A stretch of 64,000 nucleotides of DNA from a bacterium M00.F.Ca.ET.205.01.1.1 (lineage in GTDB: Bacteria > Pseudomonadota > Alphaproteobacteria > Rhizobiales > Rhizobiaceae), in contig SRUQ01000002.1 of assembly GCA_004791255.1 (NCBI GenBank), forward strand, positions 777,210 to 841,209, written 5' to 3'. The notes below the pieces were generated by a model. The model did no database searches. It saw nothing but the letters and a program-made list of their open reading frames with translations, and had not been told where the DNA came from. How positions within the stretch are numbered: position 1 is the stretch's first letter; each line of letters begins with the position of its first letter. Positions 1-64,000 of the stretch are shown in pieces. Made by a program: the position numbers and the translations under genes.

Positions 1-219
1 GAAGCCACCCGGATCGATGCAGTTGATTTCGCCGCCGGCGGCGGTCTTCGAGATGGCGCCGGCGAAGGTCTTGCAAGGCGCGGTGCGGCTGCAGGGATTG
101 ACGTCATCGCCGACGCCTGAAACCCATGTGCGAGTCGCCTGAGCGGAAGCTGGCGTAGCGAACACCGCCATCGCCAGGGCGAGAAGCAGCGAAGACAACA
201 GGTAGCTTAAAATTTTCAT
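1..219 (-). CDS. Exported protein with beta-helix-type N-terminal module (C-terminus outside window)
   Basis: The reading frame is open from an ATG at 217-219 down to the window edge (73 codons). A GGGGGA ribosome-binding site lies just before the ATG. The protein starts with a classical signal peptide (hydrophobic stretch ending in ATPASA) and continues into a compact module with TWVSGVGDD, CSRTAPCKTF and GGEINCIDPGGF. That module is widespread in proteobacterial secreted proteins predicted to fold as a right-handed parallel beta-helix. I cannot assign a substrate. The C-terminal part is missing because the window ends, so domain length and function remain open. Confidence 0.75.
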   Translation of the reverse strand, partial: MKILSYLLSSLLLALAMAVFATPASAQATRTWVSGVGDDVNPCSRTAPCKTFAGAISKTAAGGEINCIDPGGF

Positions 220-520
220 GATCATCCCCCTAAGTAGAACAAGATATTCGTTCACAACCAAGGGACCGAAATCTAGCGCTTTGCCCCGCTAAAAGCAACG
301 CGACGTTAAAACAGGATCGCAAGTTTGTATTTCTCGTGTGAGCGGCGATCCGTCAGGCGACGCGGCCGCCGACTTATCTTTGTTACATTACGTTCACACA
401 ATATTCGAAGTGCTTGGCGTTCCTCGAAATTTAGCAATTTTCACGCCGCGGATAGCTGTTAGCCGCATAAATCCCCTGATGCGGCGACACCACCACTCCA
501 ACGGCAAGGACCCGACCAAA
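220..520. other. Intergenic region without a recognisable gene
   Basis: This 301-nt stretch lies between two leftward genes and is AT-richer than its surroundings, as expected for a promoter region of the leftward gene at 1-219. A 7-bp stem with a 10-nt loop (GCCGCAT at 462-468 and ATGCGGC at 479-485) follows the stop codon of the gene at 521-1000 and may end its transcript, but there is no T-run after it. The short open frame at 338-562 has no ribosome-binding site and no family features. Confidence 0.4.
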
Positions 521-1000
521 TCACTCCGGGTCCTGGCCCGCCATGCATTCGAGCTGGCTTAGCGTCCAGTCGCTGGTCTTCGAAGCGATGTCGGATACCC
601 TCCATTTGCCGTCGACCTTCGTCAGCGACCAGTGCATTTCGCGTTGCGCACCGTCGCCTTCCGGAAGAAGGCTGAAGTTCGCCACCACTTGTGCGCTATC
701 GCCGTCCACCGCCTCGGACAGTTTCAGAGTTTTCGACACGGTTTTCTGATCGAAATCCTGCGCATCGAGCCCCGGATCGAAATCGATACAGGCGACCTGG
801 TCCGGATTCTTCTTCATCGCCTGGTCGTTCAGATCGAACAGTTTCGTGACCGGCTCGGTGAACCGGTCACGGTATTGTGCGTCGGCCTCGAACTTGACCT
901 GCGGAACATAGAAGAACTTCACGGCGTCGGATGCCGGGCCGGCGAAGGCAGCCCCAGGCATGGCCAGCGACAGGGTGGCAACGAGCACTGTCCGTCTCAT
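521..1000 (-). CDS. Exported protein, DUF3828-like
   Basis: A 159-residue protein with a clear signal peptide (residues 1-20, cleavage after GAAFA) and no other membrane segment, so it should be periplasmic. The mature part has aromatic and acidic positions (FFYVPQVKF, ACIDFDPGLDAQD, then a beta-rich half with MHWSLTKVDGKWRVSDI) that resemble the NTF2-like DUF3828 group, in which the C-terminal strands end in K-x-W-x-I/V-x-D. The family match is from memory of the pattern and is moderate. It stands alone; the next leftward gene upstream is almost 100 nt away and unrelated in function. Confidence 0.65.
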   Translation of the reverse strand: MRRTVLVATLSLAMPGAAFAGPASDAVKFFYVPQVKFEADAQYRDRFTEPVTKLFDLNDQAMKKNPDQVACIDFDPGLDAQDFDQKTVSKTLKLSEAVDGDSAQVVANFSLLPEGDGAQREMHWSLTKVDGKWRVSDIASKTSDWTLSQLECMAGQDPE

Positions 1001-1097
1001 GCAGAATCTCCGGCTGTCGATGGCTTGAAGCTATCAATACCACCGATCCTGCATATCGACTTTTTTGCAACTCATGAAGTCCTGCAATGCCTTGTTT

Positions 1098-2747
1098 TCA
1101 GCCTTCCAGCCAGACGTTCTGGAGATCCATCTCGAAGGTCTGGTGGACGCCGTAGTTCTTCACCTTCTTGTTCGTATGGCTGTAGAGCTTCTGCCAGAAC
1201 GGCTGGATGATGACGCCGGAATCCTGCAGGATCTGTTCGACGTCCTTCATCACCTCCTTGCGCTTGGCAACGTCGATCAGCGACAGCGCCTGCTTCAGCT
1301 TGGCGTCGAAATCCGGATTGGAATAAGCCGATTCGTTCCAGGCCTCGCCGGTGCGATATCCCAGCGCCAGCACCTGGACGCCGAGCGGGCGCATATACCA
1401 GATGGTCATCGAATAGGGATATTTCGTCCAGTCGTTCCAAAAGGTCGAGCCCGGCAACACCGTGCGCTTCACCTTGATGCCGGCATCGCGCAGTTGCCCG
1501 GCGATCGCGTCGCCGGTGTTCTTCTGCCAATCGTCCTCGACGGTGATCAGCTCATGCTCAAAGTCGGCCTGTCCCGCGTCGGCCATCAGTTTCTTGGCGC
1601 CGGCGGCATCCCGCGTCTTTTTGGGAAGCGGGTAATATTCCGGGTGGATCGGGCTGACATGGTGGTTTTCACCAGCCGTGCCTCGGCCGGCATAGCCCAG
1701 TTCGAGAACCGCATTGTTGTCGACGGCCATCTGCAGCGCGTTGCGCACGCGCTGGTCGTCATAAGGCTTGTGCGTGATGTTGGTGCGGGCAACCAGCGTG
1801 GTCGCGGTCGCGACCTCCGACTTCTCCAGCCCCATCTTGTCGAGGATGTCGATGAAGTCGGCGGGCGACTCGAAATTGAGATCGATCTCGCCGGAATCGA
1901 AGGCATTCACGGTGGCGTTGAAATCGGTGCCGTAGTCGATGAACTCCACGCTGTCGAGCGGCGCCTCTCCGCCCCACCACTTGCCGTTCTCGCGACGCTT
2001 GACGACCGCCTTCTGGCCGACATCGTAAGAGACCAGCTCGAACGGTCCGGTGCCGATCGGCTTCTTGATCGGATCGGCGCCATCGGCATCGAAATTGCGG
2101 TGCACGACGAGCGCCGGATAGTCGGTGAAGTTCGGGATCAGCGAAATGTCAGGCTCACTGAGCTTCAGCTTGACGGTGTTGTCGTCGACCTTGGTGATCG
2201 CACCGTCCCTGGCTTTGCCGGACTTGGCGTCGATCAGTGCGCCGACGCGCGCGGCCATGGAGTTGCCGGAGGCGCCTTTGTCGCACCAGCGCGTCAGATT
2301 GAAGACCACATCATCGGCGTTGAAGGCATCGCCATTGTTCCACATCACGCCCTTGCGCACGTGCAGCGTATATTCGGTGGCGTCGTCATTGATGTCCCAG
2401 CTTTCCAGCAGGACCGGCTCGAAGGTAAACTGTCTGGTATAGCGCACCAGCGGTTCGAGCCAGGAGCGGGTGATGTTTGCCATCTCCACCCAGTCGTAGG
2501 TGCGCGGATCCTTCTGCGCCTTCACCGACATCGCGACATGCAGCGTTCCGCCCTTCTTCGGCTCCTCGGCCAAAGCTTGCGTCGGCGCGGCAAGGCCGAT
2601 CATGCCGTAGGCAACAGCCGTCGATGCGCCGAAGGCGCTTGCCAGCGCCAGGAACTCGCGACGATCCATGCGGCCTGCCCGTGTCTCTGCCGCCATCGCT
2701 TCGATGGCCGCCGGAACGCGGTCGCCATTGCTTCTGAAAAGCGTCAT
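1098..2747 (-). CDS. ABC transporter solute-binding protein, family 5 (peptide/opine/nickel type), Tat-exported
   Basis: A 549-residue periplasmic binding protein. Residues 29-30 are the twin arginines of a Tat signal ([10 protein letters not shown]) followed by a hydrophobic stretch ending in APTQALA. The mature chain begins with the GGTLHVA strand typical of SBP family 5 and contains [16 protein letters not shown] and [11 protein letters not shown], the usual family 5 landmarks; the length is also normal. It lies 91 nt downstream of the MttB-type methyltransferase gene on the same strand and is likely co-transcribed, which suggests the ligand is a methylated amine or a peptide/opine-like conjugate of one. 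No permease or ATPase genes are next to it, so it depends on transporter parts encoded elsewhere. The Tat route implies folding before export. Confidence 0.9.
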
Positions 2748-2793
2748 GTCTTCCTCCCTTGCTGGTTCGTTCAGGTCTGCGCCTGTCGTCTTT

Positions 2794-2856
2794 TTTAACT
2801 AGCGCTGTCGGGCTTTTTAACTAGCGCTGTCGCGTTCTTTAGCTAACGCTGTCGGG
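2794..2856. repeat. Three tandem 22-bp repeats spanning a stop codon
   Basis: Three copies of a TTAACTAGCGCTGTCGGG-like unit occur with an exact 22-bp period; equivalent bases are at 2797, 2819 and 2841. The rightmost copy contains the TAA stop codon and last codons of the MttB-type methyltransferase gene (2839-4389); the other two lie in the untranslated gap before the binding-protein gene. Each copy contains the self-complementary AGCGCT or a close variant. The rightmost copy differs at two positions near its stop codon. Confidence 0.85.
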
Positions 2857-4389
2857 CAATTTTTCCTCGCGCCGCGCGATCAAATCCTTGAGACCGTCGG
2901 CGATGCCCTCGTCGAGCTTCGGCTCCTCATAGTCGGCGAGCATGTTGCGCGCCTTCTCGCGGCCGCGCGTATCGTGATCCTTCGCGCCTTCGGCCTTCCA
3001 CTGCTCGAACGAGTTGAAATCCATGATGCTCGGCATGAAGAAAGCCTTCTCGAAATGCTCGAGCGTGTGCCGGGTGCCGAGGAAATGGCCCTGCGGGCCT
3101 ACCTCGCGGATCGCCGCCATGGCGTCCTTGAAATCGTCAAACGGCAGGCCGCCGGCATATTTGTACCAGCCGACAAGTTGCTCGCAGTCGGTGGCGAACT
3201 TCGAATAGCCGCAGGTAAGGCCCGCCTCCAGCCAGCCGGCCGAGTGCCAGATGTAGTTGGCGCCGGCGAGGATGGCGGCATGCATCAGCATGTTGGCCTC
3301 GTAGCCCGCCTGAGCATCGTTGAGCTTCGAGCCGACATGGAACCCAGACGTGCGCCATGGCAGTTTGTATTTCCGCGCCAGCGCGCCCATCAGATACATC
3401 ATCTGGGCAGCCTCCGGCGTGCCGCCCATGGGGGCGCCGGTCTTCATGTCGACCGTGACCATGAATTGGCCGTAGAGTTGCGGCGAGCCCGGACGGATGA
3501 GCTGGGTGAAGGCCACACCCGCGAGTGCCTCGGCATTGACCTGCGCGACCGCGCCGACGGCGGAAGCCGAGGTGGAGGCGCCGCACAGCGCGAACGGCGC
3601 CAGGATCAGCGGCTGGTTATGGCGCGCATAGACCCGCATAGCATCCAGCATGGTGGCGTCCCAGACCAGCGGCGAATTGCAATTGGTGATCGCCACCAGC
3701 ACCGGATTGTCGCGCACGAACTCCTCGCCGAACACGATGCCGGCCATTGCCATCGTGTCTTCCGCCCGCTCCTTGGATGTCACGATGCCCATGAACGGCT
3801 TGTCGGAATGTTTTAGCGCCGAATGGATGATGTGCAGGTGCCGCTTCGGCACCGGGATTTCCATAGGCTCGCAAATGATCGAGCTCGAGGAATGCAGCGC
3901 CGGCGCCATGTAGGCGAGCTTGTGGAAATTGTTGAGGTCGGCAAGCGTGCCGTAGCGCCTGTTGTTGTCGAGGTCGCGCACATAGGGCGCGCCGTACATA
4001 GGCACGAAGATGGAATTCTTGCCGCCGACACGGACCGTGCGTTCGGGATTGCGCGCATTGAGCGTGAACTCCGGCGGAACCTTCGCCACGAGTTCCATCA
4101 GCAATGCGCGGTCGATGCGCACGCGCGTCTCCCGGACATCGGCGCCGGCAGCCTTCCACATGGCGATAGCCTCGTCGTCACGGAATTCGCAGCCCACCTC
4201 CTCGAGGATCTTGAGCGACTCCTCGTGGATCAGTTCCACCGCCTCGTCCGGAACCATCTGGTAGACCGGGATGTTGCGGACCAGCGTCGGGAACGAGGCA
4301 ATCGGCGCGCCCCTCATCGCCTTGCGCCCGAGGCGACCGCCGCCCCGGCGGTGAGCAGTGTCGGTCAATTCAGCGGCCGGCGCGTTCAT
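2839..4389 (-). CDS. Trimethylamine methyltransferase family protein (non-pyrrolysine MttB/MtgB type)
   Basis: A 516-residue member of the MttB superfamily, which transfers a methyl group from a quaternary or tertiary amine to a corrinoid protein. Recognisable stretches include HEESLKILEEVGCEF near residue 55, the central SSSSIICEP and ITNCNSPLVWD strands of the TIM barrel, and the C-terminal GPQGHFLGTRHTLEHF, all characteristic of the family. The frame has no internal amber codon, so this is the pyrrolysine-free branch, whose characterised members demethylate glycine betaine and related betaines. I cannot see which substrate this one uses. It is divergent from a LysR gene and followed by a binding protein. 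No cognate corrinoid protein gene is adjacent. Confidence 0.9.
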   Translation of the reverse strand: MNAPAAELTDTAHRRGGGRLGRKAMRGAPIASFPTLVRNIPVYQMVPDEAVELIHEESLKILEEVGCEFRDDEAIAMWKAAGADVRETRVRIDRALLMELVAKVPPEFTLNARNPERTVRVGGKNSIFVPMYGAPYVRDLDNNRRYGTLADLNNFHKLAYMAPALHSSSSIICEPMEIPVPKRHLHIIHSALKHSDKPFMGIVTSKERAEDTMAMAGIVFGEEFVRDNPVLVAITNCNSPLVWDATMLDAMRVYARHNQPLILAPFALCGASTSASAVGAVAQVNAEALAGVAFTQLIRPGSPQLYGQFMVTVDMKTGAPMGGTPEAAQMMYLMGALARKYKLPWRTSGFHVGSKLNDAQAGYEANMLMHAAILAGANYIWHSAGWLEAGLTCGYSKFATDCEQLVGWYKYAGGLPFDDFKDAMAAIREVGPQGHFLGTRHTLEHFEKAFFMPSIMDFNSFEQWKAEGAKDHDTRGREKARNMLADYEEPKLDEGIADGLKDLIARREEKLPDSVS

Positions 4390-4467
4390 GGAGCCTCCTT
4401 GCTTGGGTTACCGCCAAGTTAGCGAGATGAAATATGGCTGTGACGCTGGAAAATCCTGATCTCTTGT

Positions 4468-4482
4468 ATAAGCTGCGCTTAT
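4468..4482. promoter_or_regulatory. Putative LysR operator (T-N11-A palindrome) overlapping the regulator start codon
   Basis: ATAAGC-TGC-GCTTAT is a perfect 15-bp palindrome satisfying the T-N11-A rule for LysR-family boxes (T at 4469, A at 4481). It lies in the 91-nt gap between the divergent MttB-type gene and the LysR gene, and its right arm includes the first two bases of the LysR start codon. Binding there would be expected to repress the regulator itself while acting on the opposite promoter. The regulatory role is inferred. Confidence 0.55.
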
Positions 4483-5383
4483 GCGAAGCCTGCGCCATCT
4501 CCTGCCCTCGGCCGGCAGCCTGATTGTCTTCGAAGCGGCAGGCCGCCTGTCGAGCTTCACGGCCGCCGGGCGCGAGCTCGGCATGACCCAGGCCGCCGTC
4601 TCCTACGCCGTGCGCGGGCTGGAGGAACAGCTCGGCGCCAAGCTGTTCCAGCGCCGCCACCGCCAGGTCAGTCTGACGGAAGCCGGCCAGCGCTTTCACG
4701 CCGACGTTTCGCTTGGGCTGTCGCACATCCGCAAGTCGGCGGAGGACCTGCGCCTGCAGGCAACCGGCGGCCATGTGACGCTAGCCGCCTCGACTGCCTT
4801 CGGCTCGTTCTGGATGATGCCGCGCCTGCAGCAATTCCGCGACGAACTGCCGGGCATCGACTTGCGCATCCAGACCGCCGATCGCGATCTCGACATCATC
4901 GCCGAGGGCATCCCGCTCGCCGTGCGCGGGGGAGAACCGCGCGACTGGGCTGATTATCATTCGCTGCCGCTCGCCGACGAGGAGATCTTCCCGGTTGCTG
5001 GCGCCAGCTATGTGGCGAAGTTCGGCTTGCCCGAGACAGTCGGGGACCTCGCCAAGCACCGGCTCATCCATCTCGAGGAGCCCTATCGCGAGGCGGCGAG
5101 CTGGGAGGAGTGGTTTCAGTCGGCCGGCGCCAATTTCGGCGATGCCGGACGCGGCCTGCGCATCAACGATTACGCGCTGGTGATCCAGGCGGTCATGGAG
5201 GGGCAAGGCATCGCGCTCGGCTGGCGCCACCTTGCCGAACGGCTGCTGGCCACCGGCCTGCTGGTGCCGGTGACCGACCATGTGATGAGGACCGGCACAG
5301 CCTTCTACGTCATCTGGCCGAAGAACCGCGACCTCAGCGACAATGCGCGCAAGGTCAGGGATTGGCTGGTGGCGCAGGCGTGA
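4481..5383 (+). CDS. LysR-family transcriptional regulator (GcvA-like)
   Basis: A 300-residue LysR regulator. Residues 8-65 form the winged helix-turn-helix (SLIVFEAAGRLSSFTAAGRELGMTQAAVS then LEEQLGAKLFQRRHRQVSLTEAG), and the rest is the substrate-binding effector domain. The wording of the helix-turn-helix and the effector domain start resemble the GcvA subgroup. It is divergent from the MttB-type methyltransferase/binding protein operon, with a palindromic T-N11-A site between them, so it probably controls that operon in response to a methylated amine or its breakdown product. The effector is unknown. Confidence 0.9.
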   Translation: MRSLRHLLPSAGSLIVFEAAGRLSSFTAAGRELGMTQAAVSYAVRGLEEQLGAKLFQRRHRQVSLTEAGQRFHADVSLGLSHIRKSAEDLRLQATGGHVTLAASTAFGSFWMMPRLQQFRDELPGIDLRIQTADRDLDIIAEGIPLAVRGGEPRDWADYHSLPLADEEIFPVAGASYVAKFGLPETVGDLAKHRLIHLEEPYREAASWEEWFQSAGANFGDAGRGLRINDYALVIQAVMEGQGIALGWRHLAERLLATGLLVPVTDHVMRTGTAFYVIWPKNRDLSDNARKVRDWLVAQA

Positions 5384-5484
5384 GAACTTCGCTTACGGCT
5401 CAGAAACATGGTTGCATCCAAAGAATCGCTCTATCAGTGGTAGACATTCCAGGCTAGGAATTGTCTGTCGGATGGGGGAAGACG

Positions 5485-6336
5485 ATGATCGCCAAACTCG
5501 CAGGGCATGTCGGCGTTGCTGTATTCGGGCTAATTTCTTTTGCGCTGGTTGTTCTGGCTGTAATAATCATCGACCGCCTAACCGGCTTTAACATTTTTTC
5601 ATTCAGCTTCTGGGTAATTATACCCGCCGGCGCTCTGTTCACGGGGGCCGCTGCGGCATCCGGTTACTATTTCGGCAGCCTGTTTTTTCAAACCCGTCCT
5701 ACCTGGTTCCTTCTCGTTCAAATTCTCATTGTGACCGCCGCGGCACAATTGATCATCTACTATGGCGAATATCGCTCGTTGGTTCTCAACGACGGCACAA
5801 TGGCTTCCGATGTCATTGGCTTCCGGGACTACCTCGACACATATCTGAGGTCGATGCATCTACGAGCTGGGCGGGGCGCGCATATCGACACGGGAGAAGT
5901 TGGCGACTTCGGCTATTGGCTCGCTGTGATAGATTTCGTTGGTTTCATTGTCGGCGGAATATCCGTCTATCTCATCCTACAGAACTATCCGAGCTGCTGG
6001 AAATGCAATCGATACCTGAGGAAACTTACCAAGCTAGGCCAGATGTTTCCAGATCACGCTGAATTTGGCAGATATTACGATACTCTTTTTCAGCACCCTG
6101 TCGACAGCGAGCATTTCGCGGATTTGATGAAAAGCAATCCTAAGATTCGCAAGCCGTCTTTGGACACGGTGATGATAGGATCGGATCTTCTGGGCTGTAC
6201 TCATTGCAAGACACAGCTCCTCACTCAGAAGGTTCAGATCCTGGGCAAAAAAGGTTGGAACGATATTCCGAAACTCACCCGGCACGTTCGGCTACCTGAT
6301 GGTGTCGATCTGCGGCCAGTAGTCAAACCTGCCTGA
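5485..6336 (+). CDS. Uncharacterised membrane protein with two CxxC motifs
   Basis: I do not recognise this 283-residue protein. I chose the ATG at 5485 because GGGGGAA precedes it by 4 nt; an upstream in-frame TTG at 5461 has no such site. Four hydrophobic segments are visible (about residues 5-28, 38-62, 70-88 and 152-172). The soluble C-terminal third begins with CWKC and later has CTHC, an arrangement able to hold one zinc ion. Base composition is clearly more AT-rich than the genes on either side (strings such as TTAACATTTTTTCATTC), and it sits alone between a LysR gene and mutL, which suggests acquisition by transfer. Function unknown. Confidence 0.75.
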   Translation: MIAKLAGHVGVAVFGLISFALVVLAVIIIDRLTGFNIFSFSFWVIIPAGALFTGAAAASGYYFGSLFFQTRPTWFLLVQILIVTAAAQLIIYYGEYRSLVLNDGTMASDVIGFRDYLDTYLRSMHLRAGRGAHIDTGEVGDFGYWLAVIDFVGFIVGGISVYLILQNYPSCWKCNRYLRKLTKLGQMFPDHAEFGRYYDTLFQHPVDSEHFADLMKSNPKIRKPSLDTVMIGSDLLGCTHCKTQLLTQKVQILGKKGWNDIPKLTRHVRLPDGVDLRPVVKPA

Positions 6337-6414
6337 TTTGGATAACTGCATTCTGATGTGGGCTGGTGCAATTGGCCTATCCGCACCCGTCTCGAATCCG
6401 CCTATAGTCACCTC

Positions 6415-8304
6415 ATGCCCATCCGCCAGCTTTCAGAAACGATGATCAACCAGATCGCCGCCGGCGAGGTTATCGAGCGTCCGGCGAGCGTGGTGAAGGA
6501 ACTGGTCGAGAATGCGCTGGACGCCGGCGCGTCGCGCGTCGAGGTCGCCACGTCAGGCGGTGGGCTGAACCTGATCCGCGTCACCGACGACGGCTCCGGC
6601 ATTCCCGAACAGGAGCTGGCGCTGGCGATCGCGCGCCATTGCACGTCGAAGCTCTCCGAGGATATTCACGATATACGCTCGCTCGGCTTTCGCGGCGAAG
6701 CTTTGCCATCGATCGGTTCGGTGTCGCGGCTTTCGATCCGCTCGCGCACCGCCTCTGGCGACAGTGCCGCCGAAATCGGCATCGAGGGCGGCCGCGTTTC
6801 CGCCGTCAGGCCGGCAGCGGCCAACCGCGGCACTACGGTGGAAGTGCGCGACCTGTTCTTCGCCACGCCGGCGCGGCTCAAATTCATGAAGGGCGAACGG
6901 GCGGAGAGTTCGGCAACCAGCGATGTGGTCAAGCGCATCGCCATCGCTTTCCCCGCCGTGCGCTTCACGCTCTCCGGCACGGATCGCACGACACTGGAAC
7001 TGCCGGCGACCGACGACAGCGCCGAAGGCAGCCTGCGCCGCGTCGCCCAAGTGATGGGCGCCGAATTTCCGGACAATTCCATTGCCATCGATGCCAGCCG
7101 CGAAGGCGTGCATCTGACCGGCCACGTCTCGATCCCTTCCTTCACCCGTGCCAACGCGCTGCAGCAATATGCCTATGTCAACGGCCGTCCGGTGCGCGAC
7201 AAGCTGATCGCCGGGGCGATCCGCGGCGCCTTCGCAGATGTCCTGCCGCGCGACCGCCATGCGGTGACCGTGCTGTTCCTGACGCTCGACCCGGCCATCG
7301 TCGACGTCAACGTCCATCCGGCCAAGGCCGATGTGCGTTTCCGCGATCCCGGCCTGGTGCGCGGGCTGATCGTCGGCGCCATCCGACAGGCGCTTGCCGA
7401 TGCCGGCATCCGCGCCGCCACCTCGGGTGCGGCCGGCATGATGGCGGCGTTCCGGCCGGGCAGCCAATCCTATGCGCATCCCGGCCCGGCCAACGGCCAT
7501 CGCAGCTACGACGCGGCCTATCGTGCTTCGGGCTCCGCCGGCTTCGATCCCGCGCGTTCACCGCAGCGGCCGCTCGACATGCAATTCGACGGCTCCGGTT
7601 TTGAACGCGCTGGCAGAAGACCTGACGGGTTTGGCGAAAATGAACAGGCGGCGTTCGATGCAGGCCCGCTTGCCAGCGCCGATGCGCGCGCAGGACAGAG
7701 CGAAGCCGCCGAGACGCTGCTTGGCACACTGCTGGGGGCGGCCCGCGCTCAGGTGCATGAGAATTACATCGTCGCCCAGACCAGGGATTCGCTCGTCATC
7801 GTCGACCAGCATGCCGCGCATGAGCGGCTCGTCTATGAGGCACTGAAGAATGCCCTGCATTCGCGCGCGGTGCCTTCGCAGATGCTGCTTCTGCCGGAGA
7901 TTATCGACCTGCCGGAGGATGACGCTGAACGGCTGGCGCTGCATTCGGAAACCCTGGCCAGGTTCGGGCTCGGCATCGAACGCTTCGGCCCAGGCGCGGT
8001 CGCTGTGCGCGAGACGCCATCGATGCTCGGCGAGACCAATGTCCAGCAACTGGTGCGCGACCTTGCCGACGAGATCGCCGACAACGACACGGTCGAGACC
8101 CTGAAGGAGCGCTTGGACAAGATCGCCGCCACCATGGCTTGCCATGGTTCGGTGCGCTCCGGCCGGCTGCTCAAGGCCGAGGAGATGAACGCGCTGCTGC
8201 GCCAGATGGAGGCGACGCCGGGCTCCGGCACCTGCAACCACGGCCGGCCGACCTATATCGAGCTGAAGCTCGCCGACATCGAGCGGCTGTTCGGGCGGCG
8301 ATGA
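6415..8304 (+). CDS. mutL: DNA mismatch repair protein MutL
   Basis: MutL links mismatch recognition by MutS to strand incision. The start is the ATG at 6415, giving the canonical [19 protein letters not shown]; the frame is open farther upstream but without homology. The N-terminal GHKL ATPase has [11 protein letters not shown] (residues 29-39), DDGSGI and [14 protein letters not shown] variable linker rich in Ala, Gly and Pro follows around residues 340-440. The C-terminal domain has [12 protein letters not shown] (from residue 464), the endonuclease motif DQHA-x2-E-x4-E, plus ACHGSVRSG and a CNHGRP motif. This MutL therefore should nick DNA itself, as expected in bacteria without MutH. Length 629 residues is normal. 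Confidence 0.97.
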
Positions 8305-8325
8305 GCCAGCGCCTGATGCCCCGCT

Positions 8326-9090
8326 TCATTTTCTCTTGCGATATTTCTTTGCCTTGGGGCTGAAGGCATAGTCTTCCGTATGGCCGGCGCCGCCACCGCT
8401 AAAATTCACGGAAATGACGTCCTTGCCTCCCTCGACCCACTTCTCGACGTTCAGATAGATTGATGTCATCAGCATTCCGGCACTGCATGCGTCGTCATCC
8501 TTGAAGGCGATCTCCTGAACGACTTTCCCGCTGCGCTTCTTGATGACCTGCAATTTCGTCATGCAAAAGCCGGCGCTGGTGTCGGCGTAGACGCCGGCAA
8601 ACCTGTCAAGAGCCGTCTGCGCCCAGAAGGGGATTTCAACGATTCCGTCGATCTTGACCTCGCCGTTGTCGTCGAAGCTCGCGACCTTCTTGAGGGTGAC
8701 TGGATATTTATCGGCGCCCTTGCTCCAGGTTCCCGTCACCCCGTTTTCGTTCCTGTCGAGGGAAAACGGGCATCCTTTGGTGTCGATGGGCTTTTTGTTT
8801 GATCCTACCCTGAGCACCTGGTTGAATTCCTTGTCGTCCGCAATCTCGCAGAACGAGAGCCTTGAACCGTCGACCTTGCCGTAGATGGCAATGGGAACCT
8901 GCCTGGCGTCGTAGAAGTAGCTTCCCTCGACATTTATGCCGCTGCCGAAGCTGCCATAAGTCTGCAGGGATAGATGGACCGGGTTTGGCCCGATGAACCC
9001 CTCATAGTTTTCCACATGATACCAGCCTGCAACGGCTTTGCCGCTCAACAACAGCAGGCAGAAAACCGCGGCTACGAAGCCTCTTCCCAT
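8326..9090 (-). CDS. Exported protein of unknown function
   Basis: A 254-residue protein with a signal peptide (residues 1-21, ending GKAVAG) and no other membrane segment, so it is probably periplasmic. The mature chain is rich in beta-prone stretches, Gly and aromatics (WYHVENYEGFIGPNPVHLSLQTYG) and has four Cys in the mature half (near FCEIAD, KGCPFSL, FCMTKL and DDACSAG) that could form two disulfides. The C-terminus is very basic (SPKAKKYRKRK). I recognise no family. It converges with mutL, leaving about 20 nt between the two genes, and is not obviously part of an operon. Confidence 0.7.
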   Translation of the reverse strand: MGRGFVAAVFCLLLLSGKAVAGWYHVENYEGFIGPNPVHLSLQTYGSFGSGINVEGSYFYDARQVPIAIYGKVDGSRLSFCEIADDKEFNQVLRVGSNKKPIDTKGCPFSLDRNENGVTGTWSKGADKYPVTLKKVASFDDNGEVKIDGIVEIPFWAQTALDRFAGVYADTSAGFCMTKLQVIKKRSGKVVQEIAFKDDDACSAGMLMTSIYLNVEKWVEGGKDVISVNFSGGGAGHTEDYAFSPKAKKYRKRK

Positions 9091-9211
9091 CCCGATCCCC
9101 TCCTATCAAGCAGGATCAACATAGCTTGCCTCGCACCCGCATCACAGGGGCTGTCGGCAGAGGGAAAAGACTTTATCGAAGCGCGTCGGTAAACGACCTC
9201 AACTTTTTGAT

Positions 9212-10105
9212 TTACCGCTTCAAATTCACCACGATGACGCCGCCCAGCGCCAGCGCGCCGCCGAGGATGCCGAGCAGGCTCGGCACTTCGCCCAACCAGA
9301 AGAAGCCGATCAGGGCGGACATGGGCGAAACCAGATAAAGGAAGTTCGAGGCCCGCGCCGCCGGCAGGCGCGAGAGCGCGGTTGCCCAGGCGGCGTAGGC
9401 GATCATGCTCGGCACGATGCCGAGGAAGATGACGGCGCCGAGACCGGCGGTGTCGGCAACCGCCGCCTGCGATAAAGCGGCAGGCAGGAACGGCGACAGG
9501 CAAAGCGCGCCGAGCACCATGTTGGAGGCGGCGATTGTCAGCGGATGGTGGCGGGCAAACAGCGGCTTCTGCACGATCGTGTTGACGGCCGAGCACAGCG
9601 CCGACCCCAGCACCAGCAGCGCACCGGCGTTGAAATGCAGGCCATTCCCGTCGGCGACCGCAATGATGCCTATGCCGGCGAAGGAGATGGCGGTGCCGAT
9701 CCAGGCCATGCCGGAAAACCGCTCGCCGAGCAGCGCCATCGCCATGATGGCGGTGAAGATCGGGCTGACATTGATGATGAAGCCGGCGGCACCGGCCGAA
9801 ACCGTCAGTTCGCCGAAATTGAGCATTGCGGTGTAGAGCGCCACGAAGATGGCGCCGCCAAAGGCAAAGCGCCACAGCTCGTCCAGGCGCGGCAGGGCTG
9901 GCCGCCTGACCGCGAGGAAGATCGCCGCCGGCACGGCGGCAATGGCAAAGCGCAGCGCGCCGAGTTCGAGTGGCCCGAAGGCGGCAAGACCGGCGCGGAT
10001 TGCCGGAAAGGCCGAGGCCCAGCCGATAACCGTCAGCGCGACGGCGATCGCCGCCGGGGTATCCATCCGCTGTGTCGGATTCGACGTGGTGGTCATCGAG
10101 CTCAT
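9212..10105 (-). CDS. EamA-family (DMT superfamily) metabolite exporter
   Basis: A 297-residue inner-membrane protein made of two EamA repeats, about ten hydrophobic helices. The start is the ATG at 10103-10105, preceded by GAGGAA at good spacing; upstream in-frame starts lie too close to the divergent LysR gene. Typical features are GWASAFPAIRAGL near the first helix and LGERFSGMAWIGTAISFAGI at the end of repeat one. DMT exporters of this kind move amino acids or other small metabolites outward by proton antiport. The neighbouring divergent LysR gene very likely regulates it. Confidence 0.9.
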   Translation of the reverse strand: MSSMTTTSNPTQRMDTPAAIAVALTVIGWASAFPAIRAGLAAFGPLELGALRFAIAAVPAAIFLAVRRPALPRLDELWRFAFGGAIFVALYTAMLNFGELTVSAGAAGFIINVSPIFTAIMAMALLGERFSGMAWIGTAISFAGIGIIAVADGNGLHFNAGALLVLGSALCSAVNTIVQKPLFARHHPLTIAASNMVLGALCLSPFLPAALSQAAVADTAGLGAVIFLGIVPSMIAYAAWATALSRLPAARASNFLYLVSPMSALIGFFWLGEVPSLLGILGGALALGGVIVVNLKR

Positions 10106-10158
10106 TTCACTTTCCTCGTTTTCCTGCATCCCCAGGCCAACAAAACGACTTTCCGGGG

Positions 10159-10172
10159 TCGTTGACAAACGA
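10159..10172. promoter_or_regulatory. Inverted repeat in the EamA/LysR divergent promoter
   Basis: TCGTT-GACA-AACGA is a 14-bp perfect inverted repeat midway between the start codons of the EamA exporter and the divergent LysR gene (10106-10196). Its placement fits an operator for the LysR protein. It does not follow the T-N11-A rule exactly, so the assignment is tentative. Confidence 0.35.
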
Positions 10173-10196
10173 TCAAATCGAGAGCCACCTGTGAGC

Positions 10197-11120
10197 ATGG
10201 ATCACAGCTCGGACAGCATCCTGCCGCTCGAAACCTTGCGCGCCTTCGATGCGGCGGCGCGTACGGGAAGCTTTTCGGCCGCCGCCGACAGGCTCAATCT
10301 CACCCATGGCGCCGTCAGCCGGCAGATCGCCAAGCTGGAGGGCTGGCTGGGGCTCAAGGTGTTCGAGCGCAATGCGCGCGGCGTCACGCTGACCAGCGAG
10401 GGCAACCGTCTGCATCTGCGGACTACGGAGGCCTTTGCGCTGATCTCGGTCAATTCGGACCGGTGGATCGAACCGCGCGGCACTGCCGTGGTGCGGCTGG
10501 CCTCGATCCCTTCGGTCAGCGGCTTGTGGCTGATGCCGCGCATGGCGGCGCTCGAGAACGACCCGACGCGCCTGCGCATCGTGCTCGACGTCGACAACCG
10601 CCAAGCCGACCTGGCCGACGAAGGTATCGACCTTTCGGTGCGCTGCGGCCGCGGCCGCATCCCGGGCCGCGTCTCGGTGCAATTGTTCGAGGAGTATCTG
10701 TTTCCGATCGCCTCGCCGGGCCTTGCGCAAGAGATCGGCAGTGGCGACCCGGCCCGGCTGCTCAAATTCCCGCTGATCAACGATAGCGACGCGTCGGGCT
10801 GGCGCGCCTGGTTCGCGGCGCATGACATGGACTATCGCCCGCGCCCGCAGGACCGCCGATTCGAGGACTATAATCTGGTGCTCGACGCCGCCGCCTACGG
10901 CCTTGGCATCGCTTTGGCGCGGCCGCCGCTCACCGAGCACCAGATCCAGTCGGGGCGCATCGTCGCTGTCGACGAGCGCCTGGCGCTCAATCCCGTTTCC
11001 TACTGGCTGGACCGGCCCGTCGGAAAGCCGCGAGCGGCCGCCGCCGATCTTGCCAGACGGATTGCTGAACAGGCGGGGCTGGCGACGGACAGGCTTGACG
11101 CATTCCTGCAGGACGATTGA
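10197..11120 (+). CDS. LysR-family transcriptional regulator (GcvA/AmpR-like)
   Basis: A 307-residue LysR regulator. The coding frame is open far upstream (from 9849), but homology starts at the ATG at 10197 (MDHSSDSILPLETLRAFDAA). The helix-turn-helix occupies residues 12-70 (AAARTGSFSAAADRLNLTHGAVSRQI and LGLKVFERNARGVTLTSEG). The effector-binding domain contains SIPSVSGLWLMPRM and DLADEGIDLSVRCGRG, as in the GcvA/AmpR subgroup. It is divergent from the EamA exporter and most likely controls it; the effector may be the exported metabolite. Confidence 0.92.
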   Translation: MDHSSDSILPLETLRAFDAAARTGSFSAAADRLNLTHGAVSRQIAKLEGWLGLKVFERNARGVTLTSEGNRLHLRTTEAFALISVNSDRWIEPRGTAVVRLASIPSVSGLWLMPRMAALENDPTRLRIVLDVDNRQADLADEGIDLSVRCGRGRIPGRVSVQLFEEYLFPIASPGLAQEIGSGDPARLLKFPLINDSDASGWRAWFAAHDMDYRPRPQDRRFEDYNLVLDAAAYGLGIALARPPLTEHQIQSGRIVAVDERLALNPVSYWLDRPVGKPRAAAADLARRIAEQAGLATDRLDAFLQDD

Positions 11121-11135
11121 CCCTCGAGAGGCCGG

Positions 11136-11735
11136 TCAGCGGAACAGGAGCAGCAGGACGGTCGTAAAAGCGGCCGAGAGCAGAGCGGTGACGATCGACA
11201 TCATCCAGAGCGGCGTCTGCCCGGAATCGGATCTCGGCGCATGACCGCGCGGAGCGGCCGAAACACGCGGCCGATGCGCGTTGGAATTGGCCGCAACCAG
11301 CACCGTCGCAGGCGCAATGGAAGGGGAGAATGACGATGGCGGCGGGTTTGCCGCGACCTTCGCCGTGCTGTCCACGGCCGCCGGCTGAGGTGGAACAAAG
11401 CCGCGCGGGCCTCGATCTGCATCCGCCGTCTGCCTGCCTGTCGGAGCAGTTGGCCGGGCAGCACCGGTGCCGGCATCCGGTTCCATGACGGCTCGATAGG
11501 CGTTTTCGATCTCGGTCGAGGACAGGCGCTGGGATGGCTGCGCGGGCGGCTGCGGCAAGGAGCCGTTCAACGCCTGTGCTGCGAACTGCGCTGGTGGCAC
11601 AGTAGATGGTGCCGGCGGCTGGACGAGCGCCTTGACCAGCGCGACGGTCGCCGGATCGGCCTTTGCCGATGGCACCGGCTGCGGTGTCAGGGCCTCTTTC
11701 AGCAGCGATGTCAGGCGGGGGGAATTGATATCCAT
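11136..11735 (-). CDS. Pro/Ala-rich protein with C-terminal membrane anchor
   Basis: A 199-residue protein of low complexity, rich in Pro, Ala, Ser and Thr, with one hydrophobic segment at the extreme C-terminus (about residues 176-198, WMMSIVTALLSAAFTTVLLLL). This suggests a tail-anchored inner-membrane protein with a long disordered cytoplasmic part. An ordered patch may lie around SSTEIENAYRAVM. I recognise no family. It converges with the preceding LysR gene. Codon use and GC content match the neighbours, so it is probably a real but fast-evolving gene. Confidence 0.55.
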   Translation of the reverse strand: MDINSPRLTSLLKEALTPQPVPSAKADPATVALVKALVQPPAPSTVPPAQFAAQALNGSLPQPPAQPSQRLSSTEIENAYRAVMEPDAGTGAARPTAPTGRQTADADRGPRGFVPPQPAAVDSTAKVAANPPPSSFSPSIAPATVLVAANSNAHRPRVSAAPRGHAPRSDSGQTPLWMMSIVTALLSAAFTTVLLLLFR

Positions 11736-11847
11736 GCAGGCTCCGGAAACTTGATGCCGGTCAAAGGATATCCCATGAGCATTGCGTCAAGCTTGACCTT
11801 GCCTGCGATTTGTGGCGATTGAATCCCATGAACCTCGGCACCACCGC

Positions 11848-12081
11848 ATGATGAACCGTTTCGAAGGCCCTGGCGGCAAAGAAGCCCGTATCCGCTATCT
11901 CGACGGCGACTTCCAGGTGACGAGCCCCGGCGCGTTCGTGCGCTGCGCGGTGACCGGCGAAAGCATTCCGCTCGACGAGTTGAAATACTGGAGCGTCGCC
12001 AGGCAAGAGCCCTATATCAACGCCACCGCTTCGCTGCGCCGCGAGATCGAGACACATCCGGACTTGCGCAAGCGGGGCTAA
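11848..12081 (+). CDS. DUF2093 domain-containing protein
   Basis: A 77-residue protein starting at one of two adjacent ATG codons (11848 or 11851), MMNRFEGPGGKEARIRYLDGD. The body shows the DUF2093 pattern: DFQVTSPGAFVRCAVTG, IPLDELKYWSVARQEPY and a terminal basic helix. Such proteins are conserved in Hyphomicrobiales, have no known function, and commonly sit next to lpxK, as here: this gene converges with lpxK and overlaps its end by 4 nt. Confidence 0.85.
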   Translation: MMNRFEGPGGKEARIRYLDGDFQVTSPGAFVRCAVTGESIPLDELKYWSVARQEPYINATASLRREIETHPDLRKRG

Positions 12082-13103
12082 CCTTTGAGCCTGCGCTGCC
12101 GCCAGGCATCCAGCGTCTCATCGATAATCCGTTCGGGAACATGCTCGAGTTCGAACACGGTATCGATTTCCAGCACGTCGAGCCCGTCGAGAAAATCCTG
12201 CGATGCGCCATGGCGCAGCCTAGCGGCGTCCTTGGCGGTGGTGATCAGGCCAAGCCCCTCGGCGCGCGCGGTCGCCGCCAGTTCGGCGAGTTCGTCCTCG
12301 GCATAGAAATGATGATCCGGAAACGGCCGCGCCAAGACCACCTCGCCGCCGGCCTGCCGCAGTGTGTCGAAGAATTTCTCGGGATGGCCGATGCCGGCGA
12401 AGGCCAGGTAGCGCTTGCCGGCGAAGCGCTCGCTGCCGCCCGACTCGGTGCGGGCCTCGAAGATCGGCCGGCCGGCGCGCGCCGCCTGGCGGACGACGGC
12501 GTCGGCGGCGGTGCCCTCGCCCATTTTCAACAAGCCGCTGGTGAAGACCAGCTGGTCGACGACCTTGGCCCGCAGCGGCCCGCCCGGAATAACGCGGCCA
12601 TTGCCGATGCCATAGCGAGCGTCGACGACGACCAGCGCATAGTCGATATGAATGCGCGCGCTCTGGAACCCGTCATCCATGATCAGGAAGTCGCAGCCGT
12701 GCCTTTCCATGAGCAGGCGGGCGCCGGCGGCACGGTTCGGCGTCACCGCCACCGGCGCGTGTTCGGCCAGAAGCAGCGGCTCGTCGCCGACATGCCTTGC
12801 GCTGTCATGATGGGCATCGACGATATGCGGCTCGGCGAAGGAGCCGCCATGGCCGCGCGACAGGAAGCCGGGATTGAGCTGCATGCGCCTGGCTTGTCTG
12901 GCCATCGCGATCGCCACCGGCGTCTTGCCGGTGCCGCCGACGGTGAAGTTGCCGATGCACAGCACCGGCGCCTCGATCTTCTCGCGCCGCGCCCGCCGCA
13001 TGCCGCGGCCGGCGGCCAGGGCATAGACGGCTGACAGCGGCGACAGCGCGAAGACACGCCAGTCCGGTTCTTCCCACCAGAATGGCGGCGCTTCGGAGGC
13101 CAA
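12078..13103 (-). CDS. lpxK: Tetraacyldisaccharide 4'-kinase LpxK
   Basis: LpxK phosphorylates the 4' position of the lipid A disaccharide at the cytoplasmic face of the inner membrane, using ATP. The 341-residue protein begins with the usual PPFWW motif, has a P-loop FTVGGTGKTP (glycines and lysine at residues 56-61), RGHGG after it, and DDGFQ near residue 148. Its start lies only one base beyond the end of waaA, so the two are translated from one transcript, in the order DUF4170, DUF374 acyltransferase, waaA, lpxK. Genes for lipid A and Kdo addition grouped this way are usual in rhizobia. Confidence 0.96.
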   Translation of the reverse strand: MASEAPPFWWEEPDWRVFALSPLSAVYALAAGRGMRRARREKIEAPVLCIGNFTVGGTGKTPVAIAMARQARRMQLNPGFLSRGHGGSFAEPHIVDAHHDSARHVGDEPLLLAEHAPVAVTPNRAAGARLLMERHGCDFLIMDDGFQSARIHIDYALVVVDARYGIGNGRVIPGGPLRAKVVDQLVFTSGLLKMGEGTAADAVVRQAARAGRPIFEARTESGGSERFAGKRYLAFAGIGHPEKFFDTLRQAGGEVVLARPFPDHHFYAEDELAELAATARAEGLGLITTAKDAARLRHGASQDFLDGLDVLEIDTVFELEHVPERIIDETLDAWRQRRLKG

Positions 13104-13104
13104 C

Positions 13105-14421
13105 TCAGCGCCCGTTCGCGCCCTTCAGGCGCGCCTTGATCACCAGCGGCTGGATGTAGGGTTCAAGCGACTTCAGCGTGCGCGCCAGCGCGCCACGCAT
13201 TTCGTCGACGGTGGCCGCGCCCGCCGCCATCATCTCGTGGCGGGCGACCTCGTTGGTGAGAAGGAAGTTGACGGCGCCAGCCAGCATGTCGCGGTCGCGC
13301 ACCAGCTTGGCGCCGCCGCTGTCGAGCAGGCGCTGATAGGCCTCGCGAAAATTCTGCACGTTGCGGCCGGCAAGAACGGCCGTCTCGAGCATGGCCGGTT
13401 CGAGCGGGTTCTGGCCGCCCTCGGACGTCAGCGAGCGGCCAACGAAGGCGATTTCGGTCAGCCGGAGATAAAGCCCCATCTCGCCGATCGTATCACCGAG
13501 CAGGATGTCGGTATCGCTCCCGATTCGGTCACCCTTGCTGCGCCGCGCGACCTTCAGGCCCATTCCGGAAATCTGCGCGGCCAGCGCCTCGGCGCGATCG
13601 GGATGGCGCGGAACGACGATCGTCAGCAGGCCGTGGTGACGCTTATGCAACGATGCATGGACCTCCGCCGCGACCACCTCCTCGCCGTCATGGGTCGAGA
13701 TCGCCGCCCAGGTCGGCCGGCCGCCGATCTGCCGCTGCAAGGTGGCCAGTGCCCGTTCGTCGACCGGCGGTGGATTGGTGTCGACCTTGAGGTTGCCTGA
13801 GACAGTAACAGGCCGCGCGCCGAGCGCGAGGAAGCGCTCGCCATCGACGTCGGACTGGGCAACGACATGGGCAAGGTTCTCGAAGAGCGCCTCGGCGAGG
13901 TTGGCGCGCTTCTTCCACGATGTGAAGGAACGGTCGGACAGCCTGCCATTGACCAGAACCTGCGGCACGTGGCGTGCGCCAAGCTCAAGGATGGTCATCG
14001 GCCAGATCTCTGATTCGGCGATGATGGCCAGGTCCGGGCGCCAGTGATCGAGGAACCGGCTGACCGCCGGCTTGAGGTCGAGCGGCACATATTGGTGGAT
14101 GATGCGGTCGCCGAGCCGCTCGTCGGCGACCTGCGCCGACGTCACCGTGCCGGTGGTCAGCACGATGTTGACGCCATAGTCGAGAATGCTTTCGACAAGC
14201 GGCACGACGGCTATGGTTTCGCCGACGCTCGCGGCATGAATCCAGATCATCGGCCCGTCGGGGCGCGGCCGGCCGGCGACGCCATAGCGCTCGCGGCGGC
14301 GGCTGCGATCTTCCTTGCCGCGCGAGGTGCGCCAGGCGACATAAGGTCCAACCAGCGGATAGGCCGCGGCGCCCGCAAAACGGTATGCCGACAGCATCGT
14401 GCGCGCCCAGCGGCCACTCAT
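13105..14421 (-). CDS. waaA: 3-deoxy-D-manno-octulosonic acid transferase WaaA (KdtA)
   Basis: WaaA adds Kdo from CMP-Kdo to the lipid A precursor at the inner membrane. The protein is 438 residues, starting at the ATG at 14419-14421 (MSGRWARTMLSAYR), which overlaps the DUF374 gene by 4 nt (ATGA); the frame stays open upstream but that part is a shadow. An N-terminal membrane anchor is followed by WIHAASVGE, TTGTVTSA, ESEIWP, the GNLKVD region and GGQNPLEPA, all characteristic of glycosyltransferase family 30. It lies in the lipopolysaccharide operon with lpxK. Confidence 0.96.
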   Translation of the reverse strand: MSGRWARTMLSAYRFAGAAAYPLVGPYVAWRTSRGKEDRSRRRERYGVAGRPRPDGPMIWIHAASVGETIAVVPLVESILDYGVNIVLTTGTVTSAQVADERLGDRIIHQYVPLDLKPAVSRFLDHWRPDLAIIAESEIWPMTILELGARHVPQVLVNGRLSDRSFTSWKKRANLAEALFENLAHVVAQSDVDGERFLALGARPVTVSGNLKVDTNPPPVDERALATLQRQIGGRPTWAAISTHDGEEVVAAEVHASLHKRHHGLLTIVVPRHPDRAEALAAQISGMGLKVARRSKGDRIGSDTDILLGDTIGEMGLYLRLTEIAFVGRSLTSEGGQNPLEPAMLETAVLAGRNVQNFREAYQRLLDSGGAKLVRDRDMLAGAVNFLLTNEVARHEMMAAGAATVDEMRGALARTLKSLEPYIQPLVIKARLKGANGR

Positions 14422-15209
14422 CGCGAACCGTCCACGAGGCGATAGGCCTCGGCGGTCGCGGCGTTGAGGGCCGCCGTGACTTCCTGGCGCTTGCGCTCCA
14501 TTTCGGCTTCGTCGGCGTCCGCCGCCACCAAGATCGGCATGCCGATGGCCACGGCGGAACGGCCAAATGGCAGGTTGATGGTGGTCTTGTCCCAGCTCTT
14601 TTCCAGCACCTTTCGGCGGCTGGTGGCGATGGCGACCGGCAATAGCGGCCGGCCAGAGAGGCGCGCCAGGAGAATGATGCCCAGCCCAGCGTCGCGTGGC
14701 GTGCCGTGCGGAATGTCGGCGATCATGGCGACGTTCTTGCCTGATGCCAGCGACTTTTTGAGGGCGATGAGCGCCTTGGCTCCACCCTTGTCGAGATGCC
14801 TGGCATTCTCGCGGCCGCCGGACCCGCGCACCGCCTCGATGCCGAATTTCTCCAACATCAACGCGTTGAGCTCGGCATCGGCGCTGCGCGACACCATGGC
14901 GACCAACGGCTTGCCCTTGGGATAATAGGCCGGCGTCAAAAGATGCTGGCCATGCCACAGCGCGATGATGCCGGGTTCCAGTTCGGCGTAGACGTCGCTC
15001 GAAAAGCGTGCCGATCCGGCGACCAGGGGGCTGGTTATGTGAACCAGCCGCACGAACTGGGCGAGCAGGCTGGCAATGGCATTCTTGACGAATCGCGACT
15101 GCGCCAGCGGTTCGCGAACCTTGCGCCAGAAAGACTTGGTCGCACGCTTGCCGCCCTTGCCCGCCGGCGCGGCTTCGCTCGCTGGCCCTTTCGCCAGATC
15201 GTGGTCCAT
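14418..15209 (-). CDS. Lysophospholipid acyltransferase-like protein, DUF374
   Basis: A 263-residue protein from the ATG at 15207-15209 (MDHDLAKGPAS); upstream in-frame residues are not conserved-looking. The DUF374 core is visible: IIALWHGQHL, VAMVSRSADAEL, the GSGGREN stretch and MIADIPHGTPR, reminiscent of the LPLAT superfamily with H-x-Q-H instead of H-x4-D. Family members sit next to waaA in many alphaproteobacteria, which suggests acylation of lipid A or a related lipid, but the exact reaction is unknown. Its end overlaps waaA by 4 nt. Confidence 0.88.
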   Translation of the reverse strand: MDHDLAKGPASEAAPAGKGGKRATKSFWRKVREPLAQSRFVKNAIASLLAQFVRLVHITSPLVAGSARFSSDVYAELEPGIIALWHGQHLLTPAYYPKGKPLVAMVSRSADAELNALMLEKFGIEAVRGSGGRENARHLDKGGAKALIALKKSLASGKNVAMIADIPHGTPRDAGLGIILLARLSGRPLLPVAIATSRRKVLEKSWDKTTINLPFGRSAVAIGMPILVAADADEAEMERKRQEVTAALNAATAEAYRLVDGSR

Positions 15210-15214
15210 CGAAG

Positions 15215-15460
15215 TCAACCGACAGCCTTGTTGTCGGGGTCCAGCAACCGGTGCAGGTGCACGACGAAATAACGCATATGGGCATTGTCCACGCTGGCCT
15301 GCGCCTTGGCCTTCCATGCCGTGTGCGCGGACTGATAATCGGGATAGATGCCGACGATGTCGAGTCCATCGAGATCGCGGAATTCAGTGCCGCCGAGCTT
15401 CTCGAGTTCGCCGCCGAACACCAGATGCAAAAGCTGTTTCTTTCCGTCTTCCGCGGCCAT
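15215..15460 (-). CDS. DUF4170 domain-containing protein
   Basis: An 81-residue cytoplasmic protein with the DUF4170 pattern: LVFGGELEKLGGTEFRDLDGLDIVGIYP, then YQSAHTAWKAKAQ and MRYFVVHLHRLLDP. It is the first gene of the operon that continues with the DUF374 acyltransferase (gap 5 nt), waaA and lpxK. The conserved location suggests a link to outer-membrane lipid synthesis; no biochemical role is known to me. Confidence 0.88.
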   Translation of the reverse strand: MAAEDGKKQLLHLVFGGELEKLGGTEFRDLDGLDIVGIYPDYQSAHTAWKAKAQASVDNAHMRYFVVHLHRLLDPDNKAVG

Positions 15461-15536
15461 GTCGGTCCTTCACATATCGTGAGTTTGTGACAGGTCTAGA
15501 CCAAAGCCGGCGACTTTGGAACCTGTGAAAGCGCTT

Positions 15537-16343
15537 TCACTCCTCAAGCCCGGCGATCACGCCGGCAAGGACGGCAAGCAACGCGCCGCTGCCAGCGGCC
15601 AGGGTACCATGACGGATCACTTCGCCGGCATAGCGAGGCGGCCGGCCATGGCGGTCGATGAGTTCGCCGCCGGCCTCGCGCAGGATGAGATCGGCGGCGG
15701 CTATGTCCCAATCATGTGCATTGGGCTTGACGAAGGTCGCGTCGAGCTGGCCATTGGCGATCATCGCCAGCCGGTAGGCGAGCGAAGGATAATAAGGCGC
15801 TCGGTTCAGCCGCGACTGCCAGTGCGCCGGCACCATGTCGATCATCGACTTAAGTCCCGAGATCGTCGCCAATTCGCTGGGTTCGCGTACCGCAATGCGC
15901 GTACCGTTGCGGAAGGCGCCCTCGCCGGGTAGCGCCCAATACGTTTCCTGCATCGCCGGACATTCGAGCACGCCAGCCAGCGTGCGGCCGTCCTCGACCA
16001 CGGCGACGCTGACGCACCAGCTGCGCTGCCCTTCGAGGAAGCCGCGGGTGCCGTCGATGGGATCGACGACGAAGGTGCGGCGCGCCGAAAGCCTGACCGG
16101 ATCGTCGGCCGTCTCTTCCGACAGCCAGCCATAATCCGGCCGCGCCGCCAGCAGCGTGCGCTGCAGATAGGCGTCCGCCGCGTGGTCGGCCTCGCTGACC
16201 GGCGAGGTGCCGCCCTTCATCCACACCTGCGGATTTTTGCCGAAATAACGCATGGCGATCACGCCCGCCTCGCGGGCGGCCTCGCGCAAAACGGCCAGGT
16301 CCTCGGCGGCTCCGGCCGATATGACGGGTTCAGGCACCGGCAA
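15537..16343 (-). CDS. cysQ: 3'(2'),5'-bisphosphate nucleotidase CysQ (inositol monophosphatase family)
   Basis: A 268-residue member of the inositol-monophosphatase fold. The metal-binding motifs are all present: SEETAD near residue 75, VDPIDGTRGF near residue 95 and WDIAAADLILREAGG near residue 210. The RGFLEG wording and length fit CysQ-like enzymes, which hydrolyse 3'-phosphoadenosine 5'-phosphate, a by-product of sulfate assimilation, though inositol phosphate activity cannot be excluded. The start overlaps the end of pmbA by 14 nt, so the two are co-transcribed. The gap to DUF4170 is 76 nt, and all these genes may form one long transcript. Confidence 0.88.
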   Translation of the reverse strand: MPVPEPVISAGAAEDLAVLREAAREAGVIAMRYFGKNPQVWMKGGTSPVSEADHAADAYLQRTLLAARPDYGWLSEETADDPVRLSARRTFVVDPIDGTRGFLEGQRSWCVSVAVVEDGRTLAGVLECPAMQETYWALPGEGAFRNGTRIAVREPSELATISGLKSMIDMVPAHWQSRLNRAPYYPSLAYRLAMIANGQLDATFVKPNAHDWDIAAADLILREAGGELIDRHGRPPRYAGEVIRHGTLAAGSGALLAVLAGVIAGLEE

Positions 16344-17673
16344 GGGTCATGCCTTCAATCAGCAGCGTCGGAGCCGCGGTGCCGAAATTGCGGTCGAGAT
16401 CGCTCGCCGGCACCATGTTGAGGAACATGGTTTTCAGGTTCGAGGCGATGGTGACTTCGGCGACCGGATAGGCGAGCTCGCCATTCTCGATCCAGAAGCC
16501 GGACGCGCCGCGGCTGTATTCGCCCGTCAACATATCGACGCCCTGGCCAAAGACTTCGGTGACGTAGAAGCCTGACTTCAGCGATCCGATCAGATCCTGC
16601 GGCGAGCGTTCGCCAGGTTCGATGGCCAGATTGGTCGACGACGGCGAAACGGAGGAGCCGCCGCGCGCGCCCCGCCCGTTGGTGACCAGGCCCAGTTCCC
16701 GCGCCGCCGAGGTCGACAGGAACCAGTGGTTCAGCACGCCTTTCTCGACCATCAGCAGTTTCTCGCCCTCGATGCCTTCGCCATCGAACGGACGCGAAGC
16801 CTGGCCGCGGCGCCTGAGCGGCTCGTCGGTGACGGTGATCGATGACGCCGCGACCTGCTTGCCCATCATGTCGCGTAGGAACGAGGTCTTGCGCGCCACG
16901 GCGGCGCCGTTGATGGCGCCGGCGAGATGGCCGGCAATGCCGCGCGCGACGCGGGGGTCGAATACCACATCGATCGGTCCGGTCGCCGCCTTGCGCGCGC
17001 CGAGGCGCCGCACGGCGCGCTCGCCGGCCTTGCGGCCGATGTCCTCGGGCGCGTCGAGATCGGCCAAATGCTGATGCGAGGAGAAATCATAGTCGCGCTC
17101 CATGCCGGTCCCCTCGCCGGCGATGACGGAGGCCGAGCGCGAGAAGCGCGAGGCGACGTACTGGCCGAGAAAGCCGTGCGAAGTGGCCAGCACCAGCCCG
17201 CCGAGACCGGCGCTGGCATTGCTGCCCGACGAATTGGTGACGCCCTTCACGGCAAGCGCAGCGGCTTCCGCCGCAAGTGCTGCCTCCTTCAACTGATCGG
17301 CCGTCACCTCTGTCGCGTCGAAGAGGTCGAGATCGCGCGTTCGCGTGGCAAGCAGTGCCGGATCGGCGAGGCCCTGATAGGGATCCTCCGGCGACACCCT
17401 GGCCATCGCCACGGCCCGCTCGGCCAGCACCAGGGGATCGGACGCGGCGGTGGCCGAGACGCTCGCCACACGGTTGCCGACAAAGACGCGCAGCGAAACG
17501 TCCTCGGCCTCCGACGCTTCGGTGCTCTCGACCTTGCCGAGCCGCACCGATACGCCGGTCGAGCGGCCACGCACGGCCACTGCGTCGGCGGCATCGGCGC
17601 CGGCCTTTCTGGCTGCCTCGACCAGAGCCGCGACGCGATCGGTCAATTTGCCTGCGTCTGATGTATCGGCCAT
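16330..17673 (-). CDS. pmbA: TldE/PmbA family metalloprotease subunit
   Basis: A 447-residue protein starting at the ATG at 17671-17673 (MADTSDAGKL). PmbA (TldE) pairs with TldD to form a cytoplasmic metalloprotease that degrades unfolded peptides and trims some microcin precursors; TldE itself lacks the zinc site. Characteristic parts are VRLGKVESTEASE near residue 35, the central PIDVVFDPRVARGI, and C-terminal GRGARGGSSVSPSSTNL with GVDMLTGEYSRGASGFWIENG. No tldD is seen in the window. It heads a leftward unit with cysQ. Confidence 0.93.
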   Translation of the reverse strand: MADTSDAGKLTDRVAALVEAARKAGADAADAVAVRGRSTGVSVRLGKVESTEASEAEDVSLRVFVGNRVASVSATAASDPLVLAERAVAMARVSPEDPYQGLADPALLATRTRDLDLFDATEVTADQLKEAALAAEAAALAVKGVTNSSGSNASAGLGGLVLATSHGFLGQYVASRFSRSASVIAGEGTGMERDYDFSSHQHLADLDAPEDIGRKAGERAVRRLGARKAATGPIDVVFDPRVARGIAGHLAGAINGAAVARKTSFLRDMMGKQVAASSITVTDEPLRRRGQASRPFDGEGIEGEKLLMVEKGVLNHWFLSTSAARELGLVTNGRGARGGSSVSPSSTNLAIEPGERSPQDLIGSLKSGFYVTEVFGQGVDMLTGEYSRGASGFWIENGELAYPVAEVTIASNLKTMFLNMVPASDLDRNFGTAAPTLLIEGMTLAGA

Positions 17674-17847
17674 GCACTCGATCCTGTTCTTCAACCCTGT
17701 CGGGAAGGGCAGATGCTGCCGCACCATCTATTGTTCCACTGCCGCTTGTGCAATGGCAGAAGGGCAATCAGGATGCCGCGATCCCAAATCGCCTTCGAAG
17801 CGGCCGCAGGAGCGGCCGTACCATTCTTCGTCTATCGGAGCCTCGCC

Positions 17848-18264
17848 ATGACACCTTTCCACCTCGCCTTCCCAGTCCGGGATCTCCAGGAAACACGCAT
17901 TTTCTATGGCGAGGTTCTGGGCTGCGCCATCGGCCGGTCATCGTCCACCTGGGTCGATTTCGACCTCTATGGCCACCAGATGTCGGCGCATTTGCGGCCC
18001 CAGGCGACCGTTGCCGCAAATGATGGCAAGGTTGACGGGATCGCGGTACCGATCCCGCATTTCGGCGCGGTGCTTTTGATGGACGACTGGGAACGGCTTG
18101 CCGCGCGGCTGGAAGCGCGCACCGACATAGACTGGCTGGAGCGGCCGATGGTGCGTTTCAAGGGCGAACCCGGCGAGCAGGCAACGCTCTTTATCCGAGA
18201 TCCCTCGGGTAACGCCCTGGAATTCAAGGGCTTTCGTTCACTGGAACAGGTTTTCGCGCATTGA
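17848..18264 (+). CDS. VOC-superfamily (glyoxalase/dioxygenase-like) protein
   Basis: A 138-residue protein from the ATG at 17848, with a GGAG site upstream; farther in-frame starts lead through unrelated sequence. It shows the VOC pattern: MTPFHLAFPVRDLQETRIFYGEVLG, a central GAVLLMDDWERL and the C-terminal FIRDPSGNALEFKGF, containing the usual metal ligands His4 and a late Glu. VOC enzymes act on small molecules through a divalent metal; the substrate cannot be named. It is a single gene between pmbA (divergent) and epmA (convergent). Confidence 0.88.
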   Translation: MTPFHLAFPVRDLQETRIFYGEVLGCAIGRSSSTWVDFDLYGHQMSAHLRPQATVAANDGKVDGIAVPIPHFGAVLLMDDWERLAARLEARTDIDWLERPMVRFKGEPGEQATLFIRDPSGNALEFKGFRSLEQVFAH

Positions 18265-18294
18265 CATAGAGCCCGCCTGGGAGCCGACGGCGGT

Positions 18295-19341
18295 TCAATA
18301 TTGCGCAATCGGCGTCCAGATCACGTCCTCGATCTTCTGGGCACCCGTTGCCAGCATCGCCAGCCGGTCGAAGCCGACCGCGATGCCGCTGGCCGGCGGC
18401 ATGATGGCAAGGGCCGCCAGAAAATCCTCGTCGAGCGGATAGCGTTCGCCGTAGATGCGTTCCTTCTCGTCCATCTCGATGATGAAACGCCGACGCTGCT
18501 CGTCGGCGTCGGTCAGTTCGCCGAAGCCGTTGGCAAGCTCGACGCCGCAGCAATACAGCTCGAAACGCTCGGCGACGCGCGGGTCCCTGGCACTCGGCCG
18601 GGCCAGGGCCGCCTCGGCAACGGGGTATTCGCAAAGAATGGTCGCCCGTCCCTGCCCGAGGAGCGGCTCGACCTTTTCCACCATCACGCGGCTGAACAGG
18701 TCGCCCCAGTTGTCGTCAGGCGCGGTGCGCAGGCCGGCCTGGGTCAAGGCCGCGAACAGGGCGTCGCGGTCCGTGCCGCCGTCGGCGGCCACGGTGGCGA
18801 GCAAATCGATGCCGGCGTGGCGGGTAAAGGCGTCCGCCACCGACAGCCTTTCCGGCTCGGCAAAGGGGTCGCAGTCGCGGCCCCGGAAGGAGAAGCGCGT
18901 GGTTCCTGCTCTTGTCGCCGCCAGCGCCAGCAAGGCCGCGCAATCCTGCATCAAGCTCTCATAGTCCTCACCGACCCGGTACCATTCGAGCATGGTGAAT
19001 TCGGGATGGTGCAAGGGGCCGCGTTCGCGGTTGCGGTAGACCGGGCCGAAGGAGAAGATCTTGCTTTCTCCTGCGGCAAGCAGCTTCTTGCAGGCGAATT
19101 CCGGCGAGGTGTGCAGATAAAGCGGCTCGCGCTGCCCGTCCGGCCTGACCGCCTCGGTGGCAAAGGCCGCCAGATGCGCCTCATTGCCGGGCGAGACCTG
19201 CAGGGCCGATGCCTGCACCTCGATGAAATCGCGGCGGCCGAACCAGTCGCGCAAGGCGGCGGCAAGGCCGTTGCGCAGCATCAGGCGCGGTCGGCGGTCG
19301 GCATGGACATGCGGCGTCCACCAGGGCGAAGCCGCGGTCAT
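18295..19341 (-). CDS. epmA: Elongation factor P lysine ligase EpmA
   Basis: EpmA (GenX/PoxA/YjeA) is a class II lysyl-tRNA-synthetase paralogue that attaches lysine or beta-lysine to elongation factor P. The 348-residue protein lacks the anticodon-binding domain and consists of the catalytic core only: SPGNEAHL, FSFGPVYRNRERGPLHHPEFTML (motif 2 region), CEYPVAEAALARPS, and GIAVGFDRLAML (motif 3). The chosen start is the ATG at 19339-19341. It is divergent from efp, the gene for its substrate, 114 nt away, which strongly supports the assignment. The partner aminomutase gene epmB is not nearby. Confidence 0.95.
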   Translation of the reverse strand: MTAASPWWTPHVHADRRPRLMLRNGLAAALRDWFGRRDFIEVQASALQVSPGNEAHLAAFATEAVRPDGQREPLYLHTSPEFACKKLLAAGESKIFSFGPVYRNRERGPLHHPEFTMLEWYRVGEDYESLMQDCAALLALAATRAGTTRFSFRGRDCDPFAEPERLSVADAFTRHAGIDLLATVAADGGTDRDALFAALTQAGLRTAPDDNWGDLFSRVMVEKVEPLLGQGRATILCEYPVAEAALARPSARDPRVAERFELYCCGVELANGFGELTDADEQRRRFIIEMDEKERIYGERYPLDEDFLAALAIMPPASGIAVGFDRLAMLATGAQKIEDVIWTPIAQY

Positions 19342-19455
19342 CGATGCGCTTCGGTTCGCTGAGGGGGCTGGCGGTTCGAGCCAAGATGCGCTAGGCCCGC
19401 ATCCAGCGCCGCACAAGCCGGCAAACGCCAGTCAACTCTCGCAGGATAAAAAACC

Positions 19456-20025
19456 GTGGTGAAAGTCATCGCCAGTTCGCTCCGCAAAGGCAATGTCGTC
19501 GACAAGGACGGCAAGCTTTATGTGATCCTCTTTGCCGAAAACATCCATCCGGGCAAGGGCACGCCGGTCACGCAGCTCGACATGCGCCGCATCGGCGACG
19601 GGGTGAAGGTTTCGGAGCGCTACCGCACCACCGAACAGGTGGAACGCGCCTATGTCGAGGAACGTGAACACACCTTCCTCTATGCCGACGGCGAAGGCTA
19701 TCACTTCATGAACCCGGAAACCTATGACCAGGTGGCGGTGACGGAAGGCGTGGTCGGCGACGCCGCGCCCTATCTGCAGGAGGGCATGCCGGTGCAGGTG
19801 TCGCAGTTCAACGGCATCGCGATCGCGCTGGTGCTGCCGCAGCGCGCCACCTTCGAAGTGGTCGATACCGAGCCGACGACCAAGGGCCAGACGGCGTCGT
19901 CTTCCTACAAGCCGGCCGTGCTTTCGAACGGCGTGCGCACTGCCGTGCCGCCGCACATCGCCCCCGGTACCCGCGTGGTGGTGATGACCGCTGATGGGTC
20001 GTATGTGGAGCGTGCGAAGGACTGA
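19456..20025 (+). CDS. efp: Elongation factor P
   Basis: EF-P rescues ribosomes stalled at polyproline. The 189-residue protein has the normal three beta-barrel layout. The start is a GTG at 19456 (or the next GTG at 19459), giving [14 protein letters not shown]. The modification loop reads HPGKGTP with lysine at position 34, the residue that EpmA modifies. The divergent neighbour is epmA. Several proline-rich or polyproline-containing proteins occur in this window (for example 11136-11735), for which EF-P would matter. Confidence 0.97.
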
Positions 20026-20164
20026 GGACCATCCCGTCCTCCTACCTACACAAGCCTGGCGACTCGCCGCCAGGAAATCATCGCCCCTGTTGAACATGCC
20101 CGCCTCACTCTTACCATCGGTCCGGATTATGCGTTAGAAAGCGCAACTCACTGGGCGGCGGGGA

Positions 20165-21154
20165 ATGCGGATCAAGATCGTCGGAACCGGGCGCGCGGTG
20201 CCCGCTCAATGCTTGACGTCAAGTAGTCTCGACGAGCGGCTGGGCCTTGGCCAGGGGCAGCTAGAGGCCGCCACCGGTGTCGTGGAACGCTATGTCTGCG
20301 AGACCGAATCGCAGGTCGATCTGGCCTGTGCGGCGGCGCGCCTGGCGCTGGCTGATGCAGAGGTCGAGCCCGGCGCCGTCGATCTTGTGATTGGCGGATG
20401 CGGTGTGCCCTACCAGCCGCTGCCTTCGACGGCCCCGCTGGTGATGCAGCGCCTTGGGCTGGCCGACGGATCGGCCGCGGCCTTCGACGTCAACAGCACC
20501 TGCCTTGGCTTTCTCACCGCCTTCGAAACCGCCGCCCGCATGATCGAGGCCGGCCAATGCCAGACGGCGCTTGTGTTCTCGTCGGAGGTCGCCTCGCGCG
20601 CCCTGCCCTGGAAAGAACAACCCGAGATCGCCGCTTTGTTCGGCGATGGGGCCGCGGCCGCGGTGCTGCGCAAATCAGCATCTGGAGAGGGCGAAGTGGC
20701 GGCCACGCTGATGCGAACTTTTCCGTCGGCCTATGACGCCTGCGGCATTGGCGCCGGCGGCACTCGCTTCGACTTCCACCACCAGCCGGAGGAGTTCTCC
20801 CGCCATGCCTTGTTCCATATGAACGGCAAGGAGTTGTTCCGGGTGACCTCGCGCCACTTCAACGGCTTCGTCGGCGAGCTTTTGCGCCGGGCCGGCTGGC
20901 AGCCGGGGGATGTCGACCTCGTGGTGCCTCACCAGGCGAGCCCGTTCGCGCTGGCCCATATGGCGCGGCAAACCGGCTTTGCGATGGAAAGGCTGGTCGA
21001 CATTGCGGCGCATTACGGCAACCAGATCGCGGCCTCCATTCCCTTCGCGCTCGATATCGCGCGCAAGCAGGGTCGCGTCGAACCAGGTGCCAGGGTGCTG
21101 TTCCTCGGCACCTCGGCCGGCGTCTCCTTTGGCGGCATGGCGCTGGTGGCATGA
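20165..21154 (+). CDS. 3-oxoacyl-ACP synthase III family (FabH/OleA-like) condensing enzyme
   Basis: A 329-residue type III ketosynthase. The catalytic triad is visible: Cys113 in NSTCLGF, His256 in PHQAS and Asn286 in HYGNQIAAS. The N-terminal GTGRAVP and C-terminal GARVLFLGTSAGVSFGGMALV complete the thiolase fold. The primary fatty-acid FabH is normally found with plsX; here the gene instead opens a six-gene set with an SDR, metallo-hydrolase, adenylate-forming enzyme, acyltransferase-like protein and Rieske oxygenase. It therefore probably performs a decarboxylative or head-to-head (OleA-like) condensation in a specialised pathway. The next gene starts inside its stop codon (ATGA). Confidence 0.9.
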   Translation: MRIKIVGTGRAVPAQCLTSSSLDERLGLGQGQLEAATGVVERYVCETESQVDLACAAARLALADAEVEPGAVDLVIGGCGVPYQPLPSTAPLVMQRLGLADGSAAAFDVNSTCLGFLTAFETAARMIEAGQCQTALVFSSEVASRALPWKEQPEIAALFGDGAAAAVLRKSASGEGEVAATLMRTFPSAYDACGIGAGGTRFDFHHQPEEFSRHALFHMNGKELFRVTSRHFNGFVGELLRRAGWQPGDVDLVVPHQASPFALAHMARQTGFAMERLVDIAAHYGNQIAASIPFALDIARKQGRVEPGARVLFLGTSAGVSFGGMALVA

Positions 21155-22170
21155 GCATGAAGCGCGTGCTCGTCACCGGCGCCAGCGGCTTCCTTGGCGG
21201 CCATGTTGTGGCGCGGCTGGCGGTTTCTGGCGTGCCGGCATTGGCGCAAGGCCGCGACGCCAGGCGATGCGAGGCGCTCGAAGCTGCGGGGTATGCGGTG
21301 GCGAGGCTTGACCTGTCGCGCCCGTTCGATGCCTCGCTCCATCCCTGGCTTGGCGAGGTCGACGCGATCATCCACTGCGCGGCGCTTTCGGCGCCGTTTG
21401 GCTGGCTGGCGGATTTCGAGGCTGCCAATGTGACCGCGACGCAAAACCTGGTGGCCTTCGCCCACCGGCAAGGGCTGCGCCGCTTCGTTCATATCTCCAG
21501 CCCTTCGGTCGGTTTTGCCTTTCGCGACCAGCTCGGCATCACCGAAGACAGTCCCCTGCCCGCGCCGGTCAATCACTATGCCCGCACCAAGCAGCAAGGC
21601 GAGAAAATCGTGCTGGCGGCGCCCGACATCGGCCCGGTTGTGCTCAGGCCGCGCGGCATCTACGGCGCCGGCGACCGGGCGCTGCTGCCGCGCCTGCTGC
21701 AAGCAGCGCGGCAGCGAGCGCTGCCGCTGTTTCGCGACGGCAAAGCGCGCATCGACCTTACCCATGTCGACGATGTCGTCGACGCGGTGCTGGCGGCGCT
21801 TGATGCCGGCAGCGTGGCCGAGCGCCAGGTGTTCAATATCTCCAGCGGCGAAGTGCTGCCGGTGCGCCGCATCGCCGAACAGGCCTGTGCGCGCGCCGGC
21901 GTCAAGGCACGCTGGCGCAAGATGCCGCTTGGCCCGGCCATGCTGGCGGCAGGCCTGATGGAAACGGTGGCGGTGCGCCTGCCGGGCCGGCCCGAACCGC
22001 CGGTGACCCGCTACGGTCTCGGCCTCTTCGCTTACGCGCAGAGCCTCGACATCGCCAAGGCCAGGGATATTCTCGGCTGGACGCCGAAAGTGTCCTTCGA
22101 CGAGGGGCTGGATCGCACCTTCGCAGAGGCTGGCGAAGCTTCAGGCGCAAGAGTTGGGGCAACAGCTTGA
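21151..22170 (+). CDS. NAD(P)-dependent epimerase/dehydratase, extended SDR (3-beta-HSD/OleD-like)
   Basis: A 339-residue extended short-chain dehydrogenase/reductase. Residues 10-17 are the nucleotide-binding GASGFLGG, Tyr143 and Lys147 are the catalytic YxxxK (HYARTKQQGE), preceded by ISSPS at 116-120, and RPRGIYG follows. The C-terminal part (LDIAKARDILGWTPKVSFDEGL) is the usual end of the family. The closest described logic is OleD, which reduces the beta-keto product of OleA; placement right after a KAS III gene (4-nt overlap) supports reduction of its product. Substrate unproven. Confidence 0.9.
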   Translation: MSMKRVLVTGASGFLGGHVVARLAVSGVPALAQGRDARRCEALEAAGYAVARLDLSRPFDASLHPWLGEVDAIIHCAALSAPFGWLADFEAANVTATQNLVAFAHRQGLRRFVHISSPSVGFAFRDQLGITEDSPLPAPVNHYARTKQQGEKIVLAAPDIGPVVLRPRGIYGAGDRALLPRLLQAARQRALPLFRDGKARIDLTHVDDVVDAVLAALDAGSVAERQVFNISSGEVLPVRRIAEQACARAGVKARWRKMPLGPAMLAAGLMETVAVRLPGRPEPPVTRYGLGLFAYAQSLDIAKARDILGWTPKVSFDEGLDRTFAEAGEASGARVGATA

Positions 22171-22991
22171 AAATCGCCTTCGCCAACAGCGCCTGGGTCG
22201 GCGCCGCCGAAAGGCTGATCCTGCGCGGCGGCGGCTGGCAGAAAATCCGGCTGCGCGTCCGCTACGGGCTGATCATTCACCCCCAGGCCGGTCCGGTGCT
22301 GATCGATACCGGTTACACGCCTGATGTGACCACAGGCGCCGGACGCGGCACGATGCTGCGCCTCTATGGCGCGGTGCTCAGGCCGGAATTGGTCGAGGCC
22401 GAGCAGCCCGTGCCGGTGCTGGCGCGTTTTGCCCTGACGCCGCGCGATGTCGGCACTGTCATTGTCACGCATTTTCACGCCGACCATATCTCCGGCCTGT
22501 CGCTGTTTGCCAATGCGCGCTTCATCGCCAGCGATGCCGCCTGGTTGCGGCTGAAGGCGCGGACCGCCCGGCAGAATCTACGCCATGGCGTGTTCACCGA
22601 GCTTTTCCCCGCCGATTTCGAGGCCAGGCTCGACGGGCTGTCGACGATGAAACAGGTCCCGCCGCGCGGCGACATCCCCGGCGGGGCCGATCTGTTCGGC
22701 GACGGCAGCGTGATCGCGGTCGATCTGCCGGGCCATGCCGACGGCCAGTTCGGGCTGTTGTTCCCCGAGATGGATCGATGGCTGCTTTATGCCGTCGATG
22801 TGCAATGGCTGTTCAAGGCACTGGTCGAGAACCGCACGCCGGGCTACCCGGCGCGGCTCTTGGCCGAGGATTTCGCCGCCATCGATCGAACCAGCGCAAT
22901 GCTGCGCCGCTTCCTGGCGGCCGGCGGCGAGGTGATGTTCTGTCACGATCCGGAGCCGACGCCATACGATCTAGAGCCAGCGGCCGGATGA
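22167..22991 (+). CDS. Metallo-beta-lactamase-fold hydrolase
   Basis: A 274-residue protein of the metallo-beta-lactamase fold with the zinc motif HFHADH at residues 102-107, an earlier VLIDTGY strand, LPGHADGQFG as the third metal segment and a C-terminal FCHDPE. The start is a TTG that overlaps the stop of the SDR gene by 4 nt. N-acyl homoserine lactonases and thioesterases share this layout; in this cluster it may hydrolyse a thioester, lactone or lactam intermediate. It is translated together with the adjacent genes (the next one begins within its stop codon). Confidence 0.88.
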   Translation: MKIAFANSAWVGAAERLILRGGGWQKIRLRVRYGLIIHPQAGPVLIDTGYTPDVTTGAGRGTMLRLYGAVLRPELVEAEQPVPVLARFALTPRDVGTVIVTHFHADHISGLSLFANARFIASDAAWLRLKARTARQNLRHGVFTELFPADFEARLDGLSTMKQVPPRGDIPGGADLFGDGSVIAVDLPGHADGQFGLLFPEMDRWLLYAVDVQWLFKALVENRTPGYPARLLAEDFAAIDRTSAMLRRFLAAGGEVMFCHDPEPTPYDLEPAAG

Positions 22992-24250
22992 CCGGGCTCG
23001 GCGAAGCGATCCGCTCGTTTGCGCTCACTCTGTGGGTGTCACGCAGGAGCCGTGAAAACTTCGAGCGCTGGCAGGCGCGCGCCCTGCGGCGCTGGCTCGA
23101 CCGCGACCTGCCGCTGGCGCCGTTCTATGGCAAGGCGCCGAGCCATCTCGGCGATCTGCCGGTGACCGACAAGGCGTTGCTGATGGCGAATTTCGAACGC
23201 TTCAATAGTGCCGGCGTTTCGGCCAGGGACGCGTGGGCGGCGGCAACCGGCGACGGCCGCCTTGGCGCGCTGACCGTCGGCGCCAGCACCGGCACCTCGG
23301 GCAATCGCGGCCTGTTCGTCATTTCCGAAACCGAGAAGTACCGCTGGCTCGGAACCATCCTGGCGAAAACGATTCCCGACCTGCTGTGGCGCCGACAGCG
23401 CGTGGCGGTGATCCTGCCGCAGAATACCGGCCTTTATGACAGCGCCCGCCAATCGAGCCGCCTCGACCTGCGCTTCTACGACCTGACGCTGGGGCCGGAG
23501 CATTGGCGCCCAGCCCTCGAGGCGTTCGCGCCGACGGTGATCATCGCCCCACCCAAGATTTTGCGGCATTTCGCGACCGAACGTTTCGGGCTTTCGCCGT
23601 TGCGTGTTTTCAGCGCCGCCGAGACGCTCGATCCAGTCGATCGTCCTGTCATCGAAGCGTTCTTCGGACGCCGGCTCGACCAGATCTACATGGCGACCGA
23701 GGGGTTGTTCGCGGTCACCTGCCGGCATGGCGGCCTGCACCTGGCCGAGGATTCCATCTTCTTCGAATTTGAACCCGCCGGCGACGGCCTGGTGACGCCG
23801 CTGGTTACCGCTTTCCGCCGCCAGACCCAGATCATGGCGCGCTACCGGATGAATGATCTGCTGCGCCTGTCGGCCGCGCCATGCCGTTGCGGCTCGCCGC
23901 TGCGTACGGTTGTTGAAATCGTCGGCCGCATGGACGATGCCTTCCGTTTTGTCTCGTCTCAGGGACCAGTCCTGATCACCCCCGATATCCTGCGCAATGC
24001 AGTGCTGAAGGCGGATCGGCGCATCGACGACTTCCGCCTGATCCAGACGGCGCCTGATAGGGTCGAGTTGCGCCTCAACCTTGAACTCCCGGACGATGCC
24101 GCGCAGGCCGCCCTGGAGGCGGTGCGGGTGCTGCTCGCCTTGCGCCAGGCAACCGCCGAGGTCGAACCGGTGCGCTCGCCCATGCCGCTGGAAATCGGCC
24201 GCAAGCTGCGCCGTGTCGAATGCCGGCTGCCCGCGGAGACAACCCAGTGA
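22988..24250 (+). CDS. Putative adenylate-forming enzyme (CoF/F390 synthetase-related, PaaK-like)
   Basis: A 420-residue protein starting at the ATG at 22988, four bases before the end of the previous gene. It resembles the PaaK/F390-synthetase-related branch of adenylate-forming enzymes (TIGR02304-like, about 430 residues): TVGASTGTSGNRGLFV is the phosphate-binding loop, VFSAAETLDP and QIYMATEGLFAVTC form the core, and RYRMNDLLRLS followed by CRCGSPLRTV ends the large domain. It should activate a carboxylate as acyl-AMP, perhaps to load or cyclise the product of the KAS III/SDR pair. Substrate unknown. Confidence 0.85.
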   Translation: MTGLGEAIRSFALTLWVSRRSRENFERWQARALRRWLDRDLPLAPFYGKAPSHLGDLPVTDKALLMANFERFNSAGVSARDAWAAATGDGRLGALTVGASTGTSGNRGLFVISETEKYRWLGTILAKTIPDLLWRRQRVAVILPQNTGLYDSARQSSRLDLRFYDLTLGPEHWRPALEAFAPTVIIAPPKILRHFATERFGLSPLRVFSAAETLDPVDRPVIEAFFGRRLDQIYMATEGLFAVTCRHGGLHLAEDSIFFEFEPAGDGLVTPLVTAFRRQTQIMARYRMNDLLRLSAAPCRCGSPLRTVVEIVGRMDDAFRFVSSQGPVLITPDILRNAVLKADRRIDDFRLIQTAPDRVELRLNLELPDDAAQAALEAVRVLLALRQATAEVEPVRSPMPLEIGRKLRRVECRLPAETTQ

Positions 24251-25395
24251 GCCGACCCTCGGTCGCAGCCACCAATCAGGACCCGCAAGCGGACCGGGTC
24301 GAAAACGATCCGCGCAAGGTCGAGGCTTTCGCGGAACTCTTCAATGCGATGCCGGTGCGCGACCTCATCGCCAACCTGACCGTCCGCGTCGAGCCGTTCG
24401 AGATTGCCGGCCGCGCCTTTCCGCTGACGCTCAACGATGCTGCAGAGGCGCCGAACTGCTACATCTGTTGCCCCTCCAGCGCCTATATCGACTATGCGAT
24501 CGACGAGACCCGCAACTTCGCTTCGAATCCCTTTCTGCAAAAGGCGATCCGGGCGCTTGTCGGCCTCTGTGCGCCGCTGGTGAATGCGAGCGGTCTCGAT
24601 CATCAGGTGCAGGTCAACAACTGGCTCTATTCAACCAATCCGGTGCCGCTGCTCGACCGCGCCTCCATCAAGGTGATGCGCGCGGATTTGACAACACGAC
24701 TTCCCGATCGCGCCATCGTCATCCGCTCGCTGAACGAGATTGCAGATCCCGCGACCATCGCGGCACTCAAGGCGGAGGGATTTCGCATGCTCGCAGCGCG
24801 CCAGGTCTACATCTTCGCCGACCGCACCGCCGCACCGCCGATGACGCGCGACATGAAACGCGACCGCGCCCGGCTGCGCGCGACACCGCTGCGTGTCGTC
24901 GGCGATGCCGATTTCACGGAGGCCGACTATGTCAGGAGCCAGGAGCTCTACGACATGCTCTACCTCAGGAAATACACGCCGCTCAATCCGCACTACACGG
25001 CGCGCTATATCGGCGAGATGCACCGGCGCGGTATCTTGCAGCTTGCCGGCTTGCGGGACGAGGCTGGGCAACTCGTTGCCGTCACCGGGCTGTTCGAGAA
25101 CGGAGCGACGCTGACCCAGCCGATCGTCGGCTACGACACCGGCCTGCCGGTCAGCGACGGCCTCTACCGAATGGCGATGGCGATGGCGCAGGACCACGCT
25201 ACGGCGCGCGGCCTGTTCTTCAACATGAGCGCCGGCGCGGCTGATTTCAAACGCCGGCGCGGCGCCGTTCCGGCCATCGAGTACAACGCCTGCTATGTCC
25301 AGCATTTGCCACTCCGCCAGCGCCTCGCTGTGCGGACAATGGAATATGTGCTGGCGTGGATCGGCATACCGCTGCTTCGGAGATTCGAATTGTGA
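24247..25395 (+). CDS. GNAT-like acyltransferase of unknown specificity
   Basis: A 382-residue protein from a GTG at 24247 overlapping the previous stop (GTGA); an in-frame ATG at 24220 is possible. The N-terminal half contains a Cys-rich NCYICCPSSAYIDYAIDE and the C-terminal half (from about residue 230) looks like a GNAT domain: LQLAGLRDEAGQLVAVTGLF, IVGYDTGLP, then the helix LYRMAMAMAQDHATARG and the late strand SAGAADFKRRRGA. I infer acyl transfer from a CoA or carrier thioester to an amine. I recognise no named family. It lies between the adenylate-forming enzyme and the Rieske oxygenase of the cluster. Confidence 0.7.
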   Translation: MSRPSVAATNQDPQADRVENDPRKVEAFAELFNAMPVRDLIANLTVRVEPFEIAGRAFPLTLNDAAEAPNCYICCPSSAYIDYAIDETRNFASNPFLQKAIRALVGLCAPLVNASGLDHQVQVNNWLYSTNPVPLLDRASIKVMRADLTTRLPDRAIVIRSLNEIADPATIAALKAEGFRMLAARQVYIFADRTAAPPMTRDMKRDRARLRATPLRVVGDADFTEADYVRSQELYDMLYLRKYTPLNPHYTARYIGEMHRRGILQLAGLRDEAGQLVAVTGLFENGATLTQPIVGYDTGLPVSDGLYRMAMAMAQDHATARGLFFNMSAGAADFKRRRGAVPAIEYNACYVQHLPLRQRLAVRTMEYVLAWIGIPLLRRFEL

Positions 25396-26387
25396 GCAAG
25401 TCCGCGCGGAAAGACTTTTGGCAGGCGGTGGCGCTGTCAGCCGATGTCGGCACCAAGCCACGGCGGATCCTGTTCGAGGGCTCGCCGGTTGTGCTGTTCC
25501 GTTCGGACAAGGGCATCGCGGCGCTGTTTGACCGCTGCGTGCACCGCCTGGTCGAACTGTCGACCGGCAAGGTCGTCAATGGCGAGATCGAGTGCCCCTA
25601 TCATGGCTGGCGCTACGATGGCCAAGGCCTCTGCACCGCCATTCCCGGTCATGTCGGCGACATGCCCCGCTACCGCGTGCGCCGCTACGGCGCCATCGAA
25701 CGCGATGGCGTCGTCTTCGTCGCGGCGGGAACGCCGGAGGGCGAGCCGTATCTCCACTGCATGCAGGGCCAGGATGTGATCGTGCGGCGCGTGCGTTCGT
25801 CGACGCAATCGACCGTGGTGGACGCGGCCGAAAACATCCTCGACGCCACCCATACGCATTTCACGCACAAGGGGCTGCTGCGCGGCCTGAGTGCCAGGCG
25901 GCATCTGGTGCGGGTCGAGGTGAACGGCGGCGAAGGCTGGGTCGAGGCCTGCTACACCGGCGAGGAGCGCCAGCAAGGGCTGATCAGCCGGCTGCTGGAG
26001 GGCGAACGGACGAAAACCATCGGCCGCTTCCGCCATCCCGGCATCGCCGAACTGGAATATTGGGGCAAGGATGGATTGGCACTGGCCACGACGTTCCATC
26101 TGCGCCAGGCAGGTGAAGACACCGTCGAGGGCGTCGGCTGGCTCATCGGCCCGCGCCAAGGCTGGCTCGGCCATCTCAAGGCGCTCGCCTTCAAGCCGCT
26201 CTTCAACATCGCTTTGGCGCAGGACCGCAAGGTGCTGAAATCGGCAAGCGACAATGCCCGCCATCCACCGCATGCCGCGGCCGCGATCGGGCCGCTGGAT
26301 TTCCTGCGCCGCGACATCGCGGCCATCATGGCCGGCGAAATGCCGCCTGCCGCGGCAACGCCACGTGTGCATCAGATCGAGCTTTGA
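25392..26387 (+). CDS. Rieske non-heme iron oxygenase
   Basis: A 331-residue oxygenase subunit starting at a GTG (25392) overlapping the previous stop by 4 nt. The N-terminal Rieske domain has Cys49-x-His51 and Cys68-x2-His71 (CPYHGW), and the catalytic mononuclear iron site is visible as DATHTHFTH, residues 151-159, with Asp151, His154 and His159 or neighbouring His. The size fits the vanillate demethylase/KshA-like class of single-subunit oxygenases that need a separate reductase, which is not encoded nearby. It probably hydroxylates or oxidatively tailors the cluster product. It converges with the ATP-grasp gene (16-nt overlap of the ends). Confidence 0.92.
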   Translation: MSKSARKDFWQAVALSADVGTKPRRILFEGSPVVLFRSDKGIAALFDRCVHRLVELSTGKVVNGEIECPYHGWRYDGQGLCTAIPGHVGDMPRYRVRRYGAIERDGVVFVAAGTPEGEPYLHCMQGQDVIVRRVRSSTQSTVVDAAENILDATHTHFTHKGLLRGLSARRHLVRVEVNGGEGWVEACYTGEERQQGLISRLLEGERTKTIGRFRHPGIAELEYWGKDGLALATTFHLRQAGEDTVEGVGWLIGPRQGWLGHLKALAFKPLFNIALAQDRKVLKSASDNARHPPHAAAAIGPLDFLRRDIAAIMAGEMPPAAATPRVHQIEL

Positions 26388-27532
26388 AGCGGTCCGTTCC
26401 ACTCGATGTCGCGCGTCGAGGCGGCTTGCAGGCTGATGCGCTGGCGCAGCGCCGTCCCGGCGATCTCGGCCAGCGCCCGCCACTGTGCTCTTTTGGGCGC
26501 GGGGTCGTCCGGCCAATCGAGCAGTTCGTCGGCATTGCGCATCGCATGGCGGAAGTGTCCTACCCGGCCGGATCGCATGGCCGCGGCCAAGCCGTAGATC
26601 CACATGGCAAGCCGCACCGTCTGAGGCCGGTCGATGTCCGGCTTCACTTCGCCACCACCCAGCAGAGCAGCCGTGAAGGCCTGCGGATCGCGGAAGAAAT
26701 GCAGGCCGCTGACGGCGCGGGGATTGCACTCCAGCGGCAGCACGGAGCCGTCCTCTTGCCGCATCAGGTCGAAAGAGATCTGGCCGGTCCAGCCGGTGCC
26801 GGCGACGAAGGCCTCGACGAAATGGCGGGCGGCGGCATCCTCGACCCGCTCGAACCAGATGCCGGCGCCCTTGCCGGCGCGGTAGCGTGAACGATAGAGC
26901 GCCAGCGCCTTGAGCTTGCCGTCATTGGCCAGCGCATAGGCGCTGATTTCATCGCCGGCGACGAAATGTTGCGCCACCCATGGCGCCGCTGCCGAAGGCC
27001 TGATGGCATCGAGGACTGTGGGCGACGGTCGCAACAGCACATGGTTGGCAAAACGCGACCAGACCGGCTTGAACACCAGCGCTCCCGCATGGCCGCGCAC
27101 GGCTTCGATGTCGTCGCCGGACTGCAGCAGCGTCGTTTCCGGCACGGCAAGGCCGAGACTTTGCGCCAGGCGGATGAACGCATGCTTGTCGTGAACCCGG
27201 GTCAGCAATTCCATATCCGGCGCGAACAGGCGTGCCGGCACGGTCCCGTCACGCCATAGCTGTCCGAGGTGGAAAACCTCTTCGCAGGTCGGGATAACCA
27301 GGTCGACCCCCTCACTGCGAATGAGAGCTTCCACCGCCCGGGCATAGGCCTGCGGCGCAAAACGCGGCGGCGGCAGGCGGTGATAGGAAGCGCAGGCGGC
27401 ACTCGCCGCGGCGATCGGGCGGGCCGGGCTGTCAGCCAAGATCACCCGCAGACCGGCGCCGTGCAGCAGGCGCGCCAAATGCAGCGCCACCGGAGCCCGA
27501 GCACCCGTAACGAGCACCGTGCCGGCGCGCAT
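26372..27532 (-). CDS. ATP-grasp ligase-like protein
   Basis: A 386-residue protein with an N-terminal Rossmann pre-ATP-grasp domain (GTVLVTGARAPVALHLARLL) and an ATP-grasp core: VFKPVWSRFANHVLL as nucleotide-binding strand, a GDEISAYAL strand near residue 190, and QISFDLMRQEDGS followed by LECNPRAVSG as the Mg-binding motif (Glu, Asn). Such enzymes join a carboxylate to an amine or thiol via acyl phosphate. It faces the Rieske gene and ends inside it, so it may belong to the same pathway even though it is on the other strand. Substrates unknown. Confidence 0.82.
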   Translation of the reverse strand: MRAGTVLVTGARAPVALHLARLLHGAGLRVILADSPARPIAAASAACASYHRLPPPRFAPQAYARAVEALIRSEGVDLVIPTCEEVFHLGQLWRDGTVPARLFAPDMELLTRVHDKHAFIRLAQSLGLAVPETTLLQSGDDIEAVRGHAGALVFKPVWSRFANHVLLRPSPTVLDAIRPSAAAPWVAQHFVAGDEISAYALANDGKLKALALYRSRYRAGKGAGIWFERVEDAAARHFVEAFVAGTGWTGQISFDLMRQEDGSVLPLECNPRAVSGLHFFRDPQAFTAALLGGGEVKPDIDRPQTVRLAMWIYGLAAAMRSGRVGHFRHAMRNADELLDWPDDPAPKRAQWRALAEIAGTALRQRISLQAASTRDIEWNGPLQSSI

Positions 27533-27573
27533 CAGATCAGGATCAAGGTCGCAGGCATTGGCCGCCCCAAGGC

Positions 27574-28443
27574 TCAGTCCACACCGCGCTTGCCGCGCTT
27601 AAGCCTGGCGGCGCCGGAGCGCGCCTCCAGCGCCTTCTCCACCTGACGCTTCAGCTCATCCTTGATGTCGGCGGTCTCGTTCATCAGCGCGTCGATCTTC
27701 ATGAAATCGAGCACGCGGAATTTCGACACCGCCGGACGGACAAGGATGTCGGGCCGGCTCTGCTTCAGCTTGTTGGCGATGATCGACTGCATCATCAGCT
27801 GGGTCGCGCCGAACATCAGGTCGACCGAAGTCGGCTGCTTGCGGTCGGCCTCTTCCGGCGCGCCGACCACATCGACGCCGATGATGATGTCGGCGTCCTT
27901 CTCGATCAGGTCGAAGGGAACGGGATTGTAGATGCCACCGTCGATGAGCAGCCGGCCGTCGCGCACCACCGGGCGGAACACGGCCGGTATGGCCGCCGAC
28001 GCAGCCAGCGCCGAATGCAGGTCGCCATCGGCGAACACCGCCAGCTTGTGGCCGAAATAATCGGTCGCCGTCACCTTAAGCGGGATCTTCAACTCGGCGA
28101 AGGTTTCGGGAATGGCTTCGGGCAGGAACGCCTTCAGGATGCGCTCGACATTGAACTGGCTGACGCGGATGCCGTTTTGCATGGCTTCGGCAATCGTGCC
28201 GGGCCTCGCCCGCCACATGCGGCTTGCCACCTCGGCGCGGCGGCCAAGGATCGAGCGGGCATAGTCATGGATGTCCTTGCCGGTCATGCCGGAGGCCATG
28301 CCTGCGCCCATGATGGCGCCGATCGAGGAGCCGGCGATCGTCACCGGCCGGATGCCCAACTCGTCCAGCGCCTCGATGACATGGATATGCGCCAGTCCGC
28401 GCGCGCCGCCGCCGCCAAAGGCAATGCCGAAGGTCGGGCTCAT
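27574..28443 (-). CDS. Patatin-like phospholipase (RssA/YchK-like)
   Basis: A 289-residue cytoplasmic patatin-family serine hydrolase. The oxyanion loop GGGGARGLAH lies at residues 10-19, the nucleophile is Ser40 in GSSIG, and the dyad Asp is in LLIDGGIYNPVP. The C-terminal tail is basic (ARSGAARLKRGKRGVD). It shares the start-stop overlap of 4 nt with the upstream M16 peptidase-like gene (28440-28443), so it is the last gene of the unit formed by the two M16 genes. Likely action on lysophospholipids or acyl esters; target unknown. Confidence 0.9.
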   Translation of the reverse strand: MSPTFGIAFGGGGARGLAHIHVIEALDELGIRPVTIAGSSIGAIMGAGMASGMTGKDIHDYARSILGRRAEVASRMWRARPGTIAEAMQNGIRVSQFNVERILKAFLPEAIPETFAELKIPLKVTATDYFGHKLAVFADGDLHSALAASAAIPAVFRPVVRDGRLLIDGGIYNPVPFDLIEKDADIIIGVDVVGAPEEADRKQPTSVDLMFGATQLMMQSIIANKLKQSRPDILVRPAVSKFRVLDFMKIDALMNETADIKDELKRQVEKALEARSGAARLKRGKRGVD

Positions 28444-29765
28444 CCCTTGCCGGCTCCGGCCAGTGCCGGGCCGATGACGAGGATGGCGGGTTCGGTCGAC
28501 AAGAGCTTCCTGGCCGCCGCCTTGACTTGGTCGAGCGTCACCGCGTTGATGTAGCCGGTGCGGCGCTGCATGTAATCGATGCCGAGATCGTCGAGTTGCA
28601 GTTCGACCAGCGTCGTGGCGATGGCGCTGGAGGAATCCAGATTGTTGATGGCGTAGGCGCCGATCAGATATTTCTTGGTCGCCGCCAGTTCCGCCTCGGT
28701 CGGGCCATCCTCGGCCAATTGCTTGACCACGTCGCGCACGATGCCAAGCGTCTCGGCCGCGCGGTCCGAGCGCGTTCCGGTGGTGACGATCAACGCATCG
28801 GCATGGTCGTGGTTGACCAGCGAGGAATTGACGCTGTAGGCCAGCCCGCGCTTTTCGCGCACCTCCTGGAACAGGCGCGAGGTGAAGGTGCCGCCGCCGA
28901 GTATCTCGTTCATCAGCACGGCGGGAAAGAAATCAGCCGATTTGCGCTTCACCCCGGGCCAGGCGAGCTGAAGCGAGGTTTGCGGCAGGTCGTAGTTTAC
29001 CTCGACATGCTGGGCGAGCTTCGGTTCGATATCGGGCACAGGGGCGAGCGCCTGGTCCTGCGGCAGGTCGCCGAACACCATGTCCAGCTTCTTCTTCAGC
29101 GTTTCGGCGTCGATCGCGCCGACGACGGCGACATGCAGGCCGGCACGGGCGAAAACCGCCTTGTGCAAAGCCTTCAAATCATCCGGCGTGATAGCGGCGA
29201 TGCTTTGCCTGGTGCCCTGGTCGGAGCGCGAATAAGGATGGTCGCCGTAAAGCGCGCGCGCCCATTTGTTTTGCGCAATCGTGTCGGGATCGTTTTCGCC
29301 GGCGATGATGCCGGACAGAATTTGCCCGCGGATGCGATCGATCGGCGCCTGGTCGAAGCGGGGCTGGTTGACGGCCAGCCGCAGCAGGTCGAATGCCTCG
29401 TCGCGCTGCTCGCCCAGCATGCGCATGGAACCGTAGATGCCATCGCGGCTCTCCTCGAAGCCCATCTCCGCGCCGGCATCGTCAAGCCGCACCTGGAAGG
29501 CATCGCTGTCGAGGGTCCCAGCACCTTCGTCGAACAGGCCGGTCATCAGGTTGGCGAGCCCCTCCTTGCCCGGCGGGTCCTGAGTCGAGCCGCCGCCGAA
29601 GACGAAGCGGATGGCGACAACCGGCACCGAATAATCCTCCACCAGCCAGGCGGTGACGCCTTTCGATGAGGTCACCTGCTGGATGTCCATGGCGCGAGCG
29701 GACAGCACCGGCAGGAGTAGGAAGAACAGGGCAAAGCAAAGGGTGGCGAATGTGCGATAGACCAT
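28440..29765 (-). CDS. M16 family peptidase-like protein without the zinc motif
   Basis: A homologue of processing-peptidase/PqqL-like M16 proteins, exported by a signal peptide (VYRTFATLCFALFFLLLPVLSARA). I use the ATG at 29763-29765, which follows a very strong GGGGGGAGGG site; an in-frame ATG at 29825 next to the stop of the upstream gene would add 20 residues. Where active M16 enzymes have H-x-x-E-H, this one reads DPPGKEGLANLMTGL, so it lacks zinc ligands and is probably the structural partner. The C-terminal half has the conserved REKRGLAYSV motif. It follows the active M16 gene on the same strand. Confidence 0.88.
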   Translation of the reverse strand: MVYRTFATLCFALFFLLLPVLSARAMDIQQVTSSKGVTAWLVEDYSVPVVAIRFVFGGGSTQDPPGKEGLANLMTGLFDEGAGTLDSDAFQVRLDDAGAEMGFEESRDGIYGSMRMLGEQRDEAFDLLRLAVNQPRFDQAPIDRIRGQILSGIIAGENDPDTIAQNKWARALYGDHPYSRSDQGTRQSIAAITPDDLKALHKAVFARAGLHVAVVGAIDAETLKKKLDMVFGDLPQDQALAPVPDIEPKLAQHVEVNYDLPQTSLQLAWPGVKRKSADFFPAVLMNEILGGGTFTSRLFQEVREKRGLAYSVNSSLVNHDHADALIVTTGTRSDRAAETLGIVRDVVKQLAEDGPTEAELAATKKYLIGAYAINNLDSSSAIATTLVELQLDDLGIDYMQRRTGYINAVTLDQVKAAARKLLSTEPAILVIGPALAGAGKG

Positions 29766-29827
29766 TCCCTCCCCCCTCGCGGCGGCGGCAGGAAAAGCGC
29801 TCAATCGGTCGAGAACCAGGGTCATGA

Positions 29828-31213
29828 TCAATTCCCCGCCTGTTGCTGCGGCAGGAGATAGCCTGTCGTCGACCGGGCGAGCACCAGATACTTCGCTGCG
29901 GCGGCCTTGACCTCGTCGGCGGTGACCTTGCGGACACGGTCCGGCCATTGCTCGATGTCCTGCACCGTGCCACCGGTGGCGAGTTCGGCGCCGTAGATGT
30001 TGGCCATCGAATCCTGCTTGTCGCGGGCGAAGATCATCGAGCGCACATAGCGGTCCTTGGCCTTTTCCAGTTCGTTGTCGGTGACGCCATCCCTGGCGAT
30101 GCGCACCACCTCGGCATCGACAGCCGCCTCGACGTCGGCGAGCTTGGCGTCGCCGCGCGGCGCGCCGTAGACAGTGAAGTTGGTGTCGTCGAGCATGGTG
30201 CCCTGGAAATAGGCGCCGGCATTGGACGCGATGCCCTGCTTGACCACCAGTTCCTGATAGAGCCGGCTGCGGTTGCCGCCGCCGAGGATTTCCGCCAGCA
30301 GGTCGAGCGCCTCGGCCTCGCCGGGCTTGCCGGTATGGTAGGACGGCACCACCCATTGCGTCGAGAAATTCGGCACGCTGACGCGGGCATCCGACAGCGT
30401 CACCGTGCGCCGCGTGTTCTGTTCCGGCTCGACCGGGCGGATGCGCGGCGGCAGATCGGGACCGCGCGCCACCTTGCCGTAGGTCTTCTCGGCCATCGCC
30501 TTGACGGCATTCGGTTCGACATCGCCGGCCACGATCAGCACGGCGTTGTTGGGGCGGTAGTATTTATCGTAGAAGGCGACGGCGTCGGTGCGGTTCAGCT
30601 GCTCCATCTCCTGCATCCAGCCGATGACCGGAATGCGGTAGGGTTGGTTCTGCCACAGCGTCGCATCGACTTCCTCGTCGAGCACGGCTTCCGGACTGTT
30701 GTCGATGCGCGAGCGCCGCTCTTCCAGGATGACGTCGCGCTCGGTCTTGATGACATCGTCGGTGAGGATGAGGTTGCGCATGCGGTCGGCCTCGAAGCTC
30801 ATCATCAGTTCGAGCGCCGATGGCGCCACCGTCTCGTGGAAGGCGGTGTAGTCGTATGAGGTGAAGGCGTTGTTGGAACCGCCTATGTCGGAGACGGCGC
30901 GGTCGAACTCGCCCGCGGCGTGATTGCTCGTCGCCTTGAACATCAGATGTTCGAAGAAATGGGCGATGCCGGATTTGCCGGGCGGCTCGTCGGCGCTGCC
31001 GATCTTGTACCAGACCATGTGGGTGACGATCGGCGCGCGATGATCGGGGATGACGACCACCTCCATGCCGTTCTCGAGCAGGAAATCCGTCACCTTGAAC
31101 TCGTTCGCCTTGCCGTCCTTGGACGCAGTTTCGGCCAGCATTGGGCCGGTTACAGCAAATACCAGCGCGCCTGCAAGGAGCCCTGTGCGCAGCCGTCTGG
31201 TGCTGGATTTCAT
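29828..31213 (-). CDS. M16 family zinc metallopeptidase (pitrilysin/processing-peptidase type)
   Basis: A 461-residue periplasmic peptidase starting at the ATG at 31211-31213 ([17 protein letters not shown]) with a signal peptide ending around PMLAE. The zinc motif HFFEH is at residues 85-89 and the third ligand region TERDVILEE lies about 75 residues later, as required for M16. The second half contains [16 protein letters not shown]. It sits directly upstream of a paralogue lacking the motif, the arrangement known for heterodimeric bacterial M16 pairs. Substrates are probably short peptides or misfolded exported proteins. Confidence 0.93.
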
Positions 31214-31331
31214 CAAATGCTCCGGTTCCGGTTGCGTGACGATAGGCAAGCTTGCCCGCCAAGGCAAAGTGAATCGCCGGCCATGTTGCCGGCAAACGCG
31301 GCGGCAAAGAGGCCGGCCGGGGTGCGTCGTA

Positions 31332-31886
31332 TCAGGCGGCCTCGATGAAGCGGATGACGGTCTCGCCATAGTTGCGCTCGTCGAGCACGGAAAAGCCGGG
31401 TCCAGGCTCGAACAATGCTGCCGCGGCCTCCTCGACCACGCACAAAGCACCGGGGCGCAGCCAGCCGCCGGCCCTGGCCGACTGCAGGGCCCGCTCGCCA
31501 AGACCCTTGCCATAGGGCGGGTCGGCAAAAACCAGGCCGAACGGCGCCAACGTGCCCGCATCGCCAAGCCCCGCGGCATCGCGGCGAAAGATCTTGGTGC
31601 GGCCGGTCAGGCCGAAAGCTTCGACATTGTCGCGGATCAGGCCGCGGCCTTCCGCCGACTCCTCGATGAAGACGCCATAGGACGCGCCGCGCGACAGCGC
31701 TTCCAGGCCGAGGGCGCCGGTGCCGGCGAACAGGTCGAGCACGCGAGCGCCCTGCAGCCGGTCAGCAAAGCGGTGCGCCAGCACATTGAAGACCGCCTCG
31801 CGGGTGCGATCGGTCGTCGGGCGGATGGCGCTGCTGCGGGGCGTCGCCAGCGGACGCCCGCGAAACTCACCACCAACGATCCTCAT
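31332..31886 (-). CDS. rsmD: 16S rRNA (guanine(966)-N(2))-methyltransferase RsmD
   Basis: RsmD methylates G966 of 16S rRNA in the 30S subunit with SAM. The 184-residue protein has [16 protein letters not shown] at the start, [15 protein letters not shown], the SAM-binding [19 protein letters not shown] and the catalytic DPPYGKG. Its ATG overlaps the stop of the pseudouridine synthase gene by 4 nt, an arrangement common in alphaproteobacteria and consistent with joint rRNA modification. Confidence 0.96.
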
Positions 31887-33964
31887 TTCGTCCTGGGACC
31901 CTTGGGGCCGCCGCGCGGCCGCTCGCCACCACCGTCCGGACGCTCGCCACGCGGCTTGCCGAACGGTTTTGCACCGCCTGGCTTGCCGGCGGGCTTGCCA
32001 TAGGACGGCTTGAACGACGCCTTGCGCGCCTTGTTCTCGGCCGCCTTGGCAGCATCCGCCTCCGCCCTGCCCTTGCCGATCGGCCGGGCTCCCGGCGCCA
32101 TCCAGACATTGGCCTTGCGCTGGCCGGGCGGCTCGATCGGGCGCTGCTCGCGCTCGGATTTCTTGCCGCCGCCACGCGGTTTGTCACCGAAGCCGCCGCG
32201 CGGCTTGTCGCCAAAATTGCCACGCGGCTTATCGCCAAAGCCGCCACGTTCGGGCCTTGGGCCGCGATCGCCAAAGCTCTTCTCCGGCCTCTCGCCTCTG
32301 TCGGGACTTGTCGACAGTTTGCCCAGCGCTTCGTCGCGGCTGCCCTCGCGGCGCTTGCGGTTCTTGATCAGCCCGCCCTCGCCGATCGGACGGCGATCGA
32401 CTCCATCGCGCGCAAATTTCGGCCGCTCGGGCTCCGGCTCGCGGGTCTCGGTGCGGCGCACCGGCTTGTTGGAAAACGGCTTGGTGATCTCGGCGTCGAA
32501 ATTGGCGCCGGACTCCTCGACCAGGCGTTCGCCAAGCTGATCGCGCAGCACCCGACCCTTGACCTCCAGCACGTGGCCTTCCGGCAGGTCCTCGAGCTGG
32601 AACGGGCCGTAGGAGATGCGGATCAGCCGCGTCACGTCGAGGCCGAGCGCGCCGAGGATGTTCCTGACCTCGCGGTTCTTGCCTTCGCGCAGGCCGATCG
32701 TCAGCCAGGCATTCGAGCCCTGCTCGCGGTCGAGGCTGGCCTCGATGGCACCGTAGAAGACGCCATCGACGGCGATGCCCTCGCGCAGGCCGGCAAGCGC
32801 GCTTTCCTCGACCTTGCCGTGAACGCGCACGCGGTAGCGGCGCAGCCAGCCGGTCGCCGGCAGTTCGAGCACCCGCGACAGGCCGCCATCATTGGTGAGC
32901 AGCAGCAGGCCCTCGGTGTTGATGTCGAGCCGGCCGATGGTCATCAGCCGTGGCAATTCGGCGGGCAGCACGTCGAAGACGGTCTTGCGGCCCTCGGGAT
33001 CGCGGTTGGTGGTGACGACGCCGGCCGGTTTGTGGAAAAGGAACAGACGCGTGCGTTCGATCGGCGGAATTTCCATGCCGTCGAGATGAATGATGTCACC
33101 GGGCATCACATTGAAGGCTGGTGAGGCCAGCGCCCGGCCATTGACCTTGACGCGGCCGGCCGCGATCAGTTCCTCGGCGTCGCGGCGCGAGGCAAGGCCG
33201 GCGCGTGCCAGCCGCTTGGCGATCCGCTCGCCGGCTTCCTCGGTTGCCTCCGCCGGCCGCGGCCGCGGCTTGAAGCCGCCCGACGCGCCCTGGGGACGAT
33301 CGCCGAAATCACGCTTGGGTCTGTCGCCGCCGAAGTCACGCTTGGGGCGATCCGCGAAGTCACGTTTCGGGCGGTCACTGAAATCGCGCTTGGGACGGTC
33401 GAAACGCCTTTCGCCGCCTTCGGCAGCTGCCGCAGCCGGACGATCGCCGCGCGGGGCATAGGGCTTGCGCGGACCTTCGCGCTTTTCATAGGGCTTGCGC
33501 TCGCCTCCGGCCGCCATTGGGCGGTCGCCACGCGGCGCGTAGGGCTTGCGCGGGCCTTCGCGCTTCTCATAGGGCTTGCGTTCGCCCTCGGCAGCCATCG
33601 GGCGGTCGCCACGCGGCGCGTATGGCTTGCGGGGCCCTTCGCGTTTCTCGTAAGGCTTGCGCTCGCCTTCTGCAGCCATCGGGCGGTCGCCGCGTGGTGC
33701 ATAGGGCTTGCGCGGGCCTTCGCGCTTCTCGTAGGGCTTGCCCTCGGAACGCGGCCCCTTGCTGAAGGGCTTTTCGCCACTCTTGAAGTCACGTTTCGGC
33801 CGCTCACCCTCGGTGGCCATCGGCCTGTTACCGCGCGGTGCGTAGGGTTTCTTGGCGCCGAAGGATGGCTTGCCACCCCTGTCGCCTCGCGGACCCGCAG
33901 TCTTGCCTGGGCCTTTTTGGCCTGGCCCTTTTGCGCGGGGGGATTTCCTGTCGTTGTCGTCCAT
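31883..33964 (-). CDS. rRNA pseudouridine synthase (RluB/RsuA family) with long repetitive basic N-terminus
   Basis: A 693-residue protein from the ATG at 33962-33964 (MDDNDRKSPRAKG). Residues 1-240 are a disordered, Arg/Lys/Pro/Gly-rich tail containing four copies of a 27-residue repeat (KPYEKREGPRKPYAPRGDR core) and several DRPKRDF units. An S4 RNA-binding domain follows (IAKRLARAGLASRRDAEELI), then the catalytic domain with GRLDINTEGLLLLT (catalytic Asp near residue 346) and the family end EGKNREVRNILGALG. A second basic tail of about 180 residues closes the protein. It isomerises a uridine of 23S rRNA (U2605 in RluB). The catalytic part is normal; the tails are unusually long. Confidence 0.9.
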   Translation of the reverse strand: MDDNDRKSPRAKGPGQKGPGKTAGPRGDRGGKPSFGAKKPYAPRGNRPMATEGERPKRDFKSGEKPFSKGPRSEGKPYEKREGPRKPYAPRGDRPMAAEGERKPYEKREGPRKPYAPRGDRPMAAEGERKPYEKREGPRKPYAPRGDRPMAAGGERKPYEKREGPRKPYAPRGDRPAAAAAEGGERRFDRPKRDFSDRPKRDFADRPKRDFGGDRPKRDFGDRPQGASGGFKPRPRPAEATEEAGERIAKRLARAGLASRRDAEELIAAGRVKVNGRALASPAFNVMPGDIIHLDGMEIPPIERTRLFLFHKPAGVVTTNRDPEGRKTVFDVLPAELPRLMTIGRLDINTEGLLLLTNDGGLSRVLELPATGWLRRYRVRVHGKVEESALAGLREGIAVDGVFYGAIEASLDREQGSNAWLTIGLREGKNREVRNILGALGLDVTRLIRISYGPFQLEDLPEGHVLEVKGRVLRDQLGERLVEESGANFDAEITKPFSNKPVRRTETREPEPERPKFARDGVDRRPIGEGGLIKNRKRREGSRDEALGKLSTSPDRGERPEKSFGDRGPRPERGGFGDKPRGNFGDKPRGGFGDKPRGGGKKSEREQRPIEPPGQRKANVWMAPGARPIGKGRAEADAAKAAENKARKASFKPSYGKPAGKPGGAKPFGKPRGERPDGGGERPRGGPKGPRTK
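33440..33765. repeat. Four 81-bp tandem repeats inside the pseudouridine synthase gene
   Basis: Equivalent bases recur at 33480, 33561, 33642 and 33723, an exact 81-bp period (27 codons). The unit encodes a basic segment with EKREGPRKPYAPRGDRP. Because the copies are near-identical in DNA, the number may vary between strains by slippage or recombination while keeping the frame. Confidence 0.9.
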
Positions 33965-33987
33965 GTGGCCTTTGTCCGTTTGCGCTG

Positions 33988-34091
33988 CTACAGCGTGGCG
34001 CATCCCAGGGACGCGCAACGAACGCTGTAGCACTTTTGATTTGGCGCATGATCATTTCCGAAAACCGTACCCGATTTTCGAGGTTATGCGC
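33988..34091. repeat. Palindromic intergenic repeat (composite)
   Basis: Two adjacent imperfect palindromes occupy the space between two divergent genes. The first has 8-bp arms CTACAGCG (33988-33995) and CGCTGTAG (34023-34030). The second (34044-34091) runs GCGCATGATCATTTCCGAAAAC to GATTTTCGAGGTTATGCGC and matches the layout of the elements at 38549 and 62005: outer arm, short A-run or T-run inner arm, CC/CAC spacer. Such elements are common in Rhizobiales intergenic regions. The tadA promoter must lie within or right beside it. Confidence 0.7.
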
Positions 34092-34145
34092 TCAATAACA
34101 GGATCACTGTCGGGTGGCGAGGAGATAAATCGGAATGGAGACCGC

Positions 34146-34598
34146 GTGAAGCGACCCGATTTCATGGCCATGGCGCTGAAGGAGGCCGAAGCGGCAGCCT
34201 TGCGCGGCGAAGTGCCGGTCGGCGCCGTCATCGCCAGCGGCGACGCCATAGTCGCCAGCGCCGGCAACCGCACCCGCGAGCTTGCCGACCCGACCGCGCA
34301 TGCCGAGATGCTGGCGATCCGTGAAGCCTGCCAAAAACTCTCGAGCGAGCGGCTGACCGGCCACGACCTCTACGTGACACTGGAGCCCTGCGCCATGTGC
34401 GCAGGCGCCATCTCCTTCGCGCGGCTGCGGCGGCTGTATTTCGGCGCGGCCGACGAGAAGGGCGGCGCGGTGGTCAACGGCGTGCGCTTCTTCGCCTCGC
34501 CAACATGCCACCACACGCCGGATGTCTATCCGGGCATGAGCGAGACCGAAGCGGCCCTGCTGCTGAAGGATTTTTTCCGCGAACGGCGCGAACCTTAG
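34146..34598 (+). CDS. tadA: tRNA adenosine(34) deaminase TadA
   Basis: TadA converts adenosine to inosine at the wobble position of tRNA-Arg(ACG). I chose the GTG at 34146, five bases after a GGAG; an ATG at 34086 lies inside the palindromic repeat and an ATG at 34164 is also possible. The 150-residue protein has the deaminase zinc site HAEM (His52, catalytic Glu54) and PCAMC (Cys82, Cys85), and the typical GAADEKGGAVVNG segment. It is divergent from the pseudouridine synthase gene. Confidence 0.95.
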   Translation: MKRPDFMAMALKEAEAAALRGEVPVGAVIASGDAIVASAGNRTRELADPTAHAEMLAIREACQKLSSERLTGHDLYVTLEPCAMCAGAISFARLRRLYFGAADEKGGAVVNGVRFFASPTCHHTPDVYPGMSETEAALLLKDFFRERREP

Positions 34599-34621
34599 CC
34601 GTCACTAAAAGGGAAATTAGA

Positions 34622-35302
34622 TCAGAGGGACGGCAGCCAGTCGAACCAGCCGCTGCCCTTCTTGCCTTCCGCCTCTTTCTTCAGGCGGCGTTCCTTCTTG
34701 TACTCGTCCTCGCCGAGTTCGCCCTGCGGCGCGGCGTCCGATGCGACACGGTAACCCAGCGGCGGTTCGCTCAGATATTTGCGTGTGTTGGGATCGCCCT
34801 GCTTGCTGTCGGCAAGTCGGCGCTGGATTTCAGCGGCGCGGCCCTTGTCCGAATCGGCGGGCGACCAACGCGGCGGATGGCTCGAGCCAGACTCGTCCAT
34901 CGCCTTCTTGACCGAAGCCGGATCGGTCTGCACATCTTCGACGATCTCCGACTGGTAGGCCGGATCATTCTGGTGGGCGGTGGCGTCGGCGCGCAGGCGG
35001 GCGCGGCGCTGCTCGGGCGATTCGGGCCATTCGGCGCTGGCCGTCTCGATGCTGTCCTGCGGCGCCGGCAGCGCTTCCTTCTGGCCCGGTGCCGGTTTCA
35101 CCAATGTGGGGCGCGGCCTGTAATCGATCCGTTCCTTATGCTTCGGCGCGATGGAAAAGGCGCTACTGAGATCGCCAGCCAGCTGTTCGCCGGCTGTCTT
35201 GTCGGTGCCGTAGGTCGGGGAGCCAACGCAGCCGGCCAGAGCAAGGCCCGATGCGAAAAGCGGCGCCAGCAGCGCAAGGCGCGCATTATATCTCTCGGTC
35301 AT
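34622..35302 (-). CDS. Putative lipoprotein of unknown function
   Basis: A 226-residue protein from the ATG at 35300-35302 (MTERYNARLALL). The signal sequence ends in the lipobox LALAGC, so the mature protein should be lipid-anchored to a periplasm-facing membrane. The rest is hydrophilic, charged and probably largely disordered, with repeated acidic and Gln/Ala-rich stretches (QRRARLRADATAHQNDPAYQSEIVEDVQ) and a basic C-terminal helix before WFDWLPSL. I recognise no family. It lies between tadA (convergent) and ileS (same strand, 207 nt upstream). Confidence 0.72.
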   Translation of the reverse strand: MTERYNARLALLAPLFASGLALAGCVGSPTYGTDKTAGEQLAGDLSSAFSIAPKHKERIDYRPRPTLVKPAPGQKEALPAPQDSIETASAEWPESPEQRRARLRADATAHQNDPAYQSEIVEDVQTDPASVKKAMDESGSSHPPRWSPADSDKGRAAEIQRRLADSKQGDPNTRKYLSEPPLGYRVASDAAPQGELGEDEYKKERRLKKEAEGKKGSGWFDWLPSL

Positions 35303-35448
35303 GCCAAAAAGTCCCACTATAGACAGCCTCTCGATTGCCACCGGCGGTATGTCCGGTCCCCATCGTCCAAGCACTTGCGACGGAAATCCGGCGACAATTT
35401 GTCTGCCGGAGTTTCGCGTATTTACCTCAACCGCTCGTTAAGGGCAAC

Positions 35449-35471
35449 GCGCGGGCGGCTTTCGCCCGCGC
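35449..35471 (-). terminator. GC-rich hairpin after ileS
   Basis: GCGCGGGCG (35449-35457) pairs with CGCCCGCGC (35463-35471) around a 5-nt loop, about 39 nt past the ileS stop codon. No run of T follows on the ileS strand, so it may be a weak or Rho-assisted terminator or a stabilising 3' hairpin. Confidence 0.4.
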
Positions 35472-35509
35472 GGCGTGGCATTTGTGCACCGATGCCGCAT
35501 CCCGGTCTA

Positions 35510-38491
35510 TCAAAGCCGGCCGGCCGCCTTCAGCTCATGGAGCACGGCGGCATCGCGGGCCGAGACATCGGGGAATTCCGTATCTTGCCCGACATCGGCC
35601 GTGTAGCGCCAGGAGCGCGCGCATTTGACCAGGCCGCGATCCTCGGCTTTCTCGACCACCACGGCAACGCCCTTGACGTCGTCGAGCGTGAAGGCCCCTG
35701 CCGGCGCCTGGCCATGTGCAATGACCAGATCGCTGGTGATCGCCATCTCGGCCATGTCGACGTCCGCTATCGCCGCTTCGAGCGCCGCATCGTTGATGGT
35801 GACGACCGGCACCGCCTCAAGCGAGGAACCGATGACCTTCTGGGCACGTGCGATTTCGAGCGCACCGGTGACGACCCGGCGCACCTGGCGCACCCGGCGC
35901 CATTTCTCCGCCAGCGGCTCATTCTTCCAGTTCGCCGGGATATCAGGGAACTGGTCGAGATGCACAGATACCGCATCGGGATGGCGGTCGAGCCAGGCCT
36001 CTTCCATGGTGAAAGGCAGCATCGGCGCCAGCCACTTCACCAGACAGTCGAAGAGATGGCGCACCACTTGCACCGAGGCCTTGCGCTTCACGCTCGACGG
36101 CGCGTCGCAGTAGAGCGCGTCCTTGCGGATGTCAAAATAGAAGGCCGACAACTCGACCACCATGAAATCGATAAGCGCGCGGGTGATGCGCTTGAACTCG
36201 AAGGCATCGTAGCCCTGGCGCACCACTTCATCGAGCTCGGCCAGCCGATGCAGCATCAGCCGCTCGAGTTCCGGCATGCCCTCCAGCGGCACCTCTTCGC
36301 CATCATCATGGGCGAGCGTGCCCAGCATCCAGCGAATGGTGTTCCTGAGCTTGCGGTAGGCATCGATGTTGGTCTGCAGCACATTCTTGCCGAGCCGCTG
36401 GTCTTCCCAATAATCCGTCGTCACCACCCACAGCCGCAGGATATCGGCGCCGGACTGCTTGATGACGTCCTGCGGCACGACGGTGTTGCCGAGCGACTTC
36501 GACATCTTGCGGCCGTCCTCGTCCATGGTGAAGCCATGGGTGACGACGGTTTCGTAAGGCGCCCTGCCCCTGGTGCCGCAGCTTTCGAGCAGCGAGGAAT
36601 GGAACCAGCCGCGATGCTGGTCGGAGCCTTCGAAATAAACATCGGCCGGCCATTTCAGGTCGGGGCGGTCTTCCAGCGTGAAGACATGCGTCGAACCCGA
36701 ATCAAACCAGACATCGAGAATGTCCATTACCTGCTTCCATCGGGATGCATCGTGATTGCCGAGGAAACGCTCCTTGGCGCCGGCGGCGAACCAGGCGTCG
36801 GCGCCTTCCTTCTCGAACGCGTCCATGATGCGCTGGTTGACGGCTTCGTCCTTCAGCACATTGCCGTCCTCGTCGGCGAAGACGGCGATCGGCACGCCCC
36901 AGGCCCGCTGGCGCGACAGCACCCAGTCAGGGCGCTCCTCGATCATGGCGCGGATGCGGTTCTGGCCGGCGGCCGGCACGAAGCGCGTGTCGTCGATGGC
37001 CTTCAGCGCGCGGCTGCGCAGTGTTGTGCCATCGCCAAGGTCCTTATCCATATAGACGAACCATTGCGGCGTGTTGCGGAAGATGACCGGCTTCTTCGAG
37101 CGCCAGGAATGCGGATAGCTGTGCTTCAGCCGACCGCGCGCGAAGAGCGCGTTGCGCTTGATCAGCTCATCGATGACCGCCGGGTTGGCGTTGCCCTTCT
37201 TGCCGTTGTCGTCAATGACGCGTGCGGCCCCACCCTCGCGATCCGGGCCGAAACCGGGTGCGTCCTTGGTGAAGAAACCGGCATCGTCGACGGTGAAGGG
37301 GATTGCGGTATCGATGCCGCGCGCACGCAACTCGGGCGCGGCATCCATCCAGGCGTCGAAATCCTCGCGGCCGTGGCCAGGCGCGGTGTGGACGAAGCCG
37401 GTGCCGGCATCGTCGGTGACGTGATCGCCGGCAACCATAGGCACCGGGAATTCATAACCACCGCCCAGCCCCTTGAAGGGATGCGAAAGCACAAGACTTC
37501 CAAGCTGTTCGGCGCTGATGCCATGAAGCCGCTTCAAGGTGATCTTGGCCTTGGCCTGGCTTTCCTCGGCCAGGGCGTCGGCAAAGATCAGCTTCTCGCC
37601 GGGCTGCGGTCCGAACGCATTCTCGGCCGCCGTTACTTCATAGAGGCCATAGGTGACGCGGGGCGAATAGCTGACGGCGCGATTGCCGGGGATGGTCCAC
37701 GGCGTCGTCGTCCAGATGACGACATGGGCGTCGAGCAGGTCCAGCGACTTTCCGCTCAGGTCCGGGTTGAGTTCGGTGGGCTGTCCATCCACCACGCTGG
37801 CGACGGCGAGATTGGCGACCGGAAACTTCGCCCAGATCGTGTCCGACTCATAATCCTGGTATTCGATCTCGGCCTCGGCGAGCGCGGTACGCTCGACGAC
37901 GCTCCACATTACCGGCTTGGAGCCGCGATAGAGCTGGCCGGACAGGGCGAATTTCAACAGTTCGCCGGCGATGCGCGCCTCGGCATGGAAAGCCATCGTC
38001 GTATAGGGATTCTTGAAGTCGCCGATGACACCGAGGCGCTGGAACTCAGCGCCCTGCACGGAGATCCAGTGCGCGGCGAATTCACGGCATTCCTTGCGGA
38101 ATTCGTTGACCGGCACCTCGTCCTTGTTCTTGCCCTTGGCGCGATACTGTTCCTCGATCTTCCATTCGATCGGCAGACCGTGGCAATCCCAGCCCGGCAC
38201 GTAATTGGCGTTGTAGCCGCGCATCTGGAAGGAGCGGTTGATGACGTCCTTGAGGATCTTGTTCAGCGCATGGCCGATATGGATGTTGCCGTTGGCGTAG
38301 GGCGGGCCGTCATGCAGCACGTATTTCTCACGGCCGGCGGCGTCGTCGCGCAGCTTGCGGTAGAGATCCATGTCCTGCCAGCGCTTGACCAGCACCGGCT
38401 CCTTCTCCGGCAAGCCGGCCCGCATCGGGAACTCCGTCTGCGGCAGGTAAAGCGTCTTTGAATAGTCGATCGTTTCAACAGTGTCGGTCAT
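35510..38491 (-). CDS. ileS: Isoleucyl-tRNA synthetase
   Basis: Class Ia aminoacyl-tRNA synthetase that charges tRNA-Ile. The 993-residue protein starts at the ATG at 38489-38491 ([17 protein letters not shown]). The HIGH motif is at residues 71-74 after DGPPYANGN, and KMSKS is near residue 660 within [11 protein letters not shown]. An editing (CP1) domain with TTPWTIPGN near residue 270 lies between them. The C-terminus has the anticodon-binding helices but appears to lack the C-terminal Cys4 zinc finger seen in some orthologues. It is a single gene; the long open frame on the opposite strand is a GC artefact. Confidence 0.97.
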
Positions 38492-38548
38492 TGATCTGCC
38501 ATCTGCGTAGCCCGTCGGCACAAAAGCCCGGCGTTGAATTCTTTGCTT

Positions 38549-38597
38549 GACGCATATCGTTTCCCAAAACCGGACCCACTTTTGGGCGATATGCGTC
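38549..38597. repeat. Palindromic intergenic repeat
   Basis: GACGCATATCG (38549-38559) pairs with CGATATGCGTC (38587-38597); inside, CCCAAAA pairs with TTTTGGG around CCGGACCCAC. It lies in the 289-nt space between ileS and the OmpV-type gene, and shares its architecture (outer arm, CAAAACCG, then CACTTTTG) with elements at 34044, 62005 and 62061. Confidence 0.75.
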
Positions 38598-38780
38598 GAT
38601 GTTCTGGAAAAAGCGCGAGGGCGCGCGCGAAGCTCCCGGCGGCTCCGGCGGCGCTCAGGCCTCCCGGAACACCGGGCCAGTAATTCGTATCGCGATCGCG
38701 AAAAGGCGCGAAAAGCTCATCATGGCGTGGGCTTTTAGCGGAGATGAGCGCAGGAATAAAGCGTCTCTCGTTGGATTCGC

Positions 38781-39593
38781 TTACATCTTGAAATCGAAGC
38801 GGTAGGTGGTCGATACGCCAACCATGAACTGGTTGCGGTCGCCGCGCTCCCTGACCAGGCTGGAATCGGCCGCCGGTCCCATCAGGCGCGAATATTCGCC
38901 AAACAGGCTGGCGGTCATCGGCTCGGTCACTTTCCAGGTTATTGCGCCGCCAAGGCCGGTCGATTTCAGGCCGCCGCCGGGATTGTACTCACTCAGTCCT
39001 GAAGCGGCGGCTTCCTGCGCATTGACGCCGTAATAGGCGTCGAAATAGTTGGCCGAGGCAAACGACACGCGCGGCCCGCCCGAAATCCTGACCGTCGGCG
39101 TCACGTCGTAGAAAGCATCGGCGGCGATGTCGGCGACAAAGCCGTTATGGGCGCGGATGCCGTGCCGCAACTCGGCGCGCGCACGCATCCAGTCCGTCGG
39201 ATAGAATTCGAAGAAGCCGCCGACCTCGCCGCCCCAGCGAACCGGGTCGAGGCCCTTGAGTTCGTCGGCGTCGCCGTCGTCGCGCGAGAACAGGAACTTG
39301 CCGGTCAGGCCGGCGCGAACGCCGCCATCGTCGATCAGCGCCAGTGAAATGTTGTCGTTGCGCGAGGTGAAGCGGGCCGCGGGCCCAGCCTTGCCCAACG
39401 AGATGATGGGCTGGGCGCTAAGCATGTATTCCTTGCCGCCCTCGAAATTCGGCGCCACAAGGCCGGTGGCGCCCACCGTCAGGTACCAGTCTCCGGACAG
39501 CCAGCCAAACGCGCCGTCCCCGGCCTCAGCCGCGCCCGACGTGCAAAGCAGGATGGTGGCCAAGGCTGCTGAAATCTTACCGACCGGACTCAT
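38781..39593 (-). CDS. MipA/OmpV family outer-membrane protein
   Basis: A 270-residue beta-barrel protein from the ATG at 39591-39593 (GGAG five bases upstream), with signal peptide ending GAAEA. The family pattern is clear: GATGLVAPNFEGGKEY near the start, then FDAYYGVNAQEAAASGLSEY, GGGLKSTGLGG and MGPAADSSLVRERGDRNQ, and a terminal aromatic strand TTYRFDFKM. OmpV/MipA proteins reside in the outer membrane; some bind murein-synthesising enzymes or act as porins or adhesins. It is monocistronic, with the palindromic repeat downstream. Confidence 0.92.
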   Translation of the reverse strand: MSPVGKISAALATILLCTSGAAEAGDGAFGWLSGDWYLTVGATGLVAPNFEGGKEYMLSAQPIISLGKAGPAARFTSRNDNISLALIDDGGVRAGLTGKFLFSRDDGDADELKGLDPVRWGGEVGGFFEFYPTDWMRARAELRHGIRAHNGFVADIAADAFYDVTPTVRISGGPRVSFASANYFDAYYGVNAQEAAASGLSEYNPGGGLKSTGLGGAITWKVTEPMTASLFGEYSRLMGPAADSSLVRERGDRNQFMVGVSTTYRFDFKM

Positions 39594-39738
39594 AGCCACT
39601 CCACTAACACGATACAAACGTCGACCGGCGACAGCTTTGACGAGGCTGTGGTAAAATTTGATTTAACGCAGAGATATCCGGCATCGCTCCGTCGGCCTGG
39701 CGCTGAAAAAGGACGACCTGGCCCGGTTCTGCCGTTGA

Positions 39739-40719
39739 CTAAAAAGCCATGGCGGCGTCGAGCTGTGAAAGCGGCTTGACGCCGGCCAGCAGTGCCCTCG
39801 CCTCGGCTTCGTCACGCTTCATCTGCACGACCAACGCGTCGAGCCCGTCGAACTTGATCTCGCTGCGCAGGAAGCCGAAGAACGATACCTGGCAGATCTC
39901 GCCATAGAGATCGCCGGAGAAATCGAAGACGAAGGTTTCCAGGAGCGGCGCGCCGTTGTCGTCGACGGTCGGCCGGCGGCCGAAGCTGGCAACACCGTCA
40001 TGCAGCGTGCCGTCGGCGCGCCGGAAGCGGACGGCATAGATGCCTTCCCTCAGGGCGGCTTCCGGCGAAAGCCTCATGTTGGCGGTCGGAAAACCAAGGG
40101 TGCGTCCAAGTCGCTGGCCGCCCATCACTTCGCTTTCCACGGTGAAGCGGTAGCCGAGCAGGCCAGCGGCCTCGGTCACCTTGCCGTCGCTGAGCAAGGC
40201 GCGGATACGGCTCGACGAGACCACTTCGGCGCCTTCGTCGCGAAACGCATCGACCAGCGTGACGCCGAAACCATGGCGCCCGCCGGCCGCCATCAGATAG
40301 GCCGGCCCGCCCTGCCGGTCCTTGCCAAAATGAAAGTCGAACCCGGTCACCGCGTGGGTGATACCGAGCGTCTTCTCCAGCACGTCGGTCACGAACGCTT
40401 CCGCCGACAGTGCGGCGAAGTCACGTGTGAACGGCTGCTCGACAAGTGCCGCAAAGCCAAGCAGCGACAGGAGCCGCGCCTTCATCGGCGGTGGCGTCAG
40501 CACGAACAAGGGCATGTCGGGCCTGAAGATCTTGCGCGGGTGCGGCTCGAAACTCAGCACCAGGGCCGGCACGCCACGGCGGGCGGCCTCCGTCAGAGCG
40601 CGATCGAGCACAGCCTGATGCCCGCGATGGACGCCGTCGAAATTGCCGATCGCCACCACGCCGCCGCGCAGACGGGCAGGCAGAGGCGCGGTTGCCGAAA
40701 GATGCTCGAAGGCTTGCAT
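39739..40719 (-). CDS. ribF: Bifunctional riboflavin kinase/FAD synthetase RibF
   Basis: RibF makes FMN from riboflavin and then FAD. The 326-residue protein starts at the ATG at 40717-40719 (MQAFEHLSATAPL); a GTG two codons earlier is possible, but AGGT fits the ATG. The N-terminal adenylyltransferase domain has GNFDGVHRGHQ near residue 26, and the C-terminal kinase domain has GRTLGFPTANM near residue 200 and GEICQVSFFGFLR near the end. The HAD-family gene immediately upstream ends seven bases before this start, so both are on one transcript. Confidence 0.95.
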   Translation of the reverse strand: MQAFEHLSATAPLPARLRGGVVAIGNFDGVHRGHQAVLDRALTEAARRGVPALVLSFEPHPRKIFRPDMPLFVLTPPPMKARLLSLLGFAALVEQPFTRDFAALSAEAFVTDVLEKTLGITHAVTGFDFHFGKDRQGGPAYLMAAGGRHGFGVTLVDAFRDEGAEVVSSSRIRALLSDGKVTEAAGLLGYRFTVESEVMGGQRLGRTLGFPTANMRLSPEAALREGIYAVRFRRADGTLHDGVASFGRRPTVDDNGAPLLETFVFDFSGDLYGEICQVSFFGFLRSEIKFDGLDALVVQMKRDEAEARALLAGVKPLSQLDAAMAF

Positions 40720-40725
40720 CGTCAC

Positions 40726-41586
40726 CTACCGCAGCCTGGGAATGACGGCCACCGGACGATAGCCGTGCTTTTCAAGGAAGGCCTTGAGCCTTACCGGATC
40801 CGGTTGCAAGGCATCGCCATAGTCGCGGGCATGGATGCCGCCCGAGACATACAGAACGTCGAAGCCGTTGTCGGCCGCGCCCTTCACGTCGGTCATCATG
40901 CCGTCGCCGATGGCCAGCACCTGCGAACGTTCGACCGGCCGACCGAGACAACAGGCCACCTCCTTCATGGCGACATCATAGATTGGCGCATAGGGCTTTC
41001 CGGCGATCAGCGTGCGACCGCCAAGCTGCGCGTAGTCACGCGCCAGAGCGCCGGCGCACCAGATGATGCGTTCGCCGCGCTCCACCATGATGTCGGGATT
41101 GGCGCAGATGAATGGCAGGTTCCTGGCGCGCAGCCGCTGCAGCAGCTCTGCATAATCCTCCGGCTTCTCCACTTCATCGTCGAAAAAGCCGGTGCAGACG
41201 ACACCGGCTGCCTCGAACTCCTCGACCAGCTCGACATCGAGGCCTTCGTAGAGGGTAAGATCGCGGTCGGCACCGATGTGGAATATCTTTCGCGGGCCTT
41301 CCGCGATGAGGTCGCGGGTCACGTCACCCGAGGTGACGACACTGTTATAGGCCGATGGAGGAACGCCGATCGCATTCATCTGGGTCACGACGTCCGCGCT
41401 GCGGCGCGGCGAATTGGTGATCAGGACAACCGGAATGGCGGCCGCGCGCGCAGCCGCCAGCGCCGCCGCGGCCGCGGGAAAATGCCTCTCGCCATTGTGC
41501 ACAACGCCCCAGACATCGCACAGAATTGCCGCATAGGCCTTCGACACGTCTTCGAGCGAGCCGATGATGTCAGGCGAAGCCGCCAT
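40726..41586 (-). CDS. HAD-superfamily hydrolase, TIGR01459 type (NagD-like)
   Basis: A 286-residue HAD phosphatase of subclass IIA from the ATG at 41584-41586, with AAGGA at good distance. Motif I is ILCDVWGVVHNG (first Asp present, second Asp replaced by Val as in TIGR01459 relatives), motif II is the VLITNSPRRS threonine, and motif III/IV is AIGDGMMTDVKGA. The family is conserved in alphaproteobacteria with unknown substrate; coupling with ribF raises the possibility of acting on FMN or riboflavin phosphates. That link is inference from position only. Confidence 0.88.
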   Translation of the reverse strand: MAASPDIIGSLEDVSKAYAAILCDVWGVVHNGERHFPAAAAALAAARAAAIPVVLITNSPRRSADVVTQMNAIGVPPSAYNSVVTSGDVTRDLIAEGPRKIFHIGADRDLTLYEGLDVELVEEFEAAGVVCTGFFDDEVEKPEDYAELLQRLRARNLPFICANPDIMVERGERIIWCAGALARDYAQLGGRTLIAGKPYAPIYDVAMKEVACCLGRPVERSQVLAIGDGMMTDVKGAADNGFDVLYVSGGIHARDYGDALQPDPVRLKAFLEKHGYRPVAVIPRLR

Positions 41587-41867
41587 GCCGTATCCTTCGT
41601 CCATGATCGTTGCGATGCCGCGGCCGACGGTTCGCCGCAGCCGGTTCGGATTATCCGAACCGGCCCACCCTGTCACCAGCTTTCGCCTCACCGTCGGCGA
41701 CGGATTGATGCGAAGAACCACCTGGCACCCGACTGGCGGCCATCCAATTGGTTAGCGATTGGTGAAATGCGAACCCAGCAATCGAGCGGTTTCACAAACC
41801 CGTCCTTCAGCGTTTTGTGAAAAGCTGGCGCCAATCGAGAATCCGCCGGCGGGGGCCGCTGCAAGAC

Positions 41868-43853
41868 ATGCATGAACTCTGGCGTCAGTTCCGCCGCGAC
41901 AGGCGCGGCAACTATGCTCTTATGACTGTTGTCGCCATGGTGCCTCTGATGGGCAGCCTGGCGCTGGCGGTCGACTTCACGGAGATGAGCCGCGAAAAGC
42001 AGACGGTGATGAACGCGCTCGACGCCGCCAACTTCGCCACGGCGCGCCGGCTGACGGAAGGCGCGACCGACGACCAGTTGAGAGCCTATGCGCTCGACTT
42101 CTTCAACGCCAATCTGAACGACGTCGATCCCGCCAACGCAACGCTTAACGTCACCCTGCCCAGCAACGCCACCGGCGGCGGCCTGCTCACAATGACCGCG
42201 CAGCTTGCCTACAAGCCCTATTTCTATCCCGCCTTTGCCCAGTTCGTCGGCAAGTCGGCAACCGATGCCAACCACAATCTCAACTTCGACCTCACCTCTC
42301 AGGTGCGGTTGAAGAACACGCTGGAAGTTGCCCTGGTGCTCGACAATTCGGGATCGATGACCACGCTCGGCACGGGCTCGGGACAAAAGCGCATCGATCT
42401 TCTCAAGACTGCGTCCAAACAGCTGGTCGACACGCTGGCCCTGCAGGCGGCAATGATCAAGCAGGTCGACAAGCCGGTGCAATTCGGCCTGGTGCCGTTT
42501 GCCGCTTCGGTCAATGTCGGCGCCGGCAATGGCAATGCGTCCTGGATGGACACGGAGGGCCTGTCGCCGGTGTCGAACGAGAATTTCGACTGGTCGACAT
42601 TAAACGCGGCCAACAAATACGCCCAGCAGACCAACGGCATCTGGTACAAGCGCGGCACCGGCTGGGGCACGGCGGAAGGCCAGATGCTGACCCGGTTCTC
42701 GCTCTACCGCGACATGCAGGTCGTCACCAACCACGAGCGTATCGTCAACAGCAAGCGGGTCGTTTGCGACGAATACAACTCGAACAACACCTGCAGACGC
42801 AGCCACGACGAATATGACTATACCGATACCTACGGTCCGTTCGCCAGTTGGCAGGGCTGCGTCGAGGCCCGGCCCTATCCCTACAGTGTCAACGACGCCG
42901 CGCCATCCGGCGGCTCGGCGAACACCGGCATTGGCATCGGCGATCCGGCGACGATGTTCGTGCCCATGTTCGCCCCCGACGAGCCGGGCAATCATTGGAA
43001 ACTCACGCAGGATCCGGACGAAGCAGCACCCGTGACCTATGGCGCCGTCAACAGCTGGTGGAATGACGATCCTTCGAGCAATACCGGTCAGTCACGGCTG
43101 CGCAACATGGCCAAATATCTCCAGCCGCGGCCGATCGATGCGCCGGCACTGCCCACCGGCAACGGCCCGAACTATAGCTGCACCACCGGCGCGATCACGC
43201 CGCTGACCGACGTCAGCGTCGCCGATGGACAAACAGCGATCAAGGCCGCGATCGACCTGATGCAGCCGAATGGCGGCACCAATGTTCCCGAGGGCCTGGC
43301 GTGGGGCTGGCGGGTGGTTTCAAGCGGCGAACCGTTCACGCAAGGGCGCGCGGAAACCGAAAAGGGCAACGACAAGGTGGTGATCGTGCTGACCGACGGC
43401 GCCAACACTTATTACACGCCGTCCTCGCTGGGCTATTCAGATCCCGCCAATTCGAAATCGACCTATGCGTCGTACGGTTATCTCAACCCCGGCTACAACG
43501 GCACCTCTGTCGGCCGCCTGTTCATGGGAACGTCGGCCGCCATCGGCCAGTTCGACTATTCGAACGGCAACTACACCAATGCGCTCAATGAGCAGATGGC
43601 CACGCTTTGCAACAACGCCAAGGCGGCCAACATCATGGTGATGACGGTGGCGCTCGACCTGTCGACGACCAAGACCTCCGACAAACTGGCAATCGACGCG
43701 CTGAAGTCCTGCTCATCGGACTCGCGCTTCCGCAAGGACCCGACCGATCCGAGCAAGCCAGCGAAGCTGTTCTGGAATGCGACCGGCGCCACCCTGTCGA
43801 ACGATTTCAAGGAAATCGGCAACGAACTGTCGAACCTGCGCGTCGTCGGCTGA
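41868..43853 (+). CDS. TadG-like pilus assembly protein with von Willebrand A domain
   Basis: A long (about 661-residue) protein with a TadE/TadG N-terminus: RRDRRGNYALMTVVAMVPLMGSLALAVDF is the single hydrophobic segment that matches the TadG prepilin-like motif (RRG-x-hydrophobic-D). A vWA domain follows, with the MIDAS motif DNSGS near residue 165 and VIVLTDGANTYY late. The centre has a stretch rich in Tyr, Asn and Ser (FDWSTLNAANKYAQQTN). The start is the ATG at 41868; a GTG at 41817 has no ribosome-binding site. No other tad/cpa genes are near. Likely secreted or envelope-anchored adhesion or metal-dependent binding protein. Confidence 0.85.
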   Translation: MHELWRQFRRDRRGNYALMTVVAMVPLMGSLALAVDFTEMSREKQTVMNALDAANFATARRLTEGATDDQLRAYALDFFNANLNDVDPANATLNVTLPSNATGGGLLTMTAQLAYKPYFYPAFAQFVGKSATDANHNLNFDLTSQVRLKNTLEVALVLDNSGSMTTLGTGSGQKRIDLLKTASKQLVDTLALQAAMIKQVDKPVQFGLVPFAASVNVGAGNGNASWMDTEGLSPVSNENFDWSTLNAANKYAQQTNGIWYKRGTGWGTAEGQMLTRFSLYRDMQVVTNHERIVNSKRVVCDEYNSNNTCRRSHDEYDYTDTYGPFASWQGCVEARPYPYSVNDAAPSGGSANTGIGIGDPATMFVPMFAPDEPGNHWKLTQDPDEAAPVTYGAVNSWWNDDPSSNTGQSRLRNMAKYLQPRPIDAPALPTGNGPNYSCTTGAITPLTDVSVADGQTAIKAAIDLMQPNGGTNVPEGLAWGWRVVSSGEPFTQGRAETEKGNDKVVIVLTDGANTYYTPSSLGYSDPANSKSTYASYGYLNPGYNGTSVGRLFMGTSAAIGQFDYSNGNYTNALNEQMATLCNNAKAANIMVMTVALDLSTTKTSDKLAIDALKSCSSDSRFRKDPTDPSKPAKLFWNATGATLSNDFKEIGNELSNLRVVG

Positions 43854-43982
43854 TCCAGGCGGCACTGCCCGCTGGCGCAACGGCATGCGCGGTCATGCCC
43901 TTGCAGGTGCCCGCCGGCAAAGGCATAGGTTGGCCGCTCGCGGGATTGCGCATGCTTCGCGGCACACCGGGGGACTGAACAT

Positions 43983-44615
43983 ATGCCCGAAACCGCCAAC
44001 CATTTCGCCTTCGCGCTGGTCTGCCTGGGCATGGTGCTGACGCCAGGCCCCAACATGATCTACCTGATCTCGCGCTCGCTATCGCAAGGGCCGAAGGCCG
44101 GGCTGATATCGCTTGGCGGGGTGGCGGTCGGCTTTCTGTTCTATGTGCTGTCAGCAGCGTTCGGCATCACCGCGCTGCTGCTCGCTGTGCCTTTCGCCTA
44201 CGATGCGCTGCGCTTTGCCGGCGTGCTCTATCTCTTGTGGCTTGCCTGGCAAGCGGTGAAGCCCGGCGGACGCTCGCCGTTCCAGGTTCGTGAATTGCCG
44301 AAGGACCGGCCACGCAAGCTGTTCGCGATGGGGTTGATGACCAACCTGCTCAATCCGAAGGTGGCGGTGCTCTATTTGTCGTTGCTGCCGCAATTCATCA
44401 GTATCGACAAAGGCCATGTGCTGTCGCAGCTCCTGGTGCTCGGCGCGACACAGATTTCGATCAGCCTCACCGTCAACGCCATCATCGCGGTGACCGCCGG
44501 CTCGATCGCCGCCTTCCTCGCCGGCCGGCCACTGTGGCTGGTGATCCAGCGCTGGATGATGGGAACAGTGCTGGCGGCGCTGGCGCTGAAGATGGCGACC
44601 GAAGCGCAGCGCTAA
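43983..44615 (+). CDS. LysE/RhtB-family amino-acid exporter
   Basis: A 210-residue inner-membrane protein with five or six hydrophobic helices. The family motif MVLTPGPNMIYLISRSLSQG is at residues 17-36, and LMTNLLNPKVAVLYLSLLPQF near residue 118 is the second family landmark. Members export amino acids or homoserine lactone-type molecules by proton exchange; the substrate cannot be named. It is monocistronic and convergent with the DUF2189 gene (4-nt gap). Confidence 0.93.
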   Translation: MPETANHFAFALVCLGMVLTPGPNMIYLISRSLSQGPKAGLISLGGVAVGFLFYVLSAAFGITALLLAVPFAYDALRFAGVLYLLWLAWQAVKPGGRSPFQVRELPKDRPRKLFAMGLMTNLLNPKVAVLYLSLLPQFISIDKGHVLSQLLVLGATQISISLTVNAIIAVTAGSIAAFLAGRPLWLVIQRWMMGTVLAALALKMATEAQR

Positions 44616-44619
44616 TTCC

Positions 44620-45444
44620 CTACATCGGCCGGCGTTCGGGCCGGATCTGGGCCGGCTCGACAACCTTGCGGTAGAGATGCCAGGTGGCGTGGCCAAGGAT
44701 CGGCATGACGACCGCGAGGCCTGCAAACAACGGGATCGAGCCGACGACCAGAAGCACGGCGACCAGCAATCCCCACAAGGCCATCTGCAGCGGGTTTGCC
44801 ATCACCGCCCGGGCCGAGGTTTCGATGGCCGAGACGGCGCCGACGTCGCGGTCGAGCAGCAGCGGGAAGGCGACAACGGTTGTGGCGAGGACCACCACGG
44901 CAAAGACCAGCCCGGCCGCATTGCCGAGCACAATCAATGTCCAACCCTTGCTGGTCGTCAGCACATCGCGGACAAAGGCTCCGATCGAAGCCGGCGGCTC
45001 ATTGCCGAACAGGCTGGTGTAGATCGATTGCGCGGTGAACAGCCACAACAGGAACAGCGCAAACAGCATGATGCCGATGACGGCGATCGACGGCAGCGCC
45101 GGGGAACGGCGCACGTCCAGCGCGTGCCGCCAGTCCGTGTTCATGCCGAGTTCGCGCCGGCGGCTGATCTCATAGAGTCCGATCGCGGCAAACGGGCCGA
45201 CAAGGGCAAAGCCCGACATCAAGGGATAGACAAGGTGGATGGCGTTCGAGCCCGAGGTCCACCGTGTCAGGATCAGGCCGACGATCGGGTAGATCAGGCA
45301 CAGGAATACGTAATGCGAGGGCTTGGCCCAGAAATCGTCGGCGCCGAGCCTGAGCGCGTCCCGCAAATCCGCCGTGGTGATGTGGCGCACGTTGGGCTGC
45401 ACATGCATCCCGTGCGCGTCCGCCATGACATGAAAGCCGGCCAT
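44620..45444 (-). CDS. DUF2189 domain-containing inner-membrane protein
   Basis: A 274-residue protein with about six transmembrane helices after a soluble N-terminal stretch of roughly 50 residues (RHITTADLRDALRLGADDFW), the entry of DUF2189. Further landmarks are GPFAAIGLYEISRRRE and the terminal PILGHATWHLYRKVVEP. Proteins of this family are common in alphaproteobacteria; I know of no firm function. It stands alone, with 217 nt of unassigned sequence upstream. Confidence 0.88.
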   Translation of the reverse strand: MAGFHVMADAHGMHVQPNVRHITTADLRDALRLGADDFWAKPSHYVFLCLIYPIVGLILTRWTSGSNAIHLVYPLMSGFALVGPFAAIGLYEISRRRELGMNTDWRHALDVRRSPALPSIAVIGIMLFALFLLWLFTAQSIYTSLFGNEPPASIGAFVRDVLTTSKGWTLIVLGNAAGLVFAVVVLATTVVAFPLLLDRDVGAVSAIETSARAVMANPLQMALWGLLVAVLLVVGSIPLFAGLAVVMPILGHATWHLYRKVVEPAQIRPERRPM

Positions 45445-45661
45445 AACCTTCCTCCCGTGTGTCGGGGACGGTCACCGCCTGGGTGGCCGCCCGTGGCTGC
45501 CACTTCGAGTAGAGGCGATATCCTAGTCGATTTGGCAGCGTTTGTCGCCAAGTCATGGATTGGGGACTGTCCGGTTGAATTTCGCGCGGTTGGGAACCAG
45601 ACGTTGGGGCCGCGCGGCGCAATACATTTTTGGCGCCGCACGGCCATGTACCGGAACGAAG

Positions 45662-46366
45662 CTAGGCAGCGAAGCGATCGATCACTTCGACCAGAGGGAC
45701 GTGACCAAGGCAGGCGCCCGAACCAGCGGGCTTTTCGCCATCCTCGACAGCCAGGGCATATCGCACGTCCGGATCGGCTTCGATGCGGCGGCGCAACGCG
45801 GCCAGCCTGGGATAGGCAGGTCCGTCGACCGCCTGGTGAAACTCCGCCCAGCGCGCCACACCGATCAGTGTGGTGTCAGCCAGCGTCAGCCGATCGCCGA
45901 CCAGAAAATCCGTATCGACGATCATCGCTTCAAGACGATCATGGCGCTCGGCAACGGCCCTGCGACCGAAGTCGCGCAAGGTCGCCTTCAGCGCAGGCTC
46001 CCCCGCCTCCATTTCAAGTGCCACCCAGAGCGGACTGAAAGCCGCAGTGAAACCGGTGTTCACGAAGGCCATCAACTGATGCATGCGACCGGCTTCCGGC
46101 GAGCGCGGGTCGAAGCTTACACGGCGATGCGTGTCGCGGGCCTCGAGCCAGGCAGCGATGGCCATGGTCTCGGTAAGCACACGGCCTTCGTCGGCGATCA
46201 GAACCGGCGTTTCCTGACGGCCGTTGATCTTGGCACAGGCATCGTTCTTCATGTCGGCGAGCATATCGACGCGACATAGGCGATAAGGCTGTCCGACGCG
46301 TTCAAAGGCGGCGACGAGCCCCATCGAGCTTCCCGCCGGGAAGCCATAGAGAAGGATAGGTTCCAT
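45662..46366 (-). CDS. Glutathione S-transferase family protein
   Basis: A 234-residue GST-like protein. The N-terminal thioredoxin-fold domain (residues 1-80) carries LLYGFPAGSSMGLV with a serine in the active-site loop, NGRQETPVLIADEG with the cis-proline and LTETMAIAAWLE. The C-terminal helical domain contains FLVGDRLTLADTTLIGVARW. It is divergent from the HxlR-type regulator, 107 nt away, which probably controls it. Likely role: detoxification or thiol conjugation; the electrophile is unknown. Confidence 0.92.
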   Translation of the reverse strand: MEPILLYGFPAGSSMGLVAAFERVGQPYRLCRVDMLADMKNDACAKINGRQETPVLIADEGRVLTETMAIAAWLEARDTHRRVSFDPRSPEAGRMHQLMAFVNTGFTAAFSPLWVALEMEAGEPALKATLRDFGRRAVAERHDRLEAMIVDTDFLVGDRLTLADTTLIGVARWAEFHQAVDGPAYPRLAALRRRIEADPDVRYALAVEDGEKPAGSGACLGHVPLVEVIDRFAA

Positions 46367-46411
46367 TTCTTGTCTCTCTCATCATTCAGGGATCACGCCG
46401 CGCAGCGAAAC

Positions 46412-46461
46412 TTGACCCTAAACGCTCCTCGCCCCATGTAAATTACGCACAATTCTGTAAC
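46412..46461. promoter_or_regulatory. Possible HxlR operator/promoter between divergent GST and HxlR genes
   Basis: GTAAATTAC (46438-46446) is a perfect palindrome and is followed 10 bases later by a further GTAAC half-site. TTGACC at 46412 and TGTAAA at 46437 could serve as -35 and -10 elements of the rightward promoter with a somewhat long 19-bp spacer. The assignment to HxlR is inferred from position only. Confidence 0.3.
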
Positions 46462-46473
46462 CAGGACCCGCCC

Positions 46474-46842
46474 ATGAAAGACGTCGTCTCACGCTGCCCG
46501 ATCGAAGAGACCATGCGCGTGCTCAGCGGCCGCTGGCCCACCTTGCTGCTCTATTATCTGAAGGATGGGACCAAACGGTTCGGCGACTTGAAGCGCGACA
46601 ATCCCACCGTGTCGCACCGCATTCTGGCGCTGGAGCTGCGCAAGCTGGAAGACGCCGGTATCGTGCGGCGAACGGCGCGCGCCGGCTATCCGCTGCGCGT
46701 CGACTACGATCTCACCGCCCCAGGTCGCAAGCTTTTGCCGCTCATTGACGCGCTGGGTTCCTGGTGGGAACGGACCGAAGACGACCGGACTGGCCAAGTC
46801 TCACCGATGCCGGAAACCTATCCCCGAACCGCGGTCGGCTAA
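46474..46842 (+). CDS. HxlR-family transcriptional regulator
   Basis: A 122-residue winged-helix protein with the HxlR layout: CPIEETMRVLSGRWPTLLLYYL (with the conserved early cysteine used in redox or aldehyde sensing), RFGDLKRDNPTVSHRILALELRKLEDAGIV and YPLRVDYDLTAPGRKLLPLI. It is divergent from the GST gene and presumably its regulator, likely sensing electrophilic stress through that cysteine. The function is by analogy with other HxlR-family proteins. Confidence 0.93.
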   Translation: MKDVVSRCPIEETMRVLSGRWPTLLLYYLKDGTKRFGDLKRDNPTVSHRILALELRKLEDAGIVRRTARAGYPLRVDYDLTAPGRKLLPLIDALGSWWERTEDDRTGQVSPMPETYPRTAVG

Positions 46843-46974
46843 GATCAAGCAGAGACGCCAAGGGAATTTCATCTCGTTGCGCAGGCGATTTTGCCGCCTT
46901 GCCCGGCAAAAGCCATGATCGCCGTTATGTCAGGCAGCATGATGCTGACCGATACCGACAATCGCCCGCCGGCA

Positions 46975-47451
46975 ATGAACAGGCGCAAACTGATCACGAT
47001 CGCCGGCCTCGCCGCCTTGACCGCACTTGCCGCCTGCAGCACCGTGTCGGTGCCGACCGGCGAAGGTGCGGGCGTCTCGTCTTCCGCCACCGGCATGCTG
47101 GCCGGCTTGCGCGCCGCGGCCGGGCGCGGCCCGCTGACGCCGGATACCCAGCTTGAGCAGGCGGCGTTGCAACAGGCCGGCTACATGGCGTCGCGGGAGC
47201 GCATGAGCCACACCACTGGGTGGGGCAAGGATTTCGCCTCGCGCATGAAGGACAATGGCGTGCGCGGTGCCGCGGCCGAGAACATCGCCGAGGGCCGCTT
47301 CGACCAGCAGAAACTGTTCGACATCTGGATGCATTCGCAGGGCCACCGGCGCAACATACTCGATCCGGATTTCGGCCGCTTCGGGCTCGCCTATGTCCGC
47401 GACGGACGCGACCCGAACCTGCGCTACTGGTCGTTGGTTCTCGGCAGGTAG
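46975..47451 (+). CDS. CAP-domain (SCP/PR1-like) lipoprotein
   Basis: A 158-residue protein from the ATG at 46975 (MNRRKLITIAGLAALTALAAC), a lipoprotein signal with lipobox LAAC; upstream in-frame starts would bury the signal. The CAP domain includes LEQAALQQAGYMASRERMSH, GVRGAAAENIAEG and WMHSQGHRRNILDPDFGRFGLAYV, with the conserved His-Glu-Glu/His set. CAP proteins in bacteria are extracytoplasmic; their activity is not known. It is a single gene convergent with emrB. Confidence 0.9.
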   Translation: MNRRKLITIAGLAALTALAACSTVSVPTGEGAGVSSSATGMLAGLRAAAGRGPLTPDTQLEQAALQQAGYMASRERMSHTTGWGKDFASRMKDNGVRGAAAENIAEGRFDQQKLFDIWMHSQGHRRNILDPDFGRFGLAYVRDGRDPNLRYWSLVLGR

Positions 47452-47544
47452 CGTACCCCTAAGGCCGATTCGGCAATGGGCTAGCACCAACCGGCGCGAC
47501 ATTCCTGGTCCACCCACGCGACAGGCACGTTGCCTGCCGCCGGC

Positions 47545-49077
47545 TCAGTCCATATGCGCGGCCGGCGCGCCGCCGGGCGGCGCCGTCTTCGGCTTGCGCA
47601 GCAGGAAGACGAACGGGATCGCTGCCAGCGTCATCATCATCAGGATTTTGAAGTCGTTGACGTAGGAGATCATCATCGCCTGGAGATTGACCATGCGATC
47701 GACCTCCGACAGCGCCATCGGCTCGCCGCCTGCGGCCGCCGGCGAGACCGCCCAGAGATTGGGATTGAACGGGTTGATGAAGGCTGAAAGCTCGGCGTGG
47801 TTGATCTGCGTGTTGCGCACCAGGAGCACCGTCACGACGGACACGCCGATCGACGAGCCAAGATTGCGCACCAGGCTGAACAGCGCGGTTGCATCGGTGC
47901 GGTAGCGCGCGTCGAGCGTGGCGAAGGCCACCGTCGACAGCGGCACGAACACCATTCCCATGCCCAGGCCCTGGATCACACCCGAGGTGATGATCAACCA
48001 GTTGTCCATCTGCGGGGTGAAGCTGGCCATGGTATAGAGCGACTGCGCGGTCAGCAGGAAGCCGATGACGACGAGAATCCTGGCATCGATCTTTCCCATG
48101 ATGCGGCCGACGACGAGCATCGAGATCATCGTGCCGATACCGCGCGGGCCTATGACGATACCGATGGTGATGGTCGGATAGCCGAAGATGGTCGACAGCA
48201 TCGGCGGCAGCAGCGACATCGAGGCCAGGATGAGCACACCCATGACGAAGATGAACGCCAGCCCGGTCACGAAGTTGCGGTCGAGGAAGATCTTGGGATC
48301 GATAAAGGGATGCTCCGCCGTCATGGTGTGAATGATGAACACCCAGAAACCGGTGATGGCCAAGCCGAGTTCGATCCATATCTCGACCGAGGAAAACCAA
48401 TCGACCTCGCCGCCACGGTCCAGCAGCAGCTGCAGTGCGCCGACGCCGAGCGATATCATGGCAAAGCCGAAGAAATCGAAGCTGCGCACCCGCCGGGCAA
48501 TGGCCGGCAGATAGGCCGCCATGCCAAGGAAAGCGACGATGCCGACCGGCAGGTTGATGAAGAACACCCAGCGCCAGTTGAAATTGTCGGTCAGCCAGCC
48601 GCCAAGCGTCGGGCCCAGGATCGGTCCCAGCATGATGCCGGCGCCCCAGATTGCCATCGCCTGGCCGTGACGCTCCTTGGGATTGATGTCGAGAAGGAAG
48701 GTCTGCGACAGCGGCACGATCGCGGCACCGAACACGCCTTGCATCAGCCGGAACAGCACAATGGTTTCAAGGCTCCATGCCAGGCCGCACAGCATGGAGA
48801 AGATGGTGAAGCCGACGACGGCCGTCAGGAACAGCTCCTTGCGGCCGAAGCGGTCGGCGAGCCAGCCGGTGACCGGCGTCATGATGGCGGCGGCCACGAT
48901 GTAGGAGGTGAGCACCCAGTTGATGTTGTCCGGAGAGGCGCCGAGATCGCCCGCCATGGTCGGCAGCGCGACGTTGGCGATCGTGGTGTCGAGCGCCTGC
49001 ATGATCGTCGCCAGCATCAGCGCGACCGTGATCAGGCCGCGATGCGGCACCTCTTTGAAGGGTTCTGGCGTGCTCAT
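47545..49077 (-). CDS. emrB: DHA2-family drug efflux MFS permease (EmrB/QacA type)
   Basis: A 510-residue inner-membrane transporter with 14 predicted helices. Family landmarks are ALDTTIANVALPTMAGDLG in helix 1, WVLTSYIVAAAIMTPVTGWLADRFGRKELF with the MFS motif A, and the helix 5 signature IMLGPILGPTLGGWL. It is the permease of a tripartite efflux pump with the periplasmic adaptor at 49390-50571 and, presumably, a TolC-like protein elsewhere. A 312-nt gap separates the two genes; most emrAB pairs are much closer. Confidence 0.93.
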   Translation of the reverse strand: MSTPEPFKEVPHRGLITVALMLATIMQALDTTIANVALPTMAGDLGASPDNINWVLTSYIVAAAIMTPVTGWLADRFGRKELFLTAVVGFTIFSMLCGLAWSLETIVLFRLMQGVFGAAIVPLSQTFLLDINPKERHGQAMAIWGAGIMLGPILGPTLGGWLTDNFNWRWVFFINLPVGIVAFLGMAAYLPAIARRVRSFDFFGFAMISLGVGALQLLLDRGGEVDWFSSVEIWIELGLAITGFWVFIIHTMTAEHPFIDPKIFLDRNFVTGLAFIFVMGVLILASMSLLPPMLSTIFGYPTITIGIVIGPRGIGTMISMLVVGRIMGKIDARILVVIGFLLTAQSLYTMASFTPQMDNWLIITSGVIQGLGMGMVFVPLSTVAFATLDARYRTDATALFSLVRNLGSSIGVSVVTVLLVRNTQINHAELSAFINPFNPNLWAVSPAAAGGEPMALSEVDRMVNLQAMMISYVNDFKILMMMTLAAIPFVFLLRKPKTAPPGGAPAAHMD

Positions 49078-49117
49078 GATGCGGAACTTCCAGCAGGTAA
49101 CAAAACCGTGTAAACTG

Positions 49118-49238
49118 GGTTTCCGGGCGGCAATGCCTTCCGTTGAGAGACCCTCGTCGCGGTGGGACGCGATTTGTCGATGTGGGGGTTACATCGACTG
49201 AAAGTCTCTAATGAGCGGAGGCCTGCCGCCCGGAAACC
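49118..49238. other. Nested inverted-repeat element in the emrA-emrB gap
   Basis: Three inverted-repeat pairs are nested in the 312-nt region between emrA and emrB. The outer arms are 15 bp and perfect (GGTTTCCGGGCGGCA 49118-49132, TGCCGCCCGGAAACC 49224-49238). The middle pair is TTGAGAGAC (49143-49151) with GTCTCTAA (49204-49211). The centre is a hairpin TCGATGT-GGGGGTT-ACATCGA (49177-49197). A branched RNA of about 120 nt could form on either strand. The rest of the gap (49078-49117 and 49239-49389) shows nothing further that I recognise. Confidence 0.6.
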
Positions 49239-49389
49239 TGAGGACCGAAGGGCCCGTGTCGAAGGTTTCAGCTTTCGATCAAGCCGCGACGCGGCCAAAC
49301 CCAAACGCTGATTCCTTCCACTCCTCCCGTCGGACCAATCCCGTGTCATTGGCATCCACTCGCATGGTCCCGGCGAGCTTCAGCCAACT

Positions 49390-50571
49390 TTATTGCGCGG
49401 CCTCGCCGGCGGTGGCGTGGCCGAATATGCTTGGAAAGCCGCGTGCAACGCCGGTATCGACGGAGACGGAGGCGCTCATGCCGGTGCGCAGCGCCATTTT
49501 GGCGTCGGGATCTGCCAGTTCCAGGCGCACGGGAATGCGCTGCGTGACCTTGACCCAGTTGCCGGTGGCGTTCTGCGCGGGCAGCAGCGAGAACTCGGCA
49601 CCGGTTCCCGCGCCGATCGCCTTGACGGTCGCCTCGAAGGTCTTGCCCGGATAGGTGTCGACCACGATCTCGGCCTTCTGGCCCGGCTTCATGTTGGTGA
49701 GCTGCGTTTCCTTGAAATTGGCATCGATCCAGGTATCGCCGGTCTCGACCAGCGAGAACAGCGGCGTGCCGGAACCGACATACTGGCCGACCTTGAACGA
49801 CGACGCCTGGCTTATGACGCCATCGGCGGGCGCCTTGACCGTGGTCTGCGCCAGGTCGTAGGCGGCCTTGTCGCGCGCGGCGAGCGCGGCCATCACGGTC
49901 GGGTGCTTGTCGGTTTCGATGTTGGGGTTGCCCCCAAGTGCTGCCTTGGCGCTGACGATGCCCTGTTCGGCAACGGCAAGCTGCTGCTTTGCCTTGTCGA
50001 GATCGTTCCTAGCCTGGTCGAGCGAGGATTTGGCATTGATCCCCTTCTGGGCAAGGTCGGCGGCGCGGTCATATTGCGACTGTGCGTAGTCGACCTCGCT
50101 GGTGTCCGACTTCTGCTGGGCCTGCGCCTGGCTGTAGGCAGCGCGCAGCTGCTCGACATTGAGACGCGCCGCAGCGACGGCCGCGTCGGCCTGGGCGAGC
50201 GCGATCCGGTAGGGCTCGGCGTCGATGGCGAATAGAAGATCGCCCTGCTTCACCGCCTGATTGTCCGATATGTCGACCTGGACGATGCGGCCGGCCGTAT
50301 CGGAGGCGATGGACACCTTGGCCTGCTGCAGGTTGGCGTTCTCGGTCTCCTGATAGCGGCCGCCGCTGACCCAGACATAGCTGCCGCCGGCTAGCAAGGC
50401 GAGCGGCAGGGCGACCATCAGAAGGAAACGTCCGGTGCGGCGCTTCTTCTTCGGCGCCACCAGCACCGGCTGCGGTGCGGGTGCCATAGCAACAGGGGCT
50501 GCCGCTGGCTGCGCCGGGGCTTCCATTTCCAGCTTGGCGACGTTGTCGTCTATCTTGGCTGCCGCGTTCAT
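49390..50571 (-). CDS. emrA: HlyD/EmrA-family periplasmic adaptor protein
   Basis: A 393-residue membrane-fusion protein: a cytoplasmic Pro/Ala-rich tail (residues 1-42), KKKRR, one transmembrane helix (about 47-68), then the biotinyl-lipoyl and alpha-hairpin regions (IVQVDISDNQAVKQGDLLFAID; long heptad stretch rich in Gln, Ala and Lys at about 115-190). The C-terminal barrel contains TVKAPADGVISQ and GDTWIDANFKETQLTNMKPGQ. It couples EmrB to an outer-membrane channel. Its ATG overlaps the stop of the MarR gene by 4 nt, so the regulator and adaptor share one mRNA. Confidence 0.94.
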   Translation of the reverse strand: MNAAAKIDDNVAKLEMEAPAQPAAAPVAMAPAPQPVLVAPKKKRRTGRFLLMVALPLALLAGGSYVWVSGGRYQETENANLQQAKVSIASDTAGRIVQVDISDNQAVKQGDLLFAIDAEPYRIALAQADAAVAAARLNVEQLRAAYSQAQAQQKSDTSEVDYAQSQYDRAADLAQKGINAKSSLDQARNDLDKAKQQLAVAEQGIVSAKAALGGNPNIETDKHPTVMAALAARDKAAYDLAQTTVKAPADGVISQASSFKVGQYVGSGTPLFSLVETGDTWIDANFKETQLTNMKPGQKAEIVVDTYPGKTFEATVKAIGAGTGAEFSLLPAQNATGNWVKVTQRIPVRLELADPDAKMALRTGMSASVSVDTGVARGFPSIFGHATAGEAAQ

Positions 50572-51047
50572 GCTGCTGTGCCTTCCGTATTCTTGATTTT
50601 TTCAAGCGAGGACGCCTCGCCATCCGTCAAATTCCGCACGATCGCGTCCAATACCTGGATCAGCACGCGCCGGTCCTCCGGCGAGACGCCGATGAGCGAT
50701 TCCTCATAGACCTCACCGGCAAGGCTCTTGACGTCGGCATAGGCCGCGTTGGCCTTCTCGGTCGGGAAGATCATGCGCACGCGCCGGTCGGCCGCATCGG
50801 CGCGGCGTTCGATCCAGCCGCCCTCCTCCATCCGGTCGACCAGGCGCGAGACGCTGATCGGCTCGATTTCGAGCAGTTCGGCCAGCCGCGCCTGGGTGAC
50901 GCCGGCCTCCTTGGCGACCCGCACCATCAGCCGCCACTGCGCCGAAGACAGGCCGAGCCCGCTGGCGCGCGCCTCGAAGCGCTTGCGCATCAGGCGCTGC
51001 ACGTCGTGGATCAAAAATCCCAACCTATCGATGCCGTCGGAAACCAT
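50568..51047 (-). CDS. MarR-family transcriptional regulator of the emr efflux operon
   Basis: A 159-residue MarR protein. The winged helix spans GLGLSSAQWRLMVRVAKEAGVTQARLAELL and EIEPISVSRLVDRMEEGGWIERR; DAADRRVRMIFPTEKA is the wing, the most conserved part. It is the first gene of the MarR-emrA-emrB order, and the palindrome right upstream of its start codon (51061-51077) is the probable operator. Ligand-relieved autorepression of the pump, as in E. coli emrRAB, is the likely mechanism. Confidence 0.94.
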   Translation of the reverse strand: MVSDGIDRLGFLIHDVQRLMRKRFEARASGLGLSSAQWRLMVRVAKEAGVTQARLAELLEIEPISVSRLVDRMEEGGWIERRADAADRRVRMIFPTEKANAAYADVKSLAGEVYEESLIGVSPEDRRVLIQVLDAIVRNLTDGEASSLEKIKNTEGTAA

Positions 51048-51053
51048 GAGCGA

Positions 51054-51082
51054 TATATATAATAAGCGTGCTTACTATTCAA
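51054..51082 (-). promoter_or_regulatory. emr operon promoter with MarR operator in the spacer; apparently leaderless
   Basis: On the leftward strand TTGAAT (51077-51082) and TATATA (51054-51059) form a -35/-10 pair with a 17-bp spacer. The spacer contains AATAAGC-GT-GCTTACT (plus strand 51061-51076), an inverted repeat with a single mismatch. The expected start, seven bases beyond the -10 box, coincides with the A of the ATG at 51047, and no Shine-Dalgarno sequence precedes the ATG, so the mRNA would be leaderless. The rest of the 313-nt space up to 51360 holds nothing else I recognise. Confidence 0.65.
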
Positions 51083-51360
51083 GACACCGCATTGCGCCAG
51101 AAGCCGGCAAACGTGCATGACAGACTTGCGATGTCGTCATGGTTAGCAATGGATGAATGTCGTCAGCATGATCGACATCGAGCTATCCAGCGCCCGTCGA
51201 TGCGCCATCTGGTCACGCGGCAAAACTGACTGCCGCGGCGATTTGGGCAATGATGCTCTGGCGAAAGCGTCACCCGCCGGAAATCTCACGGCTTTCCTAT
51301 CCGCTGGCGCCATTCGGCCCGTCCATGTTACAGGCGAGTCAGGATCGGGGGATCGACGAA

Positions 51361-51969
51361 ATGCTGACGCTTTACGCGCTCAAGCCGGCTTTCCAGGGCA
51401 GACTGCGGCCGCTGGTCAACCAGTTGGCGGCAATGGGTGTCACTGCCAACAGCATAACGATACTGGCTGCGCTGCTGTCGATCGCGGCCGGGACCGCCAT
51501 CGCAGCCCTCCCCGGCTGGCGGCTGCTGCTGCTCCTCATTCCCGTGGTGCTTTTCGCTCGCATGGCGCTCAACGCCATGGATGGCATGCTGGCGCGGGAG
51601 CATGGGCAGGCCTCGACGCTCGGCATGTATCTGAACGAGGTCTGCGATGTCGTCGCCGACCTCGCCCTGATTCTCCCCTTTGCCGCCTTTGCACATTTTC
51701 GCCCGTGGGGTGTCGTCGCCTTTGCCATGGCCGCCATGGTGACCGAGTTTGCCGGCGTGCTCGGTATCGCCGCCGGGATCGGACGAAACTATGCCGGGCC
51801 ACTCGGCAAGAGTGACAGAGCGCTGGCGCTCGGCATCGTCGCCGTGCTGTGCGCCGCCGGGCTCTTGCCTGCCGCGGTCGCGCCGTTTGTGTTTCCGGCC
51901 TTGGCTACGCTTTCACTGCTGACCGCCATAAACCGGATACGCGCCGGTCTTATTGGCGGCGCGAGTTGA
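51361..51969 (+). CDS. ynbA: CDP-alcohol phosphatidyltransferase family protein, YnbA-like
   Basis: A 202-residue integral membrane enzyme (E. coli YnbA is 201). The ATG at 51361 follows GGGGGA; the frame is open further up. The CDP-alcohol transferase signature reads NAMDGMLAREH...G...NEVCDVVAD: D-G-x2-A-R and the last Asp are kept, but the first Asp and the third metal-binding Asp are Asn, as in the YnbA group. Family members link a CDP-lipid to an alcohol acceptor within the membrane. It begins the rightward set that continues with YnbC, YnbD, a small membrane protein, an acyltransferase and a CdsA-like enzyme. The acceptor is unknown. Confidence 0.88.
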   Translation: MLTLYALKPAFQGRLRPLVNQLAAMGVTANSITILAALLSIAAGTAIAALPGWRLLLLLIPVVLFARMALNAMDGMLAREHGQASTLGMYLNEVCDVVADLALILPFAAFAHFRPWGVVAFAMAAMVTEFAGVLGIAAGIGRNYAGPLGKSDRALALGIVAVLCAAGLLPAAVAPFVFPALATLSLLTAINRIRAGLIGGAS

Positions 51970-52005
51970 GCATCGAGGCTCGCCATGGCGCCAGGGGGAC
52001 AGACA

Positions 52006-53793
52006 ATGAAGCATGAACCGATCGCCGCCACCCCGGCGCAAACCTTTGCGCGGCAGGCGCAGGAGCACACTTTCAAAAGCCATGATGGCACCGAGATCTT
52101 CTACCGCTTCTGGCCGGCCGTTTCGGCAGATGCCAAGGGCGCGGTCGTGCTCTTCCATCGCGGCCATGAGCATGGCGGGCGCATGGCGCACCTGGTCGAC
52201 GAATTGCGCATGCCCGACCACGCCTTCTATGCCTGGGATGCCCGAGGCAACGGCCGCTCCGCCGGCGAGCGCGGCTATGCCCCTTCCTTCGCAGCACTGG
52301 TGCACGACATCGACTGCTTCATGACCGAGATCGCCGGCAGGGATGGCTTTCGCGCCCAGGATACCGCCCTGATCGCGCAGTCGTTCGGGGCGGTACTTGC
52401 CGCCGCATGGGTGCACGATTATGCGCCGAAACTGCGCGCCATGGTGCTCGCCTCGCCCGCCTTTTCGGTCAAGCTCTACGTCCCCTTCGCCAAGGAAGGC
52501 ATCGCGCTCTGGCAGAAGATCAAGGGCCGCTTCTTCGTCAATTCCTACGTCAAGGCCAAGTTCCTGACCCACGATCCCCTGCGGATCGCCTCCTTCGAAA
52601 GCGATCCGCTGATCACGCGGCCGATTGCCTCGAACATCCTTGTCGAGCTCTACGAGCACGCGGCGCGCATCGTTGCCGACGCCCGCGCCATCACCGTGCC
52701 GACGCAACTGCTTTTGTCGGGCAGCGACTGGGTGGTGCGCCATGGCCCGCAGCATGAATTCTTCGTCAATCTTGGCAGTCGCATCAAGGAGCGCCACGTG
52801 TTGCCGGGCTTCTTCCACGATACGCTGGGCGAACGCGACCGCGCCAAGGCGCTCGACCTGGTGCGGCCGTTCCTCGAAGGACAAGCCGCGACGCCGGCCG
52901 CCGCCGCCGACCTCAAGCAGGCCGATATTGCCGGCTATACGCGCGACGAGGCCGACAGGCTCGCCTCGCCGCTCGACCTCCTTTCGCCCAAGGGCCTCTA
53001 CTGGGCAATGAGTCGGGCTTCCATACGCTTCGGCAGTTGGTTTTCGCGCGGCATGAAGATCGGCGTCGGCACCGGCTTCGATTCCGGCTCGACCCTGGAC
53101 TACGTCTACGAGGACGAGGCGCGCGGCCTCGGCCCGATCGGCCGCATCGTCGACCGCGTCTTCCTCGACGCCATCGGCTGGCGCGGCATCCGCCAGCGCA
53201 AGCTCAACCTCGAAGAGCTTATCGGGTCGTCCCTCGCGAGGCTCAAGGCTGCCGGGCGCCCCGCGCATATCCTCGACATTGCAGCCGGCCACGGCCGATA
53301 TGTCCTCGACGCGATCGGCAACAGCCAGGAGCCGCCGGCCAGCGTTCGCCTGCGCGACTATTCGGACATCAACGTCGAGCGCGGCCGCAGGCTGATCGCA
53401 GAGCGGCAATTGCCGGCAAGCGTCTCGTTTGACCTCGCTGACGCTTTCGATGGCGACGGGCTCGCCGCACTCGATCCCGCGCCGGATCTCGCCATCGTCT
53501 CCGGCCTTTACGAGCTCTTCCCGGACAATGCGTTGATTGCCCGCTCGCTCGGTGGCCTTGCCCGCGCCATGCAGCCGGGCAGCCTGCTGATCTACACCAA
53601 TCAGCCCTGGCACCCGCAGCTCGAAATGATCGCGCGCAGCCTGACGTCGCATCGCGGCGGCCAGGCCTGGGTGATGCGGCGGCGCACGCAAGGCGAGATG
53701 GACCAATTGGTCGAGGCCGCCGGCTTCGAAAAGCTCGACCAGCGCATCGACCAATGGGGCATCTTCACCGTCTCGCTCGCGCGGCGTCTCTAG
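52006..53793 (+). CDS. ynbC: Alpha/beta hydrolase-methyltransferase fusion, YnbC-like
   Basis: A 595-residue two-domain protein (E. coli YnbC is 585). The start is the ATG at 52006, after GGGGGAC. Residues 20-300 are an alpha/beta hydrolase of the monoacylglycerol-lipase kind: VVLFHRGHEHGGR oxyanion loop, nucleophile Ser126 in IAQSFGA, LLSGSDWVV acid region and a late His in GFFHDTL. Residues about 400-590 are a SAM-dependent methyltransferase with HILDIAAGHGRYVLDAI near 420 and LRDYSDINVERG. The two catalytic domains in one chain imply successive steps on one lipid, for example deacylation followed by head-group methylation. Confidence 0.88.
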   Translation: MKHEPIAATPAQTFARQAQEHTFKSHDGTEIFYRFWPAVSADAKGAVVLFHRGHEHGGRMAHLVDELRMPDHAFYAWDARGNGRSAGERGYAPSFAALVHDIDCFMTEIAGRDGFRAQDTALIAQSFGAVLAAAWVHDYAPKLRAMVLASPAFSVKLYVPFAKEGIALWQKIKGRFFVNSYVKAKFLTHDPLRIASFESDPLITRPIASNILVELYEHAARIVADARAITVPTQLLLSGSDWVVRHGPQHEFFVNLGSRIKERHVLPGFFHDTLGERDRAKALDLVRPFLEGQAATPAAAADLKQADIAGYTRDEADRLASPLDLLSPKGLYWAMSRASIRFGSWFSRGMKIGVGTGFDSGSTLDYVYEDEARGLGPIGRIVDRVFLDAIGWRGIRQRKLNLEELIGSSLARLKAAGRPAHILDIAAGHGRYVLDAIGNSQEPPASVRLRDYSDINVERGRRLIAERQLPASVSFDLADAFDGDGLAALDPAPDLAIVSGLYELFPDNALIARSLGGLARAMQPGSLLIYTNQPWHPQLEMIARSLTSHRGGQAWVMRRRTQGEMDQLVEAAGFEKLDQRIDQWGIFTVSLARRL

Positions 53794-53807
53794 GAGCCGC
53801 CCGCCGC

Positions 53808-55133
53808 ATGCAGACCAGTGCCGAGCCACTCGCAGCCCCCCAATCCACCGAGCCCTATAGTCGGGTCATCGTCAGGGCTGCGCTTTGGCTGGCCTTCCTC
53901 GCGCCGTTCTTCTACTCGACCTACGGCTTCGCCAACTGGCTGGCTTCGACGCGCGGCCATGTCGGCAGCATCGTGTTCTCCTGGGAGCACTCGGTGCCGT
54001 TCGTCGCCTGGACGATCGTGCCTTACTGGTCGATCAACCTGTTCTACGGCCTGTCGCTGCTGCTCAACGACAGCCGCCAAGGGGTCGACCGGTTGGCCGG
54101 CCGGTATCTCACGGCGCAGATCGTCGCCGTCGCCTGCTTCATCCTGTTTCCGCTTGCCGCGACCTTCGTGCGGCCCGCGACGACCGGCCTGCCGGGCTTC
54201 CTGTTTGCCGTGCTCGGCGGTTTCGACAAGCCGTTCAACCAGGCGCCGTCGCTGCATATCGCGCTCTTGGTGATCATCTGGGATCACTGGCGCCAACGCC
54301 TTGCCGGCCCACTGCTGGTGCTCTGGCACGTCTGGTGCTTCCTAATCGGCGCCTCGGTGCTGACGACGTGGCAGCATCACTTCATCGACATCCCGACCGG
54401 GGCGCTGCTCGGGTTTTTCGCCCTGTGGCTGTTTCCCGCCAAGGGCGAATTGCCGTTCGCCGGCTTTCGCCTGACCGGGAACAGCAAGGCCCGGCGGCTT
54501 TCGCTCTCCTACGCGCTGGGCGCTGCGCTGACGCTGGCCGGGGCCGTCATCGGCGCTTTCTTTTCCGCTATCGCGCTGTTGCTGCTATGGCCCTCTCTGG
54601 CGCTGGCCATCGTCGCCTTCGCCTATGCCGGCGCCGGCGCCAAGGTGTTCCAGAAGACGACGGACGGCCATGTGTCGCTGGCAAGCCGCGTCCTGCTCTG
54701 GCCCTATCGGCTGGGCGCAAGGCTGAATGTCCTGGCGTGGACGCGCCAGCTGCCGCCGGTCGTGGCGGTCACCGATGGCGTCTTCCTCGGGCGTTTTCCC
54801 GCGGCTGGCGAAGCCAACAGTTTCGGCACGGTGATCGATCTCGCCGCCGAACTGGAGCGGCCACGCGGCGCCAACGGCCGCTGGGTGAGCCTGCCGATGA
54901 TCGACCTGCTGCAGCCGCCACCGGAGCTGCTCGACAAGGCGGTGGCGGCGATCGAGCCGGCGCGCCGGCAAGGCACAGTGCTCGTCTGCTGCGCGCTCGG
55001 CTTCCAGCGCAGCGCCACCGTCATCGCCGAATGGCTGGTTGCTTCCGGCCGTTCGCACACACCAGTGCAAGCGCGGAAGAAGCTCGCCGCATCCGGACGG
55101 CCGGTGCATTTCCAGAGCGGTGACCCCGCATGA
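53808..55133 (+). CDS. ynbD: PAP2-dual specificity phosphatase fusion, YnbD-like
   Basis: A 441-residue membrane protein (E. coli YnbD is 430) starting at the ATG at 53808, 14 nt after ynbC. The N-terminal half has several helices and the PAP2 signature parts QAPSLH near residue 145 and HHFIDIPTGAL near 190. The C-terminal 150 residues are a dual-specificity phosphatase domain with GRFP, VIDLAAE and the CALGFQRSA loop (Cys-x5-Arg-Ser, Cys near residue 395). Thus two independent phosphatase sites are present. A DSP-type enzyme of mitochondria (PTPMT1) dephosphorylates phosphatidylglycerophosphate, a suggestive parallel. Its end overlaps the next gene by 4 nt. Confidence 0.9.
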   Translation: MQTSAEPLAAPQSTEPYSRVIVRAALWLAFLAPFFYSTYGFANWLASTRGHVGSIVFSWEHSVPFVAWTIVPYWSINLFYGLSLLLNDSRQGVDRLAGRYLTAQIVAVACFILFPLAATFVRPATTGLPGFLFAVLGGFDKPFNQAPSLHIALLVIIWDHWRQRLAGPLLVLWHVWCFLIGASVLTTWQHHFIDIPTGALLGFFALWLFPAKGELPFAGFRLTGNSKARRLSLSYALGAALTLAGAVIGAFFSAIALLLLWPSLALAIVAFAYAGAGAKVFQKTTDGHVSLASRVLLWPYRLGARLNVLAWTRQLPPVVAVTDGVFLGRFPAAGEANSFGTVIDLAAELERPRGANGRWVSLPMIDLLQPPPELLDKAVAAIEPARRQGTVLVCCALGFQRSATVIAEWLVASGRSHTPVQARKKLAASGRPVHFQSGDPA

Positions 55134-55573
55134 CGGATAGCGCCTATCAGGAACGGACCGGCCGCTTCGCCGCCACTCTGATCAGGCAGGCCGCGTGGCC
55201 GGCCGCGGTCGTGGCGTTTTGCGACGGCGCCGCGCCGCTGGTTGCTTCGTCGCGCGGCGCGCTCCACGCGCCATTCGCCGTCCTTGCGCTGTTCGTCGCG
55301 GCCGCAAGCGCCGTCGCGGTACTTGGACTTTCAGCCCTTCTCCTGTTCGACGCGCTGCTGTTCCGGCTGTTGGCGAGCCATGACGACGACGCCTCGGGAG
55401 GTGCGGCGGTCGACGATCTCCTGGCACGCATGCGGCTGAAGCCTGCAGCGCCAACGCCCCGGCCGCTTGATGACCGCATCGCCGGGACGCGCCGGCTGCT
55501 TGCCCGGCAGCGCGTGGCCCTTGCCATATTCGTGGTCGCCTTCCTTGCGGCCGGATTCTGGATGCCGCGATGA
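55130..55573 (+). CDS. Small membrane protein of the ynb-type lipid cluster
   Basis: A 147-residue protein with hydrophobic segments near residues 22-38, 46-78 and 128-145 and a hydrophilic, Pro- and Arg-containing loop between them. I recognise no family. Its ATG overlaps the YnbD stop and its stop overlaps the start of the acyltransferase (both ATGA), so it is an integral part of the operon and may be a membrane partner of its neighbours. Confidence 0.75.
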   Translation: MTDSAYQERTGRFAATLIRQAAWPAAVVAFCDGAAPLVASSRGALHAPFAVLALFVAAASAVAVLGLSALLLFDALLFRLLASHDDDASGGAAVDDLLARMRLKPAAPTPRPLDDRIAGTRRLLARQRVALAIFVVAFLAAGFWMPR

Positions 55574-56232
55574 GCAAGCTTGCACTGAAGACCTACACCT
55601 TGTTGCAGACGGTGACCTCCGTCAGCCTGTCGGCGATGGCCTGGGCGGTGACCGGCGTGCGCCCGATCTGGAGCGGCAGCCAGCCTTCGGAGCGGCAGCG
55701 CATCTATTTCGCCAACCACACCAGCCATGGCGACTTCATCCTCTTGTCGGCATGCCTGAGTGAAAGGGAGCGTGCCATCACCCACGCGATCGCCGCAGCC
55801 GAATATTGGGGCAAGTCGCGACTACGTCGCTTCATCGCCGAGGACATGCTGTCTTCCGTGCTGATCAGCCGGCAATGGACGAGCGAGGAGCAGAACCCGA
55901 TCTCCATCATGCTGTCGGTTCTTGATCAGGGCCACTCGCTGATCCTGTTTCCCGAGGGCACCCGCAACATGAGCGACGAGCCGCTGCTGCCCTTCCGTTC
56001 CGGCCTCTACAATCTGTCGATGGCGCGGCCGGATGTCGAACTTATTCCCTGCTGGATAGAGAACATGTCGCGTGTGCTGCCCAAGGGCCAGTTCCTGCCG
56101 GTGCCGCTGCTCTGCCGCATCGTCTTCGGCACACCGGTCGCGGTGGCGCCAGGCGAGGATCGCCGGGCCTTCCTTGACCGCGCCCATGATGCGCTGCAGG
56201 CGCTCAATCCCCGCCCCGCACGAGACGATTGA
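55570..56232 (+). CDS. PlsC-like 1-acyl-glycerol-3-phosphate acyltransferase
   Basis: A 220-residue acyltransferase of the LPLAT superfamily with catalytic NHTSHGDF (His50, Asp55, the H-x4-D motif) and FPEGTRN near residue 127 for glycerol-phosphate binding. An N-terminal hydrophobic segment should anchor it. In this operon it would supply phosphatidic acid or re-acylate a lysolipid, and CdsA-like YnbB at the next position would activate that product. Both joins to neighbouring genes are 4-nt overlaps. Confidence 0.92.
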   Translation: MSKLALKTYTLLQTVTSVSLSAMAWAVTGVRPIWSGSQPSERQRIYFANHTSHGDFILLSACLSERERAITHAIAAAEYWGKSRLRRFIAEDMLSSVLISRQWTSEEQNPISIMLSVLDQGHSLILFPEGTRNMSDEPLLPFRSGLYNLSMARPDVELIPCWIENMSRVLPKGQFLPVPLLCRIVFGTPVAVAPGEDRRAFLDRAHDALQALNPRPARDD

Positions 56233-57167
56233 TGCGCCACGAAATCAGCATATTGATCATCGGCCTCTTCGTCGTGCTGACCACTGCCAGCATCGTTGCC
56301 GCCACGCTTTCGGCGCGCGCGCCCAAGCCGTTGAGCGTGACGCTGATCAATCTTACGCAGCGCATCAATGCCTGGTGGGTGATGGTGGCACTGATGACGG
56401 TCGCCTTCTTCTTCGGCCGCTACGGCATGACCATCCTGTTCGCGCTGATCTCGTTTGCGGCGCTGCGCGAATTCGTGACGCTGACCCACAGCCGCCGCAG
56501 CGACCATTGGGTGCTGCTTGGCATGTTTGGCATCATCATACCGTTCCAGTACTGGCTGGTGTGGACCGCCTGGTACGGCCTCTTCGTGATCTTCATTCCG
56601 GTCTATTGCTTCCTTTTGATGCCGGCCATCACGGCGCTGCATGGCGACACCGAACGGTTTCTGGAGCGCATCGCGGCGCAGCAATGGGCGGTGATGATCT
56701 CGGTCTATTGCGTCAGCCATGTGCCAGCCCTGCTGACGCTCGACGTGCCGGGTTTCCAGGGCCGCAACCTCTTGCTCATCGCCTTCCTGATCATCGTCGT
56801 GCAGGGCAGCGACGTGCTGCAGTATATTTTCGGCAAGCTGTTCGGAAAACACCGGTTCTCGCCGACCGTATCGCCGTCGAAGACCTGGGAAGGCCTGATT
56901 GGCGGACTGGTCGCCTCGAGCCTGCTCGGTGCGCTGCTGTCGTTCATCACGCCGTTCACGCCGCTGCAGGCCTCCGCCGTGGCCTTCATCGCCTGCACGA
57001 TGGGGTTCCTCGGCGGTCTCGTCGCCTCGGCGATCAAGCGCGACCAGGGCGTCAAGGACTGGGGCCATCTGATCGAGGGCCATGGTGGGATGCTGGACCG
57101 CACCGACAGCCTGGTCTTCGCCGCGCCGATCTTCTTCCACATCGTGCGCTACTTCTGGACGGTGTGA
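56229..57167 (+). CDS. ynbB: CdsA-family phosphatidate cytidylyltransferase, YnbB-like
   Basis: A 312-residue polytopic membrane protein (E. coli YnbB is 298). The CdsA signature region is clear: VSPSKTWEGLIGG near residue 215 and the C-terminal SAIKRDQGVKDWGHLIEGHGG (about 268-288) with the metal-binding acidic residues. It should form CDP-diacylglycerol from CTP and phosphatidate, giving the CDP-lipid that YnbA uses. A housekeeping cdsA is expected elsewhere, beside dxr/rseP/bamA genes not present here, so this copy is pathway-specific. Confidence 0.92.
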   Translation: MMRHEISILIIGLFVVLTTASIVAATLSARAPKPLSVTLINLTQRINAWWVMVALMTVAFFFGRYGMTILFALISFAALREFVTLTHSRRSDHWVLLGMFGIIIPFQYWLVWTAWYGLFVIFIPVYCFLLMPAITALHGDTERFLERIAAQQWAVMISVYCVSHVPALLTLDVPGFQGRNLLLIAFLIIVVQGSDVLQYIFGKLFGKHRFSPTVSPSKTWEGLIGGLVASSLLGALLSFITPFTPLQASAVAFIACTMGFLGGLVASAIKRDQGVKDWGHLIEGHGGMLDRTDSLVFAAPIFFHIVRYFWTV

Positions 57168-57181
57168 CCGGCGGACGCCGA

Positions 57182-58195
57182 TCAGAGGCGATTGCGGATC
57201 AGCATGGTGACGACGAAGAAGGCGCCGAGCGAACTGGTGATGATGCCGATCGGCAGTTCCTGCGGCGGCAGCAAGGTCCGGGCCAACAGGTCGCTGGCAA
57301 GCAGCAGCACCGCGCCGAACAGCGCGCAGCTTGCGATCAGGCGCAAATGCAAAGGCCCGGCCAGCGGCCGCGACAGATGCGGGATCATCAAGCCGACGAA
57401 ACCGATGACGCCGGCGATGGAGACGAGGATCGCGGTTGAAAAGGCGGCGACGAGAAACGTCACCTTGCGCATGCGCGCCACGGGAACGCCGAGGCTCTCG
57501 GCGGCGTTTTCGCCGGCCAGCAAGGCATCGAACCAGCGGTGGTTCCACAGCGCATAGGCAAGGATGGTGCCCGCGCCCAGCGCCCCCAGCCCGATATTGT
57601 CCCAGCGCGCCAGGCCGAGGCCGCCCATCGTCCAGAACAGCACCGAATGCGCGGCGCGCTGGTCGCCGGCAAAGACCAGATAGTTGGTCACCGCCGTGAA
57701 CAGGAACGAGACGGCAAGGCCAGCCAGGATCAGCCGTTCAGGGCCCCGCCCTTTCACCCGCGTCACCAGCACCAGAACGATGCAGGCCGCCAGTATGCCG
57801 CCGGTGAAGGCCGCGACCGGCAACGTCCAGATGCCAAAGCTGTCGCCGAACACGGTGATGACGGAGACAGCACCCGCGGCAGCGCCCGAGGACAGGCCGA
57901 ACAGGAACGGATCGGCAAGGTCGTTGCGCGTAACCGTCTGCAACAGCGCGCCGACGACGCCAAGGCCGGCGCCGACGCAGATGGCCAGGATGGTGCGCGG
58001 CAGCCTAAGGTCGACGATGATCTTGCCGACCGGCCCGGACACGTCGTGGCCCGGCATGCCGATCGCATGACCAAGCGAGGCAATGACGTCGGTCAGCGGT
58101 ATGACCGTCGAACCATAGGCGATCGACAGCAGCGCGAGCGCGATGATTGCCACCGCGCCCGCCATCATGGCCAATGCGAATGCCGGGGATCGCAA
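57182..58195 (-). CDS. FecCD/BtuC-family ABC transporter permease
   Basis: A 337-residue inner-membrane permease with about ten helices. The probable start is a TTG at 58193-58195, two bases beyond the stop of the binding-protein gene; an ATG nine codons later is possible. Landmarks of the BtuC/FecCD family include LRLPRTILAICVGAGLGVVGALLQ, NDLADPFLFGLSSGAA and FVGLMIPHLSRP. It is the last gene of the cobalamin-riboswitch operon, so a corrinoid or a metal connected with it is the most likely cargo. Confidence 0.93.
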   Translation of the reverse strand: MRSPAFALAMMAGAVAIIALALLSIAYGSTVIPLTDVIASLGHAIGMPGHDVSGPVGKIIVDLRLPRTILAICVGAGLGVVGALLQTVTRNDLADPFLFGLSSGAAAGAVSVITVFGDSFGIWTLPVAAFTGGILAACIVLVLVTRVKGRGPERLILAGLAVSFLFTAVTNYLVFAGDQRAAHSVLFWTMGGLGLARWDNIGLGALGAGTILAYALWNHRWFDALLAGENAAESLGVPVARMRKVTFLVAAFSTAILVSIAGVIGFVGLMIPHLSRPLAGPLHLRLIASCALFGAVLLLASDLLARTLLPPQELPIGIITSSLGAFFVVTMLIRNRL

Positions 58196-58197
58196 GC

Positions 58198-59145
58198 TCA
58201 GAACGCTTCCGGATGCATCGCCTTGGCGATCTTTTCGACCGCCTCGATGTTGGCCGGCCCGGGCGTCAGTTCGGCGTAGCGCAGGGCGACGAAGCGCTCG
58301 TTCTTGACCGCATCCGTCTCCTTCATCGCCGGATGCGCCTTCAGGAAATCGAGCAGCTTCTTGTAGCCGCCGCCATCCTGGTAATCGAGCAGGATGAGGA
58401 ATTGCGGGTTGCGCGAGGCCACCGTCTCCCAATCCGTGTTGCCCCAGCTGGTGTCCATGTCGGCCATGATGTTGTCGCCGCCGGCGGCGGAAATCATGGC
58501 GCTGGGAATGGCGAACTTGCCTGCGGTAAACGGCTTGTCCTCGCCGGAGTCGTAGAGGAACACCCGTGTACCCTTGCGGTCGCCGACCTTGGCGGTGATC
58601 TCGGCGAGCTCTGCCTTCCAGCCGGTGACGAGTTTGTCGGCCTCGGGCTCCTTGCCGAAGATCTTGCCCAGCTTCTCGACGTCGCCATAGAGCAGGTCCA
58701 TCGAGGCGGCGGGCCGGTTCTTGTCGAGATGGACGCAGCTTTCGGTCAGCACCAAGGTCTTGATGCCATGCGGGGCGAGTGTGTCGGGCGTCACCTCGCC
58801 GCCCGGCTTCATTCCGTAATACCAGCCGGCGAAGAAGAAATCGGGCTCGACGGCAACGAGGTTCTCAAGCGTCGGGTATTTGGGCGCCAATTCCGGGATC
58901 GAGCCCTGCTCGGCCTTGAATTCGGGGCCGACCTTGTACCATCCGGTGATGCCGGTGAGGCCGACGATCGATGGCTGCAGCTTCAGCGCGAACGCCATCT
59001 CCGCCATATCGAGATCATGGATGACGGCGCGCTTCGGCGGCGCATCGAAAGTCAGCGGCTTGCCGCAGCTGTCGACTGTGACCGGAAAGGCGAAGGCGGT
59101 CGAGGCCAGCAGTGAGAGGGCAAGCGACAAGGCAAGGCGTTTCAC
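58198..59145 (-). CDS. ABC transporter substrate-binding protein, BtuF/FecB fold
   Basis: A 315-residue periplasmic binding protein with signal peptide (1-19, ending STAFA). The mature protein shows the TroA-type layout: RAVIHDLDMAEMAFALKLQPSIVGL, FFFAGWYYGM, a long backbone helix around residue 155 (EKLGKIFGKEPEADKLVTGW) and MDTSWGNTDWETV. It resembles a subfamily once proposed to transport F420-0 (TIGR03868), but the cobalamin riboswitch upstream argues for a corrinoid or cobalt ligand here. It sits between the ATPase and permease genes. Confidence 0.9.
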   Translation of the reverse strand: MKRLALSLALSLLASTAFAFPVTVDSCGKPLTFDAPPKRAVIHDLDMAEMAFALKLQPSIVGLTGITGWYKVGPEFKAEQGSIPELAPKYPTLENLVAVEPDFFFAGWYYGMKPGGEVTPDTLAPHGIKTLVLTESCVHLDKNRPAASMDLLYGDVEKLGKIFGKEPEADKLVTGWKAELAEITAKVGDRKGTRVFLYDSGEDKPFTAGKFAIPSAMISAAGGDNIMADMDTSWGNTDWETVASRNPQFLILLDYQDGGGYKKLLDFLKAHPAMKETDAVKNERFVALRYAELTPGPANIEAVEKIAKAMHPEAF

Positions 59146-59207
59146 TGAAATAGCTCCTTGGTGGGAAGGGATCGATGAGGAAATGGCGTCGGTCAGGATG
59201 GCTTCGG

Positions 59208-59996
59208 TCAGGATGGCGGGCCGGCACGGTTCGGGACCTCGAACACCGTCAGCTCACGGTCCTCGGTCGGATGGCGCAGCCGCAACACGTCGACGCCGAA
59301 AATATCGCGGACCAGTTGTTGGGTGAGCGCCTCGCGCGGTGGCGCCAGCGCATGCAGGCGCGCATTGTTCATCACCGCGACCCTGGTGGCAAAAGGCGCC
59401 ACCAGAGCCAGATCGTGCAGCACCGCGATCACGGTCATGCCGAACCCGGCCACCAGTTCGAGCAGGTCGCCGCGGGCGCGCGGGTCGAGATGGTTGGTCG
59501 GCTCGTCGAGGAACAGGATTTTCGGCTCCTGCGCGATGGCGCGGGCAAGTTGGGCGCGCTGGCGTTCGCCGCCGGAGAGAGAGCCGATGGTTCGGCCAAG
59601 CAGCGGCAGCAGACCGGTCCGGCGCAGCGCGTCGACGACGATGTCGCGCTCGTCGCTGCGACGTCTGCGGCCGGCATGCGGCACCCGGCCAAGCTCGACA
59701 TAGTCGATCACCGCCAACCGGGGATCGGGTTGATCGGTCTGGCCAACCACGGCGATATGCAATGCGCGCTCGGCGATGGAGATCCTGTCCAGCCGGCGCC
59801 CGGTAAACTTCACCTCGCCCGAGCTTGGCCGCAACGTGCCCGACAGCATGCGCAGCAGTGTCGTCTTGCCGGCGCCGTTGGGACCGATGATGGCCAGGCG
59901 GTCGCCCGTCGCCACGGAAAGGCTGACGGCGCGCACCAAAGACTGGCCCTCCGCCACCGCGCCGAGATCGTTGGCCTCGAGAAGCGGCGCCGTCAT
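59208..59996 (-). CDS. ABC transporter ATP-binding protein (BtuD/FecE type)
   Basis: A 262-residue ATPase from the ATG at 59994-59996 that overlaps the DUF1636 gene by 4 nt. Walker A is GPNGAGKTT (near residue 39), signature LSGGERQRAQLARA near 137, and Walker B ILFLDEPTNHLDP. The 62-nt gap to the binding-protein gene on the same strand is compatible with one operon. It energises the permease at 57182. Confidence 0.95.
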   Translation of the reverse strand: MTAPLLEANDLGAVAEGQSLVRAVSLSVATGDRLAIIGPNGAGKTTLLRMLSGTLRPSSGEVKFTGRRLDRISIAERALHIAVVGQTDQPDPRLAVIDYVELGRVPHAGRRRRSDERDIVVDALRRTGLLPLLGRTIGSLSGGERQRAQLARAIAQEPKILFLDEPTNHLDPRARGDLLELVAGFGMTVIAVLHDLALVAPFATRVAVMNNARLHALAPPREALTQQLVRDIFGVDVLRLRHPTEDRELTVFEVPNRAGPPS

Positions 59997-60457
59997 GGCA
60001 AGCTCCCTGCCGGACCGGCCGGAATGCGGGCCAGCGTCTTGCCCGCCAGACCCGCCGGACGCTGGCCGGAATTGCACCAGCCGTCGGCGAGCGAGGCATA
60101 GAGCTTGGCAAACCGTACGAGATCGCCGGGATCGGCCTGCGCGTCGATGGAGCCGAAGAGATAGGCGGCTTTGCGTTGCGCCTGGAAAGCCACCGTTAAC
60201 GGCCGCGAGCAGTCCGCCATGCAGGCCACGCCCTCGACGGCAAAGCCTTGCGCCACCGCCGGCTCATGATGGGCCGACAGGCGGGAACGCAGCTCGGCGC
60301 ACAGGCTTTCCCCCGACCTTGTCCCGGTCGGGACGTCGCGGCAAAGCGTGCACACGATGATGCGGTGAATGCGATCGATGGCGCCGTCCAACTTTCCGTC
60401 TTTCTCGATAGGCGACGGAAGGATGCTGGCGCGTCGGTCGACAAGACCGACTTCCAC
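59993..60457 (-). CDS. DUF1636 domain-containing (predicted metal-binding) protein
   Basis: A 154-residue protein, probably from the GTG at 60455-60457, which follows GGGAGGAG; the longer open frame runs into the riboswitch. The conserved part has HRIIVCTLCRDV (C-x2-C), GVACMADCSRPLTVAFQA (C-x3-C) and KAAYLFGSID. The Cys pattern suggests a thioredoxin-like [2Fe-2S] or metal site. It is the first gene under the cobalamin riboswitch, ahead of the ABC transporter, so a role in corrinoid or cobalt handling is likely. Its biochemical role is unknown to me. Confidence 0.85.
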   Translation of the reverse strand: MEVGLVDRRASILPSPIEKDGKLDGAIDRIHRIIVCTLCRDVPTGTRSGESLCAELRSRLSAHHEPAVAQGFAVEGVACMADCSRPLTVAFQAQRKAAYLFGSIDAQADPGDLVRFAKLYASLADGWCNSGQRPAGLAGKTLARIPAGPAGSLP

Positions 60458-60489
60458 GTCTCCTCCCGGCACACCCCGTCCGGTCAACT

Positions 60490-60690
60490 CTGTCGATGGC
60501 AGGTCTCCTGGCTCGCGGGTCTCAGCGCCATCCTGCCTTCCCAGCCTTGCCGGCCAGTGGCATTTCGGATTTTGCTCACCGCTTACAGTTGCGGGGGCAG
60601 CCACGGCTTCGACCCCTATGGGCCTTACCGTGTTCCCTTTTCACCCCGAGCCTTTCGGCACGGGGACCATCGTGCGCCACCGTAGTTTTG
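60490..60690 (-). promoter_or_regulatory. Cobalamin (B12) riboswitch
   Basis: On the leftward strand the sequence runs through GGGAACACGG, GGCTGCCCCCGCAACTGTAAGC and ATGCCACTGGC to the B12 box AGCCAGGAGACCTGCCATC at 60494-60513, in the order and spacing of the cobalamin riboswitch. The coding region of the DUF1636 gene begins about 33 nt after the B12 box, near enough for control of translation initiation. Binding of adenosylcobalamin should shut off the DUF1636-ABC operon. The exact 5' end is approximate. Sequence from 60700 to 60890 holds its promoter region and nothing else I can name. Confidence 0.95.
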
Positions 60691-60894
60691 CGCAGGGCAC
60701 ATCGCAACCATTCTTTTCGACCGCGGATGTCGTGATGGGAGCGCCTGGAGCCAACTGCAGTTGTCAAAAAAGGTCACGCGACATCTCTGTATGTCATGTA
60801 ATAACAGAACAAATAAAGACAATCGGTTGCGACTGTCAATCCCCTCTCACGACCATTTCCAATCTGCCTGTGAAGGTCTCCAAATACAGGAAGA

Positions 60895-60916
60895 GCGGGG
60901 TTCGCGTGAACCCCGC
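60895..60916 (-). terminator. Hairpin terminator after the sugar-binding-protein gene
   Basis: GCGGGGTTC-GCGT-GAACCCCGC is a perfect 9-bp stem with a 4-nt loop, about 27 nt beyond the stop codon of the binding-protein gene (60944). On the transcribed strand it is followed by CTCTTCC, a pyrimidine stretch rather than a strict T-run. Confidence 0.65.
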
Positions 60917-60943
60917 CCTGGAAAGCATGGCCTGCGGAAGAAC

Positions 60944-61927
60944 CTACTTGCCCATCATCTGCTTGGCATTCTCAGCCGTGATCGCGGTCGTGTCGACGGT
61001 CACCGTCGTGTCCACCGAAGTCGCGCAGTCGAGCAGGATTTTCTTCGACATCTCGATCGCCTCCTTGGCACCGGTCGGGTAGGTGAAGGTCGCGGCCCAG
61101 TCGCCCTTGGCGACTGCCTCGATGCCGCCTGCCGGTCCGGGCAAGCCGTCGGTGCCGATGATCTTGACGTCCTTGCCGGCGCCCTTGGCGGCGAGCAGCG
61201 CGCCGGCGGCCATCATGTCGTTGGAGGCGTAGAGCACCTTGATGTCGGGATGCGCCTGCAGCATGGCGGCAAAGGCGGTCTGGGCTTTGTCCGGCACCCA
61301 GTCGGCGGCCTGCTCGGCCACGACCTGGATCTTGGCGTTTTCCTTGACGCCGTCCTTGAACCCGTTCAGCCGCTCAACCGCGGGCGTCGAGCTCGGCAGA
61401 CCTTCCAGCACCGCCGTCTCGCCGCCATCCGGCAGCAGGGTCTTGGCCGTGTATTTGCCGGCTTCGAGCGCGATCTTGTAATTGTCGCCGCCGATGAAGG
61501 CGGTGTAGTCCTTGCCGGGGTCGCCGACCGTCTTGCGGTCGAGTTCGATGACCGGGATGCCGGCATCCATGGCGCGCTTCACCGCCGGCGTCAGCGGTGC
61601 GGCCTCGAAGGGCGAGATCAGCAGCAGATCGACCTTCTGGGTGATGAAATTGTCGACCTGCGAGGTCTGCGTATTGACGTTGCCGGCACCGTCGGCGATC
61701 TGCAGCGTGAAGCCCGGCACTTCCTTGGCCGCCGCCGTAAGCTCGTCATTGACATGCTGGCGATAGGGCTCGGCATTGTTCGCCTGCGAAAAGCCGATGA
61801 TGAACTGGCCGTCCTTGGCGCAGGCCTTGACCATCGGATCGGCAGCATAGGCCGTTCCCGCAATGCACAGGCCGGCGCCGGCCAGAAGCACTGCCTTGAG
61901 GGTCGATCCTCTTGCAATCGTTTTCAT
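60944..61927 (-). CDS. Sugar ABC transporter substrate-binding protein (ribose type)
   Basis: A 327-residue periplasmic protein of the ribose/galactofuranose-binding class (PBP type 1). It starts at the ATG at 61925-61927 after GGAGGAGAG, with signal peptide ending GTAYAA. The N-terminal KDGQFIIGFSQANNAEPYRQ strand, VDLLLISPFEAAPLTPAVKRAMDAGIPVIELDR and the hinge region VLYASNDMMAAGALLAAKGAG are typical. It is the distal gene after permease and ATPase on the same strand, separated from the permease by two palindromic repeats. The sugar is not identifiable from sequence. Confidence 0.92.
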   Translation of the reverse strand: MKTIARGSTLKAVLLAGAGLCIAGTAYAADPMVKACAKDGQFIIGFSQANNAEPYRQHVNDELTAAAKEVPGFTLQIADGAGNVNTQTSQVDNFITQKVDLLLISPFEAAPLTPAVKRAMDAGIPVIELDRKTVGDPGKDYTAFIGGDNYKIALEAGKYTAKTLLPDGGETAVLEGLPSSTPAVERLNGFKDGVKENAKIQVVAEQAADWVPDKAQTAFAAMLQAHPDIKVLYASNDMMAAGALLAAKGAGKDVKIIGTDGLPGPAGGIEAVAKGDWAATFTYPTGAKEAIEMSKKILLDCATSVDTTVTVDTTAITAENAKQMMGK

Positions 61928-62004
61928 ACTCACTCTCCTCCTCGTCAGGCCGGGCCTGACCTTGGTTTGACTTCCACTCTTGCCGTCTTCCTCCTGTTTG
62001 TTGA

Positions 62005-62050
62005 TGCATGTCGTTGTCGCAAAACCGATGTCACTTTTGCGCGACATGCA
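62005..62050. repeat. Palindromic intergenic repeat, copy 1
   Basis: TGCATGTCG and CGACATGCA are the outer arms; inner GCAAAA pairs with TTTTGC around CCGATGTCAC. The unit is 46 bp and is repeated 56 bp to the right. Both copies lie between the permease and the binding-protein genes, where hairpins in the mRNA could affect stability of the two parts differently. Confidence 0.85.
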
Positions 62051-62060
62051 TTTTTGTTGG

Positions 62061-62106
62061 TGCATGTCGTCATCGCAAAACCGATGTCACTTTTGCGCGA
62101 CATGCA
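62061..62106. repeat. Palindromic intergenic repeat, copy 2
   Basis: Nearly identical to the unit at 62005-62050 (differences lie only in the three bases after the first arm). It ends directly at the stop codon of the permease gene (62107-62109). A CAAAACCG-CACTTTTG core is shared with the element at 38549. Confidence 0.85.
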
Positions 62107-63155
62107 CTAACGACCCAACCCCTCGCGACGGCGAACGAGGGATTGAAGCACTGCCGCCAGCACGATGATCGCGGCGGTCGCGAGCAACTGCATGGCAGGG
62201 GTGATGTTGTTGAGCTGAAGGATGTTGGCGAGCGCTCCGAGCATGATGGTGCCGGCAACGGTGCCGACCATCGAGCCGGCGCCGCCGAACAGGCTGGTGC
62301 CGCCAATGACTACGGCCGCGATTGCGGTCAGCTCATAGCCCATGCCGTCATTGGCGCTGCCGAAATTGAACTGGCCGGCATGAACGATGCCTGCGAGCGC
62401 GGCGGCAAAACCGGTGATGGCGTAGACCGAGATCTTCACCATCGACACCGGCACGCCGGAAATACGCGCAGCGCGTTCATTGCCGCCGACGGCAAAGACA
62501 TAGCGGCCGAAGCGCGTGGTGTTGAGCACGATGGTGGCGATCGCGGCAAAGACGACGAAGACCAGGGTCGCGACCGGCACGGTGTTGTTGAACAGCCGCT
62601 CGCCCAGCACCGCAAACACCGGCGGCGCCAGGCCTGGCCCCTCGCCATAGGAAATGTTGATATACTGGTTGCCCGAGACGACCAGGGCCAGGCCGCGCGC
62701 GGCCTGCAGGCCGGCCAGCGTGACGATGAACGGCTCCAGCCGGAAGCGGGTGGAGATGGTGCCCTGGATGGCGCCGAAGACGATGCCCATGACCAGCACG
62801 GCAAGGATGGTCGGGATGAGGCCGAAGCCGCCCGAAATCATCATCGATGCAGTGACGACGCTGGAGAGGCCAAGCACTGCGCCGACCGACAGGTCGATGC
62901 CGGCGGTGATGATGACGAAGGTCATGCCGATGGCGATGATGCCGGTCTCCGACACGGCACGCACGATGTTGGCGATGTTGTCGGGGTCGAGGAACAGTAT
63001 CTCGCCATGCCGGCGCGGCGAGAAGATGATGCCGCCGATCGCCACCACGACGAGACCGATCAGGCTCTGGAAGCGCACCACCAGAGCCAGCGGATCGCGA
63101 CGCACGGGGGCGGCGGCCACCGGGCCGCTTGCCTCCAAAATCTTCTGTTCAGACA

Positions 63156-63156
<1 letters not shown>
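62107..63156 (-). CDS. Sugar ABC transporter permease (RbsC-like)
   Basis: A 349-residue inner-membrane permease of the ribose type (BPD_transp_2) with about nine helices. The family signature is AFVIITAGIDLSVGAVLGLSSV (residues about 80-105), followed by GTISTRFRLEPFIVTLAGLQAARGLAL and the GGNERAARISGVPV loop that contacts the ATPase. The start overlaps the stop of the ATPase gene by one or two bases (TGATG). It belongs with the binding protein at 60944 and the ATPase at 63156. Confidence 0.94.

Positions 63157-64000
<844 letters not shown>

Follow-up and report, generated by a model that had tools for sequence, protein, structure and literature searches.

A conserved four-gene core with exchangeable decorating neighbours as a candidate source of two-tailed bacterial lipids

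A seven-gene unit and its distribution

Seven adjacent genes (A to G), all of them intact, form a real unit in a Mesorhizobium-like bacterium. They may constitute a lipid-biosynthesis cluster, a reading to which we give a probability of about 0.45, in which A–D would make a two-tailed beta-hydroxy acid and E–G would install a head group of amino-acid type and oxidise it. As judged from the ORF list and the sequence, the genes fill exactly positions 20165–27532 of the window, the whole 64,000-nucleotide stretch of DNA that was analysed. Five junctions are 4-nt overlaps: ATGA at A/B and C/D, TTGA at B/C, and GTGA at D/E and E/F. This count presumes GTG starts for E at 24247 and F at 25392, which were preferred over the longer listed ORFs. 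F and G, the sole convergent pair of the set, overlap by 16 nt. Promoter and terminator scans gave signals at or below chance.

A sequence-only reading had called this an uncharacterised biosynthetic cluster. That description stands, as neither a paper describing the cluster nor a known, named pathway to which it belongs was found in searches of the open-access literature (PMC). The contrary case, that the genes rarely occur together, is not borne out: A, B, C and D co-occur in 122/130 analysed loci carrying D, and 6/8 loci without a complete A–D appear to be cut by contig ends. The core spans the Alpha-, Beta- and Gammaproteobacteria, the Bacillota and the Fusobacteriota, with rhizobia, Paenibacillus and Fusobacterium among its hosts. 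Chance co-occurrence is excluded because the gene set is conserved in these other phyla. The core is also present in 672 of 5,426 complete E. coli genomes (about 1 in 8), including CFT073 and ST131 strains.

The 130 loci comprise 80 kept from 96 named loci and several added sets. From 30 matching genomes 11 were fetched and 7 used; L038–L041 were dropped, as their D showed 25–26% identity or no match and A–C were absent. Another set gave 9 of 10 loci, the tenth being the window's own genome. Further searches added 6, 3 and 10 new loci plus one, and 13 were hand-picked from 43 plasmid records together with one E. coli chromosome. L042 and L043, which are window flanks, were excluded. Near copies remain within the sample, since each of the pairs L032/L117, L037/L092, L118/L191 and L135/L155 seems to represent one genome or one locus. 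Residue conservation in A was scored over 48 proteins, namely window A and those of 47 hand-picked loci; the sets for B, C and F consist of relatives scoring above 150 bits and exceeding a minimum length.

The gene set is retained at differing genomic sites. In the window the cluster is adjoined by EF-P and patatin genes, and no regulator gene is adjacent; a TetR-family gene lies near seven A–D loci. EF-P and EpmA-like genes were rejected as cluster parts, as they lie beside it in 3 loci only (L044, L045 and L096). Patatin, which adjoins the cluster only in L045 and L096, was likewise rejected. In E. coli the cluster lies near RssA, a 30% patatin relative; RssA also occurs in K-12, where the site has no cluster.

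Enzymes of the core

Gene A (20165–21154, plus strand, 329 aa) encodes a KAS III-type ketosynthase that tree and residues place with MxnB/CorB and not with FabH. The Cys113/His256/Asn286 triad is present in 48/48 A sequences. A and MxnB/CorB form one clade (100/96), apart from FabH and the PRK09258 proteins; the placement of A inside this clade is weak (88/60). Gln84, Ser259 and Thr/Ser316 are common to A and MxnB/CorB and absent from the three FabH proteins compared. The position of the OleA glutamate holds Ile or Leu in all 48 A sequences and Glu in 2/2 PRK09258 proteins. Most A proteins are missing the FabH Trp/Arg pair (Trp in 15/48, Arg in 10/48). Window A scored 183.4 bits against the FabH model TIGR00747 (cut-off 292.1) and 217 against the KAS III subfamily model PRK09352 (cut-off 249). 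Its best profile match was PRK07204 KAS III (NF005541), at 291.8 bits and below the cut-off of 402; the E. coli (333.4) and Fusobacterium (303.1) proteins also fall under this cut-off, and that of Paenibacillus (424.9) passes. Four further KAS III-like genes occur in the window genome, and every one of them falls on the side of FabH in the tree. A housekeeping FabH was thus rejected by profile cut-off and tree position.

Of the characterised relatives compared, MxnB and CorB stand closest to A, sharing its clade, its Gln84/Ser259/Thr316-type residues and a non-acidic residue at the OleA-glutamate position. In vitro, according to the available part of PMC5724707, MxnB joins two beta-keto acyl chains. 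A is predicted from its sequence to fuse two acyl chains as well. MxnB and CorB terminate the large PKS/NRPS lines of myxopyronin and corallopyronin and yield alpha-pyrones. A, in contrast, is accompanied by an SDR, a metallo-hydrolase and a PaaK-like enzyme, with no PKS.

Gene B (21151–22170, plus strand, 339 aa) encodes an extended SDR and predicted beta-keto reductase with Tyr143/Lys147 in 102/102 relatives. Its nearest named family is OleD (2-alkyl-3-oxoalkanoate reductase), although at 180.5 bits it falls far under the cut-off of 580 for model NF042422; Paenibacillus B reaches 241.2. The product of gene C (22167–22991, plus strand, 274 aa) has the metallo-beta-lactamase fold (PF00753), is lactonase-like by profile, and is predicted to be a thioesterase or lactone hydrolase. 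It carries an HFHADH motif, and the seven residues tested at the metal site show no variation across 105/105 relatives.

Gene D (22988–24250, plus strand, 420 aa) encodes an adenylate-forming enzyme. At 262.3 bits it passes the curated cut-off (251.9) of TIGR02304, "F390 synthetase-related protein", and is a member of that family, in agreement with the PaaK/F390-related branch to which the sequence-only reading had assigned the ligase. Against PF00501 it scored 13.9 bits, under the cut-off of 29.9. The predicted fold is that of PaaK over the whole length and includes the adenylation motifs with their C-terminal lysine. These motifs, which we take to be the P-loop, A5, A7, A8 and A10-type, include a Lys406 invariant in 21/21 sequences. 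OleC was not among the 50 matches listed for D, which is no proof of difference. No tested function was found for the TIGR02304 family in the open-access literature; the family has a name only. For a protein called "F390 synthetase", which may or may not belong to TIGR02304 and is encoded in a fatty-acid cluster of a different bacterium, one paper guesses at attachment of glycerol (PMC2649909).

Decorating enzymes and their exchange

Gene E (plus strand, 24247–25395) encodes a double-GNAT protein of 382 aa (GTG at 24247) or 391 aa (ATG at 24220), a predicted aminoacyltransferase. Its predicted fold is a FemX/MprF/Sbb17-like double GNAT. The best matches across both domains are aminoacyl-tRNA-dependent transferases, aligned over 241–270 residues at 9–15% identity. 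E had no Pfam match at E 10 and did not reach the curated FemAB or DUF2156 families; a relative of E (L182) scored 21.9 bits with the PF13480 GNAT family, just below the cut-off of 22. E thus looks most like a protein that works in the manner of the FemX/MprF/Sbb17 aminoacyl-tRNA-dependent class, and is not put forward as a member of it. The two-domain GNAT fold is shared with MprF, FemX and Sbb17, but E has no membrane flippase part.

Gene F (25392–26387, plus strand, 331 aa from the GTG at 25392) encodes a Rieske non-heme iron oxygenase. It matches PF00355, its best PDB match is DdmC, and the Rieske CxH/CxxH motif is present in 81/82 relatives. The mononuclear-iron motif N-x2-D-x2-H-x4-H is also found, with N and the first H in 82/82 and D and the second H in 81/82. 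Gene G (26372–27532, minus strand, 386 aa) encodes a PRK06849-like ATP-grasp ligase. It scored 335.9 bits against NF005315 (PRK06849 ATP-grasp; cut-off 406) and 19.5 against ATP-grasp_3 (cut-off 23.2, passed by a Shinella relative with 26.7), and its N-terminus gives a weak PylC-like_N match below cut-off. The gene classes named by the sequence-only reading are borne out, and the catalytic residues it reported as intact in A, B, C and F lie where it placed them.

A decorating enzyme adjoins 114 of the 122 A–D loci, and 111/114 have one kind only: E and/or G, a sulfotransferase, a glycosyltransferase, a DUF3419 protein or an FA_hydroxylase, as assigned by Pfam run on representatives only. The window's locus type is GNAT and/or ATP-grasp, with or without Rieske. 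The other types carry a sulfotransferase, a glycosyltransferase, a DUF3419/BtaA-like transferase, or PAP2/hydroxylase/desaturase. Ruegeria and Paracoccus are among the carriers of the sulfotransferase type, and Halocynthiibacter and relatives of Ahrensia among those of the DUF3419 type. A DUF3419-family gene lies beside A–D at ten loci (two by Pfam, the rest by profile). DUF3419 is presumably the family of BtaA of betaine-lipid synthesis; it is an accessory in relatives of the cluster, and the window has no such gene.

A proposed pathway and its alternatives

In the pathway we propose, A would load an acyl chain on Cys113 and condense it, in MxnB-like fashion, with a second carrier-bound chain, probably a beta-ketoacyl chain. 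B would reduce a ketone, C would free the acid from its thioester or open a lactone, and D would adenylate the carboxyl, leading to an ester, amide or thioester. E would attach an amino acid to the lipid, with aminoacyl-tRNA as a possible donor. Since E looks most like the aminoacyl-tRNA-dependent class, the head group could be an aminoacyl one. G would form a further ATP-driven amide bond, and F would hydroxylate or desaturate the product. Elsewhere, a sulfate, a sugar or a homoserine-type (BtaA-like) group would complete the A–D backbone, or a hydroxylase and a desaturase would act on it instead. The sequence-only reading had suggested an oxidised fatty-acid-derived product; a lipid-like product is still the best reading, but its "GNAT-like acyltransferase" resembles the aminoacyl-tRNA-dependent class.

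The triad that A shares with FabH, and its 217 bits with PRK09352, albeit below cut-off, would suit a single-chain pathway. A would then use malonyl-ACP, B would give a beta-hydroxyacyl chain, the lactonase-like C could serve as the releasing thioesterase, and an N-acyl or aminoacyl amide built by D, E and G would be secreted as a signal or surfactant. We consider this rather unlikely. A clusters with MxnB/CorB away from FabH, the Trp/Arg pair is mostly missing, the genome's four other KAS III-like genes all fall on the FabH side, and 3-hydroxyacyl chains are available anyway from ordinary fatty acid synthesis. Quite improbable is a route like those to photopyrones or myxopyronin, in which the product would be a small signal of pyrone or butenolide type and C a lactonase that opens or recycles it. 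The nearest characterised tree relatives of A do make alpha-pyrones, as far as the available part of PMC5724707 describes them, C is lactonase-like, and seven loci have the TetR-family gene nearby. However, the window cluster adjoins EF-P and patatin and no regulator. According to the available part of PMC4578411, expression of the ketosynthase, accompanied at most by genes for precursors, yielded photopyrones and pseudopyronines, so B, D and the exchangeable decorators would stay unexplained.

The likeness to OleA-OleD-OleC noted by the sequence-only reading holds in outline. Both systems have a thiolase-fold ketosynthase, an OleD-like SDR, an adenylate-forming enzyme and a hydrolase, and B is nearest to OleD. 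An Ole-like route to a beta-lactone or olefin by non-orthologous replacement would pair these four functional classes one for one, with A as OleA, B as OleD, D as OleC and the lactonase-like C as OleB. In detail the logic departs from Ole. OleB is an alpha/beta-hydrolase, and OleC belongs to the PF00501 AMP-binding enzymes. The OleA glutamate is found in 0/48 A sequences, D is PaaK-like and not OleC-like, C has the metallo-beta-lactamase fold, and decorating genes follow. Profile searches found no alpha/beta-hydrolase among the other six cluster proteins, in keeping with the earlier remark that OleB is absent. Membership in the Ole pathway was rejected on the glutamate, the scores below the NF042422 and PF00501 cut-offs and the presence of C in place of OleB. 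The replacement route is itself improbable, and an olefin offers no site for the sulfotransferase, glycosyltransferase and DUF3419 enzymes.

We suggest, tentatively and with the odds somewhat against it, that A–D is the backbone factory of an unrecognised bacterial lipid class. Its members would be mycolate-like beta-hydroxy acids whose two tails are joined by chain fusion; horizontal transfer would have carried the backbone genes across phyla, and the head groups (an aminoacyl residue taken from tRNA, a sulfate, a sugar or homoserine) would be interchangeable plug-ins. The swapped neighbours on one backbone (sulfotransferase, glycosyltransferase, DUF3419, GNAT/ATP-grasp) predict mass differences for which lipidomics could search directly. 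If this is right, the generic annotation "F390 synthetase-related protein" conceals the marker gene of a lipid class. One in eight complete E. coli genomes, CFT073 and ST131 included, would produce such a lipid, and the class would have been overlooked in well-studied bacteria, many E. coli among them.

Gene content of the cluster

Seven intact genes were read as ORFs at 20165–27532, exactly the span that the sequence-only reading had assigned to an uncharacterised biosynthetic cluster. A–F lie on the + strand with 4-base stop/start overlaps at five successive junctions, assuming GTG starts for both E and F. G is convergent to F, and the two overlap by 16 bases. Family searches identified A as a KAS III-type ketosynthase, B as an extended SDR (OleD nearest), C as a metallo-beta-lactamase-fold protein (AHL lactonases nearest), D as a PaaK-like adenylate-forming enzyme (TIGR02304, above cut-off), F as a Rieske oxygenase and G as an ATP-grasp ligase (PRK06849-like, under cut-off). 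The same search of window proteins gave no family match for E, a predicted double-GNAT protein. The catalytic motifs had been described as intact, and their catalytic residues are indeed kept across relatives. Literature searches of PMC open-access text found no paper describing the A–G cluster. A kiwifruit-canker mutant table lists a transposon insertion in IYO_RS29540, annotated as coenzyme F390 synthetase (PMC9823363).

Other regions of the window were read by ORF. At 51985–57167, reading by eye puts a CdsA-like cytidylyltransferase close to two fusion ORFs, one hydrolase-methyltransferase and one PAP2/phosphatase; the three are perhaps a second unusual lipid operon. An EF-P gene is divergent from an EpmA-like lysyl-tRNA synthetase homologue at 18295–20025, the latter from ORF reading. 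An ORF with repeated KPYAPRGDRPMAAEGERKPYEKREGPR-type units precedes a pseudouridine synthase-like reading (31883–34033), and a solute-binding-protein-like ORF adjoins a trimethylamine-methyltransferase-like one (1098–4389).

Co-occurrence, order and distribution

D was used to scan named genomes, where the closest matches of the window's genome are Mesorhizobium. The scan gave 96 relatives, from which 80 loci were kept; with separately fetched loci, 130 were analysed. A gene-neighbourhood search had been proposed as a check; in 122/130 loci, A, B and C all lie no more than 9 kb from D. The A–D cluster is a unit. Among the eight exceptions, L032/L117, L054, L080, L099 and L103 are apparently cut by contig ends, L195 carries a distant D, and a Pseudomonas amygdali plasmid (L137) has D without A–C. 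Beside D on this large plasmid, pMPPla107, there is only a weak G-like match. On another, pBASL58 of Pseudomonas sp. Leaf58 (L138), A, B and C-D homologues are dispersed between hypothetical genes.

The usual order is A-B-C-D. D faces F-E-G-C-B-A in most Hyphomonadaceae, Caulobacter and Sphingomonas relatives, and the order is B-C-D-A in Fusobacterium, A-G-B-C-D-E in Paenibacillus and A-B-C-D-G-E(-F) in Paraburkholderia.

The distribution of D is patchy. Counting the window's own genome each time, D occurs in 57/146 genomes searched of its genus, above the TIGR02304 cut-off in 7/151 of its family and, at E 1e-30, in 2/240 of its class and 10/398 sampled across the phylum. Three other orders gave 9/197, 4/194 and 11/150 at E 1e-30. 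Because flanking genes vary between Mesorhizobium loci while A–G are constant, this arrangement suggests that A–G moved as one block.

Predicted reaction of the ketosynthase

A tree of 59 proteins was built from 48 A proteins, the myxopyronin and corallopyronin ketosynthases MxnB/CorB, three FabH structures, four further KAS III-like proteins encoded in the window's genome and two PRK09258 proteins, from a family that includes OleA. One group (100/96) holds all 48 A proteins and MxnB/CorB, the latter beside or within A near the Bacillota and Fusobacterium proteins with weak support (88/60). The FabH and other KAS III-like proteins are separate (98/97), and both PRK09258 proteins also fall outside. 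Gln84 and Ser259 are present in 48/48 A proteins and MxnB/CorB, and each in 1/2 PRK09258 proteins; the three FabH lack Gln84 and have Asn at 259. Position 316 is Thr in 44 A proteins and MxnB/CorB and Ser in four, and differs in the three FabH. Where OleA has its glutamate, the A proteins carry Ile/Leu (48/48), MxnB/CorB Val and PRK09258 Glu (2/2). The likeness to OleA-OleD-OleC drawn earlier holds at the level of enzyme class but not beyond.

According to Kresovic et al. (PMC4578411), the E105A change in the photopyrone ketosynthase PpyS abolished photopyrone production, Val94 occupies this position in MxnB/CorB, and the base, they propose, may be dispensable for a beta-keto substrate. MxnB and CorB are placed there inside the FabH clade, which our small 59-protein tree did not reproduce. 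MxnB has been shown in vitro to couple two beta-keto acyl chains (PMC5724707). Together, the clade, the shared residues, the absent glutamate and the MxnB/CorB data predict that A fuses two chains. One is probably a beta-ketoacyl thioester; A is unlikely to act on plain acyl-CoA in the manner of OleA.

Exchangeable neighbours and the predicted product

Candidate decorating genes were recognised by Pfam on representatives, the remainder being assigned by profiles from the families initially seen; counts include near copies. Such a gene lies nearby in 114/122 A–D loci, and none was recognised by these searches in 8/122. A single kind is present in 111/114. The kinds are E, G or both, with F optional; a sulfotransferase (6 loci); an EryCIII-like glycosyltransferase (5); DUF3419 (10); and FA_hydroxylase with PAP2 (8, six of them also with a desaturase). 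Three loci (L094, L119 and L120) carry two kinds at once.

In E. coli CFT073 (L155:6001–12882; also L135), the interval from narI to the tRNA-Tyr/purU region carries A–D and, after them, genes for PAP2, an FA_hydroxylase-family protein and a desaturase. The FA_hydroxylase-family protein is nearest OlsE at 66.6 bits, far below the 475 cut-off. The 6.9-kb stretch matches 672/5,426 complete E. coli genomes, 671 over at least 80% of its length, including the ST131 strain JJ1887. The narI–purU interval of K-12 MG1655 holds ychS, rttR/tpr and tRNA genes only.

The simplest reading of these swapped neighbours is a common backbone whose free hydroxyl or carboxyl would accept various head groups. A lipid backbone with a head group is the best-supported reading of the cluster product, to which we give somewhat less than even odds (about 0.45).
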